Positions 1 through 64,000 of a stretch of 64,000 nucleotides of DNA are shown in pieces. Made by a program: the position numbers and the translations under genes. The stretch covers positions 1 through 64,000 of the forward strand of contig JAUXRN010000007.1 of assembly GCA_030681835.1 (NCBI GenBank). Direction: 5' to 3'. The notes below the pieces were generated by a model that was given only the letters and a program-made list of their open reading frames with translations, was not told where the DNA came from and did no database searches. The stretch comes from Actinomycetota bacterium. Its GTDB lineage: Bacteria; Actinomycetota; Actinomycetes; S36-B12. The first letter of the stretch is position 1. Every line of letters starts with the position of its first letter.

Positions 1-273
1 GTGCCGCGCGACGTCCTGGAGGTGTCCCTCACCCTGGTCGGGCGCGGCAGCAACGTCGAGGTGAAGATCGCGGACAAGATCTTCCGCGACCCGGCGCTGT
101 GGACCCCGCTGGCCAGTGGCATCGGGGCTTCCAACCGCATCGAGGTGCGCGCGCCGCGGCCGGTCACCGGGCGCTACGTGCTGATCTGGTTCTCCCGGCT
201 GCCACCCGCCGAGGAGGACGTCGGCCTGGGCCTGTACCAGGGCGGCGTCAGAAGCGTGGTCGTCCGCGGGTGA
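1..273 (+). CDS. C-terminal fragment of a larger protein upstream of the sigma factor gene
   Basis: The reading frame is open from the first base and stops at TGA 271-273, so the 90 residues are only the C-terminus. The visible part alternates beta-strand-like stretches (VLEVSLTLVG, VEVKIADKIF, YVLIWFSRLP), which fits a small beta-sandwich. In Streptomyces and related genera the gene before sigM is a protein-kinase-like protein that follows murJ and ends in such a domain. That identity is inferred from position only, because no kinase motif lies inside the window. The GTG at base 1 is probably internal. Confidence 0.6.
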   Translation: MPRDVLEVSLTLVGRGSNVEVKIADKIFRDPALWTPLASGIGASNRIEVRAPRPVTGRYVLIWFSRLPPAEEDVGLGLYQGGVRSVVVRG

Positions 274-277
274 CCTC

Positions 278-283
278 TAGGCT
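278..283 (+). promoter_or_regulatory. Putative -10 element of a leaderless sigM transcript
   Basis: TAGGCT is followed by 7 nt and then the GTG start of the sigma factor, with no Shine-Dalgarno sequence in between. It overlaps the end of the upstream gene, so sigM may have its own start point in addition to read-through. Confidence 0.5.
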
Positions 284-290
284 CGCTGCC

Positions 291-905
291 GTGACGCATG
301 ACGAGGCTTCGGACGCCGAGCTCCTCGCTGCGCACGTCCACGGGGACCCCCGCGCGTTCGGCGTCCTCGTCGGCCGGCACCGGGACCGGCTGTGGGGGGT
401 CGCGCTGCGCACCACGGGGGACCACGAAGAGGCCGCCGACGCGCTGCAGGACGCCCTGATCTCCGCCTTCCGGCGCGCCGAGCAGTTCCGTGGCGACTCG
501 GCCGTGACGACCTGGCTGCACCGGATCGTCGTCAACGCCAGCCTGGACCGGCTCCGGCGGCGGGCGGTCCGCAGCGCCTCGCCGCTGCCGGACGACGATG
601 ACAGCCTGCCCGGCGCCCTCGTCGCAGACCCCCGCGACGCGATGGACGTGCGCGAGACCCAGATGGTCATTGCCGCGGCCCTCGCCAGCCTCCCGACCGA
701 CCAGCGGGATGCCATCGTGCTCGTCGACGTCGAGGGCTGGTCGGTCGAGGATGCCGCCCGCATGCTGAACTGCCCCGAGGGGACGATCAAGAGCCGATGC
801 TCCCGGGGCCGGGCCAAGCTGGCCAAACAGCTCTCCTTCCTGCGGAACCCTGACCCCATGGATCCCGTCGTAGAGCCGGAAGGAGGTGAGAACCGCAGTG
901 CCTGA
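291..905 (+). CDS. sigM: ECF RNA polymerase sigma factor (SigM-like)
   Basis: 204 residues. Region 2 runs from about residue 20 (GDPRAFGVLVGRHRDRLWGVALR) with the DALQDALISAFRRAEQF core-binding helix and a W-L-H-R-I-V-VNASLD segment. Region 4 is at about 120-170 (SLPTDQRDAIVLVDVEGWSVEDAARMLNCPEGTIKSRCSRGRAKL). This is the standard ECF architecture, and the position next to trxB-trxA matches SigM of Mycobacterium and Streptomyces. The longer ORF from base 99 is rejected because it overlaps the upstream gene in another frame and adds low-complexity Arg/Pro sequence. GTG 291 has a TANNNT hexamer 7 nt upstream. The stop overlaps the start of the next gene. Confidence 0.9.
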   Translation: MTHDEASDAELLAAHVHGDPRAFGVLVGRHRDRLWGVALRTTGDHEEAADALQDALISAFRRAEQFRGDSAVTTWLHRIVVNASLDRLRRRAVRSASPLPDDDDSLPGALVADPRDAMDVRETQMVIAAALASLPTDQRDAIVLVDVEGWSVEDAARMLNCPEGTIKSRCSRGRAKLAKQLSFLRNPDPMDPVVEPEGGENRSA

Positions 906-1728
906 GCAGCAGATTCCCGACAGCCCCGACGAATTCGCCGAGGTACGCGCGGCTCTCGCCGACCTGGACTTCCTGCGCCCCGACGGGTCACTAGCCGAGC
1001 CTGGTGCGCCGGCGATGCCGGACGACGTATGGGCCCGCCTCGACCATGCCCTGGCGATGGAAGCAGCGACGAGAGCTGCGGAGATGCACGACAACGTCGT
1101 GGTCCTGGCCCATCCCCGCCGCCGCTGGGCCGGTGGCCTGGTCGCCGCCGCGGTGACTGTCGTGGCGGTCGGGGCCGGTGTCGTGGTGGTTCAGGGAGCG
1201 GCCACCCAGTCGATCGTCGCCACGGAGGCCACGAAGCAGGTCGCCGCCGCCGAAGGGCCTGCGGCTCTGGCCGAGGCACCTGCGGAGGGCGGCACCGAGG
1301 ACCTCGCCGCGGCCGCTCCCGCACCGGCCACCTCGGCCGTGGTCCCGGCGTCGCGCATCGTGATGGCCAGCAACACCGATTACACGCAGGACGGCCTGCG
1401 CGGCCAGGTGTCCACGATGGTCAAGGAGCGCTTCGCCACCCCCGAGGACGCCTACGCCGATGTGGCGGTACCGGTCGAGCTGCCGGTCGTCGGCGGTTTC
1501 ACGCAGTCATGGGAGGCCCTGCGGGACTGCCTGGAGTCACTGACCCGTTCGTCGACCATCCAGGCCCTCGTCGTGGATCGCGGAACGTTCAACGGCTCCG
1601 CCGCCGGGGTGATCGTCGCCCCCGAGGAGGCGGCTGCTGGCCTGTTCGACGTCTGGGTCGTCAACGAGGACTGTGAGCAGTTGATGGCCCCCCTGGAGAA
1701 CTTCGCGCTCTACGAGTGGGCGCCGTAG
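898..1728 (+). CDS. Putative anti-sigma factor, single-pass membrane protein
   Basis: 276 residues that overlap the end of sigM by 8 bp, the usual arrangement for a sigma/anti-sigma pair. A near-perfect Shine-Dalgarno AAGGAGGTGA (880-889) sits 8 nt before GTG 898, so this start is preferred over the in-frame GTG 886, which lies inside that site. The N-terminal 75 residues are acidic and would be cytoplasmic. One hydrophobic helix follows (GGLVAAAVTVVAVGAGVVVVQG, about 80-101), then an Ala/Pro-rich linker and an extracytoplasmic domain of about 130 residues. No HXXXCXXC zinc motif is visible. By position it corresponds to the SigM regulator RsmA. Confidence 0.7.
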   Translation: MPEQQIPDSPDEFAEVRAALADLDFLRPDGSLAEPGAPAMPDDVWARLDHALAMEAATRAAEMHDNVVVLAHPRRRWAGGLVAAAVTVVAVGAGVVVVQGAATQSIVATEATKQVAAAEGPAALAEAPAEGGTEDLAAAAPAPATSAVVPASRIVMASNTDYTQDGLRGQVSTMVKERFATPEDAYADVAVPVELPVVGGFTQSWEALRDCLESLTRSSTIQALVVDRGTFNGSAAGVIVAPEEAAAGLFDVWVVNEDCEQLMAPLENFALYEWAP

Positions 1729-1745
1729 GCCGACCCCCGGGTGCC

Positions 1746-1773
1746 GGGAATGGGCCCGCCCGTAGGATCGTTG
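1746..1773 (+). promoter_or_regulatory. SigR/SigH-type (thiol-oxidative stress) promoter for trxB
   Basis: GGGAAT (1746-1751), an 18-nt spacer and GTTG (1770-1773) match the actinomycete SigR/SigH consensus GGAAT-N18-GTT exactly in hexamers and spacing. It lies about 60 bp upstream of trxB. trxBA is a classic target of this sigma factor class in Streptomyces and Mycobacterium. Confidence 0.75.
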
Positions 1774-1782
1774 AGCACGTCA

Positions 1783-1806
1783 GTGGATACCCCCTGAGGT
1801 ATCCAC
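1783..1806 (+). promoter_or_regulatory. Perfect 9-bp inverted repeat in the trxB leader
   Basis: GTGGATACC and GGTATCCAC flank a 6-nt loop, just downstream of the expected SigR start point and 28 bp before the trxB start codon. It could be an operator (its core resembles the TACCCC-GGTA half-sites of CsoR-family repressors) or a 5-prime UTR stem-loop. The sequence alone does not decide. Confidence 0.5.
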
Positions 1807-1834
1807 CCACCGGCCTGGAGAGGGGTTGGCTCGC

Positions 1835-2767
1835 GTGAGCGACGTCAGGAACGTGATCATCGTGGGCTCCGGCCCGGCCGGCTACACGGCCGCCGTGTAC
1901 GCCGCCCGCGCCCAGCTCGCCCCCCTCGTCTTCGAAGGCTCGGTCACGGCCGGCGGCGCCCTCATGAACACCACCGAGGTCGAGAACTTCCCGGGCTTCA
2001 CCGACGGGATCATGGGCCCGGCCCTCATGGAGGCGATGCGCGCCCAGGCGGCCAGGTTCGGTGCCGAGCTAGTCACCGACGACATCACCAGCATGGACCT
2101 GTCCGGACCGGTCAAGACCGTCGTCGACGGATCCGGCACCACCCACCGGGCCCGGTCGGTCATCCTGGCCATGGGCTCGGCCTACCGCGAGCTGGGCCTG
2201 GAGAACGAGAAGCGACTGTCCGGGCACGGTGTGTCCTGGTGCGCCACCTGCGACGGCTTCTTCTTCCGAGACCAGGACATCGCCGTGGTAGGCGGGGGCG
2301 ACTCCGCAATCGAGGAGGCCACCTTCCTGACCCGGTTCGCGAAGTCCGTCACCCTCGTGCACCGCCGGGACGCCCTGCGCGCCTCGAAGATCATGGTCGA
2401 GCGCGCCTTCGCGAACCCCAAGATCTCGTACGCGTGGAACAGCGAGGTGGCCGACATCGCCGGCGACGCCAAGGTGTCCGCCATCACCCTGCGCGACACC
2501 GCGACCGGGGACCTGCGCGAGCTCCCCGTCACCGGGCTGTTCGTCGCCATCGGACATGATCCGCGATCCGAGCTCGTCAAGGGCCAGGTCGACCTCGACG
2601 ACGAGGGCTACGTCCAGGTCGCCGGGCGCAGCACCGCCACCAGCCTGCCGGGCGTCTTCGCCTGCGGCGACCTCGTCGACCACACCTACCGCCAGGCCAT
2701 CACCGCCGCAGGGTCCGGCTGCGCCGCCGCCCTCGACGCCGAGCGCTACCTCGCAGCGAGCGAGTAG
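1835..2767 (+). CDS. trxB: Thioredoxin reductase
   Basis: 310 residues, the normal length for the low-Mr enzyme. It reduces thioredoxin with NADPH through FAD. An N-terminal FAD-binding fold is visible ([19 protein letters not shown]), then the redox-active CATC ([11 protein letters not shown], about residue 138), the NADPH-binding fold ([19 protein letters not shown]) and the C-terminal FAD motif ([23 protein letters not shown]). Start GTG 1835 is chosen over TTG 1826 because GGAGAGGGG at 1817-1825 gives a normal spacing to it. It is followed by trxA after 59 bp, and the upstream SigR-type promoter indicates disulfide-stress control. Confidence 0.97.
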
Positions 2768-2826
2768 CCTGACCGGACATCCGCCGCACACCCCGCAACC
2801 CGACAACTCACACCCGGAGAAGACAC

Positions 2827-3147
2827 ATGGGAGCAACGAAGAAGGTCACCGACGCCACGTTCGCCGACGACGTGCTGCTCAGCGACAAGCCGGTGATCGT
2901 CGACTTCTGGGCGGAGTGGTGCGGGCCTTGCAAGATGGTGGCCCCGATCCTCGAGGAGATCGCCTCCGAGAACGACGGCGTCGTCATCGCCAAGCTCAAC
3001 GTCGACGAGAACCCGCAGACGGCAGCCTCGTACGGCATCACGTCGATCCCGACGATGAACGTCTACAAGGGCGGCCAGATCGTCAAGACCATCATCGGTG
3101 CCAAGCCCAAGGCCGCGCTCCTGGCGGACCTCGCTCCGTATCTGTAG
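2827..3147 (+). CDS. trxA: Thioredoxin
   Basis: 106 residues, full length. The active site WCGPC is at residues 31-35, preceded by the usual VIVDFWAEW strand. The cis-proline loop (TSIPTMNVY) follows about 40 residues later. It is the electron acceptor of the adjacent TrxB and reduces cytoplasmic disulfides. A GGAGAAG ribosome site precedes ATG 2827. It is probably co-transcribed with trxB from the SigR-type promoter and is followed by a stem-loop at 3164-3181. Confidence 0.97.
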   Translation: MGATKKVTDATFADDVLLSDKPVIVDFWAEWCGPCKMVAPILEEIASENDGVVIAKLNVDENPQTAASYGITSIPTMNVYKGGQIVKTIIGAKPKAALLADLAPYL

Positions 3148-3163
3148 TCCGGTGACCCCCGGG

Positions 3164-3181
3164 GAGCCCGACGCCGGGCTC
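3164..3181 (+). terminator. Stem-loop after trxA
   Basis: GAGCCCG and CGGGCTC form a perfect 7-bp stem with a 4-nt loop 17 nt after the trxA stop. There is no T tract, as is common in high-GC actinomycetes, so it is only a candidate terminator or processing site. Confidence 0.4.
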
Positions 3182-3210
3182 GCCGAGCCGCCCGCTGAGG
3201 CTGTGCCGGC

Positions 3211-4248
3211 ATGATGCGTCGTGGTGCCCGGGGGCCTGCCGTGGCCGAGGTTCGCGCACGGCTCACGCAGTTGGGGTTGTGCCCGGCCACCGCCGAGGAC
3301 CCACTCGTGTTTGACGACGTCCTCGATCACGCCGTCCGCTCCTTCCAGCAGGAGCGGGGCATCACGGTCGACGGGATCGTTGGTCCGCAGACCTTCCGTC
3401 GCCTCGAGGAGGCGCGCTGGCAGCTCGGCGACCGCGTGCTCTCGTACACCCCCGGCCACGTCATGAGTGGCGACGATGTGACGGAGCTGCAGCGTCGGCT
3501 CAGCGAGCTCGGCTTCGCGGCAGGACGCCAGGACGGGCTGTTCGGCCCGCAGACGGACACGGCTCTGCGCGAGTTTCAGGCGGGAGTCGGGGTCACCTCC
3601 GACGGGACGTGCGGCCCGGACACCTTCCGGGCCTTCGACCGGCTCGTGCGCACCGTCTCCGGAGGCAACGCGACCACGCTCCGCGAGCACATCACCCTGG
3701 CCGAGCTCCAGACGGGAGTAGCCGACAAGGTGGTGGTCCTTGATCCCGGGGATGGCTCGGGAGCCGATGTCTGCCATGCCATCGCGGTACGTGTCGAGGG
3801 CCGACTGGCCGCGCTGGGCACGCAGGTGCTGCTGACCCGAGCCCTGCAGGCGGATGCGCCGGACGACCGGGCGCGTGCGCAGTTCGCAAACGAGACGGGT
3901 GCCGACATCGTCCTGTCGCTGGGAGTCAATCACGTCGCCAGTCCGATGCCGAACGGCGTGGTGACCTTCTACTTTGGCGACGCGCACGGGGGTGCGCACT
4001 CACCAGCGGGCCGCATCCTGGCCGAGCTCGTGCAGGAGGAACTGCATGCCCGGACCGACCTGCTGGACTGCCAGACCCATCCGCGCGGCTGGGACCTCCT
4101 GCGGCTGACCAAGATGCCGGCGATCAGGGTCGAGATGGGCTACCTCTCGAACGAGGCCGACGCCCGGCGGCTGGTGAACCCGGCCTTCCAGGACACCGTG
4201 GCCGAGGGCCTCGCCGCAGCAGTGACCAGGTTCTGCGCCCCGCGCTGA
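3211..4248 (+). CDS. cwlM: CwlM-type peptidoglycan regulator with degenerate amidase fold
   Basis: 345 residues without a signal peptide. Two peptidoglycan_binding_1-type repeats come first (about 8-65 and 85-140, each with the FGP/GPQTxxA pattern), then an N-acetylmuramoyl-L-alanine amidase (Amidase_3) fold from about 172. In active amidases the zinc sites are DPGHGG, a Glu, S-x-H-A-N and a final Glu. Here the first reads DPGDGS and the SxHAN position reads SLGVN, so both histidines are absent; the last Glu (VEMGYLSN) is kept. This favours a non-catalytic protein. In mycobacteria cytoplasmic CwlM is phosphorylated by PknB, stimulates MurA and contacts FhaA and MurJ; pknB and fhaA lie in this window. 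Confidence 0.85.
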   Translation: MMRRGARGPAVAEVRARLTQLGLCPATAEDPLVFDDVLDHAVRSFQQERGITVDGIVGPQTFRRLEEARWQLGDRVLSYTPGHVMSGDDVTELQRRLSELGFAAGRQDGLFGPQTDTALREFQAGVGVTSDGTCGPDTFRAFDRLVRTVSGGNATTLREHITLAELQTGVADKVVVLDPGDGSGADVCHAIAVRVEGRLAALGTQVLLTRALQADAPDDRARAQFANETGADIVLSLGVNHVASPMPNGVVTFYFGDAHGGAHSPAGRILAELVQEELHARTDLLDCQTHPRGWDLLRLTKMPAIRVEMGYLSNEADARRLVNPAFQDTVAEGLAAAVTRFCAPR

Positions 4249-4255
4249 CGCAGGC

Positions 4256-4369
4256 TCAACCGGCGGGCCGGTAGGCCTCGGCCGCTGGACGCGGCCAGAC
4301 GAGCCGGGCGACGAAGCCCAGCAGCACACCCGCCGCCACGAGCCCGGCGAGTGCCAGCAGACGCCGCAT
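4256..4369 (-). CDS. Possible 37-residue membrane protein
   Basis: This ORF is too short for the track. It reads MRRLLALAGLVAAGVLLGFV, continues ARLVWPRPAAEAYRPAG and stops. It has an N-terminal positive charge, one hydrophobic helix and a short C-terminal tail, which fits a small single-pass membrane protein. A GAAGGGA sequence lies about 9 nt before ATG 4369. It fills the gap between cwlM and the aminotransferase gene on the opposite strand. Nothing else supports it and its function is unknown. Confidence 0.4.
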   Translation of the reverse strand: MRRLLALAGLVAAGVLLGFVARLVWPRPAAEAYRPAG

Positions 4370-4393
4370 GTCAGGGATCCCTTCGCCGGGCCC

Positions 4394-4399
4394 TATCGT
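4394..4399 (+). promoter_or_regulatory. Putative -10 element for the aminotransferase gene
   Basis: TATCGT lies 8 nt before the in-frame ATG 4408 and about 65 nt before the preferred start ATG 4465. If transcription starts near 4408 the mRNA is either leaderless from 4408 or has a 57-nt leader with a GGAGG site. Confidence 0.35.
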
Positions 4400-4464
4400 A
4401 AGTCGTCATGACCCTGGCGGGACAGGGCAGGAATCGCGGCGCGGCCGCGGAGGCGGAGGTGACG

Positions 4465-5757
4465 ATGACCGGCACACGGCTGGATCCCTGGGTGGATGCA
4501 TACGCCAGTCGCGCCCACGCCATGCGAGCCTCCGAGATCCGGGCATTGTTCGCCGTCGCGTCCCGCCCCGAGGTCGTCTCGCTCGCCGGCGGCATGCCTT
4601 TCGTGCAGGCGCTACCCGTGGAAATGCTCGCCAGCACGGCTCAACGGCTGCTGTACGAGCGTGGAGACGTGGCCCTGCAGTATGGCTCCGGCCAGGGCGA
4701 TGTCACCCTGCGCGAGCAGATCCTGCAGGTCATCGCGGAAGTGGGCGTCACCGCTCACCCGGACGACATCGTGGTGACCACGGGCTCGCAGATGGCCCTC
4801 GACCTCGTTACGCGCGTCTTCTGCGACCCCGGCGACGTCGTCCTGGTTGAGTCACCCTCCTACGTCGGTGCGCTCGGGGTGTTTCGCTCGTATGAGTGCA
4901 ACGTCGTGCACGTCGCGATGGACGAGGAGGGCCTTGTCCCGTCCGCTCTTGAGGAGGCGATCGCCCGCGTCCGCTTGGCCGGCCAGCGGATCAAGCTCAT
5001 CTACACGATCCCCAGCTTCCACAATCCGGCAGGCGTCACTCAAGGGCCCGGTCGCCGCGCCGAGGTGCTGGCGATCGCCCAGCGTGAGGGCATCGCGCTG
5101 CTCGAGGACGACCCGTATGGACTGCTCGGCTTCGAAGGCGAGCCGCCGCGCGCGATCCGGGCCGATGACGCCGATGGGGTCATCTACTTGGGCTCGTTCT
5201 CCAAGACCATCGCCGCGGGTCTGCGCGTGGGCTGGGCGGTCGCCCCGCATGGCGTGCGAGAGAAGCTCGTCCTCGCGGCCGAGGCCGCCGTGCTCTGCCC
5301 ATCCAACTACGCCCAGCTCACCGTGTCGGAGTACCTCGCCACCCAGCCGTGGCGCGAGCAGATCAAGACCTTCCAGGAGGTCTACCGCGAACGCCGCGAC
5401 GCACTGCTGGAGTCGCTGCAGGCCCTGATGCCCGAAGGCACGACCTGGACCATCCCGGCCGGCGGCTTCTACTCCTGGCTCACGTTGCCGCATGGACTCG
5501 ACGCCACGGCAATGCTGCCGCGAGCCGTTGCCAACCTGGTCGCCTACGTGCCAGGGACCGGCTTCTACGTCAACGGGCAGGGTCGCCAGAACCTTCGCCT
5601 GTCCTATTGCTACCCCGAACCGGACCGCATCCGCGAGGGCGTGCGGCGGCTCGCCGCGGTCATCGAGTCCGAGCTCGAGCTCGCCCAGACCTTCGGCACA
5701 ACACACGGCCTGAATCCCGTGTCGGGCACGTCCGTGCCGGCGCCCAACCTGCAGTAG
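4465..5757 (+). CDS. PLP-dependent aminotransferase, class I/II (2-aminoadipate aminotransferase-like)
   Basis: 430 residues of fold type I without a GntR domain. Seen: VTTGSQMALDLVTRVF (cofactor phosphate loop), NPAGVTQ, LLEDDPYG (Asp for the pyridine nitrogen), SFSKTIAAGLRVGW (Schiff-base Lys) and the substrate-carboxylate Arg region QNLRLSYCYP. The set matches the LysN/ARO8-like subgroup, which acts on aminoadipate, aromatic or branched amino acids; the substrate cannot be read from sequence. Start ATG 4465 has GGAGG at 4455-4459, but ATG 4408 is possible. A Ser/Pro/Gly-rich tail of about 25 residues is unusual. It is followed 7 nt later by the Ddl-like gene. Confidence 0.85.
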   Translation: MTGTRLDPWVDAYASRAHAMRASEIRALFAVASRPEVVSLAGGMPFVQALPVEMLASTAQRLLYERGDVALQYGSGQGDVTLREQILQVIAEVGVTAHPDDIVVTTGSQMALDLVTRVFCDPGDVVLVESPSYVGALGVFRSYECNVVHVAMDEEGLVPSALEEAIARVRLAGQRIKLIYTIPSFHNPAGVTQGPGRRAEVLAIAQREGIALLEDDPYGLLGFEGEPPRAIRADDADGVIYLGSFSKTIAAGLRVGWAVAPHGVREKLVLAAEAAVLCPSNYAQLTVSEYLATQPWREQIKTFQEVYRERRDALLESLQALMPEGTTWTIPAGGFYSWLTLPHGLDATAMLPRAVANLVAYVPGTGFYVNGQGRQNLRLSYCYPEPDRIREGVRRLAAVIESELELAQTFGTTHGLNPVSGTSVPAPNLQ

Positions 5758-5764
5758 GAGCGGC

Positions 5765-6706
5765 ATGCACGTACTGGTCCTCGCGGGCGGCCTGTCCGCG
5801 GAACGCGATGTCTCGCTGCGCTCGGGCCGCCGAGTGGCTGAAGCGCTCCGCACCGACCGACCCGACTGGGAGGTGCGCGAGCACGATGTTGATGCTGGGC
5901 TGCTCGCGCGGCTCCGCGATCACCGTCCCGACTGCATCGTGCCACTCCTGCATGGTGCGGCCGGTGAGGACGGTGCTCTCCGGGATGTGTTGGAGTCATT
6001 GAGAATTCCGTTCCTCGGCTCCCCTGCGGCGGCCAGTCGACTCGCCTTCGACAAGCCGGTGGCAAAGCGGCTCGCGGAACAGGCGGGCATCAACACGCCG
6101 CCATGCGTGGCGATGCCGCAGTCGACGTTCCGTGAGCTCGGTGCCAGCGCAGTCCTAGACGCCGTGGTCGAACAAGTGGGCCTGCCGCTCGTCGTCAAGC
6201 CGACGAAGGGAGGGTCATCCCTCGGCACGTCCATCGTGCATCGGTCGGCCGACCTGCCCGCCGCCATGGTCGGGGCGTTCGCGTACGGCGACGTCGTCAT
6301 GCTCGAGCGCTACATCGCCGGAGTCGAGGTGGCCGTGAGCGTCTTCGAACGCGACGCCGACCTGCTGGCCCTGTCCGCCGTGGAGATCGTGCCGCCAGGC
6401 GAGCTGTACGACTACAGCGCTCGGTACACGGCGGGAACGACCGAGTTCTTCTGCCCGGCTCGACTCGCTGATGAGTCGGCCCGCGGCGCCCAGGCGGTGG
6501 CACTTGATGTGCATGCGCTGCTCGGGCTCGTCGACTTCTCGCGCACCGACCTCATCATCGATGAGGAAGGTCGTCCGTGGTTCCTCGAGGTGAACGTGGC
6601 GCCGGGAATGACCGAGACATCCCTTTTCCCGCAGGCGCTGGCCGAGGCCGACCTTGCTCTCGGTGACCTGGTGGCTGGACTGGTCGAGGTCGCCGTCACG
6701 CGTTAG
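5765..6706 (+). CDS. D-alanine--D-alanine ligase family protein
   Basis: 313 residues of the ATP-grasp superfamily. The N-terminal motif GGLSAERDVSLRSG corresponds to the substrate-binding SSE loop of Ddl; HGAAGEDGALRDVLE, KPTKGGSSLGTSIV (ATP loop) and FLEVNVAPGMTETSLFPQA (Mg/ADP-binding EVN motif) are all present. These support real ligase activity in joining D-Ala for the peptidoglycan stem, although the substrate of the second site could differ. TAGGAG gives a ribosome site 5-7 nt before ATG 5765. It converges on parB with only 21 bp between stop codons. Confidence 0.85.
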   Translation: MHVLVLAGGLSAERDVSLRSGRRVAEALRTDRPDWEVREHDVDAGLLARLRDHRPDCIVPLLHGAAGEDGALRDVLESLRIPFLGSPAAASRLAFDKPVAKRLAEQAGINTPPCVAMPQSTFRELGASAVLDAVVEQVGLPLVVKPTKGGSSLGTSIVHRSADLPAAMVGAFAYGDVVMLERYIAGVEVAVSVFERDADLLALSAVEIVPPGELYDYSARYTAGTTEFFCPARLADESARGAQAVALDVHALLGLVDFSRTDLIIDEEGRPWFLEVNVAPGMTETSLFPQALAEADLALGDLVAGLVEVAVTR

Positions 6707-6727
6707 CGGCCAGGCTTCGCCAGCCGG

Positions 6728-7681
6728 TCATCGTCCGGCGATCACGTCCGCGATCCGGGCAGCGTCGGAGGCGTCCGCGCACTCGATGACAATGCGTCCG
6801 CGCGACCGCAACGTCGTGAACCCCTCGAAACCCACGGTGGTGTCGAGCACACCGCCGATCCGCTCGGCCGACTCCGTCAGGGCGTCAGAGACATCCGGAT
6901 CACGAGATACGGAGACCCTGCGTCGGCGCTTGCGGGCCTCAGGAGCACCAACGAGGACGATCTCCTCGACCGCGCGCACGCTCAGTCCCTCGGAGACGAT
7001 CCGCTGGGCCAGCGCATCCATGGCAGCGGGATCGTCCAGCGCGAGCAGGGCACGGGCGTGCCCCGCGCTGATGACGCCGGCAGCGACCCGGCGCTGGACA
7101 TCCGGGGGCAGCTTGAGCAGTCGGAGGGTATTGCTGACCTGCGGGCGCGAGCGTCCGATGCGCCGGGCGAGTTCGTCCTGCGTGCAGCCGAAGTCCGATA
7201 GGAGTTGCTGGTAGGCGGCGGCCTCCTCCAGGGCATTGAGGTCGGCCCGGTGCAGGTTCTCCAGCAGGGCGTCGCGGAGCATGGCGTCGTCGTCTGTGTC
7301 CCGGATGATGGCCGGGATGACGGCCAGGCCCGCCTCCCGGCAGGCGCGCAGGCGTCGCTCCCCGGCGACGAGCTCGTAATTGCCGCCGGCGCCCCGCCGA
7401 ACGACGACCGGCTGGAGCAGGCCGATCTCCTTGATCGAGAAGACCAACTCCGCGAGGGAGTCCTCGTCGAACACCTCCCGGGGCTGGCGCGGGTTCGGTA
7501 CGACCACATCGATGGGCAATTCGGCATAGGTGGCGCCGATGGCCACCCCGGGCACGGGGCCTACGGGTGACCCTGCCGACGGTGCGTCCACCTGCTGACC
7601 GTGCTCGGCTGGCGGGGAAGGATCGACACCCGGAATCAGTGCGCCCAGGCCCCGGCCCAGGCCGCGCTTGGGCGCCGCCAT
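6728..7681 (-). CDS. parB: Chromosome partitioning protein ParB
   Basis: 317 residues. It starts KRGLGRGLGALIP, the usual N-terminal ParA-contact segment, and continues with VVPNPRQPREVFDEDSLAEL, the CTP-binding GERRLRACREAG box, and a helix-turn-helix (FGCTQDELARRIGRSRPQVSNTLRLLKLP) that reads parS. The C-terminus is a dimerisation domain. The track extends 11 codons further, but GGAGG immediately upstream supports ATG 7681. It is the last gene of the rpmH-parB minus-strand block, 42 bp after parA. It loads on the parS-like sites at 8573 and 9324. Confidence 0.97.
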   Translation of the reverse strand: MAAPKRGLGRGLGALIPGVDPSPPAEHGQQVDAPSAGSPVGPVPGVAIGATYAELPIDVVVPNPRQPREVFDEDSLAELVFSIKEIGLLQPVVVRRGAGGNYELVAGERRLRACREAGLAVIPAIIRDTDDDAMLRDALLENLHRADLNALEEAAAYQQLLSDFGCTQDELARRIGRSRPQVSNTLRLLKLPPDVQRRVAAGVISAGHARALLALDDPAAMDALAQRIVSEGLSVRAVEEIVLVGAPEARKRRRRVSVSRDPDVSDALTESAERIGGVLDTTVGFEGFTTLRSRGRIVIECADASDAARIADVIAGR

Positions 7682-7695
7682 GGATCCTCCAATCG

Positions 7696-7712
7696 GGGGA
7701 CAACTAGCCCCC
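7696..7712 (-). repeat. Small inverted repeat between parA and parB
   Basis: Four or five G and C residues flank an 8-nt loop (GGGGG...CCCCC) in the 42-bp gap. It is too weak for a confident terminator and may modulate parB translation. Confidence 0.25.
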
Positions 7713-7723
7713 ATTTGTCGCTT

Positions 7724-8545
7724 TTATTGTATATTGTCTGTGGATAAGTCTGTGGATCGTGCCGGAGCAGTGCCCATGCCGGCGAGCTGGGCGGCCGCCT
7801 CCCGATAGGCAATGGCGCCCGGCGATGCGGGGTCGTAGGTGATCACCGTCTGTCCGTAGGAGGGGGCTTCCGAGAGCCGGACGGAACGAGGGATCACCGT
7901 GTCAAGAACCTGGGCTCCGAAGTGGGTTCGCACTTCGTCAGCCACCTGCGACGCGAGCCGGGTGCGTCCGTCGTACATGGTCAGCAGGATGGCGCCCACC
8001 TGGAGGCCGGGGTTGAGGTGGGTGCGCACCATGTCGACCGTCCGCAGCAGTTGGGACAGGCCCTCGAGTGCGTAGTACTCGCACTGGATCGGCAGCAACA
8101 GCTCCCGCGCGGCCACTAGCCCATTCAGGGTCAGCAGGCCCAGGCTCGGCGGGCAGTCAAGCAGGACGATGTCTACCTGGTCCTCGTGGCCGGCTCGGTA
8201 GGAGTCGATGGCCCGCGACAATCGGTATTCCCGGGCCACCTGGGCGACCAGCTCGATCTCGGCCCCGGCCAGGTCGATCGTGGCGGGGACGACCGACAGG
8301 CCAGGAACATCCGGGCACGCCTGCACCACGTCGGCGATCGTGACATCGGAGGTGAGCACCTCGTAGATGCCTTCGGTTCCCTCGTGGTGGTCGACGCCGA
8401 GTGCGGTCGAGGCATTGCCCTGGGGATCCAGGTCGATCACCAGTACCCGGTGGCCGGACTGCGCCAGTGCCGCGGCGATGTTGACCGTGCTGGTGGTCTT
8501 GCCGACGCCACCCTTCTGATTGGCGACGGTGATGATGCGGGTCAC
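7724..8545 (-). CDS. parA: Chromosome partitioning ATPase ParA
   Basis: 273 residues from GTG 8545, or 276 from TTG 8554; the frame is closed by a stop further upstream. The deviant Walker A motif KGGVGKTTSTVNIA, DLDPQGNASTALG, the Walker B region VLLDCPPSLGLLTLNGL and the C-terminal PRSVRLSEAPSYGQTVITYDP are all standard for chromosomal ParA/Soj. It binds DNA with ATP and segregates origin regions with ParB. No Shine-Dalgarno is seen; instead GTG 8545 overlaps the TGA of a short upstream ORF (GTGA), so initiation may be coupled. A consensus DnaA box is embedded in its last codons. Confidence 0.95.
   Translation of the reverse strand: MTRIITVANQKGGVGKTTSTVNIAAALAQSGHRVLVIDLDPQGNASTALGVDHHEGTEGIYEVLTSDVTIADVVQACPDVPGLSVVPATIDLAGAEIELVAQVAREYRLSRAIDSYRAGHEDQVDIVLLDCPPSLGLLTLNGLVAARELLLPIQCEYYALEGLSQLLRTVDMVRTHLNPGLQVGAILLTMYDGRTRLASQVADEVRTHFGAQVLDTVIPRSVRLSEAPSYGQTVITYDPASPGAIAYREAAAQLAGMGTAPARSTDLSTDNIQ
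7739..7747 (-). repeat. DnaA box inside the 3-prime end of parA
   Basis: TGTGGATAA on the plus strand (TTATCCACA on the minus strand) is an exact consensus DnaA box. It is read as codons within the ParA C-terminus. A related ctgtggatc follows 4 nt later. It lies about 4.4 kb from dnaA, outside the main origin cluster. Confidence 0.55.
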
Positions 8546-8673
8546 GCGGGCCAACCCAGGCCCGCGGTGCTCGTTTCACGTGGAACATCGTGGGCCGCGG
8601 CTTCGCCGCGTTGCTCATCGACTGTCTCGGGCCACCCCAGCCCGCTCACGGCGTGGCTGTCGGTGTCGGGCAT
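8542..8673 (-). CDS. 43-residue ORF between rsmG and parA, possible ParA N-terminal leader
   Basis: The ORF begins 5 nt inside the end of rsmG and its TGA overlaps the GTG of parA. It encodes MPDTDSHAVSGLGWPETVD, continues, and includes VPRETSTAGLGWP, which is the translation of the parS-like site in the same frame that gives VSRET at the start of RsmG. Some actinomycete ParA proteins carry N-terminal extensions with VSRET-like peptides (recalled, not checked). It may thus be a coupled leader peptide, or an extension of ParA separated by a one-base frameshift or sequence error. Confidence 0.4.
   Translation of the reverse strand: MPDTDSHAVSGLGWPETVDEQRGEAAAHDVPRETSTAGLGWPA
8573..8586. promoter_or_regulatory. 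parS centromere-like site
   Basis: GTTTCACGTGGAAC differs at one base from the perfect palindrome GTTTCACGTGAAAC used by ParB in actinomycetes and Bacillus. Its location just upstream of parA is typical for actinomycete parS. Confidence 0.8.
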
Positions 8674-8677
8674 GGCG

Positions 8678-9340
8678 TCATTCTGCCGCACCACGGATGC
8701 CCGTGATGACGGTTGTCGGGGGCTCGACCACTCCACTCCCGCACACCCGCACCTCTAGGTGGACCAGGCCGGCGGCGGCGGCCTGGGCTGCTGCCTCCGC
8801 AAGTTCGTCTGGAGCGCTGGAGCCCTTCAGTGCGACGAGCCGCCCACCGTCGGCCAGCAGCGGAACCGTCCAGCCGACCAGGCGTCCCAGTGGAGCCACG
8901 GCCCGAGCAGTGACAACGTCGACCGGCTCCCAGCCGCCCTCCCGCGGGGCCTGCTCGCCGCGGACGCGGACCACGCGTACGCGATCGGAAAGGTTCAAGG
9001 CCTGCACGGCCTCACTGAGGAACACCGTGCGTCGCAGAAGTGGCTCAAGGAGGTGAACCGTGACGTCCGGCCGGACGATTGCCCAGACCAGTCCGGGCAG
9101 GCCCGCGCCGCTCCCGACATCGGCCACCGAGGCTCCGGTGGGAACGAGGCCCAGCGACGGCTCGGCGACGACGGCGCAGTTGAGGAGGTGGCGCTGCCAC
9201 AGCCGAGGCACCTCTCGCGGGCCGATCAGCCCGCGATCGACTCCGGGTCCGGCGAGCAGGTCGGCGAACGCCTGGAGGGGTTCCGCGTAGGGGGCCAGCC
9301 AACCGGGCAGGTCGGGTGGGTCCGTTTCACGGGAAACCAT
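8678..9340 (-). CDS. rsmG: 16S rRNA (guanine-N7) methyltransferase RsmG (GidB)
   Basis: 220 residues. It methylates G527 (E. coli numbering) of 16S rRNA using SAM. The N-terminus MVSRETDPP comes from a parS-like sequence that overlaps the start codon, a known peculiarity of actinomycete RsmG. Helical PYAEPLQAFADLLAGPG, LWQRHLLNCAV, the SAM loop VADVGSGAGLPGLVWAI and DRVRVVRVRGEQ are family motifs. It sits between jag and parA, as in most actinomycetes, and starts 6 bp after the jag stop. Confidence 0.95.
   Translation of the reverse strand: MVSRETDPPDLPGWLAPYAEPLQAFADLLAGPGVDRGLIGPREVPRLWQRHLLNCAVVAEPSLGLVPTGASVADVGSGAGLPGLVWAIVRPDVTVHLLEPLLRRTVFLSEAVQALNLSDRVRVVRVRGEQAPREGGWEPVDVVTARAVAPLGRLVGWTVPLLADGGRLVALKGSSAPDELAEAAAQAAAAGLVHLEVRVCGSGVVEPPTTVITGIRGAAE
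9324..9337. promoter_or_regulatory. Second parS-like site overlapping the rsmG start
   Basis: GTTTCACGGGAAAC matches the parS palindrome except for one central base (CACGGG instead of CACGTG). The central change may weaken ParB binding, but the location in codons 1-6 of rsmG is common for parS in this phylum. Confidence 0.6.
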
Positions 9341-9346
9341 GAGGAG

Positions 9347-9961
9347 CTACGCGGTGCGGATGACCACGTAGCGGGACGGCTCGTCCCCTTCGGACTCGCT
9401 CGCCAGACCGGCGCCGGCCACGGCATCGTGCACGACCTTGCGTTCGAACGGGGACATGGGGTCCAACCGAACGGGTGCGCCGGTGCGCTGGGCCTCAGCG
9501 ATCGCGGACTCGGCCAGGGTCACCAGTTCGGCGCGGCGAGCGGCGCGGAACCCGGCCACGTCCAGCATCAGGCGGGACCGCTCACCGGTCTCGCGGGTCG
9601 CGGCCAGCCTGGTGAGCTCCTGCAGCGCGTCCAGCACCGCCCCGTCTCGACCGACCAGGTGATCGAGGTCCCCGGCGGCCGCTTCCTCCACCACGACCAT
9701 GGCGCGGCTGCCCTCGACCCCGACCTCGATGTCATAGTCGAGGTCGGCGATCTCCAGCAGGCCTTCGATGTAGTCAGCCGCGGCGTCGCCCTCCTCCTCA
9801 AGCAACGCCGCCTTGCCTGACTTCCCCTTCTGGCCGGTCTCGCCCGGTGCCGTCTCGTCCGCTGCCGTGTCGTCCGCTGCCGTCTCTGGGGGATCGCCCC
9901 GGTGCTCCTGCTCGACCTGCTCCACATTGTCGGACTGGTCGACGATCGTTGCGTCACTCAT
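9347..9961 (-). CDS. jag: RNA-binding protein Jag/KhpB (KH and R3H domains)
   Basis: 204 residues. An acidic, Glu/Asp/Thr-rich N-terminus of about 55 residues precedes a KH domain with the GRDGAVLDALQELT loop (about 115-130) and an R3H domain near the C-terminus (MSPFERKVVHDAVA). It is the single-stranded RNA-binding partner found after yidC in most Gram-positives. ATG 9961 has GGAGCAG 7-8 nt upstream and is preferred to GTG 9973. The spacing to yidC is 64 bp. Confidence 0.92.
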   Translation of the reverse strand: MSDATIVDQSDNVEQVEQEHRGDPPETAADDTAADETAPGETGQKGKSGKAALLEEEGDAAADYIEGLLEIADLDYDIEVGVEGSRAMVVVEEAAAGDLDHLVGRDGAVLDALQELTRLAATRETGERSRLMLDVAGFRAARRAELVTLAESAIAEAQRTGAPVRLDPMSPFERKVVHDAVAGAGLASESEGDEPSRYVVIRTA

Positions 9962-10025
9962 GAACTGCTCCACGTGATCAGGGGGTCCGGCGGACCCAGG
10001 TACGTCGGCGTGGCCGCCGATGCTG

Positions 10026-10991
10026 CTACTTCTTCTTGCGCTGGCTGCGTGACTGCTTCTTCGGCTGCACCCGGGCAGGATTATCCGACGCTGTGTCGGA
10101 AACTTCGGTCGTGGGGTCGGTGGGCGGCGCCGGGAGTTGCTTCGCCGCGGACTTCGCCCGTTGTCGCGCCTCCTTGGCTTCGAACGCCGGTGTCCCCGGT
10201 TGCGGGTTGTTGCGGATGACCCAGAACTGCTGGCCCATCGACCACAGGTTCGTGGTGAACCAGTACGTCAGCACGCCGATCGGGAAGTTGATGCCGGACA
10301 CCGCGAAGATGACCGGGAAGACGTACAGCAGGATCTTCTGCTGCTTCACCATCGGGTTGTCAGGCGCGCTGTTCTTCACGATCAATTGGCGCTGGGTCAG
10401 GAACGTCGTCGTCGTCATGCAGATGATCAGGATGATCGCCAGGATCCGAGTCGCTGTCGGGTTCGGCGTCTCGTCGGCATTCATGAAGGTGCCGTACAGC
10501 GGCACCCCGAAGATCTCCGCGTTGTGCGCCAGCGGGAGGAGATCCGAGTATTGCTCCCACTGAAACACGCCTGGTGCTACGTATCCCGGATCGTCGGCCG
10601 GGTTCGCCGGATACATGGCGATGCCCTGCAAAACACTAAACAGGGCAAAGAAGATCGGCGCTTGCAGGATGATCGGCAGACACGATGCGAGCGGGTTGGT
10701 CCCGGTCTCGCGATAGAGCTTCATCATCTCCTGCGACTGCTTCTCGCGGTCGCCTGCGTACTTCTTCTGGATCTCCTTCATCTGCGGCTGGATCAACTGC
10801 AGGTTGCGCTGGCTCTTGATCTGCCGCACGAACAACGGGATGAGGGCGATCCGAATGACGATCACCAGGCCGACGATCGACAGCGTCCACGTCCACCCAC
10901 TGGCGGGGTCCATGCCGATCGCGCTGAGCAGGCCCTCGAACGTCACGAGGATCCAGCTGACCGCGATCTTCAGCCAGTCGAGAATGAACAA
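10026..10991 (-). CDS. yidC: Membrane protein insertase YidC
   Basis: 321 residues with about five membrane segments. LKIAVSWILVTFEGLLSAIG is followed by the conserved SIVGLVIVIRIALIPLFVRQIKSQR region with the hydrophilic-groove Arg, then QPQMKEIQKKYAGDREKQSQEMMKLYRETGTNPLASCLPIILQAPIFFALF, the signature block of the family. The C-terminus is a basic tail (KKQSRSQRKKK) that could contact ribosomes. The start is TTG 10991 with AGGGAAGG upstream. It inserts membrane proteins alone or with SecYEG. Confidence 0.96.
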   Translation of the reverse strand: MFILDWLKIAVSWILVTFEGLLSAIGMDPASGWTWTLSIVGLVIVIRIALIPLFVRQIKSQRNLQLIQPQMKEIQKKYAGDREKQSQEMMKLYRETGTNPLASCLPIILQAPIFFALFSVLQGIAMYPANPADDPGYVAPGVFQWEQYSDLLPLAHNAEIFGVPLYGTFMNADETPNPTATRILAIILIICMTTTTFLTQRQLIVKNSAPDNPMVKQQKILLYVFPVIFAVSGINFPIGVLTYWFTTNLWSMGQQFWVIRNNPQPGTPAFEAKEARQRAKSAAKQLPAPPTDPTTEVSDTASDNPARVQPKKQSRSQRKKK

Positions 10992-11006
10992 GGTCGTCGG
11001 CCTTCC

Positions 11007-11378
11007 CTAGGTGCCTGGACGGGCGTCGGGCACGCTGCGAGTGCCCATCGTTCCAGATCGCGGTTCGCCGTTTGGATGCACGTCCGGTAACCAGCGTCCC
11101 ACGGCCGGAACCGGGTCCACTCCCCCCTTGTTCCACGGGTTGCAGCGCAGGATCCGCCAGGCCGTCAGGATGCCGCCTTTCAAGCCTTGGTGGGTCCGGA
11201 CCGCCTCGAGGCCATACGCCGAGCAACTGGGATGAAAACGGCAGGTCGGCGGCAGCACCGGAGAGATCACCATGCGGTACAGGCTGATGATCCCGATCAA
11301 CAACCAGGTCAGGATGAACCCCACGCTGTGGTCCCAGGCCCAGACCACAGCGCGCCACGACCCGGACAGGACGGTCAT
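11007..11378 (-). CDS. yidD: Membrane protein insertion efficiency factor YidD
   Basis: 123 residues. The family core is complete: SLYRMVISPVLPPTCRFHPSCSAYGLEAVRTHQGLKGGILTAWRILRCNPWNKGGVDPVP. The N-terminus has about 25 extra residues (MTVLSGSWRAVVWAWDHSVGF) and the C-terminus about 30 polar residues compared with typical 70-85-residue members. ATG 11378 overlaps the rnpA stop (ATGA), so translation is coupled. It assists YidC, encoded next. Confidence 0.93.
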   Translation of the reverse strand: MTVLSGSWRAVVWAWDHSVGFILTWLLIGIISLYRMVISPVLPPTCRFHPSCSAYGLEAVRTHQGLKGGILTAWRILRCNPWNKGGVDPVPAVGRWLPDVHPNGEPRSGTMGTRSVPDARPGT

Positions 11379-11737
11379 CGGGTCCTGGTCACCGCGTGGT
11401 TGAGCGCCTGGTCGATGGCGCTGGCCACCTGCGCCGGCAACTCCAGGTCCTCGGCAGCGCCTGGCAGTGCCCGCAGCACGACCGTGGTCCCGGACGGCAG
11501 TGCGGGCAGCAGGCCCGCGACACTGGCCCGCAGCCGTCGGGCCGCGCGGTGGCGGACGACCGAGCCGCCCACGGACCGGCTGACAATAAGCCCCGCCATG
11601 GCCGTTGACAGGGCCGGCTCGGTCGGGCTGGGCGGCAGCACGTAGGCGATGACGCTGCGCCTGGCCGCCTTGCTGCCGCTGCGAGTGGTGGCCCGGAACT
11701 GCGCCGCCGACCTCAGTCGGTGAGCGGCGGGAAGCAC
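11375..11737 (-). CDS. rnpA: Ribonuclease P protein component
   Basis: 120 residues. It is the basic protein cofactor of RNase P that trims the 5-prime end of pre-tRNA. It begins LPAAHRLRSAAQFRATTRSG, the family start, and has the central RNA-binding helix GGSVVRHRAARRLRASVAGLLPAL, in which the canonical RNR is RHR. A C-terminal ALPGAAEDLELPAQVASAIDQAL helix follows. GTG 11737 lies 4 nt after the rpmH stop, so both are on one mRNA. Confidence 0.93.
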   Translation of the reverse strand: MLPAAHRLRSAAQFRATTRSGSKAARRSVIAYVLPPSPTEPALSTAMAGLIVSRSVGGSVVRHRAARRLRASVAGLLPALPSGTTVVLRALPGAAEDLELPAQVASAIDQALNHAVTRTR

Positions 11738-11741
11738 GAGG

Positions 11742-11876
11742 CTAGGCGGAGAGCTGCTCGCGGCCCTTGCCGCGACGCGCGGCGATGATGGCCCGGCCCG
11801 CGCGGGTGCGCATCCGAGCCCGGAAGCCGTGGGTCTTTGCCCGACGGCGAGTATTGGGCTGGAAGGTGCGCTTCAT
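11742..11876 (-). CDS. rpmH: 50S ribosomal protein L34
   Basis: 44 residues, below the cutoff of the ORF track. [20 protein letters not shown] continues with [20 protein letters not shown] and matches L34 along its whole length. It is divergent from dnaA, as in nearly all bacteria, and is the first gene of the minus-strand block. The promoter at 11942-11971 is upstream. Confidence 0.98.
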
Positions 11877-11941
11877 GGGTGGACTCCTGAGAAAACGGGG
11901 AAGGCGGCGAACGCGGATCGAATGCTGCGATCAGCCGCATT

Positions 11942-11971
11942 AGCGTACGGAACCCACTGTGGATGGGTCAA
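11942..11971 (-). promoter_or_regulatory. Putative housekeeping promoter of rpmH
   Basis: On the minus strand, TTGACC (11971-11966), an 18-nt spacer and TACGCT (11947-11942) give a good -35/-10 pair 66 bp before the rpmH start. The spacer contains a CATCCACAG sequence that resembles a DnaA box. Confidence 0.5.
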
Positions 11972-12026
11972 ACCGGCCAGCCCAGCAGGCGATCGAGTCG
12001 ATTCTCCCCCTCGGAAACAGCACCAC

Positions 12027-12056
12027 TTGTCTGCTGACGCAGGTTCTGGCTAAGGT
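12027..12056 (+). promoter_or_regulatory. Putative promoter of dnaA
   Basis: TTGTCT (12027-12032), an 18-nt spacer and TAAGGT (12051-12056) precede dnaA by 60 bp. A DnaA box lies at 12077-12085, just downstream of the expected start point, which would allow autoregulation. Confidence 0.4.
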
Positions 12057-12076
12057 CACCGGACCTGTTCCACATC

Positions 12077-12085
12077 TGTGGATAA
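12077..12085 (-). repeat. DnaA box upstream of dnaA
   Basis: TGTGGATAA is an exact reverse-complement DnaA box, 31 bp before the dnaA start. A weaker TGTGGACAG follows 3 nt later. Autorepression of dnaA through such boxes is well known in other bacteria. Confidence 0.65.
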
Positions 12086-12116
12086 ACATGTGGACAGCCT
12101 GCCGATAGGGGACTTC

Positions 12117-13556
12117 ATGGACCAGACCGACGACCTCGACAAGGTCTGGGCCACCGCAATCGCGACCCTGTCCGATGGCAGCCTGACTCCTCAACAACGA
12201 GCGTTCGTCGACCTCACCCGACCCATCGGCCTGGTCAACGACACGGCCCTCATCGCGGCGCCAAACGAGTTCACCAAAGACGTCCTGGAGACCCGGCTGC
12301 GTCCCGTCATCGTCGAGGCACTTTCGGCCACCCTCGGCCGCGACATCAGGATCGCCGTGACCGTCGAGGATTCGGTCGACCCCGCCCTCGACGAGACCAC
12401 CGACGAGGTGGCCGATGCCACTTATGCCGATCCGGGGGCACCGGTCGCCCTCTCTCCCGACCGACGCGACGAGTCGGCGCGGCCGGGCACCGGGTCTCCG
12501 GGCACGCGCAGTGAAGACGGTCGGCTCAATGACAAGTACACCTTCGAGACGTTCGTCATCGGGTCCAGCAATCGATTCGCCCACGCGGCCGCGGTCGCCG
12601 TGGCCGAGCAGCCTGCGCGCGCTTACAACCCGCTGTTCATCTACGGCGGTTCCGGCCTGGGCAAGACCCACCTGCTTCACGCGATCGGGCACTACGCCCG
12701 CACCCTGTACAAGGGCACGCGCGTCCGCTACGTCAGTTCCGAGGAATTCACCAACGAGTTCATCAACAGCATCCGCGACGACAAGGCCGCGAGCTTCCAG
12801 CGCCGCTATCGCGACGTTGACATCCTGCTTGTCGACGACATCCAGTTCCTGAGCGGAAAAGTCCAGACGCAGGAAGAGTTTTTCCACACCTTCAACACCC
12901 TGCACAACGCCAATAAGCAGATCGTCGTCACCTCGGACTTGCCCCCCAAGCAACTCCCCAGCTTCGAGGATCGCATGCTGTCCCGCTTCGAATGGGGCCT
13001 CATCACCGACGTCCAGCCGCCCGACCTCGAGACCCGCATAGCGATCCTGCGCAAGAAGAGCGCCCAGGAGCGGCTCGTGGCCCCGCCTGAGGTCCTCGAG
13101 TACATCGCATCGAAGATCTCGAGCAACATCCGGGAACTCGAGGGTGCCCTTATCCGCGTCACGGCATTCGCGAGCCTCAATCGGCAGCCCGTTGACCTTG
13201 CCACGACCGAGATCGTCCTGAAGGACCTGCTGCCGTCGGACACCGGACCCGAGATCACCGCGGCCCAGATCATGGCCGCCACAGCCCAGTACTTCGGTGT
13301 CACGGTCGACGATCTGTGCGGCTCCAGTCGTTCACGGGTACTCGTGACGGCCCGCCAGATCGCCATGTACCTGTGCCGCGAGTTGACGGATCTGTCGCTG
13401 CCCAAGATCGGGCAGGCGTTCGGGGGACGAGACCACACCACGGTGATGCACGCCGACCGCAAGATCCGGCAGTTGATGGCGGAGCGGCGGAGCCTGTTCA
13501 ACCAGGTCACCGACCTGACCAGCAGGATCCGGTCGCAGCCGCGCACCATGGTGTAG
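12117..13556 (+). CDS. dnaA: Chromosomal replication initiator protein DnaA
   Basis: 479 residues. Domain I (about 1-85) begins [19 protein letters not shown]. Domain II is a short acidic, Pro-rich linker to about 135. Domain III carries [40 protein letters not shown] (Walker A) and [13 protein letters not shown] (Walker B). Domain IV ends with the DNA-binding signature [19 protein letters not shown] 12117, with AGGGGAC upstream, is used rather than GTG 12078, which lies inside a DnaA box and adds 13 residues not typical of the family. It melts oriC immediately downstream. Confidence 0.98.
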
Positions 13557-13657
13557 TTGACCGTCCCGTTACATCACACGCGTCACAGATGTTCTCACTG
13601 TCCCCATCCTTTCCCCACCTGTGGACAGAGCGATGCGGGTGCCGGCCGTGGACATCC

Positions 13658-13666
13658 TGTGGATAA
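13658..13666 (-). repeat. Exact DnaA box in oriC
   Basis: TGTGGATAA, the reverse complement of TTATCCACA, is one of the two exact boxes in the dnaA-dnaN gap. Confidence 0.85.
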
Positions 13667-13758
13667 CGTCGTCGCCAGTAGGGTGAATTCCTCCCGGCCG
13701 GTGGACAACATGCGCCGGCCTGGTCGGTGGACGTCAGTGACCCCGGAACTGGCGTCGG

Positions 13759-13767
13759 TTATCCACA
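13759..13767 (+). repeat. Exact DnaA box in oriC
   Basis: TTATCCACA in direct orientation, 92 bp after the end of the opposite-facing exact box. Confidence 0.85.
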
Positions 13768-14003
13768 GTATGTTGGGGTCCGTCCCCAAGGCCTGGGGAT
13801 CGCGCCACGCTGTCTGACCGGGTAGAACGGCAGTTGTCCACGCGATCCACAGGACCTACGACGATGACGACATCTTCAGTGGGATATGTCAGTGAACAAC
13901 CATGTGGGCAAGGACCGTGGATAACCGCGTCGCCTTGCCAAGGCAACCGCAGCAGGGGCGCTTTCTGCCAGACTGACCCCTCTTGCTGACTATGGAGGAC
14001 ATC

Positions 14004-15131
14004 GTGAAGCTTCGGGTCGAGCGTGACGTGCTCGCGGAGTCGGTCGCCTGGGCTGCCCGGACCCTGCCCTCCCGCCCCTCCCTTCCGGTGCTCGCTGGCC
14101 TCGTCCTCACCGCGTCGGAGACCGGCCTGACCCTGAGCTCGTTTGACTACGAGGTGTCCGCCCGCGTCGACGTTCCCGCCGATGTCGCGACTCCAGGCAC
14201 GACCTTGGTGTCCGGCCGACTCCTCGCCGACATCGCCAGGTCATTGCCACCCCAGCTCGTTCAGATCGAGAGTGAGGGGACGCGGATCTCCATCACCTGC
14301 GGAAGGTCGTCCTTCACCCTTCCCACCCTCCCGGTCGAGGACTACCCGCAATTGCCGGTGATGCCCACGGCATCGGGCACGGTTCCTGGTGGCATGTTCG
14401 CGTCCGCCGTCGCGCAGGTGGCGATCGCCGCGGGCCGCGACGACACGTTGCCGACCCTCACCGGCATCCGCATGGAGATCGAGGGGTCCTCCATCATCCT
14501 GGCGGCCACCGATCGCTACCGGTTGGCCGTACGTGAGTTCATCTGGTCGCCGCAGGCCCCGTCCGTGTCCAGCCATGCGCTTGTGCCGGCCAGGACCCTG
14601 GCCGACACCGCTAAGTCGCTGGCGGATGTCGACATCGTCGTCATCGCACTGTCGGATGGCGGAGCCGGCGAAGGGCTCATCGGGTTCGAGGGACACGGTC
14701 GCCGCACGACCACGCGGCTGCTGGATGGTGAGTTCCCGAAGTACCAGTCCCTCCTGCCCACTGAGTCCGCGGCGGTCGCGAACGTTGATACCTCCGCCCT
14801 CATCGAGGCCGTGAAGCGCGTGGCACTGGTGGCCGAGCGGAACACCCCGGTGCGGCTGGAGTTCGAGGGCGCCGAGCTCACTCTTCGGGCCGGCACAGGA
14901 GAGGACGCCAAGGCCGTTGACGTACTGGAGAGCGCGCTCGACGGCGACTCCATCGACATCGCATTCAATCCCTCGTACCTACTGGACGGCCTGGCGGCCG
15001 TCGGGACTGCCGTCACCCGGTTCAGCTTCACCCAGCAGAGCCGGCCGGCCGTCCTCACCGGCGTATCCGACGACGGCACTGTCAGCGATGCCTACAAGTA
15101 CCTCCTGATGCCCGTCCGCCTCACCGGCTGA
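14004..15131 (+). CDS. dnaN: DNA polymerase III beta subunit (sliding clamp)
   Basis: 375 residues. It begins KLRVERDVLAESVAWAARTLPSRPSLPVLAGL, the normal actinomycete start, and repeats the three-domain clamp fold (second domain near TASGTVPGGMFASAVAQVAIAAGRDDTLPTLTGI, third after LLDGEFPKYQSLLP). GTG 14004 with GGAGG at 13993-13997 is preferred to TTG 13983. It forms the ring that tethers polymerase III. It ends with YLLMPVRL and is followed 5 bp later by recF. Confidence 0.98.
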   Translation: MKLRVERDVLAESVAWAARTLPSRPSLPVLAGLVLTASETGLTLSSFDYEVSARVDVPADVATPGTTLVSGRLLADIARSLPPQLVQIESEGTRISITCGRSSFTLPTLPVEDYPQLPVMPTASGTVPGGMFASAVAQVAIAAGRDDTLPTLTGIRMEIEGSSIILAATDRYRLAVREFIWSPQAPSVSSHALVPARTLADTAKSLADVDIVVIALSDGGAGEGLIGFEGHGRRTTTRLLDGEFPKYQSLLPTESAAVANVDTSALIEAVKRVALVAERNTPVRLEFEGAELTLRAGTGEDAKAVDVLESALDGDSIDIAFNPSYLLDGLAAVGTAVTRFSFTQQSRPAVLTGVSDDGTVSDAYKYLLMPVRLTG

Positions 15132-15136
15132 TCCTC

Positions 15137-16270
15137 GTGTGGGTGAAGGAAGTGCGGCTGGCCGACTTCCGTTCCTACGAGGACATCACTGTCGATCTCG
15201 AGCCGGGCGTCACGTCCTTCGTCGGAGCGAACGGGCAGGGCAAGACCAACCTCGTTGAGGCCATCTCCTACGCCTCGGTCCTCGCCAGCCATCGCGTTGC
15301 CACCGACGGGCCTCTCGTGCGCATCGGCGCAGAGCGAGCGGTCATCGGGATCGAGGTGGTCAGCCAGGAGCGCTCGGTGCTGCTCGAGCTCGAGCTCAAT
15401 CCGGGACGCAGCAACCGGGCTCGACTCAACAAGTCCCCCGTGGCCCGGCCCCGTGAGCTCGTCGGACTGGTGCGCTCGGTGATGTTTGCCCCCGAGGACC
15501 TGGCCCTCGTCAAAGGGGATCCTTCGGATCGCCGGCGATTCATCGACGACCTTCTCGTGCAGCGGACTCCACGCATGCATGGCGTGAAGGCGGACTTCGA
15601 TCGTGTTCTTCGCCAGCGCAACGCCTTGCTGCGGTCGGGTGCAGCGCACGGCGCGGATATCGATGGCACCCTTGGCGTCTGGGACGAGCAGCTCATTGAT
15701 GCCGGCGGCGAGCTGATCGCCGCGAGAGTCGCAGCGATCGAGGAGTTGCGCCCGCACGTGGCCGCCGCGTACTCACTCATCGCAGGCGGGCAGGACGCGG
15801 TGAGCGCCAGCGACCTGGCCATGGTGTACGCCTCGAGTGCAGGCGAAGCTGCCCCGCAGTCAGCCGACCGGCCGCAGTGGCGGGAGGCCCTCCGCACGGC
15901 GCTCGCGGCCCGGCGGCGCGAGGAGAGGGCTCGCGGTGTCACGCTGGTCGGCCCGCATCGCGACGACATCACGCTGGTTCTCGGTGACTCGCCAGCCAAG
16001 GGCTACGCCTCGCACGGGGAGTCATGGTCGATCGCGTTGGCGTTGCGGATCGGCTCGCTCGACGTCCTGCAGTCCGATGGCGAGGACCCCGTCCTCATCC
16101 TCGACGATGTCTTCGCCGAACTTGATGCGGCCCGACGCTCTCGGCTCACCGATCGGGTCAAGGCTGCGGCACAGGTCCTGATCACCGCTGCGGTCGACGA
16201 CGACGTGCCGCGCGAGCTGAGTGGGCGGCGCCTCCGGGTCACGAAGGGGGCCGTCTCGGATGCCGGATGA
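15137..16270 (+). CDS. recF: DNA replication and repair protein RecF
   Basis: 377 residues of the SMC/Rad50-like ABC ATPase class. Seen: VKEVRLADFRSYEDITVDLEPGVTSFVGANGQGKTNLVEAISY (Walker A), LVGPHRDDITLVLGDSPAKGYASHGESWSIALALRIGSL (signature region) and PVLILDDVFAELDAARRSRL (Walker B and D-loop). It loads RecA at gaps with RecOR. GTG 15137 has no obvious Shine-Dalgarno; GTG 15143 is an alternative. The 3-prime end overlaps the next gene by 11 bp. Confidence 0.96.
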   Translation: MWVKEVRLADFRSYEDITVDLEPGVTSFVGANGQGKTNLVEAISYASVLASHRVATDGPLVRIGAERAVIGIEVVSQERSVLLELELNPGRSNRARLNKSPVARPRELVGLVRSVMFAPEDLALVKGDPSDRRRFIDDLLVQRTPRMHGVKADFDRVLRQRNALLRSGAAHGADIDGTLGVWDEQLIDAGGELIAARVAAIEELRPHVAAAYSLIAGGQDAVSASDLAMVYASSAGEAAPQSADRPQWREALRTALAARRREERARGVTLVGPHRDDITLVLGDSPAKGYASHGESWSIALALRIGSLDVLQSDGEDPVLILDDVFAELDAARRSRLTDRVKAAAQVLITAAVDDDVPRELSGRRLRVTKGAVSDAG

Positions 16271-16766
16271 TCTCGACGTTCCACCCGAGCCGATCCCCGA
16301 CCCGGCCGCGCCGGCCGCCGCCGCCGCCGCAGCACTTCGCCGGGCGACGTCGTCCACCTCCCCCGCCACCGCGCGGCGTCGCCGGGGGGCGCGGGCTTCC
16401 TACTCCGACGGCCGTGATCCGGCGCTCGTCGGTGACGCGCTGGAGCGGCTGATGCGCGACCTGGGCTGGACCGATCAGGCCGCGGTCGCGCGCTTGATGT
16501 CGGCGTGGCCGGCGGCGGTTGGGGCCGAACTGGCCGAGCACGTCACGCCAGCCGCGTTCGCGGATGGGGAGCTGACCGTGCGGGCCGACTCCACCGCCTG
16601 GGCGACGCAGGTGCGCCTGCTGCTGCCCGCCCTCCACCGCGCGGTCAACGAGGCGGTCGGTTCCGGGGTGGTGACCCGGATCTCGGTTGTGGGTCCGCAG
16701 GCTCCGTCGTGGTCCGCCGGTCCCCGCCGGGTGAAGGGCCGAGGCCCGCGCGACACCTACGGCTAG
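16260..16766 (+). CDS. DUF721 (DciA-like) protein
   Basis: 168 residues. The N-terminal 60 are Pro/Ala/Arg-rich. The DUF721 domain follows from about 65 (ALVGDALERLMRDLGWTDQAAVARLMSAWPAAVGAELAEHVTPAAF, then GELTVRADSTAWATQVRLLLPALHRAVNEAVG). The C-terminal GPRRVKGRGPRDTYG is the usual actinomycete tail. DUF721 proteins include DciA, which loads the replicative helicase in bacteria without DnaC, and the position between recF and gyrB is conserved. The start ATG 16260 overlaps recF. Confidence 0.9.
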   Translation: MPDDLDVPPEPIPDPAAPAAAAAAALRRATSSTSPATARRRRGARASYSDGRDPALVGDALERLMRDLGWTDQAAVARLMSAWPAAVGAELAEHVTPAAFADGELTVRADSTAWATQVRLLLPALHRAVNEAVGSGVVTRISVVGPQAPSWSAGPRRVKGRGPRDTYG

Positions 16767-16895
16767 AAGGCCACTGAAGGCACCTGAACGCCGATAACAG
16801 CCGCTTTTCGTAGGGGTGATTGTGACTGGGGGGTCCAGCCACCCCGAATGCCCCCTACGCCCCGTGGCGTGGCTATCGATGTCACCCCGAACAGG

Positions 16896-16901
16896 TAGAC
16901 T
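16896..16901 (+). promoter_or_regulatory. Possible -10 element of gyrB
   Basis: TAGACT lies 61 bp before the gyrB start in the 196-bp gap after DUF721. No clear -35 box is 17 nt upstream. The rest of the gap shows nothing recognisable. Confidence 0.3.
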
Positions 16902-16962
16902 GACGGGAGTTCTCGACCCGCCAGGAGCGGGACGTCATCCATCTCAAGGGGGCTCGCCCAGC

Positions 16963-18939
16963 GTGTCGTATGACGCCAGCGCGATCACGGTTCTTGAAGG
17001 CCTCGACGCTGTTCGCAAGCGCCCGGGCATGTACATCGGATCCACGGGGGAGCGGGGCCTGCACCACCTCGTCCAGGAGGTCGTCGACAACTCAGTCGAC
17101 GAGGCGATGGCCGGGTACGCGTCCACGATCACGGTCACGCTGCTCGCCGACGGGGGCGTCCGGTGCATCGACGACGGCCGGGGCATCCCGGTCGACATCG
17201 TTGCCAGCGAGGGCAAGCCGGCCGTCGAGGTCGTCCTCACCGTCCTGCACGCCGGCGGCAAGTTCGGCGGGTCGGGGTACTCGGTGTCCGGCGGGCTGCA
17301 CGGGGTCGGCGTGTCCGTCGTCAACGCTCTGTCCACGAACCTCGACGTCGAGGTGCGCCGGGACGGGCATGTCTATCGGCAGTCCTTCCTCCGCGGCGTG
17401 CCCACTGCCCCGCTCGCGAAGCAGGAGGCGGCCGACGACACGGGCACCACGATTACCTTCTGGGCTGACGGCGAGATCTTCGAGACCACTCACTACGACT
17501 TCACCACGCTTGCGCGGCGCTTCCAGGAGATGGCCGTCCTCAACAAGGGGCTGACCCTCGAGCTCATCGACGAACGGGCCCCCGCCATCGTCGACTTCGA
17601 CGACGAGTCAGAGCCGTCGGTCCCGGAGTCGGAGCGGGTCCGCCGCGTGCGCTTCCACTACGAGGGCGGCATCGCGGACTTCGTCAAGCACATCAACGCC
17701 AGCAAGGGCGTCGCCAACCCATCGGTCATCGACATCGAGTCCGAGTCCGACGACCAGCGGATGAGCGCCGAGATCGCCATGCAGTGGAACACCACCTACA
17801 GCGAGTCGGTGTACACGTTCGCGAACACCATCAACACGACCGAGGGCGGCACCCACGAGGAGGGCTTCCGCTCGGCCTTGACGACGCTGATGAACAAGTT
17901 CGCCCGCGAATGGAACATCCTCAAGGAGAAGGACCCCAACCTCAGCGGTGATGACGTCCGCGAAGGGCTCACCGCGATCGTGAGCGTCAAGCTGATGGAG
18001 CCGCAGTTCGAGGGGCAGACCAAGGCGAAGCTCGGCAACACCGAGATGAAGGCCTTCGTCCAGAAGGTCGTCAACGACCAACTCGGCGAGTGGCTGGAGA
18101 AGAACCCGGCCGAGGGCAAGGAGATCGCGCGCAAGGCGGTCAACGCGGCTACGGCGCGCATGGCTGCGCGCAAGGCGCGCGACCTCGCCCGCAACCGCAA
18201 GGGCCTGCTGGGCGGCGCCGGCATGCCGGGCAAGCTCATCGACTGCTCCAGCCGCGAGCCCGAGGAGTGCGAGGTCTACATAGTCGAGGGGGACTCTGCC
18301 GGCGGCTCGGCCCGCCAGGGCCGTGACCCCCGCACCCAGGCGATCCTCCCGATCCGCGGCAAGATCATCAATGTCGAGAAGGCCCGCATCGACAAGGTGC
18401 TGCAGAACAACGAGGTGCAGGCACTCATCTCTGCCTTCGGCACCGGCATCCAGGACGAGTTCGACATCAACCGTCTGCGGTACCACAAGGTTGTGCTGAT
18501 GGCCGACGCCGACGTTGACGGCCAGCACATCCGCACGCTCCTGCTCACGCTGCTGTTCCGCTTCATGAAGCCCCTCGTCGAGCAGGGCTTCGTCTTCCTG
18601 GCGCAGCCGCCGCTGTACAAGATCAAGTGGTCGCGAGAGGTCGCTGACTTCGCCTACTCCGATCGCGAGCGCGACGCGCTCATCGAGGCCGGCATTGCGG
18701 CCGGGCGTCGGCTGCCCAAGGAGGAGGCCGTCCAGCGATACAAGGGGCTCGGCGAGATGAATGCCGACGAGCTCTGGGACACCACCATGGATCCTGAGCA
18801 CCGCGTCCTGCTGCGGGTCACCCTCGACGACGCCGCCCAGGCCGACGAGATGTTCAGCGTGCTCATGGGCGAGGACGTCGAGTCACGCCGCAACTTCATC
18901 CAGCAGAACGCGCGCGACGTGCGTTTCCTGGACATCTGA
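16963..18939 (+). CDS. gyrB: DNA gyrase subunit B
   Basis: 658 residues. The GHKL ATPase part shows [35 protein letters not shown] (ATP-binding Glu and Asn), DDGRGIPV and [15 protein letters not shown]. The Toprim domain shows [12 protein letters not shown] and the metal-binding [24 protein letters not shown]; the end is RDVRFLDI. The ORF extends 49 codons upstream, but that part lacks family similarity. GTG 16963 with AAGGGGG upstream starts directly at [16 protein letters not shown]. With GyrA it introduces negative supercoils. Confidence 0.98.
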
Positions 18940-18971
18940 CCGCCCCACCTGACGAGCATCGGAGAACCCTC

Positions 18972-21521
18972 GTGCCTGACGACGTGACCACCGAGGACGT
19001 CAGTCCCGGCCAGCACGGCCGTATCGAGCCGGTCGACCTCCAGACGGAGATGCAGCGGTCGTATCTCGACTACTCCATGTCGGTCATCGTGTCGCGGGCG
19101 CTCCCCGATGTGCGCGACGGATTGAAGCCGGTCCATCGACGGGTGCTGTACGCGATGTACGACGGTGGGTACCGGCCCGATCGCAACTTCTCCAAGAGTG
19201 CACGCGTGGTCGGCGACGTCATGGGCAGCTACCACCCGCATGGTGACAGCGCGATCTACGACGCCTTGGTCCGCCTCGCGCAGCCATGGTCCCTCCGCTA
19301 CCCGCTCGTCCAAGGCCAGGGCAATTTCGGGTCCCCCGGCAACGACCCGGCCGCCGCTCAGCGGTACACCGAGTGCCGCATGGCCCCGTTGGCCATGGAG
19401 ATGGTCCGCGACATCGACGAGGACACCGTCAATTTCGGGCCCAACTACGACGGCCGCACGCTCGAGCCGCTGGTCCTGCCGGCCCGGTTCCCCAACCTGC
19501 TGGTCAACGGGAGTTCGGGCATCGCGGTAGGCATGGCAACCAATATCCCGCCCCACAACTTGCGCGAGATCGCGGCCGCCGCCCAGTGGCTGCTGGCGCA
19601 TCCGGATGCCGATCGCGAGGAGCGCCAGGCTGCGCTGACCGGCATCGTCAAGGGCCCGGACTTCCCCACCGGCGCGCTGATCGTGGGCCGCAAGGGCATC
19701 GACGACGCCTACCGCACGGGCCGTGGCTCGATCACCATGCGCGCGGTCGTCACGGTCGAGGAGGACGCGCGCGGTCGCCAGGTCCTCGTGGTCACCGAGC
19801 TGCCGTACCAGGTCAACCCGGACAACCTCCTGCTGCGCATCGCCGAGCTCGTGGGCGACGGAAAGCTCACCGGGATCGCCGATGTCCGCGACGACTCGTC
19901 CTCGCGGACCGGCATGCGGCTCATGATCGAGCTCAAGCGGGACGCCGTGGCCCAGGTGGTCCTCAACCAGCTGTTCAAGCACACCCAGCTGCAGGACAAC
20001 TTCGGCGCCAACATGCTTGCCCTGGTCGATGGCGTGCCGAGGACGCTCACGCTCGAGCAGTTCATCCGGTACTGGATCGCCCACCAGATCGAGGTCATCC
20101 AGCGTCGCACCCGTTACCGCCTGCGCAAGGCCGAGGAGCGCGCGCACATTCTGCGCGGATACCTCAAGGCCCTCGATGCCCTTGACGCGGTGATCGCCCT
20201 GATCCGCGCCTCGGCGACGGTCGAGGACGCCCGGACCGGCCTCATGGAGCTACTGGAGATCGACGAGGTCCAGGCCACGGCGATCCTCGACATGCAGTTG
20301 CGTCGCCTGGCCGCCCTCGAGCGCCAGAAGATCATCGACGAGTACGAGGACCTGATGGCCCGGATTGCCGACTACGAGGGGATCCTGGCCAGCGAGCAGC
20401 GCCAGCGGACCATCGTGTCCGAGGAACTGGCCGAGATCACCGAGAAGTTCGGCGACGACCGGCGCACCGACTTCGTCGCCTGGGACGGCGATGTTACCGA
20501 CGAGGACCTCATCGCCGAGGAGGACGTCGTCGTCACGATCACGTCGGGCGGCTATGCCAAGCGCACACGCGCCGACTTGTACCGGTCCCAGCGTCGGGGC
20601 GGCAAGGGGGTCAAGGGGGCGGCGCTTCGCCAGGACGACGTCGTCGAGCACCTTTTCGTCAGCACCACCCACCACTGGATCCTGTTCTTCACGAACAAGG
20701 GCCGGGTGTACCGGGCAAAGGCGTACCAGTTGCCGGAGGCCGGCCGTGACGCGCGCGGCCAGCATGTCGCCAACCTGCTGGCTTTCCAGGCCGACGAGAC
20801 CATCGCGCAGGTCTTGGCCATCCCCAACTACGAGTCCACGCCCTTCCTGGTGCTGGCCACGCGCAGTGGCAAGGTCAAGAAGACCCGGCTCACCGAGTAC
20901 GACTCCACCCGGCAGGGCGGCATCATCGCGATCAGCCTTGCCCCGGACGACGAGGTGATCTCGGCTTGCCTGGTGTCGCAGGAAGACGATCTCCTGCTCG
21001 TCTCGAGCAAGGGCATGTCCGTGCGCTTCACCGCCAGTGACGAGTCGTTGCGACCGATGGGTCGCGACACGAGCGGCGTCATCGGAATGAGGTTCCGAGG
21101 CGGTGATTCCCTGCTGTCCATGGACGTCGTCCGGCCAGACACCTACGTCGTCACCATCACCGACGGAGGGTTCGGCAAGCGGACGCCCGTTGCCGAGTGG
21201 TCGGCCAAGGGCCGTGGCATCCTCGGCGTGCGGGCCATGAAGCTGGTCGAGCAGCGTGGCTCGCTCGTGGGTGCGCTTGTCTGCGATGAGACCGACCAGT
21301 TGTTCGCGGTCGCCTCCAACGGCGTCATCATCCGTACTCGTGTCGATCAGATCCGCTCCTCGGGCCGTGACACCATGGGGGTCACGCTGATGAACTTGGC
21401 CGAGGGCGACCTGATCGTGGCAGTCGCCCGGAGTGCGGAATCGGACGATGAGCCGGACGGCGACCCGGACGAGCCCGAGGCCGGCGCCGAGGTCGAGGCT
21501 GAGGAGGGAACGGCCGAGTGA
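18972..21521 (+). CDS. gyrA: DNA gyrase subunit A
   Basis: 849 residues. The breakage-reunion domain has the quinolone-determining region [26 protein letters not shown] and the catalytic tyrosine context [14 protein letters not shown]. In the first block the residue at the E. coli Ser83 position is Ser (HGDSAIYD), the usual susceptible-type residue. The C-terminal beta-pinwheel contains the GyrA box QRRGGKG. An acidic tail ends the protein. GTG 18972 follows GGAGAACC. It overlaps the DUF3566 gene by 4 bp. Confidence 0.98.
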
Positions 21522-21910
21522 CGAACGGTGACGCGATCCGGGAGCCCCGGAGGGCCCGGCTTTACGTCACCCGGGTCGATCCTTGGTCGGTCACCAAGGC
21601 CGCGTTCATGCTGGCGCTGTCCATCGGGATCGTCCTGGTAGTCGCCGTGGCGCTGCTGTGGTGGCTGCTCGACGTCACCGGGGTGTTCCTCACCGTGTCG
21701 CGGACCATCGACGAGGTGGTCGGGTCCGCCACCTCTGGGTTCGACCTGCTCAACTACCTGGAGTTCTCCCGGGTCATGGGCGTGGCGGTCATCGTCGCGT
21801 CGGTGGAGATCGTCCTCATCTCCTTCCTGGCGACCCTTTTCGCCCTGATCTACAACCTGAGCGTGGGAATCACGGGTGGGGTCGAGGTGGTTCTCTCCGA
21901 CGAGGTCTGA
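21518..21910 (+). CDS. DUF3566 membrane protein
   Basis: 130 residues. GTG 21518 overlaps the gyrA stop (GTGA). [46 protein letters not shown] gives one helix, and [44 protein letters not shown] gives a second, with a loop between. This two-helix layout and the place directly after gyrA are typical of DUF3566 in actinobacteria. Function is not established. Confidence 0.88.
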
Positions 21911-21918
21911 CCACCCGA

Positions 21919-21947
21919 TCGACCGCCCCCGAGCAGTCGGGTAGTCT
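21919..21947 (+). promoter_or_regulatory. Putative promoter of tRNA-Ile
   Basis: TCGACC (21919-21924), a 17-nt spacer and TAGTCT (21942-21947) end 12 bp before the mature tRNA. Confidence 0.45.
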
Positions 21948-21959
21948 CACGGGTCGTTC

Positions 21960-22034
21960 GGGCCTATAGCTCAGTTTGGTTAGAGCGCTTCCCTGATAAG
22001 GAAGAGGTCGGTGGTTCAAGTCCACCTAGGCCCA
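21960..22034 (+). tRNA. tRNA-Ile (anticodon GAT)
   Basis: The acceptor stem GGGCCTA pairs with TAGGCCC. The D arm has TAGCTCAGTTTGGTTAGAGC, the anticodon loop is CTGATAA with GAT, and the T arm is GGTGG-TTCAAGT-CCACC. The discriminator is A at 22034 and CCA is not encoded. No rRNA operon is nearby. Confidence 0.98.
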
Positions 22035-22035
22035 C

Positions 22036-22161
22036 ATGAAGAAACTGTTGCTGCTCATCGTGCTCGCTGGCGTCGGCTACCTGGTCTACCGCCAGATCGC
22101 CGCAAACAAGGCCGAGCAGGACCTCTGGTCCGAGGCCACCAGCGAGCCCGATCTTCGCTAA
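22036..22161 (+). CDS. DLW-39 family small membrane protein
   Basis: 41 residues, not in the ORF track. MKKLLLLIVLAGVGYLVYRQ is one membrane helix, followed by IAANKAEQDLWSEATSEPDLR, which contains the DLW motif that names this actinobacterial family. It lies between tRNA-Ile and tRNA-Ala as in many actinobacteria. The ATG is only 1 nt beyond the tRNA-Ile discriminator, so there is no room for a ribosome site and 3-prime tRNA processing would leave a leaderless mRNA. Confidence 0.9.
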   Translation: MKKLLLLIVLAGVGYLVYRQIAANKAEQDLWSEATSEPDLR

Positions 22162-22177
22162 CGATCCACGGATCGTT
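22160..22177 (+). repeat. Perfect 8-bp inverted repeat between the DLW-39 stop and tRNA-Ala
   Basis: AACGATCC and GGATCGTT are separated by 2 nt and overlap the TAA stop of the DLW-39 gene. It is a possible processing or attenuation hairpin 3 bp before tRNA-Ala, without a T tract. Confidence 0.5.
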
Positions 22178-22180
22178 CGC

Positions 22181-22253
22181 GGGGGCTTAGCTCAGCTGGT
22201 AGAGCGCTGCCTTTGCAAGGCAGAAGTCAGGGGTTCGAGTCCCCTAGCCTCCA
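22181..22253 (+). tRNA. tRNA-Ala (anticodon TGC)
   Basis: The acceptor GGGGGCT pairs with AGCCTCC (one G-T pair). The D arm is TAGCTCAGCTGGTAGAGC, the anticodon loop TTTGCAA, and the T arm AGGGG-TTCGAGT-CCCCT. The discriminator is A at 22253 and CCA is not encoded. Confidence 0.98.
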
Positions 22254-22318
22254 CACCTGCCTCCGGCACGCCCCAAAGTTGGCGGCCTCCCGAGAAAACC
22301 GACGTATCTGCCCGTGTG

Positions 22319-22345
22319 TTGACACCGCGAGTATCGCGATATAAC
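22319..22345 (+). promoter_or_regulatory. Promoter of the padR gene with an internal palindromic operator
   Basis: A consensus -35 TTGACA (22319-22324) and a -10 TATAAC (22340-22345) with a short 15-nt spacer. The spacer and -10 are overlapped by the palindrome TATCGCGATA (22332-22341). A repressor bound there would block polymerase. Confidence 0.65.
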
Positions 22346-22387
22346 GTAAGCGCATCGCAACATAGTGCGAAAGAAAGAGGCATAGTA

Positions 22388-22957
22388 ATGACTGCATCAC
22401 AACACGAACACGACTCACACAGAGGCCGCGGCCGAGGCAGGGGCTTCGGCGGACCCGGTGGTCCAGGCGGGCCCGGCCCCTGGGGGCCGAACCCGTGGGG
22501 ACGGGGTCCGCGCCGGCGCCGGCGCGAGCGCGGCGACGTGCGGGCTTCCATCCTGCTGCTCCTCGCGGAGCAGCCCCGGCATGGCTATCAGATCCTGACC
22601 GAGCTGGCCGACCGAAGCGAAGGCCAGTGGCAGCCCTCTCCCGGCTCGATCTACCCCGTCCTGAAGCGACTGGCCCGCGACGGGCTGGTCCGCGCCGACC
22701 ACGAGGACGGCAAGCGGATCTTCTCCCTCACGGAGGAAGGACGCGACGTCGTGGCCGCCGAGGCCACGGCTTGGGGAACCCCATGGCAGTCGATGGCGGA
22801 CGAGGCGGACCCCGCCGAGGTGCTCTGGACCGAGGGCCGGCAGCTGAGCGCTGCGGTGTGGCAGGTCGCCCAACTCGAGGACCCCACGCAGATCCAGTCG
22901 GCGGCCGCCGTGCTGGCGGATGCCCGCAAGCGCATCTACGCGGTGCTGGCGCATTAG
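22388..22957 (+). CDS. PadR family transcriptional regulator
   Basis: 189 residues. After a Gly/Pro/Arg-rich N-terminus (about residues 10-45: RGRGRGRGFGGPGGPGG and so on) comes the PadR winged helix: RASILLLLAEQPRHGYQILTELADRSEGQWQPSPGSIYPVLKRLARDGLVRADHEDGKRIFSLTEEGR. An all-helical C-terminal dimerisation part follows. Start ATG 22388 has GAAAGAGG upstream; the ORF start 22316 would lie before the promoter. PadR proteins sense small ligands and often control an adjacent transporter, but none is linked here. The operator in its own promoter suggests autoregulation. Confidence 0.9.
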   Translation: MTASQHEHDSHRGRGRGRGFGGPGGPGGPGPWGPNPWGRGPRRRRRERGDVRASILLLLAEQPRHGYQILTELADRSEGQWQPSPGSIYPVLKRLARDGLVRADHEDGKRIFSLTEEGRDVVAAEATAWGTPWQSMADEADPAEVLWTEGRQLSAAVWQVAQLEDPTQIQSAAAVLADARKRIYAVLAH

Positions 22958-22963
22958 CCAGGG

Positions 22964-22995
22964 GCGAGGGGGCGGGACCCGTCCCGCCCCCTCGC
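22964..22995 (+). terminator. Strong stem-loop terminator after padR
   Basis: A perfect 15-bp GC-rich stem (GCGAGGGGGCGGGAC with its complement) and a 2-nt loop begin 6 nt after the padR stop. There is no T tract. It isolates padR from the cyclophilin gene. Confidence 0.75.
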
Positions 22996-23018
22996 GGGTC
23001 ATGCGGCAGGATGGCCGC

Positions 23019-23537
23019 ATGACGACGACTGCGACCCTGCACACCTCCCTGGGCGACATCCACGTGAATCTCTTCGCCGACCAGGCGCCCAAGACGGTGC
23101 GGAACTTCACCGGACTGGCCGAAGGCACGCAGGAATGGACCGATCCGTCGGTGCGTGCCAAGTCCCTCAAGCCGCTGTACGACGGCACGATCTTCCATCG
23201 GATCATCCCGGGCTTCATGATCCAGGGCGGGGATCCACTGGGCACGGGGACCGGGGGGCCCGGTTACAAGTTCGCCGACGAGTTCCATCCGGAACTGACC
23301 TTCGACCGGCCCTACCTGCTCGCGATGGCCAACGCCGGACCGAACACCAATGGCTCCCAGTTCTTCATCACCGTCGCCCCGACGGCCTGGCTCAACTTCA
23401 AGCACAGCATCTTCGGGGAGGTGGCCGACCAGGCGTCCCGCGACGTCGTGGACGCGATCGCTGCCGTGGCGACCGGCCGGGCCGACCGTCCGATCGAGGA
23501 CGTTGCCATCACGTCCATCACCATCACGCGCGCCTGA
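23019..23537 (+). CDS. ppiA: Peptidyl-prolyl cis-trans isomerase, cyclophilin type
   Basis: 172 residues. TATLHTSLGDIHVNLFADQAPKTVRNFTGLAEG starts the cyclophilin barrel. FHRIIPGFMIQGGDPLGTGTGGPGYKFADEF carries the catalytic Arg and the FMIQGGD signature, and LAMANAGPNTNGSQFFITV is the substrate pocket. No signal peptide is present, so it is cytoplasmic. The track start at 22920 lies inside padR and is rejected in favour of ATG 23019. The place shortly after gyrA is the usual actinomycete location. Confidence 0.95.
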   Translation: MTTTATLHTSLGDIHVNLFADQAPKTVRNFTGLAEGTQEWTDPSVRAKSLKPLYDGTIFHRIIPGFMIQGGDPLGTGTGGPGYKFADEFHPELTFDRPYLLAMANAGPNTNGSQFFITVAPTAWLNFKHSIFGEVADQASRDVVDAIAAVATGRADRPIEDVAITSITITRA

Positions 23538-23541
23538 ACCC

Positions 23542-24399
23542 GTGACCGAGCCGGTAGGCCTGCCGGCCTGCTACCGGCACCCCGACCGGGTGACCGGGAT
23601 CCGCTGCACCCGTTGCGAGCGGCCCATCTGTCCGGAGTGCATGATCGCCGCACCGGTGGGATTCCAGTGCCCGGATTGCGTGGCCCTTGCGTCGCGTCAG
23701 GTCCGCCAGCCGACCACGGTCGCCGGGGCCACGCTGATCGCCCGGCCCGTGGTCACCTACTCGCTGATCGGCATCACCGCAGCCATCTACCTGGCCCAGA
23801 TGGCCATCGGGGTGAACGCCGTTGCCGGCGACTACGGGATGTGGCCCGTCGGGATCGCGGTCAACGGCGAGTGGTGGCGGTTGGTGTCAGCCGCCTTCCT
23901 GCACGGCTCGTTCCTTCACATCGCCTTCAACATGTACGTGCTCTTCGCCCTCGGCCCGACCCTCGAGAGGATCCTCGGGCATGGCCGGTACCTCGCGCTG
24001 TACCTCCTCGCCGCGCTGGGCGGCGGAGTGGCGTCCTACGTCTTCTCCGACCTCCGCACGGTGTCCGTCGGTGCGAGCGGGGCCATCTTCGGACTCATGG
24101 GCGCCTTGGTGGTCGCGGGACGAAGGCTCAAGTACGACATCACCCAGGTACTCGTGCTGCTGGGAATCAACGTGGTGATTGGCTTCCTCGCTCCCGGGGT
24201 GGACTGGCGCGCGCACCTCGGCGGCCTGGTCACCGGTGCCGCCGTGGCGGCCATCATGGTCTTCGCCCCTGCCCGACACCGCACGGTCGTCCAGGTCGGC
24301 GGAGTGCTGGCGCTTCTTGTCGTCATGGGCGCGTTGACCATGTGGCGGACAGCGCAGATCCAGGACTACCTGGCACCGCTGGGCATCGTGGGTACCTGA
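23542..24399 (+). CDS. Rhomboid family intramembrane serine protease with zinc-ribbon N-terminus
   Basis: 285 residues. A Cys/His-rich N-terminus (CYRHPDRVTGIRCTRCERPICPECMIAAPVGFQCPDC, residues about 9-45) looks like a B-box or zinc ribbon. Six or seven membrane helices follow. The catalytic Ser is in SVGASGAIFGLMGAL and the catalytic His in DWRAHLGGLVTGAAVA, so the dyad is complete. The amphipathic WWRLVSAAFLHGSFLHIAFNM segment is family-typical. GTG 23542 is 4 bp after the ppiA stop, so they form one unit. Substrates are unknown. Confidence 0.93.
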   Translation: MTEPVGLPACYRHPDRVTGIRCTRCERPICPECMIAAPVGFQCPDCVALASRQVRQPTTVAGATLIARPVVTYSLIGITAAIYLAQMAIGVNAVAGDYGMWPVGIAVNGEWWRLVSAAFLHGSFLHIAFNMYVLFALGPTLERILGHGRYLALYLLAALGGGVASYVFSDLRTVSVGASGAIFGLMGALVVAGRRLKYDITQVLVLLGINVVIGFLAPGVDWRAHLGGLVTGAAVAAIMVFAPARHRTVVQVGGVLALLVVMGALTMWRTAQIQDYLAPLGIVGT

Positions 24400-24456
24400 C
24401 TTGGCACAATCACCCCTACTGACCGCCCGTCAGTGGCCGTGACGATGGGAGTCCTC

Positions 24457-25617
24457 GTGAGCACTACCGATGCCGTGATCGTGTCCGCCGTCCGCACCCC
24501 TGTGGGGATCGGAAAGCCCGAGAAGGGCGTGCTCAGCGGGATCCACCCGGTGGACCTCTCGGCCATCGTGCTGCGCGCGGTCACTGAGCGTGCAGGAGTG
24601 GATCCGGCCCTGGTCGACGACGTGATCTGGGGATGCGTGTCGCAGGTAGGCGAGCAGGGCGTCAACGTCGCAAGGAACGCCGTCCTCACGGCCGGGTTCC
24701 CCGAGGAGGTCCCCGGCACCTCGATCGACCGGCAGTGCGGATCGAGCCAGCAGGCCGTCACGTTCGCGGCGGCCAGCGTGATCGCCGGTCACCAGGACAT
24801 CGTCATCGCGGGTGGTGTCGAGTCGATGTCGCGGGTGCCGATGTTCTCCAACATGGTCGGCGGTGAAGGCCCCTTCCCGGCTTCGATGCATGCCCGATAC
24901 GACAACGGACTGGTGCCGCAGGGGATCAGCGCCGAGATGATCGCCGCCAAGTGGGGGCTCAGCCGTGCCTACCTTGATGAGCTGGCCGCCGCCTCCCAGC
25001 AGCGGGCCGCAGCGGCCCGCTCGGCCGGCCTGTTCGACGCCGAGATCGTCCCGGTCCATGCTCTCCAGGGCACCGTGACCGAGGACCAGGGCATCCGGCC
25101 GGACACCACGGTGGAGTCGCTGGCTGCCCTGAAGACGCCATTCCAGGCCGATGGCGTGGTCACCGCTGGCAACGCCTCGCAGATCTCCGACGGGTCGGCC
25201 GCCCTGCTGATCATGAGCTCGACGAAAGCAGCAGAGCTGGGCCTGAAGCCGATCGCCCGGATCCACACCGTGGCGATGGCCGGTGTCGACCCGGTCATCA
25301 TGCTCACCGGGCCCATCCCGGCCACCGAGCGAGCCATCAAGAAATCGGGGCTGGCCCTGTCCGACATCGGCGCGTTCGAGGTCAATGAGGCCTTTGCCTC
25401 CGTCATCGGGGCCTGGCTTGCCGACACCGGGGCAGATCACGCGCTGACGAATATCAACGGCGGGGCAATCGCCCTCGGCCACCCGCTGGGCGCCTCCGGC
25501 GCACGGCTCATGACGACACTCGTGCATCACATGCAGCGCAGCGGGACTCGCTACGGCCTGCAGACGATGTGCGAGGGCGGCGGCATGGCGAACGCCACGA
25601 TCCTCGAGTTGTTGTAG
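24457..25617 (+). CDS. Acetyl-CoA C-acyltransferase (thiolase)
   Basis: 386 residues. The nucleophilic Cys is in DRQCGSSQQAVTFAA, the NEAF loop in AFEVNEAFASVIGAW, the catalytic His in NINGGAIALGHPLGASGARLMTTL, and the second catalytic Cys in LQTMCEGGGMANA. This is a complete thiolase; beta-oxidation or acetoacetyl-CoA synthesis cannot be distinguished. GTG 24457 with GGGAG upstream is preferred over GTG 24433 and ATG 24445. It converges on crgA. Confidence 0.93.
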   Translation: MSTTDAVIVSAVRTPVGIGKPEKGVLSGIHPVDLSAIVLRAVTERAGVDPALVDDVIWGCVSQVGEQGVNVARNAVLTAGFPEEVPGTSIDRQCGSSQQAVTFAAASVIAGHQDIVIAGGVESMSRVPMFSNMVGGEGPFPASMHARYDNGLVPQGISAEMIAAKWGLSRAYLDELAAASQQRAAAARSAGLFDAEIVPVHALQGTVTEDQGIRPDTTVESLAALKTPFQADGVVTAGNASQISDGSAALLIMSSTKAAELGLKPIARIHTVAMAGVDPVIMLTGPIPATERAIKKSGLALSDIGAFEVNEAFASVIGAWLADTGADHALTNINGGAIALGHPLGASGARLMTTLVHHMQRSGTRYGLQTMCEGGGMANATILELL

Positions 25618-25621
25618 CCGG

Positions 25622-25662
25622 CCTGTGGACGAGCCGCACAAGCGCACGCACTCATCCACAGG
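25622..25662. terminator. Inverted repeat between thiolase and crgA
   Basis: CCTGTGGACGAG (25622-25633) and CTCATCCACAGG (25651-25662) pair over 12 positions with one mismatch and a 17-nt loop, right after the thiolase stop. It can act in both directions between the convergent genes. Confidence 0.5.
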
Positions 25663-25665
25663 GTT

Positions 25666-25681
25666 ATCCCCAGCTGGGGAT
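25666..25681. terminator. 16-bp perfect palindrome before crgA stop
   Basis: ATCCCCAGCTGGGGAT is a perfect palindrome 19 bp beyond the crgA stop on its strand, and forms a second inverted repeat in the convergent gap. Confidence 0.45.
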
Positions 25682-25699
25682 GAATGACATTCGTGTAAG

Positions 25700-25966
25700 T
25701 CAGCGCCAGCGGGTCGAGAGAACGAAGCCGCCGGCGATGAACGCGAAGCCGATGCCGACGTTGATGATCGGGGACAGGTCGCGCATCACGGGGATCTGCG
25801 AGCCGGCGATGTAGTAGACGACGATCCAGGCCAGTCCGATGCAGAACAGGGCGACCATGGTGGGAGCCAGCCAGCGCGGCGAGCCGAGCCGAGCGATCTT
25901 CCGCTCGCCCTTGCCGGTGGGCGGCGGTGTGTAGGCATCCTTCTTGCGTCCCTTGGACTCGGGCAC
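25700..25966 (-). CDS. crgA: Cell division protein CrgA
   Basis: 88 residues. PESKGRKKDAYTPPPTGKGERK is the cytoplasmic N-terminus. SPRWLAPTMVALFCIGLAWIVVYYIAG and SPIINVGIGFAFIAGGFVLSTRWR are two membrane helices, the CrgA layout. CrgA contacts FtsZ, FtsQ and PBPs at actinomycete septa. The ORF track runs to 26527 only because the frame is open on the antisense strand of the DUF881 gene. GTG 25966 has GGAAGGAC upstream. Confidence 0.95.
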   Translation of the reverse strand: MPESKGRKKDAYTPPPTGKGERKIARLGSPRWLAPTMVALFCIGLAWIVVYYIAGSQIPVMRDLSPIINVGIGFAFIAGGFVLSTRWR

Positions 25967-26023
25967 GGGGCGTCCTTCCGTTCGGTCGTGCGGCCAGCCT
26001 GCCACACCTGTCGCCGCTGCGGT

Positions 26024-26029
26024 TACCGT
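26024..26029 (+). promoter_or_regulatory. -10 element of a leaderless DUF881 transcript
   Basis: TACCGT ends 6 nt before GTG 26036, and no Shine-Dalgarno sequence is present. Confidence 0.5.
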
Positions 26030-26035
26030 GGACTC

Positions 26036-26791
26036 GTGCGGTGGTCCTGGAATACGTCGACGACCCGGGTGCGCCCGGCAGTCGTGGCGAGCGGACTGGT
26101 CTTCGCGCTGGCCGGCCTGATGTTCGTCGTTGCGGCCAACACCAGCCAGGGCACGGACCTGCGGGCGCAGCGGGCCACCGAGTTGCGTGACCTGGTCCGG
26201 CAGCGCTCCGCGCACCTCGAGGCGACGGCGGCCCAGGTCGCCGGGCAGCAGCAGGTGGTCGACGACCTGGCGGCCGGACGGATCGGGGATCCCGCGGTCG
26301 CCGGGGCCCGTGCCGCCGTCGCCGGCCTGGCGCCGCCGGCCGGCCTGACTGAGGTCCTCGGCCGCGGGCTCACGGTCTCCCTGGACGATGCCCCGCCCCG
26401 AGACCCAGACGATCCGCTGTGGGCCGCCATCTCGGCGAACGATGTGATCGTCCATCAGGCCGACGTGCAGGCGGTGGTGAACGCCCTGTGGCGCGGAGGT
26501 GCAACAGCCCTCCAGGTCATGGACCAAAGGATCGTCGCGACCAGTTCCGTCCAGTGCGTGGGCAACACCCTCCTGCTTCAGGGCAGGGTGTACTCACCGC
26601 CCTACACGATCACGGCCGTTGGCCCGATCAAGCGGATGCGCGCGGCTCTTCGGGCTGACCCGGTGGTGGCCGCGTACCGGTCGTGGGCCGATGTCGTCGG
26701 GTTGGGATACGACGTGGTGCGACGCAACGAGGTCACGATTCCCGGCTACGACGTCCCGGTCACGATGGCCTACGCACGCACGACAGAATGA
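26036..26791 (+). CDS. DUF881 family membrane-anchored protein
   Basis: 251 residues. One membrane helix near the N-terminus (AVVASGLVFALAGLMFVVAANT, about 14-35), a coiled-coil-like stretch (LRDLVRQRSAHLEATAAQVAGQQQVVDDL, about 50-80), then the DUF881 domain (GRGLTVSLDDAPP, NDVIVHQADVQAVVNALWRGGATALQVMDQRI, ALRADPVVAAYRSWADVVGLGYDV). It is exported or faces outside. Its place between crgA and the PknB operon is conserved in actinomycetes; a cell-division-related role is inferred from context only. Confidence 0.88.
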   Translation: MRWSWNTSTTRVRPAVVASGLVFALAGLMFVVAANTSQGTDLRAQRATELRDLVRQRSAHLEATAAQVAGQQQVVDDLAAGRIGDPAVAGARAAVAGLAPPAGLTEVLGRGLTVSLDDAPPRDPDDPLWAAISANDVIVHQADVQAVVNALWRGGATALQVMDQRIVATSSVQCVGNTLLLQGRVYSPPYTITAVGPIKRMRAALRADPVVAAYRSWADVVGLGYDVVRRNEVTIPGYDVPVTMAYARTTE

Positions 26792-27414
26792 CGCCCGTGG
26801 CGCGCATCCTCGTGGTGGACAACTACGACTCGTTCGTGTTCAACCTGGTCCAGTACCTCGCCCAACTGGGGGCCGATGTCGACGTGCGCCGCAACGATGC
26901 CGTCAGCACCGATGAGGCAAGGGCGTTCGACGGCGTCCTGCTCTCGCCCGGTCCGGGAACTCCCGAGGACGCAGGCGTCTGCATGGACATGGTCCGGGAC
27001 GTCGCGGGCAGCGTGCCGATCTTCGGGGTTTGCCTGGGCCACCAGGCGATCGCCGCCGCATACGGCGCGACCGTAAGCCGTGCCCCTGAGCTGCTTCATG
27101 GCAAGACCTCGGAGGTCCTCCACACTGGCGAGGGGGTCCTGGCCGGGCTCCCGTCGCCCTTCATCGCTACCAGGTACCACTCCCTCGCCGTGGACCCTGC
27201 TACCGTCCCCGACGAGCTGAGCGTCACGGGGGCCACGGCCAGCGGCGTGATCATGGCGCTGCGCCATCGAGACCTGGCCGTCGAGGGCGTGCAGTTCCAC
27301 CCTGAGTCGGTGCTCACGGAAGGCGGCCACCTCATGCTGGCCAACTGGCTTGCCGAGTGCGGGGACCCCGCGGCCCGGGCCAGGGCGGCCGGGCTGTCCC
27401 CGGTCGTTGGCTAG
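26788..27414 (+). CDS. Aminodeoxychorismate/anthranilate synthase component II (glutamine amidotransferase)
   Basis: 208 residues of the class I GATase family. ILVVDNYDSFVFNLVQYLAQLG is the start, VLLSPGPGTPEDAG the oxyanion-hole region, PIFGVCLGHQAIAAAYG holds the catalytic Cys, and VEGVQFHPESVLTEGG holds His and Glu. It supplies ammonia for p-aminobenzoate (PabA) or anthranilate (TrpG) synthesis; the partner is not in the window, so the two cannot be separated. ATG 26788 overlaps the DUF881 stop (ATGA). Its TAG shares the tetranucleotide CTAG with the stop of pknB. Confidence 0.92.
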   Translation: MTPVARILVVDNYDSFVFNLVQYLAQLGADVDVRRNDAVSTDEARAFDGVLLSPGPGTPEDAGVCMDMVRDVAGSVPIFGVCLGHQAIAAAYGATVSRAPELLHGKTSEVLHTGEGVLAGLPSPFIATRYHSLAVDPATVPDELSVTGATASGVIMALRHRDLAVEGVQFHPESVLTEGGHLMLANWLAECGDPAARARAAGLSPVVG

Positions 27415-29207
27415 GGGCTCGGCGGAGGAGCTTCGGTCGGGGTCTCGACCGGGATTGTCGGCGGAGGTGTCTCGGTCGGCGTGGGCGTGGGTGTGGGCGT
27501 CGGTGTCGGTGTCGGCAGTGGGGGCGAGGTAGCCACGGTGATCGTGACCACCGAGCCGCGGGGCAGCAGCTCGCCTGCCTGTGGGGTCTGGGCGAGGACG
27601 GTGCCGGCTCCGACGGAACCGTCCTCGAGTTCGACAACCTGCACGTCGAAGCCGATCTGGGCGAGGTCGCTGCGGGCCTGAGCCTCGCTGGTGCCGATGA
27701 GCTTGGGCACCTTGACCAGTCCGGACGACACCGTGATGTTGACCGGGGTGCCGGAATCGATCTGGGTTCCCTCGCCCGGGTCCTGCTCGAGGACGTAGCC
27801 GGCCGGCTGCTGGGAGTTCTTCTCCTTGATCGCGCCGAGAACCAGCCCGGCGTCCTCGAGGGCGGTCCGCGCCGCATCGATGGAAGTCAGGGCGACCAGT
27901 TGCGGGACCGTTGCCTGCTCCAGGCCGCTGCTGATCGTGACGTTCACCGACTGGCCTAGCTCGATGGACTCCCCGGCGGCGGGCTGCTGCGCGACGATCG
28001 TGCCTTCCGGTCGCTCGGAAGTCGTGGGCGTCTGCGCACCAAGCCGTAGGTCGAGGTCGTTGAGCTCCTGGGTGGCAACCTCGATGGTGAGGCCGTCAAG
28101 GTTGGGCACCTGCACCTGGCCCGCCGTCGTCCCGCCGAAGATGTACCTGCCGATGAACAACGCACCGACGATGGCCGCCGTGATACCGATGAGGCTGAGC
28201 GTCCAGAACAGGAAGCCGCGTCGCCGACGCGGCCGGCGGGTGTCGTACATCGGCTCGACACGCGCGGCACCGGCCGCGTCGATGGCAGGCATCATCTGCG
28301 TGCGATCGGTGGTGATGGCCGGGACGGCCGCCGTCACCGGCGAACCCGCGATGGCCCGCTCGACGTCTGCGCGGAAGTCGGCTGCTGTCTGGTAGCGGTC
28401 ATCCGTGCGCTTGGCCAGCGCGTGCAGCACGACAGCGTCGACCTCCGGGGTGACCCCCGGGTCCACCTGGGACGGCGGCAACGGCATCTCGCTCACGTGC
28501 TGGTACGCGATGGACACCGGCGAGTCACCACGGAAGGGCGGTCGTCCGGTCAGCAGCTCGTACAGCAGCACGCCGGTGGAGTACAGGTCCGACCGAGCGT
28601 CGACGACCTCGCCGCGGGCCTGTTCGGGGGACAGGTACTGCGCGGTACCCATGACGGCCGACGTCGCGGTCATCGTGGTGCCGGCGTCGTTCATGGCGCG
28701 AGCGATGCCGAAGTCCATGACCTTGACGTCGCCCGTCCGCGTGAGCATGACGTTGGCCGGCTTGATGTCGCGATGCACGATCCCGTGCCGGTGGGCGTAG
28801 TCGAGCGCGGCGAGCACTCCCGCGGTGATCTCCAGGGCGCGTTCGGGGAGCAGGCGTCGGCCGCTGGCCAGCAACTGCCGCAGGGTCATGCCGTCGACGA
28901 ACTCCATGACGATGTACGGCACGACCGTTCGTGCGCCCTCAGGCGAGGTCAGGACGTCCTCGCCCGTGTCGTAGACCGCGACGATGTTGGGATGGTTCAA
29001 CGATGCTGCCGACTGGGCCTCGCGGCGGAACCTGGCCTGGAAGGTCGGGTCCTTGGCCAGGTCCGGCCGCAGGATCTTGGTTGCCACGCGGCGGCCCAGC
29101 CGCAGATCCCGTCCTTCGTGCACCTCTGCCATGCCGCCTCGGCCGATGACCTCGCCGATCTCATAGCGGTCACCAAGCATGCGCGCCGGCCCGGGTTCGG
29201 TGGTCAT
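27411..29207 (-). CDS. pknB: Serine/threonine protein kinase PknB with PASTA repeats
   Basis: 598 residues. The kinase domain (about 15-280) shows GRGGMAEVHEG (P-loop), ATP-anchoring Lys44 (VATK), HRDIKPANVML (catalytic loop), DFGIARAM and GTAQYLSPEQARG after a TMTATS activation loop. A membrane helix (FLFWTLSLIGITAAIVGALFIG, about 335) is followed by three PASTA repeats (VQVPNLDGLTIEVATQELN, ATVPQLVALTSIDAARTALED, VKVPKLIGTSEAQARSDLAQ). A Thr-Pro repeat tail (PTPTPTPTPTETPPP) ends the protein. Mycobacterial PknB has four PASTA repeats. It senses muropeptide or lipid II and phosphorylates CwlM, FhaA/B and division proteins. pknA is absent here. Confidence 0.97.
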   Translation of the reverse strand: MTTEPGPARMLGDRYEIGEVIGRGGMAEVHEGRDLRLGRRVATKILRPDLAKDPTFQARFRREAQSAASLNHPNIVAVYDTGEDVLTSPEGARTVVPYIVMEFVDGMTLRQLLASGRRLLPERALEITAGVLAALDYAHRHGIVHRDIKPANVMLTRTGDVKVMDFGIARAMNDAGTTMTATSAVMGTAQYLSPEQARGEVVDARSDLYSTGVLLYELLTGRPPFRGDSPVSIAYQHVSEMPLPPSQVDPGVTPEVDAVVLHALAKRTDDRYQTAADFRADVERAIAGSPVTAAVPAITTDRTQMMPAIDAAGAARVEPMYDTRRPRRRRGFLFWTLSLIGITAAIVGALFIGRYIFGGTTAGQVQVPNLDGLTIEVATQELNDLDLRLGAQTPTTSERPEGTIVAQQPAAGESIELGQSVNVTISSGLEQATVPQLVALTSIDAARTALEDAGLVLGAIKEKNSQQPAGYVLEQDPGEGTQIDSGTPVNITVSSGLVKVPKLIGTSEAQARSDLAQIGFDVQVVELEDGSVGAGTVLAQTPQAGELLPRGSVVTITVATSPPLPTPTPTPTPTPTPTETPPPTIPVETPTEAPPPSP

Positions 29208-29250
29208 TCAGCCATTCTCTCAGTAGCGGGTCATCGGGGCGGGATGCGAC

Positions 29251-30693
29251 TCAGCGCAGGACGGCCTGGATGACGGCGCGGGCGATCGGGGCGGCGAGCT
29301 GGTTGCCACTGACCTCGGGTGCCCCGGCATCCTCGACCATGACGGCAACCGCCACCTGCGGGTCCTGGGCCGGGGCGAACGCAACGAACCAGGCGACCGC
29401 CGGGTTGTCATTGCCGGTCTGTGCGGTCCCGGTCTTGCCGGCCACCCGGACGCCGGGGATCTGGGCGTTGCTGCCGGTGCCATTCTCGACGGCATTGACC
29501 ATCATCTCGGCCAACTGGGCCGCGTGCACCGGGGTCATGGCATCGGCGAAGGCAGCGGGGTCCGTGGTCTGGACGATCGCGAGATCGGGTCCCCGGATCT
29601 CCTGGACGAGGTAGGGATCCATGGTCCGGCCGGCGTTGCCGATCGCGGCGGCGACCATCGCCATCTGCAGCGCAGTGGCACGCACGTCGAACTGGCCGAT
29701 GGCGGCCATCGCGGTCTGCGGCGGGTCAGGGTCTTCGGGGAAGACGGACCGCGCGGCCCGCAACGGGATCTGGAACGAGGTATCGAAACCCATGAGCGCC
29801 GCCTGCGCGCGAAGGGCGTCGTCGCCGAGGTCGTTGCCGAGCCACGCGAAGGCCGTGTTGCACGACACGGCGAGTGCCTCGCGGAGCGTGATCATGCCGG
29901 AGGGGGTGCAGGCCTGACCGTTCCAGTTGCGGAGCTTCTTCGTGGACAGGGGGAGCTGATAGGTGCGTGGGCCCGGCAGCAGGGACTCGGGCGTGTACCT
30001 GCCGGATGCCAGCGCAGCCGCCGCGGTGATGAGCTTGAAGGTTGAGCCGGGCGGATTGAGCGCCACGATGGGACGGTTCAGCAGTGGCTTGTTCGGATCC
30101 TCCTCGAGCGACGCATAGTAGTCGCGGATGGCGGCCGGGTCGTGGCTCGACAGCAGGTTGGGATCGAACGACGGCATCTGGACCGATGCCAGGATCCGGC
30201 CGGTCGACGGCTCGATGGCGACCACGGCTCCGCGCTTGCCCTGCAGGCCGTTGAAGGCTGCCTTCTGGGCCCGCGCATCGAGGGTTGTGGTCACCGCGCC
30301 GCCGACCGGCTGCCGACCGGCGAACAGTTGCTCGATCCGGTCCACCACGAACAATGAGGAACGCCCGGTCAGGATCCGGTTCTCGGTGCGCTCGAGACCT
30401 GTGGCGCCGTAGACGAGCGAGTAGAACCCCGTGACCGGGGCGTAGAGAGGGCCGTCGGAGTAGACCCGAAGGAACTTCAGCGTGTCGCCCGTCTCGATCG
30501 ATCGGGCGACGGGGTTGGGTCCCACCAGGATGGGTCCGCGCTCCCGGCCGTACTCCTCCAGCAGGATCCGCTGGTTGCCCGGTCGCTCGCGGTAGTCCCG
30601 GGCAAGGACGACCTGGATCACCGAGATGTTCACGAGCAGGGCAAGCAGGAGGATGGTGAGGACCACGGCGATCCTGCGGATCGGACGGTTCAT
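29251..30693 (-). CDS. pbpA: Class B penicillin-binding protein PbpA (transpeptidase)
   Basis: 480 residues. A signal-anchor (RIAVVLTILLLALLVNISVIQVV) precedes an N-terminal pedestal domain. The transpeptidase motifs are complete: STFK (NPPGSTFKLIT), SCN (ALAVSCNTAFAWLG) and KTG (VAGKTGTAQTG). It cross-links peptidoglycan with the RodA/FtsW-type protein encoded just upstream, whose stop overlaps this start (ATGA). The place in fhaA-pknB operons is conserved. Confidence 0.96.
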   Translation of the reverse strand: MNRPIRRIAVVLTILLLALLVNISVIQVVLARDYRERPGNQRILLEEYGRERGPILVGPNPVARSIETGDTLKFLRVYSDGPLYAPVTGFYSLVYGATGLERTENRILTGRSSLFVVDRIEQLFAGRQPVGGAVTTTLDARAQKAAFNGLQGKRGAVVAIEPSTGRILASVQMPSFDPNLLSSHDPAAIRDYYASLEEDPNKPLLNRPIVALNPPGSTFKLITAAAALASGRYTPESLLPGPRTYQLPLSTKKLRNWNGQACTPSGMITLREALAVSCNTAFAWLGNDLGDDALRAQAALMGFDTSFQIPLRAARSVFPEDPDPPQTAMAAIGQFDVRATALQMAMVAAAIGNAGRTMDPYLVQEIRGPDLAIVQTTDPAAFADAMTPVHAAQLAEMMVNAVENGTGSNAQIPGVRVAGKTGTAQTGNDNPAVAWFVAFAPAQDPQVAVAVMVEDAGAPEVSGNQLAAPIARAVIQAVLR

Positions 30694-32099
30694 GTGCGAC
30701 GCACTACCTGGGTCACGGCGTCGTCAGGCGATGGGGTCATGACCTCGGGACGCCGCGCCCGGTCTGACACACGCAGGAGCAAGGCCACGATGATCCAGTT
30801 GGCAATAAGCGAGGACCCGCCGTAGGACAGGAAGGGCGTCGTGAGCCCGGTCAGCGGGATCAACCGCGTGACACCGCCAATGATCACGAAGACCTGCAGC
30901 GCCAAGGTGATCGATAGGCCGGCCGCGAGGAGTTGGCCGAAAGGGTCGCGCACGGACACCGCGGTGCGCAGGCCACGCTCGATGAGGACCGCGTAAAGCA
31001 GCAGCATCGCCACGAGTCCGGTGAGGCCGAGTTCCTCGCCGAGGGCCGCCACGATGAAGTCGGTGTTCGCGAACGGCACGAGGTTCGGGAAGCCCTGGCC
31101 CAGGCCAGCACCGAGGATGCCACCGTTGGCGAGGCCGAACAGGGACTGCACGATCTGGTAGCCCGAGTCATCGGCGTAGGCCCACGGGTCCAGCCACACG
31201 GTCACCCGCAGCCGCACGTGCCCGAACAGGTAGTAGGCGAGCAGGGCCCCTGCCGCGAAGAGCAGTCCGCCAAGGACGAGCCAGGAGCGGCGCTGGGTCG
31301 CGATGTACAGCATGGTCACGAAGAGCCCGAAGAACAGCAGCGAGGTGCCTAGGTCGGTCTCGAAGATGAGCACGCCGAGGGAGACGAGCCAGGCGAACAG
31401 GATCGGGCCGAGGTCCTTCACGCGCGGCAGCCCTATGCCCACGACCTTGGTGCGCACGAGGGCGAGGGAGTCGCGCTTCTCGACGAGGTATCCAGCGAAG
31501 AAGACGGTGAGCAGGATCTTGGCGAGTTCAGCTGGCTGGAAGGAGAAGCCGCCCAGGCGGATCCATAGGGTGGCCCCGTTCACGGTCGTGCCGATCACGG
31601 GGGCCAGCGGCAGCACGAGCAGGATGAGGCCGGCCAGGCCGAGGGTGTACGTGTACCGCTGCAGGATGCGGTGGTCCCGGAGCAGCACCAGCACGGAGAC
31701 GAACAGGATGACGGCCACGGTGAACCAGGTCAGCTGCGAGTACACATCCGGCGTGGGCGACGGATTGCCGTTCAAGTCGGCACGGGAGGCCGCGGCGACG
31801 TCGATCCGGTAGATCATCACCAGGCCCAGGATGGTGAGCAGGGTCGCTACGGGGAGCATGACCGGATCCGCGTAACGCGCCTTCCAGCGCACCACTGCGT
31901 GCATCGCCAGCGATAGCGCGGCAACCACGGCAGCCGTGATCCACAGGCTGTCACCCGCAGTCTCACCGGTTGCCCAGGTGACCTGGAGGATCCCGAGCAT
32001 GCCGAGGCCCCAGGCGAAGACGAGGAGTAGCAACTCGAGATTGCGCCTCGTCGGCTGGCGCCGCACACGCGGTGGCTGCACGTCGTCAGGAGTGCTCAC
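30690..32099 (-). CDS. rodA: RodA/FtsW/SpoVE family peptidoglycan polymerase
   Basis: 469 residues with about ten to twelve membrane helices. SEDS landmarks are visible: ATLWIRLGGFSFQPAELAKILLTVFFAGYLVEKR, FETDLGTSLLFFGLFVTMLYIAT, YQIVQSLFGLANGGILGAGLGQGFPNLVPFANTDFIVAALGEELGLTG and TRLIPLTGLTTPFLSYGGSSLIANW. It is a lipid II glycosyltransferase working with PbpA. GTG 32099 overlaps the pstP stop (GTGA), so the longer ORF from 32144 is rejected. Confidence 0.95.
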   Translation of the reverse strand: MSTPDDVQPPRVRRQPTRRNLELLLLVFAWGLGMLGILQVTWATGETAGDSLWITAAVVAALSLAMHAVVRWKARYADPVMLPVATLLTILGLVMIYRIDVAAASRADLNGNPSPTPDVYSQLTWFTVAVILFVSVLVLLRDHRILQRYTYTLGLAGLILLVLPLAPVIGTTVNGATLWIRLGGFSFQPAELAKILLTVFFAGYLVEKRDSLALVRTKVVGIGLPRVKDLGPILFAWLVSLGVLIFETDLGTSLLFFGLFVTMLYIATQRRSWLVLGGLLFAAGALLAYYLFGHVRLRVTVWLDPWAYADDSGYQIVQSLFGLANGGILGAGLGQGFPNLVPFANTDFIVAALGEELGLTGLVAMLLLYAVLIERGLRTAVSVRDPFGQLLAAGLSITLALQVFVIIGGVTRLIPLTGLTTPFLSYGGSSLIANWIIVALLLRVSDRARRPEVMTPSPDDAVTQVVRRT

Positions 32100-33469
32100 G
32101 GCGACGTCCCGGGGCAGCCCGCGGGGGGCAGGAGGGTCTGGCACTGGGCTGAGCGGCTGGCCAGTTCGGCCACGATGCGCTCGGCGTCGACCTCGTCAGC
32201 CGCAGGGATCCCCTTACTGACCAACTCCTGGTCGAAGTAGGGAAGCGTGCCCACCTGAAGTCCGGAGTCCAACCAGAGGGTCGACAGCGGGGCACCGAGC
32301 AGAGAGCCCTGGATCCCTTGGTAGACGCTGACTGTCCCGGTACCAGCAGTCCCGTTGATGGCGACGTACCACTGCGTGCCCAGCCACGCGCGGGCCGACA
32401 GGCCCGCCGCCGCCGCCAGGACGACGATCACCAGGACCACGGCGGTGATCCAGGCCCAGCGTCGTCGCGTTCGCTTTCGTCGCTGGCGTCGCTCGCCCTT
32501 CTCACGGGCGCGCCGGCGCGCGGTCTCCGCGGCGGGCACCTGCAGGTCTGCATCGATGAACGGCTGCGGTGCGGTCGGCGGACCACCGTCTATCGGCGGG
32601 GGGGCATCGGGCCGGTCGGGGTCGGGCTGCGCATCGTCGGGGAACCGCACGCCGGGCAGGCGCAGGCGCACCCGCGTCTCGCCCGCCGCCCCGACAACCA
32701 CGGGGGCGAAGGCCTCGGTCACCTCGGCAATGCCCGGGCCGATCTCGGGGACGTCGACGACGTCGGCCACCACGACGGTGACGTTGTCCGGTGCCCCGCG
32801 CTCGAGGGCGAGGTCGACCAGACGGGTCACGCAGCCCGTCGGCTCGCCCTCCGACAGCAGCAGGGAGATCTCATCGTGGGCCACGACGCCCGACAGCCCG
32901 TCGGTGCAGAGCATGTAGCGGTCGCCGTCGCGGGCCTCGCGCAGGGAGAGGTCGGCCTCGACCGGGTTCATGCCGTCCAGCGCGCGCATGATCAAGGACC
33001 GGCGCGGATGAACCATGGCCTCGGCGTCGGTGATGCGCCCGGCGTCCACCAGAGTCTGCACGTAGGTGTGGTCATGGGTGATCTGCAGGAGTTCGCCGTC
33101 GCGCAGCAGGTATGCGCGTGAATCCCCTACGTGCACGACGGCAATCTGATCGCCCAGCCAGTAGACGCCGGTCACCGTCGTGCCCATGCCGGTGAGCTCG
33201 GGATCGTCGGCGATGACGTCGGCGATCCCCTCGCCGACATCCTCGACGGCCTCGCCCAGTGACGCGATGACCTCGGCCACGGATGGGGGATGCACGTCGA
33301 GGTCTGCCACGGTGGCGACCGCGATCGCGCTGGCGAGCTCGCCGGCGGCGTGCCCGCCCATGCCGTCGGCCACCATGAGCAGGGCCGGCCCGGCGTAGCC
33401 GGAATCCTCGTTGCCCTCGCGGATGAGCCCGACGTCGGACCGGGCGGCGTAACGCAGGCGGAGGGTCAT
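32096..33469 (-). CDS. pstP: PP2C-type serine/threonine phosphatase PstP
   Basis: 457 residues. The PP2C domain (1-240) has RSDVGLIREGNEDSGYAGPALLMVADGMGGHAAGELAS, GMGTTVTGVYWLGDQIAVVHVGDSRAYLLRDGEL, YMLCTDGLSGVV and GAPDNVTVVVADV, with the metal-binding Asp residues in place. A Pro/Asp-rich linker and basic RRAREKGERRQRRKRTRRR lead to a membrane helix (AWITAVVLVIVVLAAAAGLSARAWLG, about 335-360) and an external domain of about 95 residues. It reverses PknB phosphorylation. Confidence 0.96.
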   Translation of the reverse strand: MTLRLRYAARSDVGLIREGNEDSGYAGPALLMVADGMGGHAAGELASAIAVATVADLDVHPPSVAEVIASLGEAVEDVGEGIADVIADDPELTGMGTTVTGVYWLGDQIAVVHVGDSRAYLLRDGELLQITHDHTYVQTLVDAGRITDAEAMVHPRRSLIMRALDGMNPVEADLSLREARDGDRYMLCTDGLSGVVAHDEISLLLSEGEPTGCVTRLVDLALERGAPDNVTVVVADVVDVPEIGPGIAEVTEAFAPVVVGAAGETRVRLRLPGVRFPDDAQPDPDRPDAPPPIDGGPPTAPQPFIDADLQVPAAETARRRAREKGERRQRRKRTRRRWAWITAVVLVIVVLAAAAGLSARAWLGTQWYVAINGTAGTGTVSVYQGIQGSLLGAPLSTLWLDSGLQVGTLPYFDQELVSKGIPAADEVDAERIVAELASRSAQCQTLLPPAGCPGTSP

Positions 33470-33475
33470 GTCGGG

Positions 33476-33961
33476 CTATTTCTGAATCTGAAGCGTCGTC
33501 CGCCCGATGCGCAGCGGGGCGCCGACCGGCAGGACGGTAGGAGAGGTGATCCTGGTGCGATCGATCCAGGTGCCGTTGGTCGAGCCAAGGTCCTCGACGA
33601 CCCACGACCCCTCGGACGGGTAGATCCGCGAATGACGGCTCGAGGCGTAGTCGTCGTCGATGACGAGGGTCGAGTCCGGTGCGCGCCCGATGGTGACCTG
33701 GACGTTCTCCAACGGGATGATCGTGCCCTTCAGCGGACCCTCGATAACGACGAGCCTGCTGCCCTTCACCTTCTGCTGCTTGGCCACCTTGGCCGGCCGC
33801 GGCGGTCTCGCCGCCTTGGGCGCCCGTCGCTCGCGGCCCAGGGGCCGCGCGTCGGCTGGCTGGCGCAGGTCCCTGCGCAGGACGAGCACGGTGGCCAGCA
33901 CGAAGACCCACAGCAGGGTCAGGAAGCCCAGCCGGACCAGGGTGAGCGCGAGCTCGGACAC
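33476..33961 (-). CDS. fhaB: FHA domain protein FhaB (FipA-like)
   Basis: 161 residues. The N-terminal helix LALTLVRLGFLTLLWVFVLATVLVLRRDL anchors it, a basic linker follows, and the FHA domain starts at about 75 (VTIGRAPDSTLVIDDDYASSRHSRIYPSEGSWVVEDLGSTNGTWID). The phosphothreonine-binding residues (GR, SSRH, STNGT) are conserved. GTG 33961 starts 3 bp after the fhaA stop. It would bind phosphorylated partners of PknB at the membrane. Confidence 0.95.
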   Translation of the reverse strand: MSELALTLVRLGFLTLLWVFVLATVLVLRRDLRQPADARPLGRERRAPKAARPPRPAKVAKQQKVKGSRLVVIEGPLKGTIIPLENVQVTIGRAPDSTLVIDDDYASSRHSRIYPSEGSWVVEDLGSTNGTWIDRTRITSPTVLPVGAPLRIGRTTLQIQK

Positions 33962-33964
33962 GGG

Positions 33965-34666
33965 TCAGCCGCTCCGGAACACCAGTTGGGTCGTCCCGAT
34001 CGTGATCGCGGTTCCGTCGGCCAGGTCGACCTGCGTGATGCGCCCGCCGTTGACGAAGGTTCCATTGGTCGAGCCGAGGTCGCGCAGGAGCGCTGGCTGG
34101 CCGATCACGATCTCGCAGTGGTTGCGTGAGGCGCCTGGGTCCTCGATGCGGATGTCGGTGTCGCTCCCCCTGCCGAGCCTCGTGATGGCGCGCACGAGGG
34201 GGTACGCGATCCCGCCTACCTCGAGTCGCGGCTGGCGCAGGTCGGTGGCCGCGGCGCCCGGCTCGCCTGGACGCCCGTGCGGCTGGGAGCTGACCTCGGC
34301 CCGGGCCTCGCTCCGGACCCGGAAGATGCCCGTCTCCAGCTCGTCGTCCTGGGCCAGGTCGACGGACACCGGGCCGAGCAGCGTGTAGCGCTGCTCGCCG
34401 CCGTAGTCGCGCACCAGCGTCGCCAGCTCCGTCTGGAGGGCGTCCTTGAACACGGCCAGCCGGCGGTAGTCGTGCTCGCTCAACTCCACGTGGAAGACAT
34501 TGGGGATCACCGTGCGTTCGCGGTCGATCACCGCGGCGCGGTCGTTCACCTCGCGCTGGAGGGCGGACGCGATCTCGACGGGCTGGACCTCGGCCTTGAA
34601 GGCGCGCGCGAAGGCACCGTTGACGAGTCGGTCGAGGGAGTCCTCGAACCGTTCGAGCAGTCCCAC
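33965..34666 (-). CDS. fhaA: FHA domain protein FhaA (DUF3662-FHA)
   Basis: 233 residues from GTG 34666, which has GCGGAGG 5 nt upstream and gives the usual family start GLLERFEDSLDRLVNGAFARAFKAEVQPVEIASALQREV; the ORF from ATG 34690 adds eight residues and has no ribosome site. DUF3662 covers about 1-110. The FHA domain (about 145-233) has ITRLGRGSDTDIRIEDPGASRNHCEIVI and RDLGSTNGTFVNG. In mycobacteria FhaA binds phosphorylated CwlM and MurJ (MviN). It is the first gene of the operon that ends with pknB. Confidence 0.94.
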   Translation of the reverse strand: MGLLERFEDSLDRLVNGAFARAFKAEVQPVEIASALQREVNDRAAVIDRERTVIPNVFHVELSEHDYRRLAVFKDALQTELATLVRDYGGEQRYTLLGPVSVDLAQDDELETGIFRVRSEARAEVSSQPHGRPGEPGAAATDLRQPRLEVGGIAYPLVRAITRLGRGSDTDIRIEDPGASRNHCEIVIGQPALLRDLGSTNGTFVNGGRITQVDLADGTAITIGTTQLVFRSG

Positions 34667-34839
34667 CGGGGCCTCCGCCTCGTTGTCCATCGCCGTCGGC
34701 CGGGATCCGGCCTCGTGGCCTTGATGCTAACCCGACGCTGCTCCGTCGTGAGGGATGCGCACCGGGCGCCCCTGGCGCGCATCACCCTCCCAGCGGGTCG
34801 ACACTGGAGGCGGAACCGCCCTGAGGGGAAGTGGTCGTC

Positions 34840-36141
34840 ATGAGGCGATCCGTGCTGCTGGTGCTCCTGTCCGGATCGGCCCTCGTGGCCGGGGTGCTGG
34901 CGGGTGCCGTGGCCTCAAGCCCGGTGGCCTCGGCGGCTGCGGACGCCCCCATCGTCGGGACGTGGACCGGCCAGTTCGGCAGCGTCGTCGTGCAGTCGAC
35001 CGGGACCACCTCCTACGTGGGCGTCACGGCCACTCCGACGAACTTCGGCAACGCCTGCACCCATCCCGCCGGCCAGCAGATGTGGACGATGTCGGGCAGC
35101 GGCACGAGCTACTCCGGCACGCATGTGGGTTTCTGGGTGAACGACTGCTCCGACAATCCCGGACCAGCCAGTTTCACGATCACCGAGGCCACCCCCGGCA
35201 CCCTGACGCTCGTGGTCGACAACGGCTACACGCCACGGCCGACCTACACCAAGCCGGGCACGCTGGTGGCCGCCACGCCTGCTCCGAGTCCCTCGCCCAG
35301 TTGGAGCGGATCGGCTGTTGTCCCACGAGTGAACATCAAGGCACCGAGGGGTCTGATCCAGCAGGGTGGCCGGGTGGTCGAGTTCGATGTGACCGTTTCC
35401 GTCCAGGCTGGCGACGAACTGATCAACTGGCAGGTGAACGTCTACGACGGGAACAACCTCAAGCCCTTGACCTACCAGTACGGCCCGATCTACGACACTC
35501 GCGAGTGGGTGTCGAAGAGGGTCCATTTCTCCTTCGCCCCGAGCAACGCTGCCCCCAGCGCCTACTTCGTCTGCGCCTACGCAATCACCAGTTCCACGGG
35601 AGCCAAGTCGGCCAACGCGCCCTGGACGGCGTGCGCGTGGATCAAGGTCGACCAGGTGCTCTACGGGCGGTGGACCAGCCGGAAGACCTGTGCGTCGCCT
35701 GACGACGCATCGGATGCGTACGCGTGGATGACCAGCGTGCGCAAGTACGCCGGCATCCGGGTCGATTTCCGCGACGCCTGCGGCATGCGTGACTCGGGCT
35801 ACCGCGGCATCGTGGTCCAGGAGCCACTCACACGGAAGTGGTACGACTTCCGTATGTGGACCAGGGCGCAGGTCGACGACTTGTTCTACCAACTGCTGGA
35901 TCTCGAGTGCCGCACGCAGATCCCCAACACCCGGCGCTATGCGGCGGCCCGTAGTGCCTGCCGCAACGGTGCTGCTTCGACCGGGAGTCAGCCGGATGGG
36001 GCGATCGGGGCGCGGACCTTCTACACCGCTACTCGCAGCGCCTTCCTGCCGTACTTCGACGCCGACCTCACGGCCGGTGGTGTGCAGACCACGACGAACC
36101 CTGCGGCCCTTCCGCAGGGTGGGCAGCGGGACAACTCCTGA
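34840..36141 (+). CDS. Secreted protein of unknown function
   Basis: 433 residues. The signal peptide is MRRSVLLVLLSGSALVAGVLAGAVASSPVASAAA. The first domain (about 38-150) looks like a small beta-barrel (IVGTWTGQFGSVVVQSTGTTSYVGV, ACTHPAGQQMWTMSGSGTSYSGTHVGFW) with a possible Cys pair. A Pro/Ser linker leads to a beta-rich domain and a C-terminal Cys-containing helical part (TCASPDDASDAYAWMTSVRKYAGIRVDFRDACG). ATG 34840 with GAGGGGAAG upstream. It is divergent from fhaA. I do not recognise the family. Confidence 0.75.
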   Translation: MRRSVLLVLLSGSALVAGVLAGAVASSPVASAAADAPIVGTWTGQFGSVVVQSTGTTSYVGVTATPTNFGNACTHPAGQQMWTMSGSGTSYSGTHVGFWVNDCSDNPGPASFTITEATPGTLTLVVDNGYTPRPTYTKPGTLVAATPAPSPSPSWSGSAVVPRVNIKAPRGLIQQGGRVVEFDVTVSVQAGDELINWQVNVYDGNNLKPLTYQYGPIYDTREWVSKRVHFSFAPSNAAPSAYFVCAYAITSSTGAKSANAPWTACAWIKVDQVLYGRWTSRKTCASPDDASDAYAWMTSVRKYAGIRVDFRDACGMRDSGYRGIVVQEPLTRKWYDFRMWTRAQVDDLFYQLLDLECRTQIPNTRRYAAARSACRNGAASTGSQPDGAIGARTFYTATRSAFLPYFDADLTAGGVQTTTNPAALPQGGQRDNS

Positions 36142-36203
36142 TCCACGCTGTTCGGCTCCCGGATGGCCGCCGTGTCCAGCGCCCATGTAGCCTCTATCCG
36201 CGC

Positions 36204-36287
36204 GCGCGAGTGGCGGAATAGGCAGACGCGCACGGTTCAGGTCCGTGTGCCCGAAAGGGCGTGGGGGTTCAACTCCCCCCTCGCGCA
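36204..36287 (+). tRNA. tRNA-Leu (anticodon CAG)
   Basis: The acceptor GCGCGAG pairs with CTCGCGC. The anticodon stem CACGG-TTCAGGT-CCGTG gives CAG. The long variable arm is GCCCGAAAGGGC and the T arm GGGGG-TTCAACT-CCCCC. The discriminator is A at 36287 and CCA is not encoded. Confidence 0.98.
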
Positions 36288-36292
36288 CAAGT

Positions 36293-36319
36293 GAAGGCCG
36301 GGGTATCTCCCCGGCCTTC
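36293..36319 (+). terminator. Terminator after tRNA-Leu
   Basis: GAAGGCCGGGG and CCCCGGCCTTC form a perfect 11-bp stem with a 5-nt loop, 5 nt after the tRNA. It also lies just past the stop of the convergent MFS gene and may serve both. Confidence 0.8.
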
Positions 36320-36325
36320 GTCGGC

Positions 36326-37501
36326 TCACGTCGAAGGCGCGATTGCGGCTGCGAGGACCGCCACCCCGGCCATGACGAGGGCCATCGTCGTGAAGGACCC
36401 GGTGGCTGACGCGACCAACGGCCCGATCGCCGGTGTGAGGGCGAGGGCCACGGCGATCGGCGCTGAGAAGATGCCGTTGACGGCGCCGTAGTTGAGGGTC
36501 CCCCAACGGTCGGAGACGGCCGTCGCGTGAACCAGGGTCATCACTCCGCGCACGGAGCCGGTGGCGATTCCTATCAGGATGAGCAGCCAGGCCGGCCCGG
36601 GGACCAGGCCGAGCATGGCGAGGGCCACCGCACCCGCCACGGACCCCGCCGCCAGAGGGATCCACGCGCGCCGGCCGTGCGGGACGACCATGAAGAGGAT
36701 GCGCCCCAGCAGCTGCCCGGCCCCGATGAGACCGAGGGCGACCGCCGCGAGCTCGAACGTGAAGCCCCTCTCCATGAACAAGGGGATGCTGTTGAGCGTG
36801 ACGCTGAACAAGGCGATCGAGATCGCCACCATGGCGATCACCAGGCGCCAGAACCTGCCCGACCTCACGACGGCCGACACCGACTGGTCATGGCGATCGG
36901 GGTGGCCGACGACGCGTACATGCCACGCGGGTTCGAGGCTGAACCAGTACAACGGGAGGTTGACGGTGGCCAGGATTGCCGCCAGCACCAGGTACGTGCC
37001 GCTCCATCCCAGCGCTGACAGGAGAACGGCGACCAACGGAGCGAAGACGGTCGACGCCAGGCCACCCGCGATGGTGACGATCGCCAGCGCCTTCCTGCGC
37101 AGGTCCTGGTAGCGGTGCGTGACGATCGTGAAGGCCGCGTCGTAGAAGACCGACGCCTGTGCGACGGCACAGACAAGGAAGGCCACGCCGAGCATGGCCA
37201 GGTTCCCTGACTGCGAGACGAGGATCAGTCCGAGGACACCCACCGCGGACCCGGCCGTCACGATGACCCGCGGACCCCGCCGATCGAGCAGGCGCCCGAC
37301 CACCATGGCCATGAGCGCCGCGCAGACAAGCCCCGCCGAGAACAGCCCGGTGATTGCTGTCAGCGGCCAGCCCGTGCTCGTTGCCATCTTGGGTGCGGCG
37401 ACGATGAACGAGTAGTACAGGGTTCCCCAGCCGACGATCTGAGCCAGCGACAGGGCCAGCAGGCGCGGCATCGTCGCGTATGGGCTGGCTGCGACGCTCA
37501 C
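36326..37501 (-). CDS. Major facilitator superfamily transporter
   Basis: 391 residues with about twelve helices. PRLLALSLAQIVGWGTLYYSFIVAAPKM starts TM1, and the loop 2-3 motif reads GRLLDRRGPRVIVTAGS. A central cytoplasmic loop (HVRVVGHPDRHDQSVSAV) divides two six-helix halves. The GWGTLYYSF start resembles the monocarboxylate/oxalate-formate antiporter-like branch, but no substrate can be named. The track ORF to 38116 includes antisense of the next gene; GTG 37501 is chosen. It lies 38 bp after the hotdog gene on the same strand. Confidence 0.85.
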   Translation of the reverse strand: MSVAASPYATMPRLLALSLAQIVGWGTLYYSFIVAAPKMATSTGWPLTAITGLFSAGLVCAALMAMVVGRLLDRRGPRVIVTAGSAVGVLGLILVSQSGNLAMLGVAFLVCAVAQASVFYDAAFTIVTHRYQDLRRKALAIVTIAGGLASTVFAPLVAVLLSALGWSGTYLVLAAILATVNLPLYWFSLEPAWHVRVVGHPDRHDQSVSAVVRSGRFWRLVIAMVAISIALFSVTLNSIPLFMERGFTFELAAVALGLIGAGQLLGRILFMVVPHGRRAWIPLAAGSVAGAVALAMLGLVPGPAWLLILIGIATGSVRGVMTLVHATAVSDRWGTLNYGAVNGIFSAPIAVALALTPAIGPLVASATGSFTTMALVMAGVAVLAAAIAPST

Positions 37502-37539
37502 GGTCGATCGACCTTCGGTGCCCGGGTCCGCCGAGCTGG

Positions 37540-38004
37540 TCAGCCCGCTGACTTGAGGCGCTTGAGCGTCCAGCGGGCGCGCAGCCGACTGGTGACCTGT
37601 CCCGCCTCGTCGGTGACATCGGCGACGACGTCGAACTCCGGGCGGGTGCCCGCCTCGAACTGAGCGCGCGCGTCGGCAACGTCCCCCTGAATGGTGGCGG
37701 TAGCCGTCAGGTCCCCCTTTGCCACGGACAGGTAGTCCATGGTCACCGTCGTAGGCAGGAGCACCGCACGGTCCAGCAGGTCTCCGAAGGCCGCGATGGC
37801 CACCGCGCCGGTCGCCGATTCCGCGGCAGCGAAGACGATGGCAGCGTGCGGTCCGCCGACATGGTTCCGGTACTCCGGTGCGTCGCGAACGACGACGACG
37901 GCGCGCGCAGGAGTGACCTCGACATAGTCCAGGCCGAGGGTCGCCACGAGCGGGACGAGGGAGTGCATCAGCGGACCGACCTGGTCCCCGGGGATCGCTG
38001 TCAT
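37540..38004 (-). CDS. Hotdog-fold thioesterase-like protein (DUF4442/PaaI type)
   Basis: 154 residues. A single hotdog domain is suggested by RAVVVVRDAPEYRNHVGGPHAAIVFAAAESATGAVAIAAFGD, where NHVGGPHAA matches the N-H-x-G-T/G-x-x-A motif of the family. LPTTVTMDYLSVAKGDLTATA follows. Such proteins hydrolyse acyl-CoA thioesters; the substrate is unknown. A TAGGAT hexamer ends 6 nt before ATG, suggesting a leaderless mRNA shared with the MFS gene. Confidence 0.8.
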   Translation of the reverse strand: MTAIPGDQVGPLMHSLVPLVATLGLDYVEVTPARAVVVVRDAPEYRNHVGGPHAAIVFAAAESATGAVAIAAFGDLLDRAVLLPTTVTMDYLSVAKGDLTATATIQGDVADARAQFEAGTRPEFDVVADVTDEAGQVTSRLRARWTLKRLKSAG

Positions 38005-38010
38005 GACGGG

Positions 38011-38016
38011 ATCCTA
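38011..38016 (-). promoter_or_regulatory. -10 element of a leaderless hotdog-protein transcript
   Basis: TAGGAT on the minus strand is separated from ATG 38004 by 6 nt. Confidence 0.5.
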
Positions 38017-38078
38017 GGCCGGTCGATCCATGCTGCGGGTACGGTGACGGCACAGGCCGCTCGGAGCAGGGGGTAGCG

Positions 38079-40295
38079 ATGCGTGCTGGCGCGCGGGCGG
38101 GCGTGCTCGTGCTCACCGTCGTGCTGGCCGGCGTGGTCGCCGCCTATGCGCTGACGATCCTGCTGGCCGACGTAATGGAAGCAGCCACGGCTACTGGCCG
38201 GGTCCTGTACGACGTCGCGTTCGTGATCGCGTCCGTGATCACTGGGCTGCATGCGGCGTCCGGCGGGGGGCGGACCCGGCCGTGGTTCCTGCTCTCCGGC
38301 GGCATGGCGCTGTACCTCATCGCCCGCATCGCGCTCTCGGTCACGGGCGGTGGGATGGAGCCGGACGCCGCGACTCCTGCGGACGTGCTCTGGCTGATGT
38401 TCTATCCGCTCGGGGTTGCCGCCATCCTGCTCATCGCCAAGCGCCGCCTGTCGATGCGGGTTGCCGACACGCTTCTCGATGCGGCCCTCGTCGGCGTCGG
38501 GGCCTTCGCCGTCGGCGTTGCCTTGATCGATGCCAGCATCGCTCCCGGCATGGTCGGAGCCGATCCCGCCTTCGTCATCACCCGAAGCCTGTACCTCCTG
38601 GGCGACCTGCTCATCCTCGTGCTGGTGCTCGCCGTCGCCCAGGCCTTCAACTGGCGTCCGCCCACGTCCTGGTGGTTCCTGATCGCCGCCGGCGCGGTGT
38701 TCAGCGTCGCTGATGCTGCGTACCTCGTGCAGTTGGCCAACGGCACGTACGAGCCGGACTCCTGGGTTGACTTCCTGTGGCCGCTCACGGCGCTGCTCAT
38801 CACCTTGGGCGCAGTCACCGACGCAGGCGACACGCCCGTGCCGCGCGCCCAGCAACGGCTGGCCTTCCTGGCGCCAAGCGTCGCGATCGTCGCGGCCGGT
38901 GCGGTCCTGCTGTGGCAGCCGATGGGACCGTTGCAGGTCACCGCCTCCGTTGCGGCGGCGATCACCATCCTGCTTGCCGTGGTCCGGTTGAACCTCGACG
39001 TACGGGAGAGCCGCCGGCTCTCACATCAACTGCGACGGTCCCGCGTTGACATGCTGACGGGCCTGCCCAACCGCCGTGCCCTGCTCGACCTTCCCCCGCG
39101 ACCGGGCACCCGGTGCTCGGTGATCGTCCTCGGCCTCGATTCGTTCAAGGACGTGAACGGATCCATGGGCCATGACGCAGGCGACCGGCTGCTGGTCATG
39201 GTGGCGGCCCGATTGCGCGAGAGCGTGTATGCGGATGACCTTGTCGCGCGGCTCGAAGGCGACGAGTTCGCCGTGGTCCTGTGGAATGCCCCCGCGCATT
39301 GGGCCAGTACCGAAGCCGAAGTGCTGGTGCGTGCCCTGGAGGAGCCGTTGAGTCTTGACGGCATCCCGCTGCTGGTGACGGGTTGCGCCGGTGTCGTGGA
39401 GTCGGGACCCGAAGGCCCCGATCTCGCCGAGCTACTGCGTCAGGGGGCCGCTGCGCTGGACGAGGCGAAGGCGCAGGGACCGGGGTTGGTGCGAACACAC
39501 ACGGGAGAGGCCGGCGAGCAGACTGCGGAGCGCCTGCAGTTGCGTGCAGAGGCCCGCGCAGCGTTGACGGCCGGTGGCCAGGACTTCCAGGTCCACTACC
39601 AACCGATCGTGGGCGTCACCGATGGATCATTGCTCGCGGTCGAGGCCTTGGTCCGGTGGCAGCATCGCGGCCGACTGCTGCAGCCGCACGACTTCCTGGC
39701 CGAGACGGTGCGCGGCGGGCTCATGCAGGACCTCACCCGCCTCGTGCTGACGAGGAGCCTCCGGGAGATCCATGACCAGGGTCTGGACGTCGCCGTGAGC
39801 GTGAACGTGCCGCCGGAGTTGATGACGGACTGGGTCATTGACGAGGTGAGGCAGGCGATCGCCTCGGCGGACGTGGAGGCCGGCAGGCTCATCCTGGAGA
39901 TCACAGAGGAAGCCATCATGCGGCACCCCGACGCCGTGGCCACGGTTCTGCGCGAGCTCCGCTCGAGTGGGGTGCGCGTCCTGCTCGACGACTTCGGCAC
40001 CGGGTGGTCCGGGCTGTCCACCCTCCGCGATCTCATCGTCGACGGCATCAAGATCGATCATTCGTTCCTCTCCCGGCTGCACGATGACCCGACGGCCGTG
40101 GCCATCGTGCGCAGCGTCGCCACGCTGGCCGCGGACCTCGATCTGCTGATGGTCTACGAGGGGGTCGACGAGACGGCTGCTCTGAGGGACCTGTCCGGCA
40201 TCGGTCCGTGCTACCTGCAGAGCTACGGCCTAGCCCGGCCGATGCCCATCGATGACCTGGTCGCCTGGCTCGCCCAGCGAAGCCTCGAGGACTGA
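38079..40295 (+). CDS. Membrane GGDEF-EAL protein (cyclic-di-GMP turnover)
   Basis: 738 residues. About eight to ten membrane helices fill residues 1-310 without a known sensor signature. The GGDEF domain (about 325-485) has VDMLTGLPNRRALLD, LGLDSFKDVNGSMGHDAGDRLLVMVAARL and RLEGDEFAVVL, so the signature is EGDEF. The EAL domain (about 505-735) keeps EALVRW, VSVNVPPEL, LEITEEAIM, LLDDFGTGWSGLSTLRDL, DGIKIDHSFL and YEGVDE, that is, the metal and catalytic residues. Phosphodiesterase activity is likely; cyclase activity is uncertain. It may link c-di-GMP to the polysaccharide genes further right. Confidence 0.92.
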   Translation: MRAGARAGVLVLTVVLAGVVAAYALTILLADVMEAATATGRVLYDVAFVIASVITGLHAASGGGRTRPWFLLSGGMALYLIARIALSVTGGGMEPDAATPADVLWLMFYPLGVAAILLIAKRRLSMRVADTLLDAALVGVGAFAVGVALIDASIAPGMVGADPAFVITRSLYLLGDLLILVLVLAVAQAFNWRPPTSWWFLIAAGAVFSVADAAYLVQLANGTYEPDSWVDFLWPLTALLITLGAVTDAGDTPVPRAQQRLAFLAPSVAIVAAGAVLLWQPMGPLQVTASVAAAITILLAVVRLNLDVRESRRLSHQLRRSRVDMLTGLPNRRALLDLPPRPGTRCSVIVLGLDSFKDVNGSMGHDAGDRLLVMVAARLRESVYADDLVARLEGDEFAVVLWNAPAHWASTEAEVLVRALEEPLSLDGIPLLVTGCAGVVESGPEGPDLAELLRQGAAALDEAKAQGPGLVRTHTGEAGEQTAERLQLRAEARAALTAGGQDFQVHYQPIVGVTDGSLLAVEALVRWQHRGRLLQPHDFLAETVRGGLMQDLTRLVLTRSLREIHDQGLDVAVSVNVPPELMTDWVIDEVRQAIASADVEAGRLILEITEEAIMRHPDAVATVLRELRSSGVRVLLDDFGTGWSGLSTLRDLIVDGIKIDHSFLSRLHDDPTAVAIVRSVATLAADLDLLMVYEGVDETAALRDLSGIGPCYLQSYGLARPMPIDDLVAWLAQRSLED

Positions 40296-40919
40296 ATCGA
40301 GCAGTGCCCGCACCCGCTCCGGCGCGGCATCGTCTGCGGCGAGGGCGGACGCCAGCGGCTCGTACGCCGAGGGCTGGGCCCCGAGGGCTCTCGCCATGCG
40401 CCGGAGGGTGTCGGGAGTGACCTCGACGTGTGGCTGGATCCCGCAGGCCCGCCCACGGCGGAATACCAGGTCGGCGTGCGGGAGCCTGCCCGACACGGTG
40501 GCATCGGCCGGGCCGGTGATGGCGTCCTCGTGCCACAGCACCCATGGGCCGGCCTCGCGGGCTGGGCCGGGTCGGCCCGCCTCAATGGACAGATACCCGC
40601 GGATCGTTTCCGGAAGGCGGCGGACCGATCCGCCCATGGCGCACGCCAGGACCTGGGCGCCGAAGCAGACTCCCAGGTAGGGCCGGTCGCGGGAGACCCA
40701 TTCCGCAACCATCGCGACCTCCCGGTCGGCCGCCGGTTGCCGGTACCCGGTCGCGACCGACGTGGGCGATCCCATGACGACGAGCAGGTCGGCGGCCGGC
40801 AGGTCCAGCCCGTCCTCGCGGTAGACACGGCTGATCGCGAAACCCTGGGCGTCGAGCCACGGCTCCAGGTGGCCAAGTTCGTGTGCGATCCAGTCGTGTG
40901 AGAGCACGACGGCTCGCAT
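40230..40919 (-). CDS. Class I glutamine amidotransferase-like protein
   Basis: 229 residues. LLVVMGSPTSVATG, YLGVCFGAQVLACAMGG (nucleophilic Cys) and CGIQPHVEVTPDTLRR (His-x-Glu) give a complete Cys-His-Glu triad. It resembles GMP-synthase-like or GAT1 proteins of the YfeJ type; the synthase partner is unknown. The 3-prime end overlaps the EAL gene tail-to-tail by 66 bp, so the last 20 or so residues are encoded antisense to EAL codons. Confidence 0.8.
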   Translation of the reverse strand: MRAVVLSHDWIAHELGHLEPWLDAQGFAISRVYREDGLDLPAADLLVVMGSPTSVATGYRQPAADREVAMVAEWVSRDRPYLGVCFGAQVLACAMGGSVRRLPETIRGYLSIEAGRPGPAREAGPWVLWHEDAITGPADATVSGRLPHADLVFRRGRACGIQPHVEVTPDTLRRMARALGAQPSAYEPLASALAADDAAPERVRALLDSVLEASLGEPGDQVIDGHRPG

Positions 40920-40932
40920 CACCCTGCAGTGG

Positions 40933-41358
40933 CTATGCGCGACGGAACGGGATCATGTCCTTCGGGGCGAAGACCTTCAGGGTTTTCGCGGTGGCCTTGT
41001 ACGACACCGCCGCCTGCAGTCGGACGAGGAAGGTCGCCTCGGCGTTCATGATGTTCTCCTCGCAGGCCATCAAGGTCGTCGCGAGAGGCCCGATCGATAT
41101 CGCGCTGCCGTCCGTCGAGTACGTGCCCGCGAAGCGGTTGCACCCGGCGCTGCCGCTGACCGTCCCGTCAGCGGCGAACGTGATCGTCTGGAGGACGCCG
41201 TCCGTTCGGGTGCGCCAGTCGCCGACGGGGGAGCGTGGAGCAGCGGCGGACGATCCGGTCGACGGGGCCACATCGCCCGCCATCGCCGGGCCGGCCAAGG
41301 CGACGAGCAGGCTGCCGCCGATTGCGATACAGGCTGCGCCGCGGAGGACACGGGACAT
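40933..41358 (-). CDS. Secreted META (HslJ-like) domain protein
   Basis: 141 residues. The signal peptide is RVLRGAACIAIGGSLLVALAGPAMA. The mature part is a META domain: WRTRTDGVLQTITFAADGTVSGSAGCNRFAGTYSTDGSAISIGPLATTLMACEENIMNAEATFLVRLQAAVSYK, with the typical G-x-x-GCNR-x-x-G-Y and T-x-MAC motifs. META proteins are heat-shock or novobiocin-resistance associated in enterobacteria; the role here is unknown. ATG 41358 follows GGGGAG, and the gene is 13 bp before the amidotransferase. Confidence 0.85.
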   Translation of the reverse strand: MSRVLRGAACIAIGGSLLVALAGPAMAGDVAPSTGSSAAAPRSPVGDWRTRTDGVLQTITFAADGTVSGSAGCNRFAGTYSTDGSAISIGPLATTLMACEENIMNAEATFLVRLQAAVSYKATAKTLKVFAPKDMIPFRRA

Positions 41359-41431
41359 GGCGACTCCCCAACTCGAACCGCGCCCGCTCAGGCGCCGTGC
41401 GTGGATCGTACGTCGTTGCCGGTGCTGGCCC

Positions 41432-41920
41432 CTAGTGGACCTTCTGGCCGGCCTCCAAAGATGAGATTGACTTGGCGACTCGCGCGTCGCGCGTTTCGAC
41501 CTTCTTGGCCTCCTCGACCCAGGAGACGTAGCCACGCTGGTTGCTGAACGACAGCGACGCGAAGAATTGTGCGGCCGCGGGGCTGGACGCGAGGGCCGCC
41601 TCGAGGTCATCCGGCACCTCCACCACGCGCGGCGCTGTGTCGACCTCGAGCCCGATGGACAACTCGTCGCCCGCCGCGACACCGGCGGCCGCACGGTTGT
41701 CCGCGCTGACCGGGATCACGTACTGGCCGTTGTAGGGGGCGATGGTGGTGCGGAACGCGTGGCCACCGATCGTGACGACCACGGGGACTCTCTTGCCTGC
41801 GCCGAGCGACTCGACCACCTCGGGCGGCACCGCGATACCCGTCGCCGTCTTGCCGTCCAGCCTCAGTTTCGCGGTGAACTCGATGCCCGGCATCCAAGCA
41901 CGCGGGTAGGTGGGCTTCAT
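41432..41920 (-). CDS. DUF1905 and YdeI/OmpD-associated domain protein
   Basis: 162 residues from ATG 41920, or 153 from ATG 41893, which is closer to the family start. FTAKLRLDGKTATGIAVPPEVVESLGAGKRVPVVVTIGGHAFRTTIAPYNGQYVIPVSADNRAAAGVAAGDELSIGLEVD is DUF1905. The C-terminal VEVPDDLEAALASSPAAAQFFASLSFSNQRGYVSWVEEAKKVETRDARVAKSI is the OmpD-associated-type helical module. Function is unknown. The track ORF of 427 residues is a shadow of the Ada-like gene. Confidence 0.85.
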   Translation of the reverse strand: MKPTYPRAWMPGIEFTAKLRLDGKTATGIAVPPEVVESLGAGKRVPVVVTIGGHAFRTTIAPYNGQYVIPVSADNRAAAGVAAGDELSIGLEVDTAPRVVEVPDDLEAALASSPAAAQFFASLSFSNQRGYVSWVEEAKKVETRDARVAKSISSLEAGQKVH

Positions 41921-41962
41921 CTGTTGTCGCGAAGCGGAGTGTGCGGGCTGCCCGGGGACGCC

Positions 41963-41968
41963 TACCGT
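41963..41968 (+). promoter_or_regulatory. -10 element of a leaderless Ada-like transcript
   Basis: TACCGT ends 6 nt before ATG 41975, in the 54-bp gap to the divergent DUF1905 gene. Confidence 0.5.
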
Positions 41969-41974
41969 TGCTGC

Positions 41975-42802
41975 ATGACAACAGTCCTGGACGTCGGCCC
42001 ATACGACCGGGTAGCCGCGGCCTGCCAGGCGATGAACGCGGCCGGTGGCCCGGTGCCCGTCACCGCGCTCGCCGCATCCGGTCATTGCAGTGTCCGCCAG
42101 TTGCAGCGGGACTTCGCCGAGGTGCTGGGGGTCAGCCCGCGTCAGTACGGGCAGGCCGTCCGTAGCGACCGTGCTCGGGTGCTGTTGCGCTCGTCGCCAA
42201 CGGTCCTCGACGCCGCCTTCGATGCGGGCTACGGATCCGTCCGGGCCTTCTACGAGGAGGCCGCGCGCCGGCTCGGGATGCCGCCATCGGCCTACGTCGC
42301 GGGCGCCCCCAGCCAACTGCTCCTGTGGTCGGTGACGCCCAGCGCGGTGGGCGACGTCATCGCCGTAGCAACCCCCCGGGGCCTGGCCGCCGTGCGGATC
42401 GGCGACGCCGCCGACCTCGAGCGACAGGTGCGGGCAGAGTTCTCCAAGGCGGTTCTGGAACGCGACGATGCGGCGATGTCCGACGTGATGGACGCACTGC
42501 GGCAACTGTGCATGGGCCGGCCCGCCCCCGACCTGCCACTCGACGTGCACGGCACGGCCTTCCAGGCGAGGGTCTGGCAGGCCCTCCGCGAGATTCCGAG
42601 CGGCCAGACCCGGAGCTATGCCGAGGTGGCGGAAGCGATCGGCAGCCCGCACGCGGTGCGCGCGGTCGCCAGCGCCTGCGCGAGCAACCGGGTGGCCGTT
42701 GCCATTCCGTGCCATCGGGTCATCCGCGGCGACGGCAGCCTGGCCGGCTACCGCTGGGGGCTCGCGGTCAAGGAGTCCCTGCTGGCCAACGAACGGGCGT
42801 GA
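41975..42802 (+). CDS. AraC-HTH plus methylated-DNA--protein-cysteine methyltransferase (Ada-like, no N-terminal sensor)
   Basis: 275 residues. An AraC-type HTH comes first (SGHCSVRQLQRDFAEVLGVSPRQYGQAVRSDRARVLLRSSPTVLDAAFDAGYGSVRAFYEEAARRLGMPPSAY). The O6-methylguanine methyltransferase domain follows, with FQARVWQALREIPSGQTRSYAEVAEAIGSP and the acceptor-cysteine motif VAIPCHRVIRGDGSLAGYRWG. The Cys-rich phosphotriester-sensing domain of E. coli Ada is missing. The long ORF from 41567 is rejected because its first part is antisense to DUF1905. The stop overlaps the EamA gene (GTGA). Confidence 0.9.
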   Translation: MTTVLDVGPYDRVAAACQAMNAAGGPVPVTALAASGHCSVRQLQRDFAEVLGVSPRQYGQAVRSDRARVLLRSSPTVLDAAFDAGYGSVRAFYEEAARRLGMPPSAYVAGAPSQLLLWSVTPSAVGDVIAVATPRGLAAVRIGDAADLERQVRAEFSKAVLERDDAAMSDVMDALRQLCMGRPAPDLPLDVHGTAFQARVWQALREIPSGQTRSYAEVAEAIGSPHAVRAVASACASNRVAVAIPCHRVIRGDGSLAGYRWGLAVKESLLANERA

Positions 42803-43728
42803 GCGCCCCGGCTCGTTCCTGGTTGCCGGCGTACCTCGTCCTCGCCCTGATCTGGGGCGGCTCCTTCTACTTCATCAAGCTTGGGCTGCTCGCCCTGTCA
42901 CCGGCGGGAGTGGCACTCAGCCGACTCGCCCTCGGGCTCGCCACCATGCTGATCATCACGTGGGTGACGCGGACGGCCTTTCCTCCGCGATGGTCGTGGG
43001 GGCCGCTGTTCGTCGCCGCACTGCTGATGACGTCGGTGCCTTGGCTGCTCTTTGCCTACGGCGAGCAGCACGTCTCATCCGCTCTGGCAGGAATCATCAA
43101 CGGCGCGACGCCCTTGATGACCCTCGTGGCCATCCTGCTCGCATTCCCCGAGGAGCGGCCCACGCGGCAACGCGTCTTCGGGCTGGCCGTGGGTTTCGCG
43201 GGGGTGCTGGTCGTCATGGGGGTGTGGCAGGGACTCGGCGCCGGCACCTGGCTGGGCATCGCTGCATGCACCCTCGCGATCGGCTGCTACGGCATCTCGT
43301 TCCCGTTCGTCCGGCGCCATCTGGCATCCGGAGAGAGTTCCCGATCGATCGCCCCGATCGCCCTGGCGACCGGGCTCATGGCGATGGGCACCCTCCAGGC
43401 CGCACCGATGGCCGCCGTAGGCGGGTTCGCTTACGGACCGATCGGCGTACCGACCGTGCTCGGCATGCTGGCGCTCGGCTGCCTCGGCAGCGGCATCGCC
43501 TACGTGCTCAACTTCCGCGTGATCGCTCGTGCGGACGCGACCACGGCAAGCACGGTGACGTACCTCACCCCGCTCGTCGCTGTCATCGCCGGCGCCATGC
43601 TGCTCGGCGAGCACCTCGCCTGGAACCAGCCCCCGGGCGCCGTGCTCATCGTGGCAGGGGCGGCGATCGCCCAGGGTCTGCTCCCGCCCCGACCGGCGGG
43701 GATTCGCCGCCTCCCGGCCGATGGCTGA
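42799..43728 (+). CDS. EamA/DMT family transporter
   Basis: 309 residues with ten helices as two EamA repeats: YLVLALIWGGSFYFIKLGLLALSPAGVALSRL at the start and SGIAYVLNFRVIARADATTASTVTYLTPLVAVIAGAMLLGEHLAWNQPPGAVLIVAGA near the end. This family exports metabolites or amino acids; the substrate is unknown. GTG 42799 overlaps the Ada-like stop, so the two are translationally coupled. Confidence 0.9.
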   Translation: MSAPARSWLPAYLVLALIWGGSFYFIKLGLLALSPAGVALSRLALGLATMLIITWVTRTAFPPRWSWGPLFVAALLMTSVPWLLFAYGEQHVSSALAGIINGATPLMTLVAILLAFPEERPTRQRVFGLAVGFAGVLVVMGVWQGLGAGTWLGIAACTLAIGCYGISFPFVRRHLASGESSRSIAPIALATGLMAMGTLQAAPMAAVGGFAYGPIGVPTVLGMLALGCLGSGIAYVLNFRVIARADATTASTVTYLTPLVAVIAGAMLLGEHLAWNQPPGAVLIVAGAAIAQGLLPPRPAGIRRLPADG

Positions 43729-43741
43729 GAATGGAAGGGCC

Positions 43742-45010
43742 ATGAGCCCAGCATCCGAGCAGACGCAGACCGATGTGCTCGTCGTCGGCGCCGGGCCCGC
43801 GGGATCAGCCACCGCCGCGTGGGCCGCCCGTGCCGGCCTCGACGTACTTCTCGTCGATGCCGAGACGTTCCCGCGCGACAAGCCCTGCGGAGACGGCCTG
43901 ACTCCTCGGGCCATCGCCGAGTTGGACCAGCTAGGACTGTCCCCATGGCTGGAGGGGCGCGCCCGCAACTGGGGGCTGCGCGCGGCCGGGTTCGGCCAGG
44001 AGCTGTACCTGCCGTGGCCCGGGGGTTCCCTGCCCCGATACGGCGCTGCCGCTCCCAGGCTGGAGCTTGATGACGCGATCCGACGAGTCGCGCTGGACGC
44101 CGGTGTCAATGCGTTGGAGGGCCACCGGGCGGTCGACGTGCGCATCGATGGCGGCCAGGTGCGTGGCGTCACGTTCACGACAGGCGTGCGGGGTGGGCGG
44201 CCACTCGAGATCGGCTGCCGGCGGCTCGTGGTCGCCGACGGCGCCCGGTCGCAACTGGGTCGCCGACTCGGCCGGACCTGGCACCGCAGCACGGCCTACG
44301 GAGTGGCCGCCCGCGGTTACATCAAGTCCCATCGCAGCGACGACCCGTGGATCTCGTCGCATCTCGAACTGCGCGGCGAGGCGGATGAACTGCTCTCCGG
44401 GTACGGCTGGGTGTTCCCCCTCGGTGACGGCGAAGTCAACGTCGGGGTCGGGACTCTGGCCACCGACAGGCACCCGGCGGACGTCAACCTCCGCGGCCTG
44501 CTGGCCCACTACGCCGAATCCCAGCGCGACACGTGGCAGCTCGAGGGCGACGTCCGGGCGCCATGGTCGGCACTCCTTCCCATGGGTGGGGCCGTGAGCG
44601 GGGTTGCCGGCCCGAACTGGCTGCTCGTCGGCGATGCGGCGGGCTGCGTCAACCCCCTCAACGGCGAAGGCATCGACTACGGCCTGGAGACCGGTCACCT
44701 TGCGGCGAAGCTGCTCGCCCACACCGTTCCGAACGCATCGCTGGACTACGGACGACAGTGGGCGCCGCAACTGCGGCACCGCTACGGCAGCGCCTTCTCC
44801 ATCGCCCGCCGCCTGGCCGGCCTGCTGACCGTGCCTGGACTGCTGCCGACCCTCGGGCCCGTGGGTATGCGCTCGCGCTCCCTGATGACGGTCGCGCTGC
44901 GGGTCATGGGCAACCTGGTGACCCCCGAGGACGCCGACCTCACGGCCAGGCTCTGGCGCACGGCCGGTCGCGCGAGCATCAGGCTCGACGACCGGCCGCC
45001 CTTCAGCTGA
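43742..45010 (+). CDS. Geranylgeranyl reductase family FAD protein (MenJ-like menaquinone reductase)
   Basis: 422 residues. An N-terminal FAD motif VLVVGAGPAGSATAAWAARAGLDVLLVDAE, then FPRDKPCGDGLTPRAIAELDQLG, and the second FAD motif LLVGDAAGCVNPLNGEGIDYGLETGHLAA. The CGDGLTPR block is characteristic of the branch with mycobacterial MenJ, which saturates an isoprene unit of menaquinone. ATG 43742 with GGAAGG is preferred to ATG 43721. It ends 6 bp before the convergent gene. Confidence 0.85.
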   Translation: MSPASEQTQTDVLVVGAGPAGSATAAWAARAGLDVLLVDAETFPRDKPCGDGLTPRAIAELDQLGLSPWLEGRARNWGLRAAGFGQELYLPWPGGSLPRYGAAAPRLELDDAIRRVALDAGVNALEGHRAVDVRIDGGQVRGVTFTTGVRGGRPLEIGCRRLVVADGARSQLGRRLGRTWHRSTAYGVAARGYIKSHRSDDPWISSHLELRGEADELLSGYGWVFPLGDGEVNVGVGTLATDRHPADVNLRGLLAHYAESQRDTWQLEGDVRAPWSALLPMGGAVSGVAGPNWLLVGDAAGCVNPLNGEGIDYGLETGHLAAKLLAHTVPNASLDYGRQWAPQLRHRYGSAFSIARRLAGLLTVPGLLPTLGPVGMRSRSLMTVALRVMGNLVTPEDADLTARLWRTAGRASIRLDDRPPFS

Positions 45011-45016
45011 CCGGGA

Positions 45017-45532
45017 TCAGCCCGTCGGGCCCTTCGCGCGGGCTTCGCGCAGCGACCCCATGGCCTGCTCGAGCTCGGCCAGCCAGTCGGCCTCGTGCTG
45101 GGCGACCAGTCGGACGCACCAGGACAGTGCCTCGCTGCGGGACCGGGCGACCCCCGCCTCGACCAGGGTGTCGAGCACCTGGCGCTGCGGCTGGGCCAGG
45201 CGGGTCATGACCGGGACGGCCAGCCGGGTGAAGGTCTCCGTGGTCCCGCCGCAGGTGACCCCCCAGGAGACCTTCCGGCCGGTCCGCTCCTGCAGTTCCC
45301 GGGCGATCTCGATCCGGGTGGCCCGGGTGTCCTCCCGGAACCGGCGGATCCGGCCGGATTCGGCATCGGCCGCCGGCTCGCCTTCCGGGGCGGCTGGCTC
45401 CGGGGTGGCGATGGTCCCCACGATGAGGATCTCCTCGCGGTCGATGGTCACGCTGGTTCCGGTGAACCAGTCGCCGGGCAGGCGACCGGACAGCCAATCG
45501 CCGACGCTGAATGTGCTCTGATGTGTACTCAT
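45017..45532 (-). CDS. Hypothetical protein with possible ribbon-helix-helix C-terminus
   Basis: 171 residues. The N-terminus is STFSVGDWLSGRLPGDWFTGTSVTIDREEILIVGTI. The middle is charged (RFREDTRATRIEIARELQERTGRKVSWGVTCGGTTETFTRL). The C-terminus, VMTRLAQPQRQVLDTLVEAGVARSRSEALSWCVRLVAQHEADWLAELEQAM, looks like a ribbon-helix-helix or short helical dimerisation module. I do not recognise the family. A perfect GTAATC-N2-GATTAC palindrome covers the -10 element to the base before the start codon, so the gene is probably repressed, perhaps by its own product. Confidence 0.75.
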   Translation of the reverse strand: MSTHQSTFSVGDWLSGRLPGDWFTGTSVTIDREEILIVGTIATPEPAAPEGEPAADAESGRIRRFREDTRATRIEIARELQERTGRKVSWGVTCGGTTETFTRLAVPVMTRLAQPQRQVLDTLVEAGVARSRSEALSWCVRLVAQHEADWLAELEQAMGSLREARAKGPTG

Positions 45533-45546
45533 GTAATCAAGATTAC
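45533..45546 (-). promoter_or_regulatory. Palindromic operator overlapping the -10 and start of a leaderless gene
   Basis: GTAATCAAGATTAC is a perfect inverted repeat with 6-bp arms, extendable to 8-bp arms with one mismatch. On the minus strand it contains the -10 TAATCT (45545-45540), 7 nt before ATG 45532. Confidence 0.6.
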
Positions 45547-45624
45547 GTTGTACTGCGGCCTGCGGGAACCCCCGTTCGCCCGCGGCGTACTCGCGGGGCG
45601 CGGCGGCGGGGGCGCGGCGGACGC

Positions 45625-45915
45625 CTACCGGGAGAAGTGCTCGACGGTCGGGGGGCCGGCGAAGTGCGGGCCAATGAGGGCGCGCCACTCGGTGAACAGA
45701 TCGGACCCGCGGAAACCCTCGACGTGATCGGCCAGGCTCTCCCAGCGGATGCTGAACAGGTAGACGCTCGGTCGCTCGGCACCCCAGCCATGGCCGGTGA
45801 ACTCGATGAAGCCAACCGCGCGGGGGAGCACGGTCGCTGCGGCCTGGAGCAGGTCGGCCTCGAAGTCCGCCTCGTGACCCGGCAGCACCTCGACCCAGGC
45901 GATCTCGAGGGTCAC
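45625..45915 (-). CDS. ABM (antibiotic biosynthesis monooxygenase)-like protein
   Basis: 96 residues, one dimeric ferredoxin-like ABM domain: LEIAWVEVLPGHEADFEADLLQAAATVLPRAVGFIEFTGHGWGAERPSVYLFSIRWESLADHVEGFRGSDLFTEWRALIGPHF. The final F-E-H/V-E-H-type strand reads PTVEHF. The GTG start shares its G with the TAG stop of the preceding ABM gene (TAGTG). Members act on quinones, haem or small aromatic molecules; no substrate is indicated. Confidence 0.8.
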   Translation of the reverse strand: MTLEIAWVEVLPGHEADFEADLLQAAATVLPRAVGFIEFTGHGWGAERPSVYLFSIRWESLADHVEGFRGSDLFTEWRALIGPHFAGPPTVEHFSR

Positions 45916-46280
45916 TAGAAGGACCAGTCCTCGGCCAGGACGGCCTCCTGCATCGCCATCCGCAGGGGCTCCATGCGGAGCAGGGCCGGCGGCGAGGCCA
46001 GCAGGTCCGGCATCGCCTGAACCATGCGGGCAAACCCTCCCGCCGCCCGGTGCGCCTGCTCGGCTTCATCGTCCCGGAACATCTCGTACAGCCACACGAG
46101 CGCATCGTCATCGGGGTCGACCGAGACGACGAAGAGCTCCGTTCCCGGCTCCTCGGCAAGGCCGTCGGCGTAGGTGTTCAGCACGTCGAGCAACGCGGCC
46201 CGGCGCCCTGCCTGGCAGGTCAGTCGGACCAACAGTGCGTGCCGTCCGGGCAGGAGCGCCTGGACCGGACCCTCGCTCAT
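45915..46280 (-). CDS. ABM-like protein, coupled to fcl
   Basis: 121 residues: ALLVRLTCQAGRRAALLDVLNTYADGLAEEPGTELFVVSVDPDDDALVWLYEMFRDDEAEQAHRAAGGFARMVQAMPDLLA is an ABM domain. The C-terminus LRMEPLRMAMQEAVLAEDWSF is an extra helix. ATG 46280 overlaps the fcl stop (ATGA). The track ORF from 46439 is antisense extension. Together with the next gene it forms a pair of ABM proteins after a sugar-nucleotide gene, which is an odd combination. Confidence 0.8.
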   Translation of the reverse strand: MSEGPVQALLPGRHALLVRLTCQAGRRAALLDVLNTYADGLAEEPGTELFVVSVDPDDDALVWLYEMFRDDEAEQAHRAAGGFARMVQAMPDLLASPPALLRMEPLRMAMQEAVLAEDWSF

Positions 46281-47242
46281 GCGACCCCGCCCGCCGCGTG
46301 GGCAACGTTCGCGACATACCAGTCGTACGTCGAGGCAACCCCGTCGCGCAGCTTGATGGTGGGGTACCAGCCGAGCTCGTTGATGCGCGTCGTGTCGAGC
46401 AGTTTGCGGGGCATGCCGTCGGGCTTGCTTGTGTCCCATTCGATGGCGCCCTCGAAGCCGACAACCGACGCCACGGTCTCCGCCAGTTCACGAATCGGCA
46501 TGTCGTCGCCGAGTCCCACGTTGATGGTCTGGGCGGAGTCGTAGACCTGCATGAGCATCAGGGCAGCCTGGGCGAGGTCGTCGACGTGCAGGAACTCCCG
46601 CCGGGGGGCTCCCGTGCCCCAGACCGTGACGCTGGGCGCACCGCTGGCCTTCGCCTCGTGGAAGCGTCGGATGAACGCCGGGAGGACGTGCGAGCTCTGC
46701 AGGTCGAAGTTGTCGTTCGGCCCGTACAGGTTGGTGGGCATCGCCGAGATCCAGTGCCGCCCGTACTGGGTGCGGTGCGCCTCGATGTAGAAGATCCCCG
46801 AGATCTTGGCCATCGCGTAGGCCTGGTTGGTGGGCTCGAGGGGACCGGTCATGAGCGAGGTCTCGCGGATCGGCTGGGTGGCGTGCCGGGGGTAGATGCA
46901 TGACGAGCCGAGGAACAGCAGCCGGTCGACATCGGCGGCATGCGCCGCGTCCATCACGTTGGTCTGGATGAGCAGGTTGTCCTTGAGGAAGTCCACTGGG
47001 TACGTCGAATTCGCCATGATCCCCCCGACCCGGGCGGCGGCATCGATGATCACGTCGGGCTTGGCCCCGACGATCGCGTCGTGGGTCGCCTCTCGGTCGC
47101 GCAGGTCCAGTTCGCTGGAGCGCCAGCCGATGACCTCGCCCACGCCCGCGGACTCAAGTGCCCGCACGATCGCCGAGCCGACCAGGCCGTTGTGCCCCGC
47201 GACGTAGACCTTGACGTCGTTCCACGGGAACTCGGCTCGCAT
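46277..47242 (-). CDS. fcl: GDP-L-fucose synthase
   Basis: 321 residues of the extended SDR family. VYVAGHNGLVGSAIVRALE is the NADP-binding loop, AARVGGIMANSTYPVDFLKDNLLIQTNVMDAAH and FLGSSCIYPRHATQPIRETSLMTGPLEPTNQAYAMAKISGI carry Ser-Tyr-Lys, and TNLYGPNDNFDLQSSHVLPAFIRRFHEAK matches Fcl closely. It converts GDP-4-keto-6-deoxymannose to GDP-fucose. The preceding enzyme Gmd is not in the window. ATG 47251 is an alternative start three codons earlier. It is divergent from the CoA-transferase family gene. Confidence 0.93.
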   Translation of the reverse strand: MRAEFPWNDVKVYVAGHNGLVGSAIVRALESAGVGEVIGWRSSELDLRDREATHDAIVGAKPDVIIDAAARVGGIMANSTYPVDFLKDNLLIQTNVMDAAHAADVDRLLFLGSSCIYPRHATQPIRETSLMTGPLEPTNQAYAMAKISGIFYIEAHRTQYGRHWISAMPTNLYGPNDNFDLQSSHVLPAFIRRFHEAKASGAPSVTVWGTGAPRREFLHVDDLAQAALMLMQVYDSAQTINVGLGDDMPIRELAETVASVVGFEGAIEWDTSKPDGMPRKLLDTTRINELGWYPTIKLRDGVASTYDWYVANVAHAAGGVA

Positions 47243-47314
47243 GGCGGCCATTGTGGCATAGCGGGGCTCGTGCAACCCCGGCCTCGACGCCCGCCTGATG
47301 ACAGGATGGCGGCC

Positions 47315-48541
47315 ATGAGAGTCGTATCGATCGAGCAGTTGAAGCGGGTCCTGGCCAGCCTCCCCGACAACCCTCGCGTGGTCGCGTCCGGCAACTTCGC
47401 GACGCCGGCCGTCGTCCTCGGGGCCCTGGACGAGGTCGTGCCCGAGTACCGGTTGCACATGCTCAATGCGCAGAAGCCACTGCCGGACCGAGAGGGAGTC
47501 ACCTACGAGACGGCCTTCGTGGGGCCTGGCATGCGCAACAACCCGCGACTGGTCTACATCCCATGCCGGCTGAGCCTGGTGCCGGTCCTGTTCCGCGACC
47601 ACTACCGGCCCGACATCGTCCTGCTGCACACCTCGACCCGGCGGCACGACACCGTGAGCCTGGGCACCGAGGTCAACATCCTCCCCGCCGCCATCGAGTC
47701 GGTCCACGAGCGCGGTGGACTGGTGGTTGCGCAAGCCAACCCGCAGATGCCCTACACGTACGGCGACGCCCAGGTGTACGAGCACGAGATCGACTACCTC
47801 GTCGAGGTCGACGAGCCGCTGCCCACGCACGCACCGGGGGCCCTGGACGACGTCTCCCGGATGATCGGCGAGCGCATCGCCGCCCGAGTCGAGGACTACT
47901 CCACCCTGCAACTGGGCATCGGAGCGGTGCCCGATGCGGTCCTGGCATCCCTGACACAACGCAAGGGCATGCGGGTGTGGACGGAGATGTTCAGCGACGG
48001 CGTGCTCGAGCTCAACAAGCGCGACGCGCTGGACAAGGACGTGCCCCTCACTGCCTCATTCATCTTCGGTTCCGCGGAGCTGTACGAATGGATCCATCTG
48101 AACAAGTGGATCCGCATGCTGCGCACGGAACGCACCAACGACCCGGGCCAGATCGCCCGGCAAGCCCGCATGACGAGTGTCAACGCCGCCCTCCAGGTGG
48201 ACCTCTTCGACCAGGCCAATGCGAGCCGGGTCAAGGGGCGGATCTACTCCGGCTTCGGTGGCTCGACCGACTTCATCGTCGGCGCACTGCACGCGCGTGG
48301 CGGCCAGTCCTTCATCGCTCTTCCCTCCTGGCACAAGAAGGCGGACGTGTCGACGATCGTGCCGCGCATCCAGGAGCCGGTGACAAGCTTCGAGCACAGT
48401 GCGGTGGCCACCGAGAACGGGATCGCGTCGGTGTTCGGCCGCAGCCAGCGCGAGCGCGTGACCAACATCATCGAGCAGGCGGCCCACCCTGACGCTCGTG
48501 ACGACCTGCGCGCCTCGGCGGTGCAGATGGGCCTGCTCTAG
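47315..48541 (+). CDS. Acetyl-CoA hydrolase/transferase family protein
   Basis: 408 residues. The N-terminal half carries RVVASGNFATPAVVLGALDEVVPEYRLHMLNAQ, and the C-terminal half QLGIGAVPDAVLASL, RVWTEMFSDGVLELNKRDALDKDVPLTASFIFGSAELYEWIHLN and GRIYSGFGGSTDFIVGALHARGGQSFIALPSW. The order matches 4-hydroxybutyrate or acetyl-CoA:CoA transferases, with the catalytic Glu probably in WTEMFSDG. The true acyl donor is unknown. The stop TAG is directly followed by the GTG of the glycosylase gene. Confidence 0.85.
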   Translation: MRVVSIEQLKRVLASLPDNPRVVASGNFATPAVVLGALDEVVPEYRLHMLNAQKPLPDREGVTYETAFVGPGMRNNPRLVYIPCRLSLVPVLFRDHYRPDIVLLHTSTRRHDTVSLGTEVNILPAAIESVHERGGLVVAQANPQMPYTYGDAQVYEHEIDYLVEVDEPLPTHAPGALDDVSRMIGERIAARVEDYSTLQLGIGAVPDAVLASLTQRKGMRVWTEMFSDGVLELNKRDALDKDVPLTASFIFGSAELYEWIHLNKWIRMLRTERTNDPGQIARQARMTSVNAALQVDLFDQANASRVKGRIYSGFGGSTDFIVGALHARGGQSFIALPSWHKKADVSTIVPRIQEPVTSFEHSAVATENGIASVFGRSQRERVTNIIEQAAHPDARDDLRASAVQMGLL

Positions 48542-49423
48542 GTGCCTGAACTCCCCGAGGTCGAGGCGCTGGCGCGGTTCCTCTCCGACCGCCTCGCCGG
48601 GCAGCGGGTCGCCGACCTCGCGCTGGCCAGCCTGAGTGCGCTCAAGACATACAGCCCGCCGATCACGGCGCTGCTCGGCCTGCCGGTCGCGGGTGTCCTG
48701 CGGCACGGCAAGTTCCTCGACCTCGCCACCGAGGGGGGTCCGCACCTCGTCTGGCACCTGTCGCGCGCCGGCTGGGTGCAGTGGCGCGATGAGCCAGCGC
48801 CAGGCCCCGTCAAGCCGGGCAAGGGACCGCTGGCGCTGCGGCTGGGATTCGTCAATGAGGACGGCGAGCCCACGGGACGCATCGACCTCACCGAGGCCGG
48901 CACCCAGAAGCGACTGGCCGTGTACGTCGTCGGCAGCCCGCGCGACGTGCCGGGGGTTGCGCGGCTAGGGCCGGATGCCCTCGGTGCCGAACTGACCGAG
49001 CAGGCCTTCGCCGCGATCCTGGCCGCGGCCGGGCGAGCGCAGGTGAAGGGCGTGCTGCGCGACCAGTCGATCATCGCGGGCATTGGCAACGCCTACAGCG
49101 ACGAGATCCTGCACGCTGCCCGGCTCTCGCCGTTCCATCCCTGCTCCACGCTCTCTGCCGATGAGGTCGCGCACCTGTACGACTGCATGCGGCAGACACT
49201 GCTGACCGCCGTGGCGAACAGCGTCGGGCACGGCACCGGCACCCTGAAGGCGGAGAAAAGAGCGTCCATGGCCGTGCATGGCCGGGCCGGGCAGCCGTGC
49301 CCGGTGTGCGAGTCGACCGTGCTGGAGGTCTCCTTCGCGGACTCCGCGCTCCAGTACTGCCCGACCTGCCAGACCGGGGGCAAGCCGCTCGCCGACCGGC
49401 GCATGAGCCGGTTGCTGAAGTAG
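48542..49423 (+). CDS. Fpg/Nei family DNA glycosylase
   Basis: 293 residues. After removal of the initiator residue it starts PELPEVEALARFL, giving the catalytic Pro and Glu. VLRHGKFLDLAT holds the catalytic Lys. VKGVLRDQSIIAGIGNAYSDEILHAARLSPF is the H2TH motif, with the first residue QSIIAGIGNAYSDEIL standard. The zinc finger VHGRAGQPCPVCESTVLEVSFADSALQYCPTCQTGG has four Cys. It removes oxidised bases. GTG 48542 abuts the previous stop, so the two genes are coupled. Confidence 0.92.
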   Translation: MPELPEVEALARFLSDRLAGQRVADLALASLSALKTYSPPITALLGLPVAGVLRHGKFLDLATEGGPHLVWHLSRAGWVQWRDEPAPGPVKPGKGPLALRLGFVNEDGEPTGRIDLTEAGTQKRLAVYVVGSPRDVPGVARLGPDALGAELTEQAFAAILAAAGRAQVKGVLRDQSIIAGIGNAYSDEILHAARLSPFHPCSTLSADEVAHLYDCMRQTLLTAVANSVGHGTGTLKAEKRASMAVHGRAGQPCPVCESTVLEVSFADSALQYCPTCQTGGKPLADRRMSRLLK

Positions 49424-49426
49424 CCG

Positions 49427-49432
49427 TAGGCT
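49427..49432 (+). promoter_or_regulatory. -10 element of a leaderless methyltransferase transcript
   Basis: TAGGCT ends 7 nt before ATG 49440, the same hexamer and spacing as for sigM. Confidence 0.5.
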
Positions 49433-49439
49433 GCGCGCC

Positions 49440-50159
49440 ATGTTCGCGAAGAAGAGCGAAGGCTCCACCGGCGCGCCCAGGACGTCCGGTGCCCTGCCGC
49501 CCAGCAAGTACCGCATGGGGGGCAAGCACTTCAAGAACGACAAGGCGTTCATCCGCACCGCTGTCCGAGACGTCAAGCGACTCGAGTCCTATGCGGGTCT
49601 GACGGTGGACTCCAGGCTGCTGGATTGGGGCTGCGGTGCGGGGCGGCTCGCCGTCGGCGTACGGGAGCACCTCGGCCGCATAGCGGACTACCACGGTGTC
49701 GATGTCCAGCCCGAGCTCGTCGACTGGGCATCGGAGAACCTGGCCGCCCCGGGCTTCCGGTTCACGTGCGTCGACGTCAGCAACGAGCGCTACAACCCCG
49801 ACGGGACGCCGGAGCGGACCCTCGCCGCCGGACCCGGCTCGGTCGACGTGCTGTACGCCTACTCGGTCTTCTCGCACATGAACGACGAGGACACGTCGGC
49901 CTACCTCGGCTTGATCCGGGAGGCGCTGGCCCCCGGGGGCAAGGCCTTCGTGACCTGCTTCGTCGAGGAGGACGTGCCCGGCTGGGAGGAGAACCCCGAG
50001 GGCTACGGCCCACTGGAGTGGAAGGGCCGGCTGCACTGCACCCGGTTCGCCCGGTGGCACTGGGAGGATCACGTGAACGCCGCACGACTGGCCGTGGATC
50101 GGTTCGAGTACGGGCGGGAAACCGACGGGCAGAGCCTGTACGTCCTGCGCGTCCGGTGA
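49440..50159 (+). CDS. Class I SAM-dependent methyltransferase
   Basis: 239 residues. LLDWGCGAGRLAVGVREHL is motif I, YHGVDVQPELVDWASENL motif II, DVLYAYSVFSHMNDEDTSAYLGLIREALAPGGKAFVTCF the following strands. The lysine-rich N-terminus (FAKKSEGSTG, KYRMGGKHFKNDKAF) is distinctive. The type is the one common in polysaccharide clusters as sugar O-methyltransferases, but the substrate is unknown. It starts the right-hand glycan region. Confidence 0.85.
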   Translation: MFAKKSEGSTGAPRTSGALPPSKYRMGGKHFKNDKAFIRTAVRDVKRLESYAGLTVDSRLLDWGCGAGRLAVGVREHLGRIADYHGVDVQPELVDWASENLAAPGFRFTCVDVSNERYNPDGTPERTLAAGPGSVDVLYAYSVFSHMNDEDTSAYLGLIREALAPGGKAFVTCFVEEDVPGWEENPEGYGPLEWKGRLHCTRFARWHWEDHVNAARLAVDRFEYGRETDGQSLYVLRVR

Positions 50160-50182
50160 CCGGCGGCCCGGCCTTGGTGGGT

Positions 50183-50188
50183 TAGGGT
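50183..50188 (+). promoter_or_regulatory. Putative -10 element of the first glycosidase-like gene
   Basis: TAGGGT lies 32 bp before ATG 50221, with CGAAAGG as ribosome site. It is overlapped by the inverted repeat AGGGTC-N6-GACCCT (50184-50201), which could be an operator or 5-prime hairpin. Confidence 0.4.
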
Positions 50189-50220
50189 CGGAGAAGACCC
50201 TGACCCGAAAGGCCATTCGC

Positions 50221-51459
50221 ATGCGCCGTGCCCTCATGTCCGTCGCCGTCGTGTCCGCGCTTGCCGTGGCCGCCCTGACGGCCGGGCAGGCCACCGCCGC
50301 GCCGTCCGCCCCGGAGCCCGTCCAGCCGATGCAGTTCGGCATGCACGTACCGGACATCGCCCAGGGCACGGACCCGTCGATCGCGTATGGGTCGATCCGG
50401 CTGTGGGACTCAGGCGTCGCGTGGGGCCAGGTGGAGCAGGCCAACAACAAGTACTGGTGGAACGGGCTTGACGCCGCGATCTCGAACGCGAACTCCCAGC
50501 AGGTCCGAACCCTGTACGTCCTTGGTTCGACGCCCAAGTGGGCGGCCAGCAACACCAAGCAGGGCACCTATCCCAACAAGGGCGCCGCGTCCATGCCGTC
50601 GATGAAGGAGTGGAAGGCCTGGGTGACCGCAGTCGTGCAGCGGTATGCCGGATCGATCGAGGCCTACCAGATCTGGAACGAGGCGAACCTCACCACCTTC
50701 TGGCAGGGCACCCCCAAGCAGATGGCCCAACTGACCTCCGAGGCCTACAAGATCATCCGCAGGTACGACCCCACGGCCAAGGTCATCTCGGCCAGCAGTA
50801 CGGTGCGGCTGCAGAGCGCCTACAAGAAGTTCTTCCCGGCGTACCTCAAGGAACTGAAGAAGCTGAAGTGGCCGGTCGACGCCATCGCGGTCCACCTGTA
50901 CCCGCCGAGCAAGGGCACGCCCGCGACCCGTGCTGGCTACATCACCCAGGTCCAGGCCGACATGAGGAAGGCCGGCGTCCCGGCAAGCAGGGAACTCTGG
51001 GACACCGAGATCAACTACGGCATCAAGGGCCCCGGCAGCGGCAATCCCGACAAGGACATCGAGGGTCCCACGGCGGCCGCGTGGGTCGCGCAGACCTACC
51101 TCGACAACATCCGCCTCGGGGTGGCTCGCTCCTACTGGTACTTCTGGGACCGGTCGGTCGACCTGGTCGGCATCCAGATGTTCGACGGAACACTGGGCTC
51201 GGTGGGCTTCCAGTCCGTCTATACCTGGCTCAACGGCAAGTTCTACACGTGCGCCAGCGGCGACGTGAACACCTGCCAGCTGGGCGACAACGCCGATCCG
51301 CAGGTGGTGGCCTGGGCCTCAACGGGCTCGGGTACCTTCGTGGTGCCGGCAGGGGTCACCCAGACCTGCACGGCACTCAACCAGTGCACGGCCGTCGTGC
51401 CGGGCTCGAACGTGACGATTGGAAGCATGCCGCAATGGTTCGGAATCGCACGAAGCTGA
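50221..51459 (+). CDS. Secreted clan GH-A-like glycoside hydrolase, paralog 1
   Basis: 412 residues. The signal peptide is RRALMSVAVVSALAVAALTAGQATAA. A TIM-barrel-like core has GSIRLWDSGVAWGQVE, YQIWNEANLTTFWQGTPKQMAQLT (acid/base Glu of the WNE motif), DAIAVHLYPP and LWDTEINYGIKGP (nucleophile Glu), then ARSYWYFWDRSVDLVGIQMF. This order fits GH39-like enzymes such as PslG of Pseudomonas (recalled). A C-terminal domain of about 80 residues has paired Cys (YTCASGDVNTCQ, QTCTALNQCT). It shares the fold and motif order with the next gene. Confidence 0.8.
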   Translation: MRRALMSVAVVSALAVAALTAGQATAAPSAPEPVQPMQFGMHVPDIAQGTDPSIAYGSIRLWDSGVAWGQVEQANNKYWWNGLDAAISNANSQQVRTLYVLGSTPKWAASNTKQGTYPNKGAASMPSMKEWKAWVTAVVQRYAGSIEAYQIWNEANLTTFWQGTPKQMAQLTSEAYKIIRRYDPTAKVISASSTVRLQSAYKKFFPAYLKELKKLKWPVDAIAVHLYPPSKGTPATRAGYITQVQADMRKAGVPASRELWDTEINYGIKGPGSGNPDKDIEGPTAAAWVAQTYLDNIRLGVARSYWYFWDRSVDLVGIQMFDGTLGSVGFQSVYTWLNGKFYTCASGDVNTCQLGDNADPQVVAWASTGSGTFVVPAGVTQTCTALNQCTAVVPGSNVTIGSMPQWFGIARS

Positions 51460-52733
51460 CGTCCGCCGCGATCGGCCTAGCCGGCATCGCGTTCCTGGCC
51501 ACGGCCTGCTCGTCGGGTTCGCCGGAGCCTGAATCACCGACCGCGACCGCGGCAGCGACCGAGGCGGTCCCGCCGGCCAATGCCGTCCCAGCCACGCTCG
51601 TGGGGATGCACATCGAGGGCGCCGAGGCGGGCGCCTGGGCCTCGGCTCCCTTCGGCGCCCTGCGCCTGTGGGACAACGGCACCGCCTGGTCGCAGATCGA
51701 GCTGGAGCCCGGCGTGTACAAGTGGGACAACCTCGAGGGCATCCTGGAGAACGCCGAGTCCAAGGGGATGACCGACATCCTCATGGTGCTCGGCACGACC
51801 CCAGAGTGGAACGCCAAGGTCGTCAACCCTGACGACTACCCCCAGCCGGGAGCCGCCAGCGCGCCCAAGGACCTCGATGCGTGGGACTCCTGGGTGACCG
51901 AGGTTGCCACGCGATACAAGGGCCGGATCACCTCGTACCAGATCTGGAACGAGGCGAACCTCAAGAACTTCTGGGGTGGCACGCCCGAGGAGATGGCCGA
52001 GCTGACCAAACGGGCGTACGACATCATCAAGGCGATCGATCCGGCGGCCCTCGTCGTGTCGGCCTCCCCGTCGACGCGGCTGACCGCCTCCTTCGACCGC
52101 TTCTTCCCGGCCTACCTGAAGGCCCTGGCCGACAAGGGATGGCCGATCGACGTCGTGGGCTTCCACACCTACCCCGGGGCCGACGGTGACCCGGTCGCCC
52201 GGGGGGCTCTCATCGAGGCGACCAAGACGGCGCTGACCGCGGCCGGGGCACCCGAGTTGCCCCTCTGGGACACCGAGCTCAACTATGGGCTGGCCGGTCC
52301 GGGCCCGGACCTCGCCAAGCAGGACATCACCGGGGTCGACGCCGCCGGCTGGATCGTGCGCACCTACATCGACGACCTCCGCTACGGGGTCGCCCGCTCC
52401 TACTGGTACATCTGGACGCAGAAGCCGTACGCCCTGCTCGGCATCCAGGCCTACCCGGGGTCGGACGGCGAGCAGGGCTTCTTCGCCTTGGACACCTGGG
52501 TGGTCGGGGCCGGGTTCGACGGGTGCACGGAGGCCGAAGGGGTGGTGGAGTGCACCTTCACCCGTGACGCGACTCCATCGGTGATCGTCTGGGCAGAGAG
52601 CGGATCGGCCACCTACACGGCCCCCGACAACGCCGCCCTGGCCTGCGACCCCCTCGCCAACTGCCAGCGGGTCGAACCGGGATCGCAGATCGCCCTGACC
52701 GACGTCCCGGTGCGGATCTTCGCCCAGGCGTAG
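51435..52733 (+). CDS. Clan GH-A-like glycoside hydrolase, paralog 2 (lipoprotein)
   Basis: 432 residues. A lipoprotein signal RTKLTSAAIGLAGIAFLATACSSGS places a Cys at about residue 23, so it is anchored on the membrane. The barrel repeats paralog 1: GALRLWDNGTAWSQIE, YQIWNEANLKNFWGGTPEEMAELT, DVVGFHTYPG, LWDTELNYGLAGPG, ARSYWYIWTQKPYALLGIQAYPG. Both Glu residues are kept. GGAAG at 51421 precedes ATG 51435, which overlaps paralog 1 by 25 bp. The track ORF from 50538 is a shadow extension. Duplication followed by a change of export route is inferred. Confidence 0.8.
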   Translation: MVRNRTKLTSAAIGLAGIAFLATACSSGSPEPESPTATAAATEAVPPANAVPATLVGMHIEGAEAGAWASAPFGALRLWDNGTAWSQIELEPGVYKWDNLEGILENAESKGMTDILMVLGTTPEWNAKVVNPDDYPQPGAASAPKDLDAWDSWVTEVATRYKGRITSYQIWNEANLKNFWGGTPEEMAELTKRAYDIIKAIDPAALVVSASPSTRLTASFDRFFPAYLKALADKGWPIDVVGFHTYPGADGDPVARGALIEATKTALTAAGAPELPLWDTELNYGLAGPGPDLAKQDITGVDAAGWIVRTYIDDLRYGVARSYWYIWTQKPYALLGIQAYPGSDGEQGFFALDTWVVGAGFDGCTEAEGVVECTFTRDATPSVIVWAESGSATYTAPDNAALACDPLANCQRVEPGSQIALTDVPVRIFAQA

Positions 52734-52791
52734 CCTGATAACGATCCGGCAGGCCCTGCCCGCGGTTCCGGTCCTGCCCGTCCTTCGCTGT

Positions 52792-52797
52792 TATCGT
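52792..52797 (+). promoter_or_regulatory. Putative -10 element of the glycosylphosphotransferase gene
   Basis: TATCGT lies 29 bp before ATG 52827, with GGGAGG as ribosome site. GATAAC/GTTATC inverted repeats and a GGCAG-GCC-CTGCC hairpin (52748-52760) lie between it and the previous stop, which may terminate the upstream pair. Confidence 0.4.
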
Positions 52798-52826
52798 GAG
52801 GGCGGTCGTGAGCACCGGGAGGTGGC

Positions 52827-54344
52827 ATGTCGCTGGAAGAGCGCGAGGGCCGCGGCCTGCCGGACATGTCCGACCAGTCGACGATTCCGCTCAGCACACC
52901 TGCGCGCATCGGCTGGGCCGAGGCTCACTCGCACCGTGATCGCCCGCACCTTCGGCGCGACCCGCTTCGCGTATACGCCACCCGCGCCATCCTTCTGGAT
53001 GGCTGCGCGGTCCTCGTGGCGGCCATCGTCGGCTTCATCCTGCGATGGGCCATTCCCTACTCGGTGGAACTGAACGACCCCACCTACGTGTCGCTGGTAG
53101 GCGTTGTCGTGGTGTCGTGGATATCCGTCCTCGTGCTGCGCGGTGCCTACGACACCAGGGTGCTCGGGGTCGGCTCGGAGGAGTTCAAGAGGGTCGTCTC
53201 CGCCTCCGCGACGGTGTTCGCGGCCGTCGCCGTCGTCGCCTTCGCCCTGAAGCTCGACCTGTCCCGCGGCTTCGTCCTCATCACGTTCGCCGTGGGGATG
53301 CTTCTTCTCCTGTGCGTCCGATGGGGCCTGCGATCGTGGCTGCGGCACGAGCGTAGGTACGGGCACTTCCTGCATCGGACGGTCGTCATCGGCGCCGAGC
53401 CAATGCGCGGCGAGATCGTCGACATGCTCGACAGGGACCCGGTCGCGGGCTTCACGGTCGTCGACGTCATCGAGGAACCGGACATCCACGAGGACGAGGC
53501 CATCCTGGATTCGTGGCTCGACGAGGTCATGGCGCGGATCTCGCTGCAGGACGCGGACACCGTCGCGGTCGCGGGTTCGCCGACCATGGGGCAGGACGTC
53601 GTGCAGCGACTGGCCTGGCGGCTGGAGGGACCGCGCGTCGACCTCCTGGTGGCCCCGACGATCGGTGACGTCGCCGGGCCGCGCGTGACCATGCGCATGG
53701 CCGCCGACCTCCCGCTCCTGCACCTCGACGAGCCGCACCTCACCGGCCCCAAGCGCGCCATCAAGCGGGCGCTCGACATCGGCGCGGGCGTCCTGCTGCT
53801 CGTGCTCTTCCTCCCCTTCATGGTGATCGCCGCCATCGGCGTGTGGGTCAGCAGCCGCGGGCCCGTGTTCTATGTCCAGGAGCGGGTCGGCCGTGGCGGC
53901 CAGATCATCTCGGTGCCCAAGTTCCGCACGATGTACACCGGCGCCGACAAGCTCCGCGACGAGGTGATCGGCCAACCCGACGGGGCGATCCTCGACCGGT
54001 ACCGAGGCGACCCCCGGATCACCCCCTTCGGGCGGATCCTGCGCCGGTGGTCGATCGACGAGACGCCGCAGGTGCTCAACGTCATCATCGGCTCGATGTC
54101 GCTCGTCGGCCCGCGGCCGGTGCTCGTCGACGAGATGCCGCTGCTCGGCGATGCCGATCATCGCCGGCACCTCACCAAGCCAGGGCTCACGGGGCTGTGG
54201 CAGGTCTCCGGCCGCAAGTCGGTCGACTGGGAGGAGCGCATGCGCCTCGATCTGGACTACGTCGAGCACTGGTCGCCTGCCCTGGACCTGGTGATCGTCG
54301 CGAAGACGATCAAGGTGGTCCTCGTGGGTAACGGCGCCTACTAG
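52827..54344 (+). CDS. Exopolysaccharide polyprenyl glycosylphosphotransferase (initiating sugar transferase)
   Basis: 505 residues. Four N-terminal membrane helices and a CoA-binding-like Rossmann region (TVVIGAEPMRGEIVDML) precede a fifth helix (DIGAGVLLLVLFLPFMVIAAIGVWVSSRGPVFYVQERVG). The catalytic domain shows KFRTMYTGADKLRDEV, GRILRRWSIDETPQVLNVIIGSMSLVGPRPVLVDEM and KPGLTGLWQVSGRKSVDWEERMRLDLDYVEHWS, all typical of WbaP/WcaJ enzymes. It transfers a sugar phosphate from UDP-sugar to undecaprenyl phosphate and starts repeat-unit synthesis. Confidence 0.93.
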   Translation: MSLEEREGRGLPDMSDQSTIPLSTPARIGWAEAHSHRDRPHLRRDPLRVYATRAILLDGCAVLVAAIVGFILRWAIPYSVELNDPTYVSLVGVVVVSWISVLVLRGAYDTRVLGVGSEEFKRVVSASATVFAAVAVVAFALKLDLSRGFVLITFAVGMLLLLCVRWGLRSWLRHERRYGHFLHRTVVIGAEPMRGEIVDMLDRDPVAGFTVVDVIEEPDIHEDEAILDSWLDEVMARISLQDADTVAVAGSPTMGQDVVQRLAWRLEGPRVDLLVAPTIGDVAGPRVTMRMAADLPLLHLDEPHLTGPKRAIKRALDIGAGVLLLVLFLPFMVIAAIGVWVSSRGPVFYVQERVGRGGQIISVPKFRTMYTGADKLRDEVIGQPDGAILDRYRGDPRITPFGRILRRWSIDETPQVLNVIIGSMSLVGPRPVLVDEMPLLGDADHRRHLTKPGLTGLWQVSGRKSVDWEERMRLDLDYVEHWSPALDLVIVAKTIKVVLVGNGAY

Positions 54345-54382
54345 GGGCTGTTTCGGTCGCGGGTCCGCCGGCTGTGGATATC

Positions 54383-54388
54383 TATACT
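54383..54388 (+). promoter_or_regulatory. -10 element of a leaderless DUF4012 transcript
   Basis: TATACT, close to the optimum, ends 6 nt before GTG 54395 and lies 38 bp after the previous stop. No ribosome site is present. Confidence 0.6.
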
Positions 54389-54394
54389 CCCTGA

Positions 54395-56335
54395 GTGACC
54401 CTGAGCCGCACGCGCCTCGTGCTCGGGGGGCTGGCGGTGGCACTTGTCGGCGGGTTCGTCTTCTGGCTGCAGGCGGGCGTCCTCTACTCGGTCGGCACGC
54501 TGGCGTGGGGCGGCTGGGGTCTGCAGTCGCACTTGAGCGGCGCGGCCGAAACGGTCCTGTCCGGCGACTACGAGATCGCCGGCTCGGAGTACGCCTTGGC
54601 GGTCGCCTCGTCCGACGAGCTGGCCCGATCGGTCGGGACGACCCAGCTGGACCTCATCGGGCTGCTGCCCGGGCTCGACACGGCGGTGGGCAACTGGCGT
54701 CTTGCAGCGTCGGCGGCAGACGACATCACGTCGGCGACCGGCGGTCTGCTGGCCCTCTATGGGGACCTGTCTGGGAAGGGTGGCGGTCCCAAGATCTTCA
54801 GCGACGGGGCCATCGACCTGGCCCGGCTGAACGACCTTCCGCAGCGGGTGGGGCGGGTCGTGGCCAGCCTGGCCAGTGCCGAGCGTGACCTCGACGCGGT
54901 GCGGGCCGAGAGTCAGCCGGCCGCGCTCCTGGACCGGATCCGCGACCGGGCCCTTGCCGAGATGGCGCCTCTTCAGGAGGGGATCGGGGCCCTCGAGCGC
55001 ATCGCTCCTGTCCTGCCCGACGCGCTCGGGGCCAACGGCGTGCGCCGCTATCTCGTCGCCATCGGCAACCAGGCCGAGATGCGCGCGTCCGGCGGGGCCC
55101 CGCTCACCCTCGTCCTGGTGGAGTTCAACGAGGGGCGCATCTCGATCCCGATCAAGGGGCAGACCAGCACCCAGCTGTTCCCGCCGCTGAACGCGCCAGT
55201 CTCGTGGTGGGGGCCGGCGTCGAACCCCTTCTTCCCGGGCAATCCGCGCAACGCCCCGTTCGTGGTCACGAACACCCATCCGAACCTGCTCTTCTCGGCG
55301 AAGGAGATGGCGGGCGCGTGGGAGGGCGGCCAGTACCCGCCGGTCGACGGAGTGATCACGGTGGACCTGACCGCGATCGCCGCGGTGCTGGATGCGACGG
55401 GCCCGATCGAGTCGTCCGCATACGGCACGGTCGACGGGTCCCAGCTCGGCCAGATCCTCCTGATCGATGCCTACGCCGACTTCGGGCAGGAGGAGTCAGC
55501 GGAGCGCCAGCAGGCGAACCAGCAGTTGCTGGACGACCTGCTTGCCAGGCTGCTGTCCGGTGACGACCTGGTGTCGGCGGCCCAGGCGATGGCCAGCACT
55601 GCACCCGGACGCCACGTCCAGCTGTGGATGCGCAACGCGGAGCTCGAGGCCTTGGCCATCGAGAGCGGCGCGGCCGGGGTCGTCGACGATCCCGACACCG
55701 GCGACTGGTCGGCGCTCTACACGCAGAACGGCAACCAGAGCAAGGTTGACGTCTTCCAGCAGCGCAACGTCCTGGTGACCGCGCAGGTGGCCGCTGACGG
55801 GTCCGCTCGGGTCACCCAGCAGCTCACCGTCACGAACGCCACGCCTCCTGACCGGCCCGCGGAAGGCAGTCTCGGGCGAATCGGCTACGAGACGATGTGG
55901 CTCAAGAACGCCTACCTCATGTACGTGCCGGATGCCGCGTTGGACTACACGGCCGCCTACCCCTCCGACTTCGCGGTCCGGCCATTCCAGGGCCATCCGC
56001 AGCTAGGCCGAGGCTGGGTCGAGGACGGCTTCGGGCACCGCCTGATCAGGATCGTGGGCTGGACCGAACCCGGCGGCCAGAGCGCAGTGTCGGTCTCCTA
56101 TCGCCTGCCTGCCGGGACCTTCTCCGGGCCGACCTCGTCGGAACTGGAGTACACCCTGCAAGCGGAGCCGCAGGCGCTGTGGGTGAACTCCGTCATCACC
56201 GTGCAAGTCACGGCGCCGGACGGATGGCTGCCGATCGAGGAGCCGGGCATGAAGGTTCAAGGCTCCACGGCCACCGTGAGCGCCGTGCAGTCGGCACCGG
56301 TCAACGCGGCCATCACGTTCGAGCGCACCCCGTGA
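54395..56335 (+). CDS. DUF4012 family membrane-anchored protein
   Basis: 646 residues. An N-terminal anchor (RLVLGGLAVALVGGFVFWLQAGVLYS), an extracytoplasmic helical part (to about 200), then the DUF4012 core: RRYLVAIGNQAEMRASGGAPLTLVLVEFNEGRISI, SWWGPASNPFFPGNPRNAPFVVTNTHPNLLFSAKEMAGAWE and PVDGVITVDLTAIAAVLDATGPI. DUF4012 proteins often occur in exopolysaccharide clusters of Actinobacteria and Chloroflexi; their function is not established. The stop overlaps the next gene (GTGA). Confidence 0.85.
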   Translation: MTLSRTRLVLGGLAVALVGGFVFWLQAGVLYSVGTLAWGGWGLQSHLSGAAETVLSGDYEIAGSEYALAVASSDELARSVGTTQLDLIGLLPGLDTAVGNWRLAASAADDITSATGGLLALYGDLSGKGGGPKIFSDGAIDLARLNDLPQRVGRVVASLASAERDLDAVRAESQPAALLDRIRDRALAEMAPLQEGIGALERIAPVLPDALGANGVRRYLVAIGNQAEMRASGGAPLTLVLVEFNEGRISIPIKGQTSTQLFPPLNAPVSWWGPASNPFFPGNPRNAPFVVTNTHPNLLFSAKEMAGAWEGGQYPPVDGVITVDLTAIAAVLDATGPIESSAYGTVDGSQLGQILLIDAYADFGQEESAERQQANQQLLDDLLARLLSGDDLVSAAQAMASTAPGRHVQLWMRNAELEALAIESGAAGVVDDPDTGDWSALYTQNGNQSKVDVFQQRNVLVTAQVAADGSARVTQQLTVTNATPPDRPAEGSLGRIGYETMWLKNAYLMYVPDAALDYTAAYPSDFAVRPFQGHPQLGRGWVEDGFGHRLIRIVGWTEPGGQSAVSVSYRLPAGTFSGPTSSELEYTLQAEPQALWVNSVITVQVTAPDGWLPIEEPGMKVQGSTATVSAVQSAPVNAAITFERTP

Positions 56336-58278
56336 CGCGTCCCCTGGGCATCATGCTCGCGGCCGTGGTGGCCAGCGTGGCACTGCTGTGGCTGGTCCCG
56401 CCGGTGGGTTTCGCGGCCGCCGTCCTCGTGCTCATTGTCGTCCCGCCGTGGGGTCGCAGCCTCGCCGAGCGAGCGGTCATCAGCGGGGTCGTCGTCGTCG
56501 GGGTCGTGGCGGCTCTCGTCCCGCGGGCGGGGCCGACCCCTGTCACGGCGGAGTCAGCCAAGATGCTGCTCACCCTCGTCGTCATCGGGTCGGTCGCGCT
56601 GCGGTTGATGCCGGCCCTGCGGAACTCGCCGATTCCTCGCCCGACACTGCCCGACGCTCTGGTGCTCGCCCTCGGGGTTGCCTCGGGCTGGTGGCTGGCC
56701 TCCGCCTACGTAGGACGCGCCGCCGCCGACATCGTGAGCGGCCTGTACTTCAGCGGGTGGGACAACCAGGCGCATTTCACCACCTTCGCCAATACCTACG
56801 AGGTGGGGAGCACGACGTGGCCGACGGCTGGCGGCGGGATCGCCTGGAACCAGTGGTACCCGTCCTTGCACACCACGGTCTGGGCTCTGGCCGAGCTGGC
56901 CTCCAACGCGGGCGGCAGCCTGCTGTCGCGCGCCGACCTGCTGTGGCCCTACGTGCTGTGGAGCGCAACGAGTTTCGCCCTGTGCCTTGCCGCCCTGGCG
57001 TGGGTGGCCGGCGACCTCGCCGCGCGGTTCGCCAAGCCGGGTAGTGCCTGGGCACGCCCACTCGCCATCGGGGCGTTCGCGGTCTTCGGCCTCCTCGGCA
57101 GCCCGGCCTTCCTGTTCAACGCCGGCTTCACCAACTTCATGATGGGCGTGACGGTCGTCGTCGTCGTGTCCTACCTGAGCGCGCGCAACCTCGGCTCGGC
57201 GCGGCGACTGGGCTGGTTCCTCGTGCCGCTCGGGGCATGGGCGGTGGTCGGCCTGTGGACCCCTCTTGCGCTCGGCCTGGTGCCGGCCGGCGTCGTCGTC
57301 CTGGTGGCGCTGCTGCGCCATCGACGTTGGGCAGGACTCGGGTGGCTGGGGCTGACGCTGCTCCTTGCCGCATTCCTCGTGACGACCCAGACGGCGGCGA
57401 TCCTGGGCGTCGAGCCCGGCCAGTCCTCCGGGGACTTCACCAACGAGCTCGGTGCCGTGAGCACGGGCATGGTCCCGTTCAACGTCATGGCCGCATTGCT
57501 GGCAGCGGTCGTGATCGCGATCACGGTCGTGGTGCTTGCCCGGCAGCGGCGCTGGCCGATGGCCGCCGCGATCGGGGGGCCGTCCCTGGGGTCGGCGCTG
57601 ATCGCGCTGGTCTTCGTACCCGCGGCCGATGCGGCGGGCATCGGGCGCCTCGAGTCGTACTACGTGCTCAAGGGACTGGACGGCCTGCTGGTCTGCGCCG
57701 CTCCCGTGCTCGCTGCTGCCGCTGCCGCCGGCCTGTGCCGCGCACTCGACGGGCTCGACCGTCCCGGGCGCTGGCTGGCGGCTGCGGCTGCGGGCCTGGT
57801 CCTGGTGGCCCTCTTCGGCTTTGCCGGACCGCTGGTGCCGATGTCGCCGGGCACCCCGGTGGCGGCTGGGGTGCAGGCGGGGGCGGACCGGACCCGGGGT
57901 GCCGGGGATCTCGTGGGCGTAGCGATCGTCGATGCCGCTGCCGCCGCCCGGCCCTATCCCGAGTTCACGACGGTGTTGTGGGACGGCGCTGGCCAGTTGC
58001 CCAACCTGTGGGTGTCGTCGTTGCACGGCGTGCCGTCCAAGGCGGACAACCTCTTCTACTCTGGCATGCCGCCGTTCCCGTACGACACGGTGAAGACCCT
58101 CGGCTACTCGGACTTGAGCCTGAGCCTGGATCCGACCTTGAGGCTGGCGCTGCTCTGGTTCCGGCCGTCCTCCGGTGAGGCCCTCGACACGTATGCGGCC
58201 AATCGTGAGGACGGACGTGCTGTCAGCGTCCGCGTGCCCATGGGCGCCAACGCGATGTGCCCAGAATGTGCCCCGTGA
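56332..58278 (+). CDS. Large polytopic membrane protein, possible GT-C glycosyltransferase or polymerase
   Basis: 648 residues with about twelve to fourteen membrane helices. A periplasmic loop after TM6 or so, YFSGWDNQAHFTTFANTYEVGSTTWPTAGGGIAWNQWYPSLHTTVWALAELASNAGG, has acidic and aromatic residues like the first loop of GT-C transferases (WDNQAH could be the metal/donor site). The C-terminus is a soluble part of about 130 residues. I do not recognise a family. GTG 56332 overlaps the DUF4012 stop and the 3-prime end overlaps the VCBS gene, so the three are co-translated. Confidence 0.7.
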   Translation: MTRPLGIMLAAVVASVALLWLVPPVGFAAAVLVLIVVPPWGRSLAERAVISGVVVVGVVAALVPRAGPTPVTAESAKMLLTLVVIGSVALRLMPALRNSPIPRPTLPDALVLALGVASGWWLASAYVGRAAADIVSGLYFSGWDNQAHFTTFANTYEVGSTTWPTAGGGIAWNQWYPSLHTTVWALAELASNAGGSLLSRADLLWPYVLWSATSFALCLAALAWVAGDLAARFAKPGSAWARPLAIGAFAVFGLLGSPAFLFNAGFTNFMMGVTVVVVVSYLSARNLGSARRLGWFLVPLGAWAVVGLWTPLALGLVPAGVVVLVALLRHRRWAGLGWLGLTLLLAAFLVTTQTAAILGVEPGQSSGDFTNELGAVSTGMVPFNVMAALLAAVVIAITVVVLARQRRWPMAAAIGGPSLGSALIALVFVPAADAAGIGRLESYYVLKGLDGLLVCAAPVLAAAAAAGLCRALDGLDRPGRWLAAAAAGLVLVALFGFAGPLVPMSPGTPVAAGVQAGADRTRGAGDLVGVAIVDAAAAARPYPEFTTVLWDGAGQLPNLWVSSLHGVPSKADNLFYSGMPPFPYDTVKTLGYSDLSLSLDPTLRLALLWFRPSSGEALDTYAANREDGRAVSVRVPMGANAMCPECAP

Positions 58279-60548
58279 GACGAGTGCCTGTCGTGAGCCG
58301 TTCGGCCCGCCGAGGCGCCGCTCTCGCCTCCGTCCTCGCCCTGACGGCAACGATGCTTCCGGTCCTCTCCGTTCAGGCGGTCGAACGCGCGCCGCGCCTG
58401 CCCTCGCTCCCGACGGTCCCCGAATCCGGCAAGATCCCGGCCAAGCCGCGCTCGGTGCCCGCCGCCGGATCGGCAGCGACGGGTCGGTGGACCACGTGGT
58501 CGGGCGGCGTCGGCCGCAACGCCGGAACCGTCACCTCGATGGTGCCCGGTGGCGGGGTGGCCCTGCTCGCCGACTGGAATGGCGACGGCCTGGCCACGCC
58601 GGGCCGCTATGACAGTGGTCAATGGTTCATCACCAACGCCGCCGCGGGACAGCCCGGCTGGGAGGCCAAGACGTCGTTCGGGGGCAGCGCGGGGGATATC
58701 CCCGTGGTGGCCCAGCTTCGCCGGCGCGGGCCGGCCAGGATCGGCATCTTCCGGGCGGGCACGTGGCTGTGGCAGGGGCCGGATGGCAAGGTGGCCAGGA
58801 CCGACCAGTTCGGGGCGGTGGGCGACCTGCCGATCGTGGGGGACTGGGACGGCGACGGCCGGGACGATCTGGGCGTGGTGCGGGGGACGACCTGGATCCT
58901 GCGGATCACCGGCGTGCGCGGGCGCCCCGGCTTTGTCGGGAAGTCACTCGAAGTGACGGTCGACCGGTCGATACGCGCGGCTGTCGTGCAGTTCCCGTTC
59001 GGCGTGGCGGGTGATGTGCCCGTTGTCGGGGACTGGGACGGCGACGGCCGAGATGATCCGGGGGTGGTGCGGGCCCGCCGCGAATGGATCCTCAGCGAGG
59101 GCCTGAAGCACGTGCGGCGCACGTCCTCCGAATTGCATCAACTGGTCGACGGAGAGGTCCCCCTCGTCGGGTCGCAGGTCACGGCGGTGTCGGGCTGCCC
59201 GACCGCTACCCGCAAGGGGGAGCGCTACGGCAGGGCAGCCGCGAAGAAGGTGGAGCGGGCGCTCACGCCGAAGGGCACGCTCGGGATCGCTGGGAACGCC
59301 GAGATCCTCGCCACCGTCCAGGACAGCCTGCGCTACGTGGTGACGAACGACCTCACCGCCCGGCTGCGCTCGCGCGTCGACCGTCCGTACTACGACCCGC
59401 TGAGCACGCACCGGACCCAGGAAGAATCCGTGCGCCGGTCGGCCAACGCCGCGCTGGCGGCCGCGATCATGCTGACGACGACGTCGTGGAGCGACGAGAA
59501 CGGCATCTCCCGTCAGCAGTTGCTCGACTACGCACGCTGGCATATCCGCTCGTTGGCCTGCGAGCACGGGGCTATCACGCCGGGCGGCTGGGGCAATGGC
59601 TGGCAGTCGGCGCTCTGGGCGGTCACGGCCGGCCAGGCCGGCTGGCTGCTGTGGCCGGACCTCTCGAAGCAGGAGCGGGCCTACGTCGCGGCCATGGTCG
59701 TCAGCGAGGCCGACTACGCCGCGGCCCGCGGCCCGCGGTACTTCCGCAACCGGCTCGGGCAGGAGCTGACCCCGGGCGACTCGCAATCGGACGAGGTGTC
59801 CTGGGACCTCATGGCGCCCGCCCTCGCCCTCGCAATGATGCCGCAGCACGACCACGCCGCGCGCTGGCGCAATTCGCTCATCGCGATGGCGATCTCCGCG
59901 TTCGCGCGGCCGGATGACCTGCACCGGCCGCAGGTGTACAACGGGGTTCGGCTGGACATCCGGCTTCCGGGGACAAACGCGAACGAGGACGGCACGGTCA
60001 CGAACCACGGCATCGTGAATCCCGACTACATCCAGAACGTGCAGCACCTGTGGTGGGCGGCCAGCCTCCTGCGGTCCGGTGGGCAGCCGGTGCCCGAGGC
60101 CCTGTTCCTGAACGCGGACATCGTGTACCGGGCGCTGGCCGTGGTCGAGTTCCCGTCGCCGCCCTATGCCGCGCCCGGAGGGACGGTCTACCAGCCGCTG
60201 GGCCAGATCTACTACCCGATGGGCGTGAGCTGGGGGGTGCGGCGTCCGGCCACGTTCGTGGGGGTCGACGCCTTCGCGAATGCCTACGCCGCGGCCGATG
60301 TCCGCGCCGCGGAGTTCCTGGCCGCGCATGCGGCAGATACCCGGGCCCTGCAGCTGCGCTGGAGCGACGGGCACATCTACGCGGACGGGCCGGCGGAGGA
60401 CTCCTACCGGCTAGGCCGCGAGGAGTACGCGCTCCAGCAGCTGGCGTTGGCGTGGTGGGCCGGCGCGCTGAAGGACGGGTTGCGCATGCGGGTGGATACC
60501 GCCGCCTACCGGGGGATCAGCCTCGGAAACGGGACGCCAATTCCGTGA
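58275..60548 (+). CDS. Exported VCBS/FG-GAP-repeat protein with helical C-terminal domain
   Basis: 757 residues. A signal peptide (RSARRGAALASVLALTATMLPVLSVQAV) precedes three or four FG-GAP-type repeats, with Ca-binding loops ADWNGDGLAT (about 97), GDWDGDGRDDLG (about 189) and GDWDGDGRDDPG (about 252). A region of about 420 residues follows (SANAALAAAIMLTTTSWSDENG, GAITPGGWGNGWQSALWAVTAGQAGWLLWP, EEYALQQLALAWWAGALKDG) that looks like an alpha/alpha toroid, as in polysaccharide lyases or GH76/88-type enzymes; this is inference. GTG 58275 overlaps the previous stop (GTGA). It overlaps rmlC by 32 bp tail-to-tail. Confidence 0.75.
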   Translation: MRRVPVVSRSARRGAALASVLALTATMLPVLSVQAVERAPRLPSLPTVPESGKIPAKPRSVPAAGSAATGRWTTWSGGVGRNAGTVTSMVPGGGVALLADWNGDGLATPGRYDSGQWFITNAAAGQPGWEAKTSFGGSAGDIPVVAQLRRRGPARIGIFRAGTWLWQGPDGKVARTDQFGAVGDLPIVGDWDGDGRDDLGVVRGTTWILRITGVRGRPGFVGKSLEVTVDRSIRAAVVQFPFGVAGDVPVVGDWDGDGRDDPGVVRARREWILSEGLKHVRRTSSELHQLVDGEVPLVGSQVTAVSGCPTATRKGERYGRAAAKKVERALTPKGTLGIAGNAEILATVQDSLRYVVTNDLTARLRSRVDRPYYDPLSTHRTQEESVRRSANAALAAAIMLTTTSWSDENGISRQQLLDYARWHIRSLACEHGAITPGGWGNGWQSALWAVTAGQAGWLLWPDLSKQERAYVAAMVVSEADYAAARGPRYFRNRLGQELTPGDSQSDEVSWDLMAPALALAMMPQHDHAARWRNSLIAMAISAFARPDDLHRPQVYNGVRLDIRLPGTNANEDGTVTNHGIVNPDYIQNVQHLWWAASLLRSGGQPVPEALFLNADIVYRALAVVEFPSPPYAAPGGTVYQPLGQIYYPMGVSWGVRRPATFVGVDAFANAYAAADVRAAEFLAAHAADTRALQLRWSDGHIYADGPAEDSYRLGREEYALQQLALAWWAGALKDGLRMRVDTAAYRGISLGNGTPIP

Positions 60549-61125
60549 CGTGCGCCCGGCAGTCGGCGTAGTAGGGGAGGAGTCCGTCGGCCCGCGCTGC
60601 TGCGAACGTGGGTGCTGAGTCGTCCTTCGGCGACAAGGTGAGCTCGCCAGCCGGCCATGGCAGGCCGAGGTCGGGATCGAGTGGATGGATTCCGTGTTCC
60701 CGCGCGGGCGCGTAGGGCTCTGAGCAGAGGTAGCCGACGGTGGCCGACTCGGACATTGCGCAGAAGGCATGGCCGAGTCCCTCGGCGATGTAGAGGGCGG
60801 ATCGCCCCGCATCGTCGAGTTCCACGGCGTCGTACGCGCCGAAGGTTGGCGACCCGACCCTGATGTCGACGACGACGTCGACAATGCGGCCCTGCAGGCA
60901 CTGGACGTACTTGGCCTGGCCCGGGGGCACATCGGCGAAGTGGATGCCCCGCACCGTTCCGCGACGAGAGACCGAGATGTTCATCTGCTGGACCGACAGC
61001 GCATGGCCGACGGCATCATTGAAGGCCGACGCCGCGAAGGACTCCAGGAAGACGCCGCGCTCATCGGGTCGCAGGACCGGCTCGAACAGCCACACGCCTT
61101 CGATCGACAGTGGCTGGACCCGCAC
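60517..61125 (-). CDS. rmlC: dTDP-4-dehydrorhamnose 3,5-epimerase family protein
   Basis: 202 residues of the RmlC cupin. GVWLFEPVLRPDERGVFLESF, the catalytic SVSRRGTVRGIHF with His, PPGQAKYVQCLQGRIVDVVVDIRVGSPTFGAYDAVELDD, and YIAEGLGHAFCAMSESATVGYLCSEPY are the family motifs. rmlA, rmlB and rmlD are not in the window. A TAACCT hexamer ends 6 nt before GTG 61125, so the mRNA is probably leaderless. It is divergent from the GT4 gene. Confidence 0.92.
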   Translation of the reverse strand: MRVQPLSIEGVWLFEPVLRPDERGVFLESFAASAFNDAVGHALSVQQMNISVSRRGTVRGIHFADVPPGQAKYVQCLQGRIVDVVVDIRVGSPTFGAYDAVELDDAGRSALYIAEGLGHAFCAMSESATVGYLCSEPYAPAREHGIHPLDPDLGLPWPAGELTLSPKDDSAPTFAAARADGLLPYYADCRAHVTELASRFRG

Positions 61126-61131
61126 GTTGGG

Positions 61132-61137
61132 AGGTTA
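61132..61137 (-). promoter_or_regulatory. -10 element of a leaderless rmlC transcript
   Basis: TAACCT on the minus strand is separated from GTG 61125 by 6 nt. Confidence 0.5.
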
Positions 61138-61170
61138 TCAGTGGCGCGGAGGGGTCCCGGCTGCTCGCAG

Positions 61171-61176
61171 TACGGT
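61171..61176 (+). promoter_or_regulatory. -10 element of a leaderless glycosyltransferase transcript
   Basis: TACGGT ends 6 nt before ATG 61183. Its partner promoter for rmlC lies 33 bp away in the opposite direction. Confidence 0.5.
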
Positions 61177-61182
61177 GGTCGG

Positions 61183-62292
61183 ATGAAGGTCGCCTTGATG
61201 GGGACGCGCGGGGTCCCCGCGCGGTACGGCGGCTTCGAGACCGCCGTCGAGGAGATCGGATCCCGACTGGCCGCGCGCGGCCACGCGGTCACTGTCTACT
61301 GCCGCAACCCCGGCCAACGGATGCACGAGTACCGCGGGATGACGCTCGTCAACGCCCCTGCCGTCCGGCACCGAGTGGCCGAGACCCTGTCGCACACCGC
61401 TGCGAGCACCGTGCACGCCGTCGTGCGCGATCGACCCGACGCGGCCATCGTCATGAACGCCGGCAATGCCCCTTTCCTGAAGCCGTTGCGGCTGGCAGGG
61501 ATACCTGCGGCCGTGCATCTCGACGGGCTGGAGTCGAAGCGGGAGAAGTGGCGCGGCGCGGGGGCGGCCTACTACCGCTGGGCCGAGCGCGCTGCCGTGG
61601 CGTGGGGGCAGGAGGTGATCGCCGACGCACAGGCGATCGCCGATCACGTGTCGCGGGACTACGGACGTGAATGCGTGGTCATCCCGTATGGCGCGGCGGT
61701 CATCCATCCTGGTTCGGGCCGACTCGCAGCGCTCGGGGTCGACCCCGGCGGCTATCACCTCCTCGTGGCCAGGTTCGAGCCAGAGAACCACGTGCTCGAT
61801 GCGGTTAAGGCGTACGGAGCAAGCCGGGAGGTCCGGCCACTCGTCGTCGTCGGCAGCGCTCCCTACAGCGACTCGTACGTCGATGCGGTGCACGCCGCCG
61901 CCGAGGGCGACGGACGGATCAGGTTGGTCGGCAGTCTCTACGACCAGGACCTTCTCGACGAGTTGTACGGGCACGCCGTGGCGTACATCCACGGTCACTC
62001 GGTCGGCGGCACCAACCCGTCCTTGTTGCGGGCCATGGGGGCGGGGGCGCCCGTGCTGGCCTTCGACGTCGAGTTCAATCGCGAGGTGACCGACGGACGT
62101 GCCTACTTCTGGCGCGACGCCGAGATGCTGACGTCGGTTTTCGACGACATCGCAACAGGTTCCGAGGGGACCACCTTGGCGTCCATGTCGACCGATGGCC
62201 GCGCACGCATAGCCGGGCACTACCAGTGGGATGCCGTGACCGACCAGTACGAGAACTTGCTGCACCGACTCGCGGCGTCGCGGCGGCGGTGA
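61183..62292 (+). CDS. Glycosyltransferase family 4, DUF1972 type
   Basis: 369 residues, GT-B fold. MKVALMGTRGVPARYGGFETAVEEIGSRLAARGHAVTVYCR is the DUF1972 start found in rhamnosyltransferase-like enzymes. HLDGLESKREKWRGAGAAYYRWAERAAV, LVARFEPENHVLDAVKAY (donor-binding) and YIHGHSVGGTNPSLLRAMGAGAPVLAFDVEFNREV (E-x7-E-like region) follow. Donor sugar unknown; rhamnose would fit the neighbouring rmlC. It precedes a GT2 gene by 7 bp. Confidence 0.9.
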   Translation: MKVALMGTRGVPARYGGFETAVEEIGSRLAARGHAVTVYCRNPGQRMHEYRGMTLVNAPAVRHRVAETLSHTAASTVHAVVRDRPDAAIVMNAGNAPFLKPLRLAGIPAAVHLDGLESKREKWRGAGAAYYRWAERAAVAWGQEVIADAQAIADHVSRDYGRECVVIPYGAAVIHPGSGRLAALGVDPGGYHLLVARFEPENHVLDAVKAYGASREVRPLVVVGSAPYSDSYVDAVHAAAEGDGRIRLVGSLYDQDLLDELYGHAVAYIHGHSVGGTNPSLLRAMGAGAPVLAFDVEFNREVTDGRAYFWRDAEMLTSVFDDIATGSEGTTLASMSTDGRARIAGHYQWDAVTDQYENLLHRLAASRRR

Positions 62293-62299
62293 CCGCACG

Positions 62300-63121
62300 A
62301 TGACCCGGATCGCGGCCGCGATCGTCACCCACAACTCCGCTGCGTGGCTGCCGGACACCCTGGCGAGCGTTCTGACCCAGTCGCGGCCGCCGGACCTCGT
62401 CGTCGTGGTGGATGACGCCTCGACCGACGGTACCGAGGCGATCCTGCGCGACCATGGCATCGACGCCCTTCCGGCACGCTCGCGGGATCCGGACCGGGTC
62501 ACGCGGATTGCCGCCAACTTCCGGCAGGCGGTCGACGCGGCGCGCGCCTGCGACCTGATCATTCTCGGGGACCACGACGACGTCTGGCACCCCTCGAGGC
62601 TCGCGGACCAGGCGAGCACGATGGAAGCCAGTCCGCAGGCCTTGCTCCTGGCATCCGACGGGCGACTCGTCGATGCCGATGGCTTGACGATGGGCGGGAC
62701 CCTGCGCAGCACGTTCCCGATTCCGGACGGCTGGGCCGGCCTTGCCCCGGCGGGACGCATGCGAGAGGTGCTGCGCCATGCCGTGGCCACGGGTGGCGCC
62801 AGCGCGATACGGCCTGCAGCCTTCCCGACGCTCGACATCCCGCGAGGATGGCTGCATGACCGCTGGTGGAGCCTGGTGGCCGCCGCCCGGTCGGGGCTGC
62901 TGCTCGACGAGGCAATCGTGATCGACTACCGAATCCAGCCTGGCCAGCAGGTCGGCCTGGACCGGGCCGCGCAGGCGCATGGCCCGATCGGCCGGCTGGG
63001 GGCGCTGGCCAGCGAGGCCGGGCGGTCGTGGGGCAAGTCGCGAGACGTCGTGCGTCGCTTGCGGCCGATGGCCTTGGACGAGGCGATCGCGCGGGAGATC
63101 CGCCTGCGCAACGTGCTCTGA
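62300..63121 (+). CDS. Glycosyltransferase family 2
   Basis: 273 residues, GT-A fold. IAAAIVTHNSAAWLPDTLASVLTQSRPPDLVVVVDDASTDGTEAIL is the nucleotide-binding start and CDLIILGDHDDVWHPSRLADQ holds the DxD-like metal site (DHDD). The C-terminal acceptor part is short. ATG 62300 lacks a clear Shine-Dalgarno and follows the GT4 stop by 7 bp, so the pair is probably co-translated. Confidence 0.9.
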   Translation: MTRIAAAIVTHNSAAWLPDTLASVLTQSRPPDLVVVVDDASTDGTEAILRDHGIDALPARSRDPDRVTRIAANFRQAVDAARACDLIILGDHDDVWHPSRLADQASTMEASPQALLLASDGRLVDADGLTMGGTLRSTFPIPDGWAGLAPAGRMREVLRHAVATGGASAIRPAAFPTLDIPRGWLHDRWWSLVAAARSGLLLDEAIVIDYRIQPGQQVGLDRAAQAHGPIGRLGALASEAGRSWGKSRDVVRRLRPMALDEAIAREIRLRNVL

Positions 63122-63124
63122 GGG

Positions 63125-64000
63125 CTACCGCAGCCAGTCGAGGTGCGTCACGCACACATGCGCGACGGGAGACCCGATGCCCAGGTACGGCACGGTCGTG
63201 CACTCAGGCTCCGACGGCTGGGCCCACGGCGGCAGGCTGGCCAGGAACGCGGAGATCTGCTCGCGGTCGGGGGCATACAGGGCAATGGCGCTGGGCCGAG
63301 TCTCCTCGAGGGTGGCGGATTCGACCGGGTCGAGGGTGGGACCGATTCCGATCAGGTTGTACGCCCCCCACAACTGCATGCCGGCCAGGCCGGCCGTCAG
63401 GCGACCCGGGTCCGTCCAGATGCCGATCGAGTCGTCGGGTCCGGTCCGGGCCAGCACCCACTCCTCGGCCGCGATGCGCGAGCCCATGAGCAACTCCGCG
63501 TCGAAGTCGACGTAGGCGGCGCGCAGCGGGTACTGGCCGTAGATGCCCAGCAGGCCACGGCCGTTCTGCAGCAACTGGCCGCCGATGGCAGCGATGGCGA
63601 CCGCGAGGACGAGGACCGCGGGTGCCGACCGTCGATCCGTCAAGGATGCGGCGGCGGCAAACGCGAGCACGATGGCCAGCGCGACCAGCAGGCCCTGCCC
63701 TGTCGACAGGTCCCGGTCCCAGCGTCCCGCCCACGCCGTCAGGCAGATCCCTGCTCCGGCCAGTCCCCATCCGACCAGGCCAGGACGTCGCTGCCCGGCC
63801 AGCGCCGCGGTTGCCAACGCGGCAGCCACGATCGCGCCGGGCCACAGTTTCGCCACGTACGTGGGCGATTCCAACCACGGACCGGGCACGAGTTGGATGA
63901 ATGCGAACGTGAAGGCGACACTGGCCGAGCCCACGGCCAAGGCGGCGATGGAGGAGGTGAAGGCAGGTTTCCCTCGGGTGGCGACGACGGTGATCAGAGC
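63125..64000 (-). CDS. Polytopic membrane protein, truncated at the window edge
   Basis: The frame is open from base 64000, so the N-terminus is missing; the track start at 63940 is internal. At least five hydrophobic helices are seen (LWPGAIVAAALATAALAG, GLVGWGLAGAGICLTAWAG, GLLVALAIVLAFAAAASL, APAVLVLAVAIAAIGGQLL), then a soluble C-terminal domain of about 150 residues (VDFDAELLMGSRIAAEEWVLARTGPDDSIGIWTDPGRLTAGLAG). This layout is like GT39/GT-C-type mannosyltransferases whose C-terminus faces outside. The family is not certain. It converges on the GT2 gene with 3 bp between. Confidence 0.65.
   Translation of the reverse strand, partial: ALITVVATRGKPAFTSSIAALAVGSASVAFTFAFIQLVPGPWLESPTYVAKLWPGAIVAAALATAALAGQRRPGLVGWGLAGAGICLTAWAGRWDRDLSTGQGLLVALAIVLAFAAAASLTDRRSAPAVLVLAVAIAAIGGQLLQNGRGLLGIYGQYPLRAAYVDFDAELLMGSRIAAEEWVLARTGPDDSIGIWTDPGRLTAGLAGMQLWGAYNLIGIGPTLDPVESATLEETRPSAIALYAPDREQISAFLASLPPWAQPSEPECTTVPYLGIGSPVAHVCVTHLDWLR

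Follow-up and report, generated by a model that had tools for sequence, protein, structure and literature searches.

What is the function of a conserved trio of genes, encoding a DUF4012 protein, a large membrane protein and an exported beta-propeller protein, that follows a polyprenyl-phosphate priming transferase in this actinobacterial DNA? The window, that is, the whole 64-kb stretch analysed, was initially annotated as holding a candidate undescribed assembly module, a framing that drew on the missing Wzx, Wzy and ABC-exporter genes. That framing was wrong because the syntenic locus does include a Wzm/Wzt exporter, just outside the window. The trio most likely finishes a sugar polymer outside the cell.

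Gene content, conservation and the ABC exporter

The genes considered are listed in Table 1. The initiating transferase scored 382.8 bits against TIGR03025 (cut-off, 295.6), so its initial identification stood, while the start first proposed for it (52792) was 35 bases early. The RmlC-like epimerase scored slightly under the TIGR01221 cut-off of 155.8. As first described, GTGA overlaps join the trio, at 56332 and 58275; the part of that description that did not hold concerns the transferase gene, which is separated from the DUF4012 gene by a 50-bp gap. The membrane protein described as 14-TM-like had 14 hydrophobic segments, and its neighbour was, as reported, an exported protein of the FG-GAP/VCBS type. 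The rmlC, GT4, GT2 and further membrane protein genes were all present as well, with a correction of strand: the minus strand encodes both RmlC and the last membrane protein.

Table 1. Features of the locus with their coordinates, strand and supporting matches
Feature	Coordinates	Strand	Evidence
NAD-dependent epimerase/dehydratase, GDP-fucose-synthase-like, 324 aa	46277..47251	-	PF01370, E 4e-62
Exported GH39-like protein 1, 412 aa, Sec-type signal peptide	50221..51459	+	PF01229, E 2.5e-8
Exported GH39-like protein 2, 432 aa, putative lipoprotein, lipobox LATAC	51435..52733	+	PF01229, E 1.7e-8
WbaP/WcaJ-type polyprenyl glycosylphosphotransferase, 505 aa	52827..54344	+	PF02397, E 3e-58; TIGR03025 above cut-off
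DUF4012 protein, 646 aa	54395..56335	+	PF13196, E 1e-21
GT-C-type membrane glycosyltransferase candidate, 648 aa	56332..58278	+	hhalign to DUF6541 and PMT_2, with controls
Exported beta-propeller and helical-toroid protein, 757 aa	58275..60548	+	FG-GAP repeats; predicted model; Foldseek
RmlC-like dTDP-4-dehydrorhamnose 3,5-epimerase, 202 aa	60517..61125	-	PF00908, E 5e-58; TIGR01221, 147.7 bits
GT4 glycosyltransferase with DUF1972, 369 aa	61183..62292	+	PF09314, PF13579, PF13692
GT2 glycosyltransferase, 273 aa	62300..63121	+	PF00535, E 8e-17
Second GT-C-like membrane protein, 576 aa	63125..64000 in window; full ORF to contig position 64855	-	hhalign of family to PMT_2, 51.7

The 648-aa membrane protein had homologues in 43 of the 70 genomes sampled from the same family, with near-full-length matches at 40-97% identity; the trio genes are therefore real, far above chance. 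When relatives were searched for the three-gene block, it proved to be kept as a unit within one actinobacterial family, recorded as Candidatus Nanopelagicales: a DUF4012 gene was 5′ of the 648-aa gene in 31 of 32 testable loci, and a gene for an exported protein of the 757-aa type was 3′ of it in 27 of 29. The two GH39-like genes kept their position 5′ of the transferase in related loci. The epimerase/dehydratase gene was syntenic in relatives and possibly encodes a sugar-nucleotide enzyme of the locus.

The window's contig ends at 65555. When this contig and contig C189 are both placed on a sister contig, the end of the first overlaps the start of the second by 16 bp, so that by synteny C189 abuts the window's contig. 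C189 encodes Wzm and Wzt with a Wzt_C carbohydrate-binding domain (PF01061, E 1e-25; PF00005, E 4e-22), at about window-equivalent 68.1 kb. The same exporter was present in the sister genome, gene order was alike in sister genomes, and a GT2-DUF2304 pair was found 3′ in the sister genome. The initial statement that there is no ABC exporter was thus right for the 64-kb window but not for the locus, where Wzm/Wzt lies about 4 kb past the 64-kb limit on the abutting contig. Judged by its genes, this surface-polysaccharide locus is of the ABC-exporter type, with Wzm/Wzt and a polyprenyl-phosphate priming enzyme, and the WbaP/WcaJ-type transferase probably primes its polymer.

Profile and structure comparisons of the trio

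By hhalign, the family of the 648-aa protein was alignable with DUF6541 over 586 columns (score 58.6, E 4e-6, probability 87%), and the alignment brought the WDNQAH and YPSLH stretches into register; the controls, Wzy and reversed profiles, scored 24-32. Against PMT_2, this family scored 48.4 (probability 64%) and the family of the 576-aa protein scored 51.7, with controls at 22-30 in both cases. In the 648-aa family, W143-D144 is invariant and H148 and H180 are near-invariant, and all of these residues lie in a non-hydrophobic stretch (128-206) flanked by hydrophobic segments. The comparisons suggest a moderate profile relationship of the 648-aa family to established GT-C families, and by profile the 576-aa protein is GT-C-like, grouping with GT-C-type glycosyltransferases. 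A Pfam/NCBIfam scan of the 648-aa homologues at E up to 10 returned no family, and a PDB sequence search with their profile returned nothing relevant.

The model of the 757-aa protein consists of a beta-propeller and an all-helical C-terminal domain. The C-terminus, for which a comparison with lyase and hydrolase folds had initially been suggested, is predicted to be toroid-like as well as all-helical, forming a lineage-restricted family without a name; it could be assigned to no lyase or hydrolase family. Foldseek gave weak matches to GH81, GH15, PL15, PL8 and GH9 with low TM-scores, and the toroid had no match in Pfam, NCBIfam (homologues, E up to 10) or PDB sequences. PDB sequence searches with profiles of the full exported protein and of the toroid alone returned nothing relevant. 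Foldseek matches to propellers of unrelated large complexes were treated as generic and disregarded.

The DUF4012 model has one TM helix, long N-terminal helices or stalk, an alpha/beta core, partly with pLDDT <50, and a C-terminal beta region. A profile of the core (74 sequences) matched LytR-CpsA-Psr (LCP) ligases (51 sequences) with a score of 40.6, an uncorrected single-comparison E of 2e-5 and a probability of 77%, the best among several alignment and trimming versions; unrelated families and reversed profiles scored 20 or less. With a longer LCP alignment, the probability was 68%. Comparisons of small alignments were not significant, and the score rose only with deeper alignments. DUF4012 thus appears to resemble LCP ligases remotely, by a specific profile match that is under the usual significance. 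The arginine-rich LCP motifs SIPRD, YVRxR and RxxRQ, conserved in the LCP alignment, were absent from the conserved DUF4012 columns, where E228, R230, G233-G234, D318 and D324 were strongly conserved across diverse sequences. No LCP protein was among the best 50 Foldseek matches of the model, the core of which is partly of low confidence, and a PDB sequence search with the DUF4012 profile returned nothing relevant.

Neither of the two DUF4012 proteins of the genome matched PF03816; its only match there was an ordinary LCP gene on contig C41, the product of which could do any ligation. Weak PF03816 matches in the order were considered as DUF4012-LCP intermediates and rejected, as they matched the profile of LCP instead of that of DUF4012. 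Foldseek also matched the DUF4012 model to ribophorin I and M1 peptidases; from their fold types, these matches seem to concern the C-terminal beta region, and they were left out of the functional reading.

DUF4012 was found in 79 of 247 sampled Actinomycetota genomes. A general link to a neighbouring priming transferase was not supported, with only 2 of 29 short-flank loci having one, a test limited by the short flanks. In the papers searched that mention DUF4012, we found no role past that of an "auxiliary protein" in an exopolysaccharide (EPS) cluster.

Alternative readings and the proposed pathway

The trio had initially been proposed to be a dedicated unit for polymerisation, tailoring or surface retention. 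Were the 648-aa protein a Wzy-type polymerase, the trio would be a polymerisation unit, and the protein is indeed polytopic, has large loops and is encoded near the priming transferase. However, none of 13 homologues had a Pfam Wzy match, and its profile scored 31.6 over 23 columns against Wzy_C proteins (PF04932), which is the control level, as against the 58.6 and 48.4 obtained with DUF6541 and PMT_2. The locus has an ABC exporter, and ABC-exporter loci normally go without Wzy. We rejected Wzy identity on the Pfam and profile results: of the two kinds of protein with which a comparison had been suggested, the 648-aa protein is GT-C-like by profile and not Wzy-like, and a polymerisation unit is highly improbable. 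Tailoring or surface attachment is still the best reading of the trio. A related question is whether the exported protein is an enzyme. It might be a surface lectin that holds the polymer at the cell, the toroid being a structural scaffold, since its propeller matched GlcNAc-binding fungal lectins (Foldseek probability 0.97-1.0) and the toroid has no sequence match to any enzyme family. Yet many polar and aromatic residues of the toroid are invariant, for example in GTNANEDG, NH and NPDY, and suggest a conserved pocket; most of its weak fold matches are glycan-active toroids, and two GH39-like proteins are encoded beside it. We consider the non-enzymatic role doubtful.

The polymer could also be a loosely held capsule or exopolysaccharide, with DUF4012 as a non-catalytic assembly factor (a co-polymerase, length control or exporter partner) that has a Wzz-like role through its TM helix and helical stalk. 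Such a factor would fit the long N-terminal helices of the model and the lack of conservation of the LCP arginine motifs. In Bifidobacterium longum, the DUF4012 gene lies between the priming transferase gene and wzz, and the capsule was gone in a cpsD mutant that had also lost the DUF4012 transcript (PMC5412050). But because B. longum has both wzz and DUF4012, DUF4012 is not simply the Wzz there. Moreover, the strongly conserved residues listed above would suit a ligand site better than a stalk, and the LCP profile match is well above all controls. An assembly factor of this kind is unlikely. A bolder reading, rather less likely than not, is that DUF4012 is a widespread, unrecognised LCP-fold family that moves or retains lipid-linked glycans on the outer face by means of another active site. 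Its partners here would then be a GT-C enzyme specific to the lineage and an exported propeller-toroid protein, the first to be described from a new family of glycan processing.

For the locus as a whole, chances seem about even that it begins a locus for a surface or cell-wall glycopolymer that depends on an ABC exporter, with GT-C extension or decoration outside, handling or attachment by the LCP-like DUF4012, and exported processing. Beside the observed gene content, synteny, exporter and profile similarities to GT-C and LCP proteins, we infer what each trio member does biochemically, and in which order the steps run, as follows. The WbaP/WcaJ-type transferase would load the first sugar phosphate onto polyprenyl phosphate, the cytoplasmic GT4 and GT2 enzymes would build the chain with sugars from the RmlA-, RmlC- and Gmd-like enzymes of the locus, and Wzm/Wzt would export it. 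Outside, the 648-aa and 576-aa GT-C-type enzymes would attach sugars taken from polyprenyl-phosphate donors, for which the GT2-DUF2304 pair farther downstream is the probable source. DUF4012, anchored by one TM helix and with a remotely LCP-like core, would most likely handle the lipid-linked chain once it has been exported to the outer face and perhaps transfer it to the wall, and the propeller-toroid protein and two GH39-like proteins would bind or trim the polymer.

If true, the link of DUF4012 to wall-polymer ligases would give this domain a function that can be tested throughout Actinobacteria. The trio also points to a pathway for a surface polymer in freshwater Actinobacteria known here mostly from assembled genomes; two of its protein families, the 648-aa GT-C-like one and that of the toroid domain, had no matching entry in the libraries searched.

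Comparison with known systems

DUF4012 shares with LCP ligases a weak in-register profile match of the core, the single TM helix, the outer-face position and the glycan-cluster context, but their arginine motifs are not conserved in it, and it has an extra helical stalk and C-terminal beta region. The EPS cluster of B. longum 105-A (PMC5412050) likewise has a DUF4012 domain beside a priming transferase; it has wzz, a polymerase and a flippase in place of Wzm/Wzt, and no 648-aa or propeller-toroid partner is listed. PslG and AlgL, a hydrolase and a lyase of EPS operons (PMC9075953, PMC5099689), resemble the exported proteins as glycan-active-looking proteins within a synthesis locus, whereas the toroid is in no named family and the GH39 assignment of its neighbours comes from weak Pfam matches.

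GT-C enzymes using lipid-linked donors are known to modify O antigens outside the membrane, including ABC-exported ones (PMC11127046). This extracytoplasmic three-component glycosylation is similar to the present locus in its GT-C-type enzymes, in a GT2 that probably charges a polyprenyl phosphate and in the small membrane protein DUF2304, the role of which is putative here; in contrast, the 648-aa family is absent from the libraries and travels here with DUF4012. ABC-dependent export systems (Wzm/Wzt_C; mycobacterial galactan) also combine a polyprenyl-linked priming transferase, cytoplasmic glycosyltransferases and Wzm with Wzt/Wzt_C in one locus, to which the window's locus adds the DUF4012, propeller-toroid and GH39-like exported proteins. 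In mycobacteria, galactan is primed by WecA instead of a WbaP/WcaJ-type enzyme and exported by Wzm-Wzt, and arabinosyltransferases and ligases then act on it outside (PMC10951656).

Conservation and setting of the three-gene unit

The initial annotation had proposed that genes for a DUF4012 protein, a 648-aa membrane protein and a 757-aa exported protein form an undescribed module for exopolysaccharide assembly. The trio is real and conserved, but it is part of an ABC-exporter glycopolymer locus and not a stand-alone machine. What remains new is two unnamed protein families and a possible kinship of DUF4012 with LytR-CpsA-Psr (LCP) wall-polymer ligases. The trio genes are linked to one another by GTGA overlaps, and 50 bp separate the transferase gene from the DUF4012 gene.

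Features of the glycopolymer locus and of related stretches (window or contig C228 coordinates unless a stretch is named)
Feature	Location	Strand	Remark
Acetyl-CoA hydrolase/transferase-type and formamidopyrimidine-DNA-glycosylase-like genes	47306-49423		both next to the sugar locus; latter named by eye
GH39-like exported protein 1	50221-51459		Sec-type signal peptide
GH39-like exported protein 2	51435-52733		putative lipoprotein, with lipobox
WbaP/WcaJ-type initiating transferase	52827-54344
DUF4012	54395-56335
648-aa membrane protein	56332-58278
757-aa exported protein	58275-60548		FG-GAP/VCBS-type
RmlC-like	60517-61125	minus
GT4 with DUF1972	61183-62292
GT2	62300-63121
576-aa membrane protein	63125-64855	minus	contig coordinates
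Big_3_5 protein	L065 18633-19865	minus	bacterial Ig-like
1206-aa protein	L066 11135-14755
Polytopic membrane protein	L066 18834-20000
Second DUF4012 region	L004 (contig C147) 1960-6738		adjoins OmpA-domain and ABC-type proteins

Sampling of 70 members of one family of the order (public titles Candidatus Nanopelagicales, Actinomycetota and similar) yielded homologs of the 648-aa protein in 43. Conservation as a unit held within this family: DUF4012 lay immediately upstream in 31 of 32 testable loci, with just 402 bases available on that side in the sole exception; the exported protein followed immediately downstream in 27 of 29. The order GH39-GH39-transferase-DUF4012-membrane-exported-rmlC(minus)-GT4-GT2 was repeated in several genera. 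Among 346 sampled Actinomycetota genomes outside the order, the membrane protein had no match and the exported protein matched by its propeller half only. DUF4012 was widespread (79 of 247 genomes). Distant membrane-protein relatives in another family did not have the other two trio genes nearby.

Related loci likewise have the tandem GH39-like pair ahead of their priming transferase. The acetyl-CoA hydrolase/transferase-type gene adjoining the sugar locus is syntenic in many relatives, with a function unrelated to that locus. A few public records of relatives carry labels that look wrong: the locus-bearing records L102, L104, L109, L117, L118, L121, L125 and L114, titled Bifidobacterium breve or Rubrivirga, group by content with the freshwater actinobacterial family.

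An exporter beyond the window edge

The reported absence of an exporter proved to be an artifact of the window edge. In this draft genome (3.27 Mb), contig C228 ends at 65,555, 1,555 bases past the window. In the sister genome, whose membrane-protein homolog is 97% identical to the 648-aa protein, the next genes of the locus encode a GT4-type protein, a Big_3_5 protein, Wzm (PF01061) and Wzt with Wzt_C (PF14524). After these come more glycosyltransferases, an RmlA-like nucleotidyltransferase, two GDP-mannose-dehydratase-type enzymes and a GT2 + DUF2304 pair. Wzm and Wzt are encoded on contig C189 of the window's own genome. C189 is almost certainly the continuation of C228, joined by synteny rather than assembly, because the end of C228 and the start of C189 overlap by 16 bp when placed on the sister contig, with 94-95% identity on both sides. 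Placed through this join, wzm would start near window-equivalent 68.1 kb.

The Big_3_5 protein, apparently exported and encoded between the GT4-type gene and wzm, is kept in sister loci and is a possible surface partner of the polymer. Downstream of the exporter, another polytopic membrane protein without a Pfam match could be a third member of the GT-C type. Three loci share a conserved 1206-aa protein that, read by eye, resembles a methyltransferase at its N-terminus and glycosyltransferases in the regions after it.

Predicted roles of the trio proteins

The 648-aa protein has a fitting entry in neither Pfam nor NCBIfam. Profile comparison matched it to DUF6541, presumably a GT-C-like family (score 58.6, E 4e-6, 586 alignable columns; reversed and Wzy controls, 24-32), with GWDNQAHF and YPSLH in register with DDGxxHG and YPLxLH. 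PMT_2, which is an established GT-C family, gave scores of 48.4 with the 648-aa protein, 51.7 with the 576-aa protein and 55.4 with DUF6541 (controls, 22-30), the last value backing the GT-C likeness of DUF6541 itself. We conclude that the 648-aa protein is a candidate GT-C-type glycosyltransferase. A Wzy polymerase was rejected, as the Wzy controls fell within 24-32 against 58.6 for DUF6541 and 48.4 for PMT_2.

The DUF4012 AlphaFold2 model (27 close homologs; mean pLDDT 72) has a membrane helix at the N-terminus, a helical stalk, an alpha/beta core and a beta region at the C-terminus. Its best Foldseek matches, ribophorin I and M1 peptidases, appear to come from this beta region. LCP was not among the top 50 matches, the core being partly below pLDDT 50, and profile comparison with small alignments was not significant. 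With 74 DUF4012 and 51 LCP sequences, the score was 40.6 (probability 77%, E 2e-5 for one comparison), and with a longer LCP alignment 39.2 (68%); controls with other families and reversed profiles gave 20 or less. The match spans the VDGVI-DP-aL-LL-tGpV stretch and the helices after it, and the conserved E228-x-R230 may correspond, by eye, to LCP D-x-R. The LCP motifs SIPRD, YVRxR and RxxRQ were absent among conserved DUF4012 columns. We regard a remote kinship with LCP, with an altered active site, as probable and do not place DUF4012 within the LCP family. The genome has one ordinary LCP gene.

The model of the 757-aa protein (pLDDT 79, pTM 0.83) has a beta-propeller (about 60-300) and, at the C-terminus, an all-helical domain that no sequence library named. 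Foldseek matched the propeller to GlcNAc-binding lectins of fungi and to other propellers. The whole model matched the toroid enzymes GH81, GH15, PL15, PL8 and GH9 weakly, with low TM-scores. Invariant positions include a stretch around GTNANEDG, N577-H578, N582-P-D-Y585, W439-G440, E478 and D511. Toroid lyases commonly rely on Asn, His and Tyr, a possible parallel.

A second DUF4012 cluster and a proposed pathway

The second DUF4012 gene of the genome is in a separate cluster, on contig C147, that also encodes a small priming transferase together with one ABC-type, one Wzy_C and one OmpA-domain protein. DUF4012 thus appears to accompany more than one type of assembly within a single cell, which speaks against its being dedicated to Wzm/Wzt. 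In B. longum, DUF4012 adjoins the priming transferase; the cpsD mutant had no detectable DUF4012 transcript and had lost its capsule, and the effects of the two genes are not separable (PMC5412050).

In the pathway that we propose, priming would come first, the chain would be built in the cytoplasm and Wzm/Wzt would export it. GT-C enzymes fed by polyprenyl-phosphate donors would then add sugars at the outer face, DUF4012 would handle or attach the exported polymer, and the exported proteins would trim or bind it. The outer-face GT-C step would resemble the way in which GT-C enzymes modify O antigens on the outside of the membrane (PMC11127046), and the pathway as a whole that of mycobacteria, where galactan is exported and then arabinosylated and ligated at the outer face (PMC10951656).
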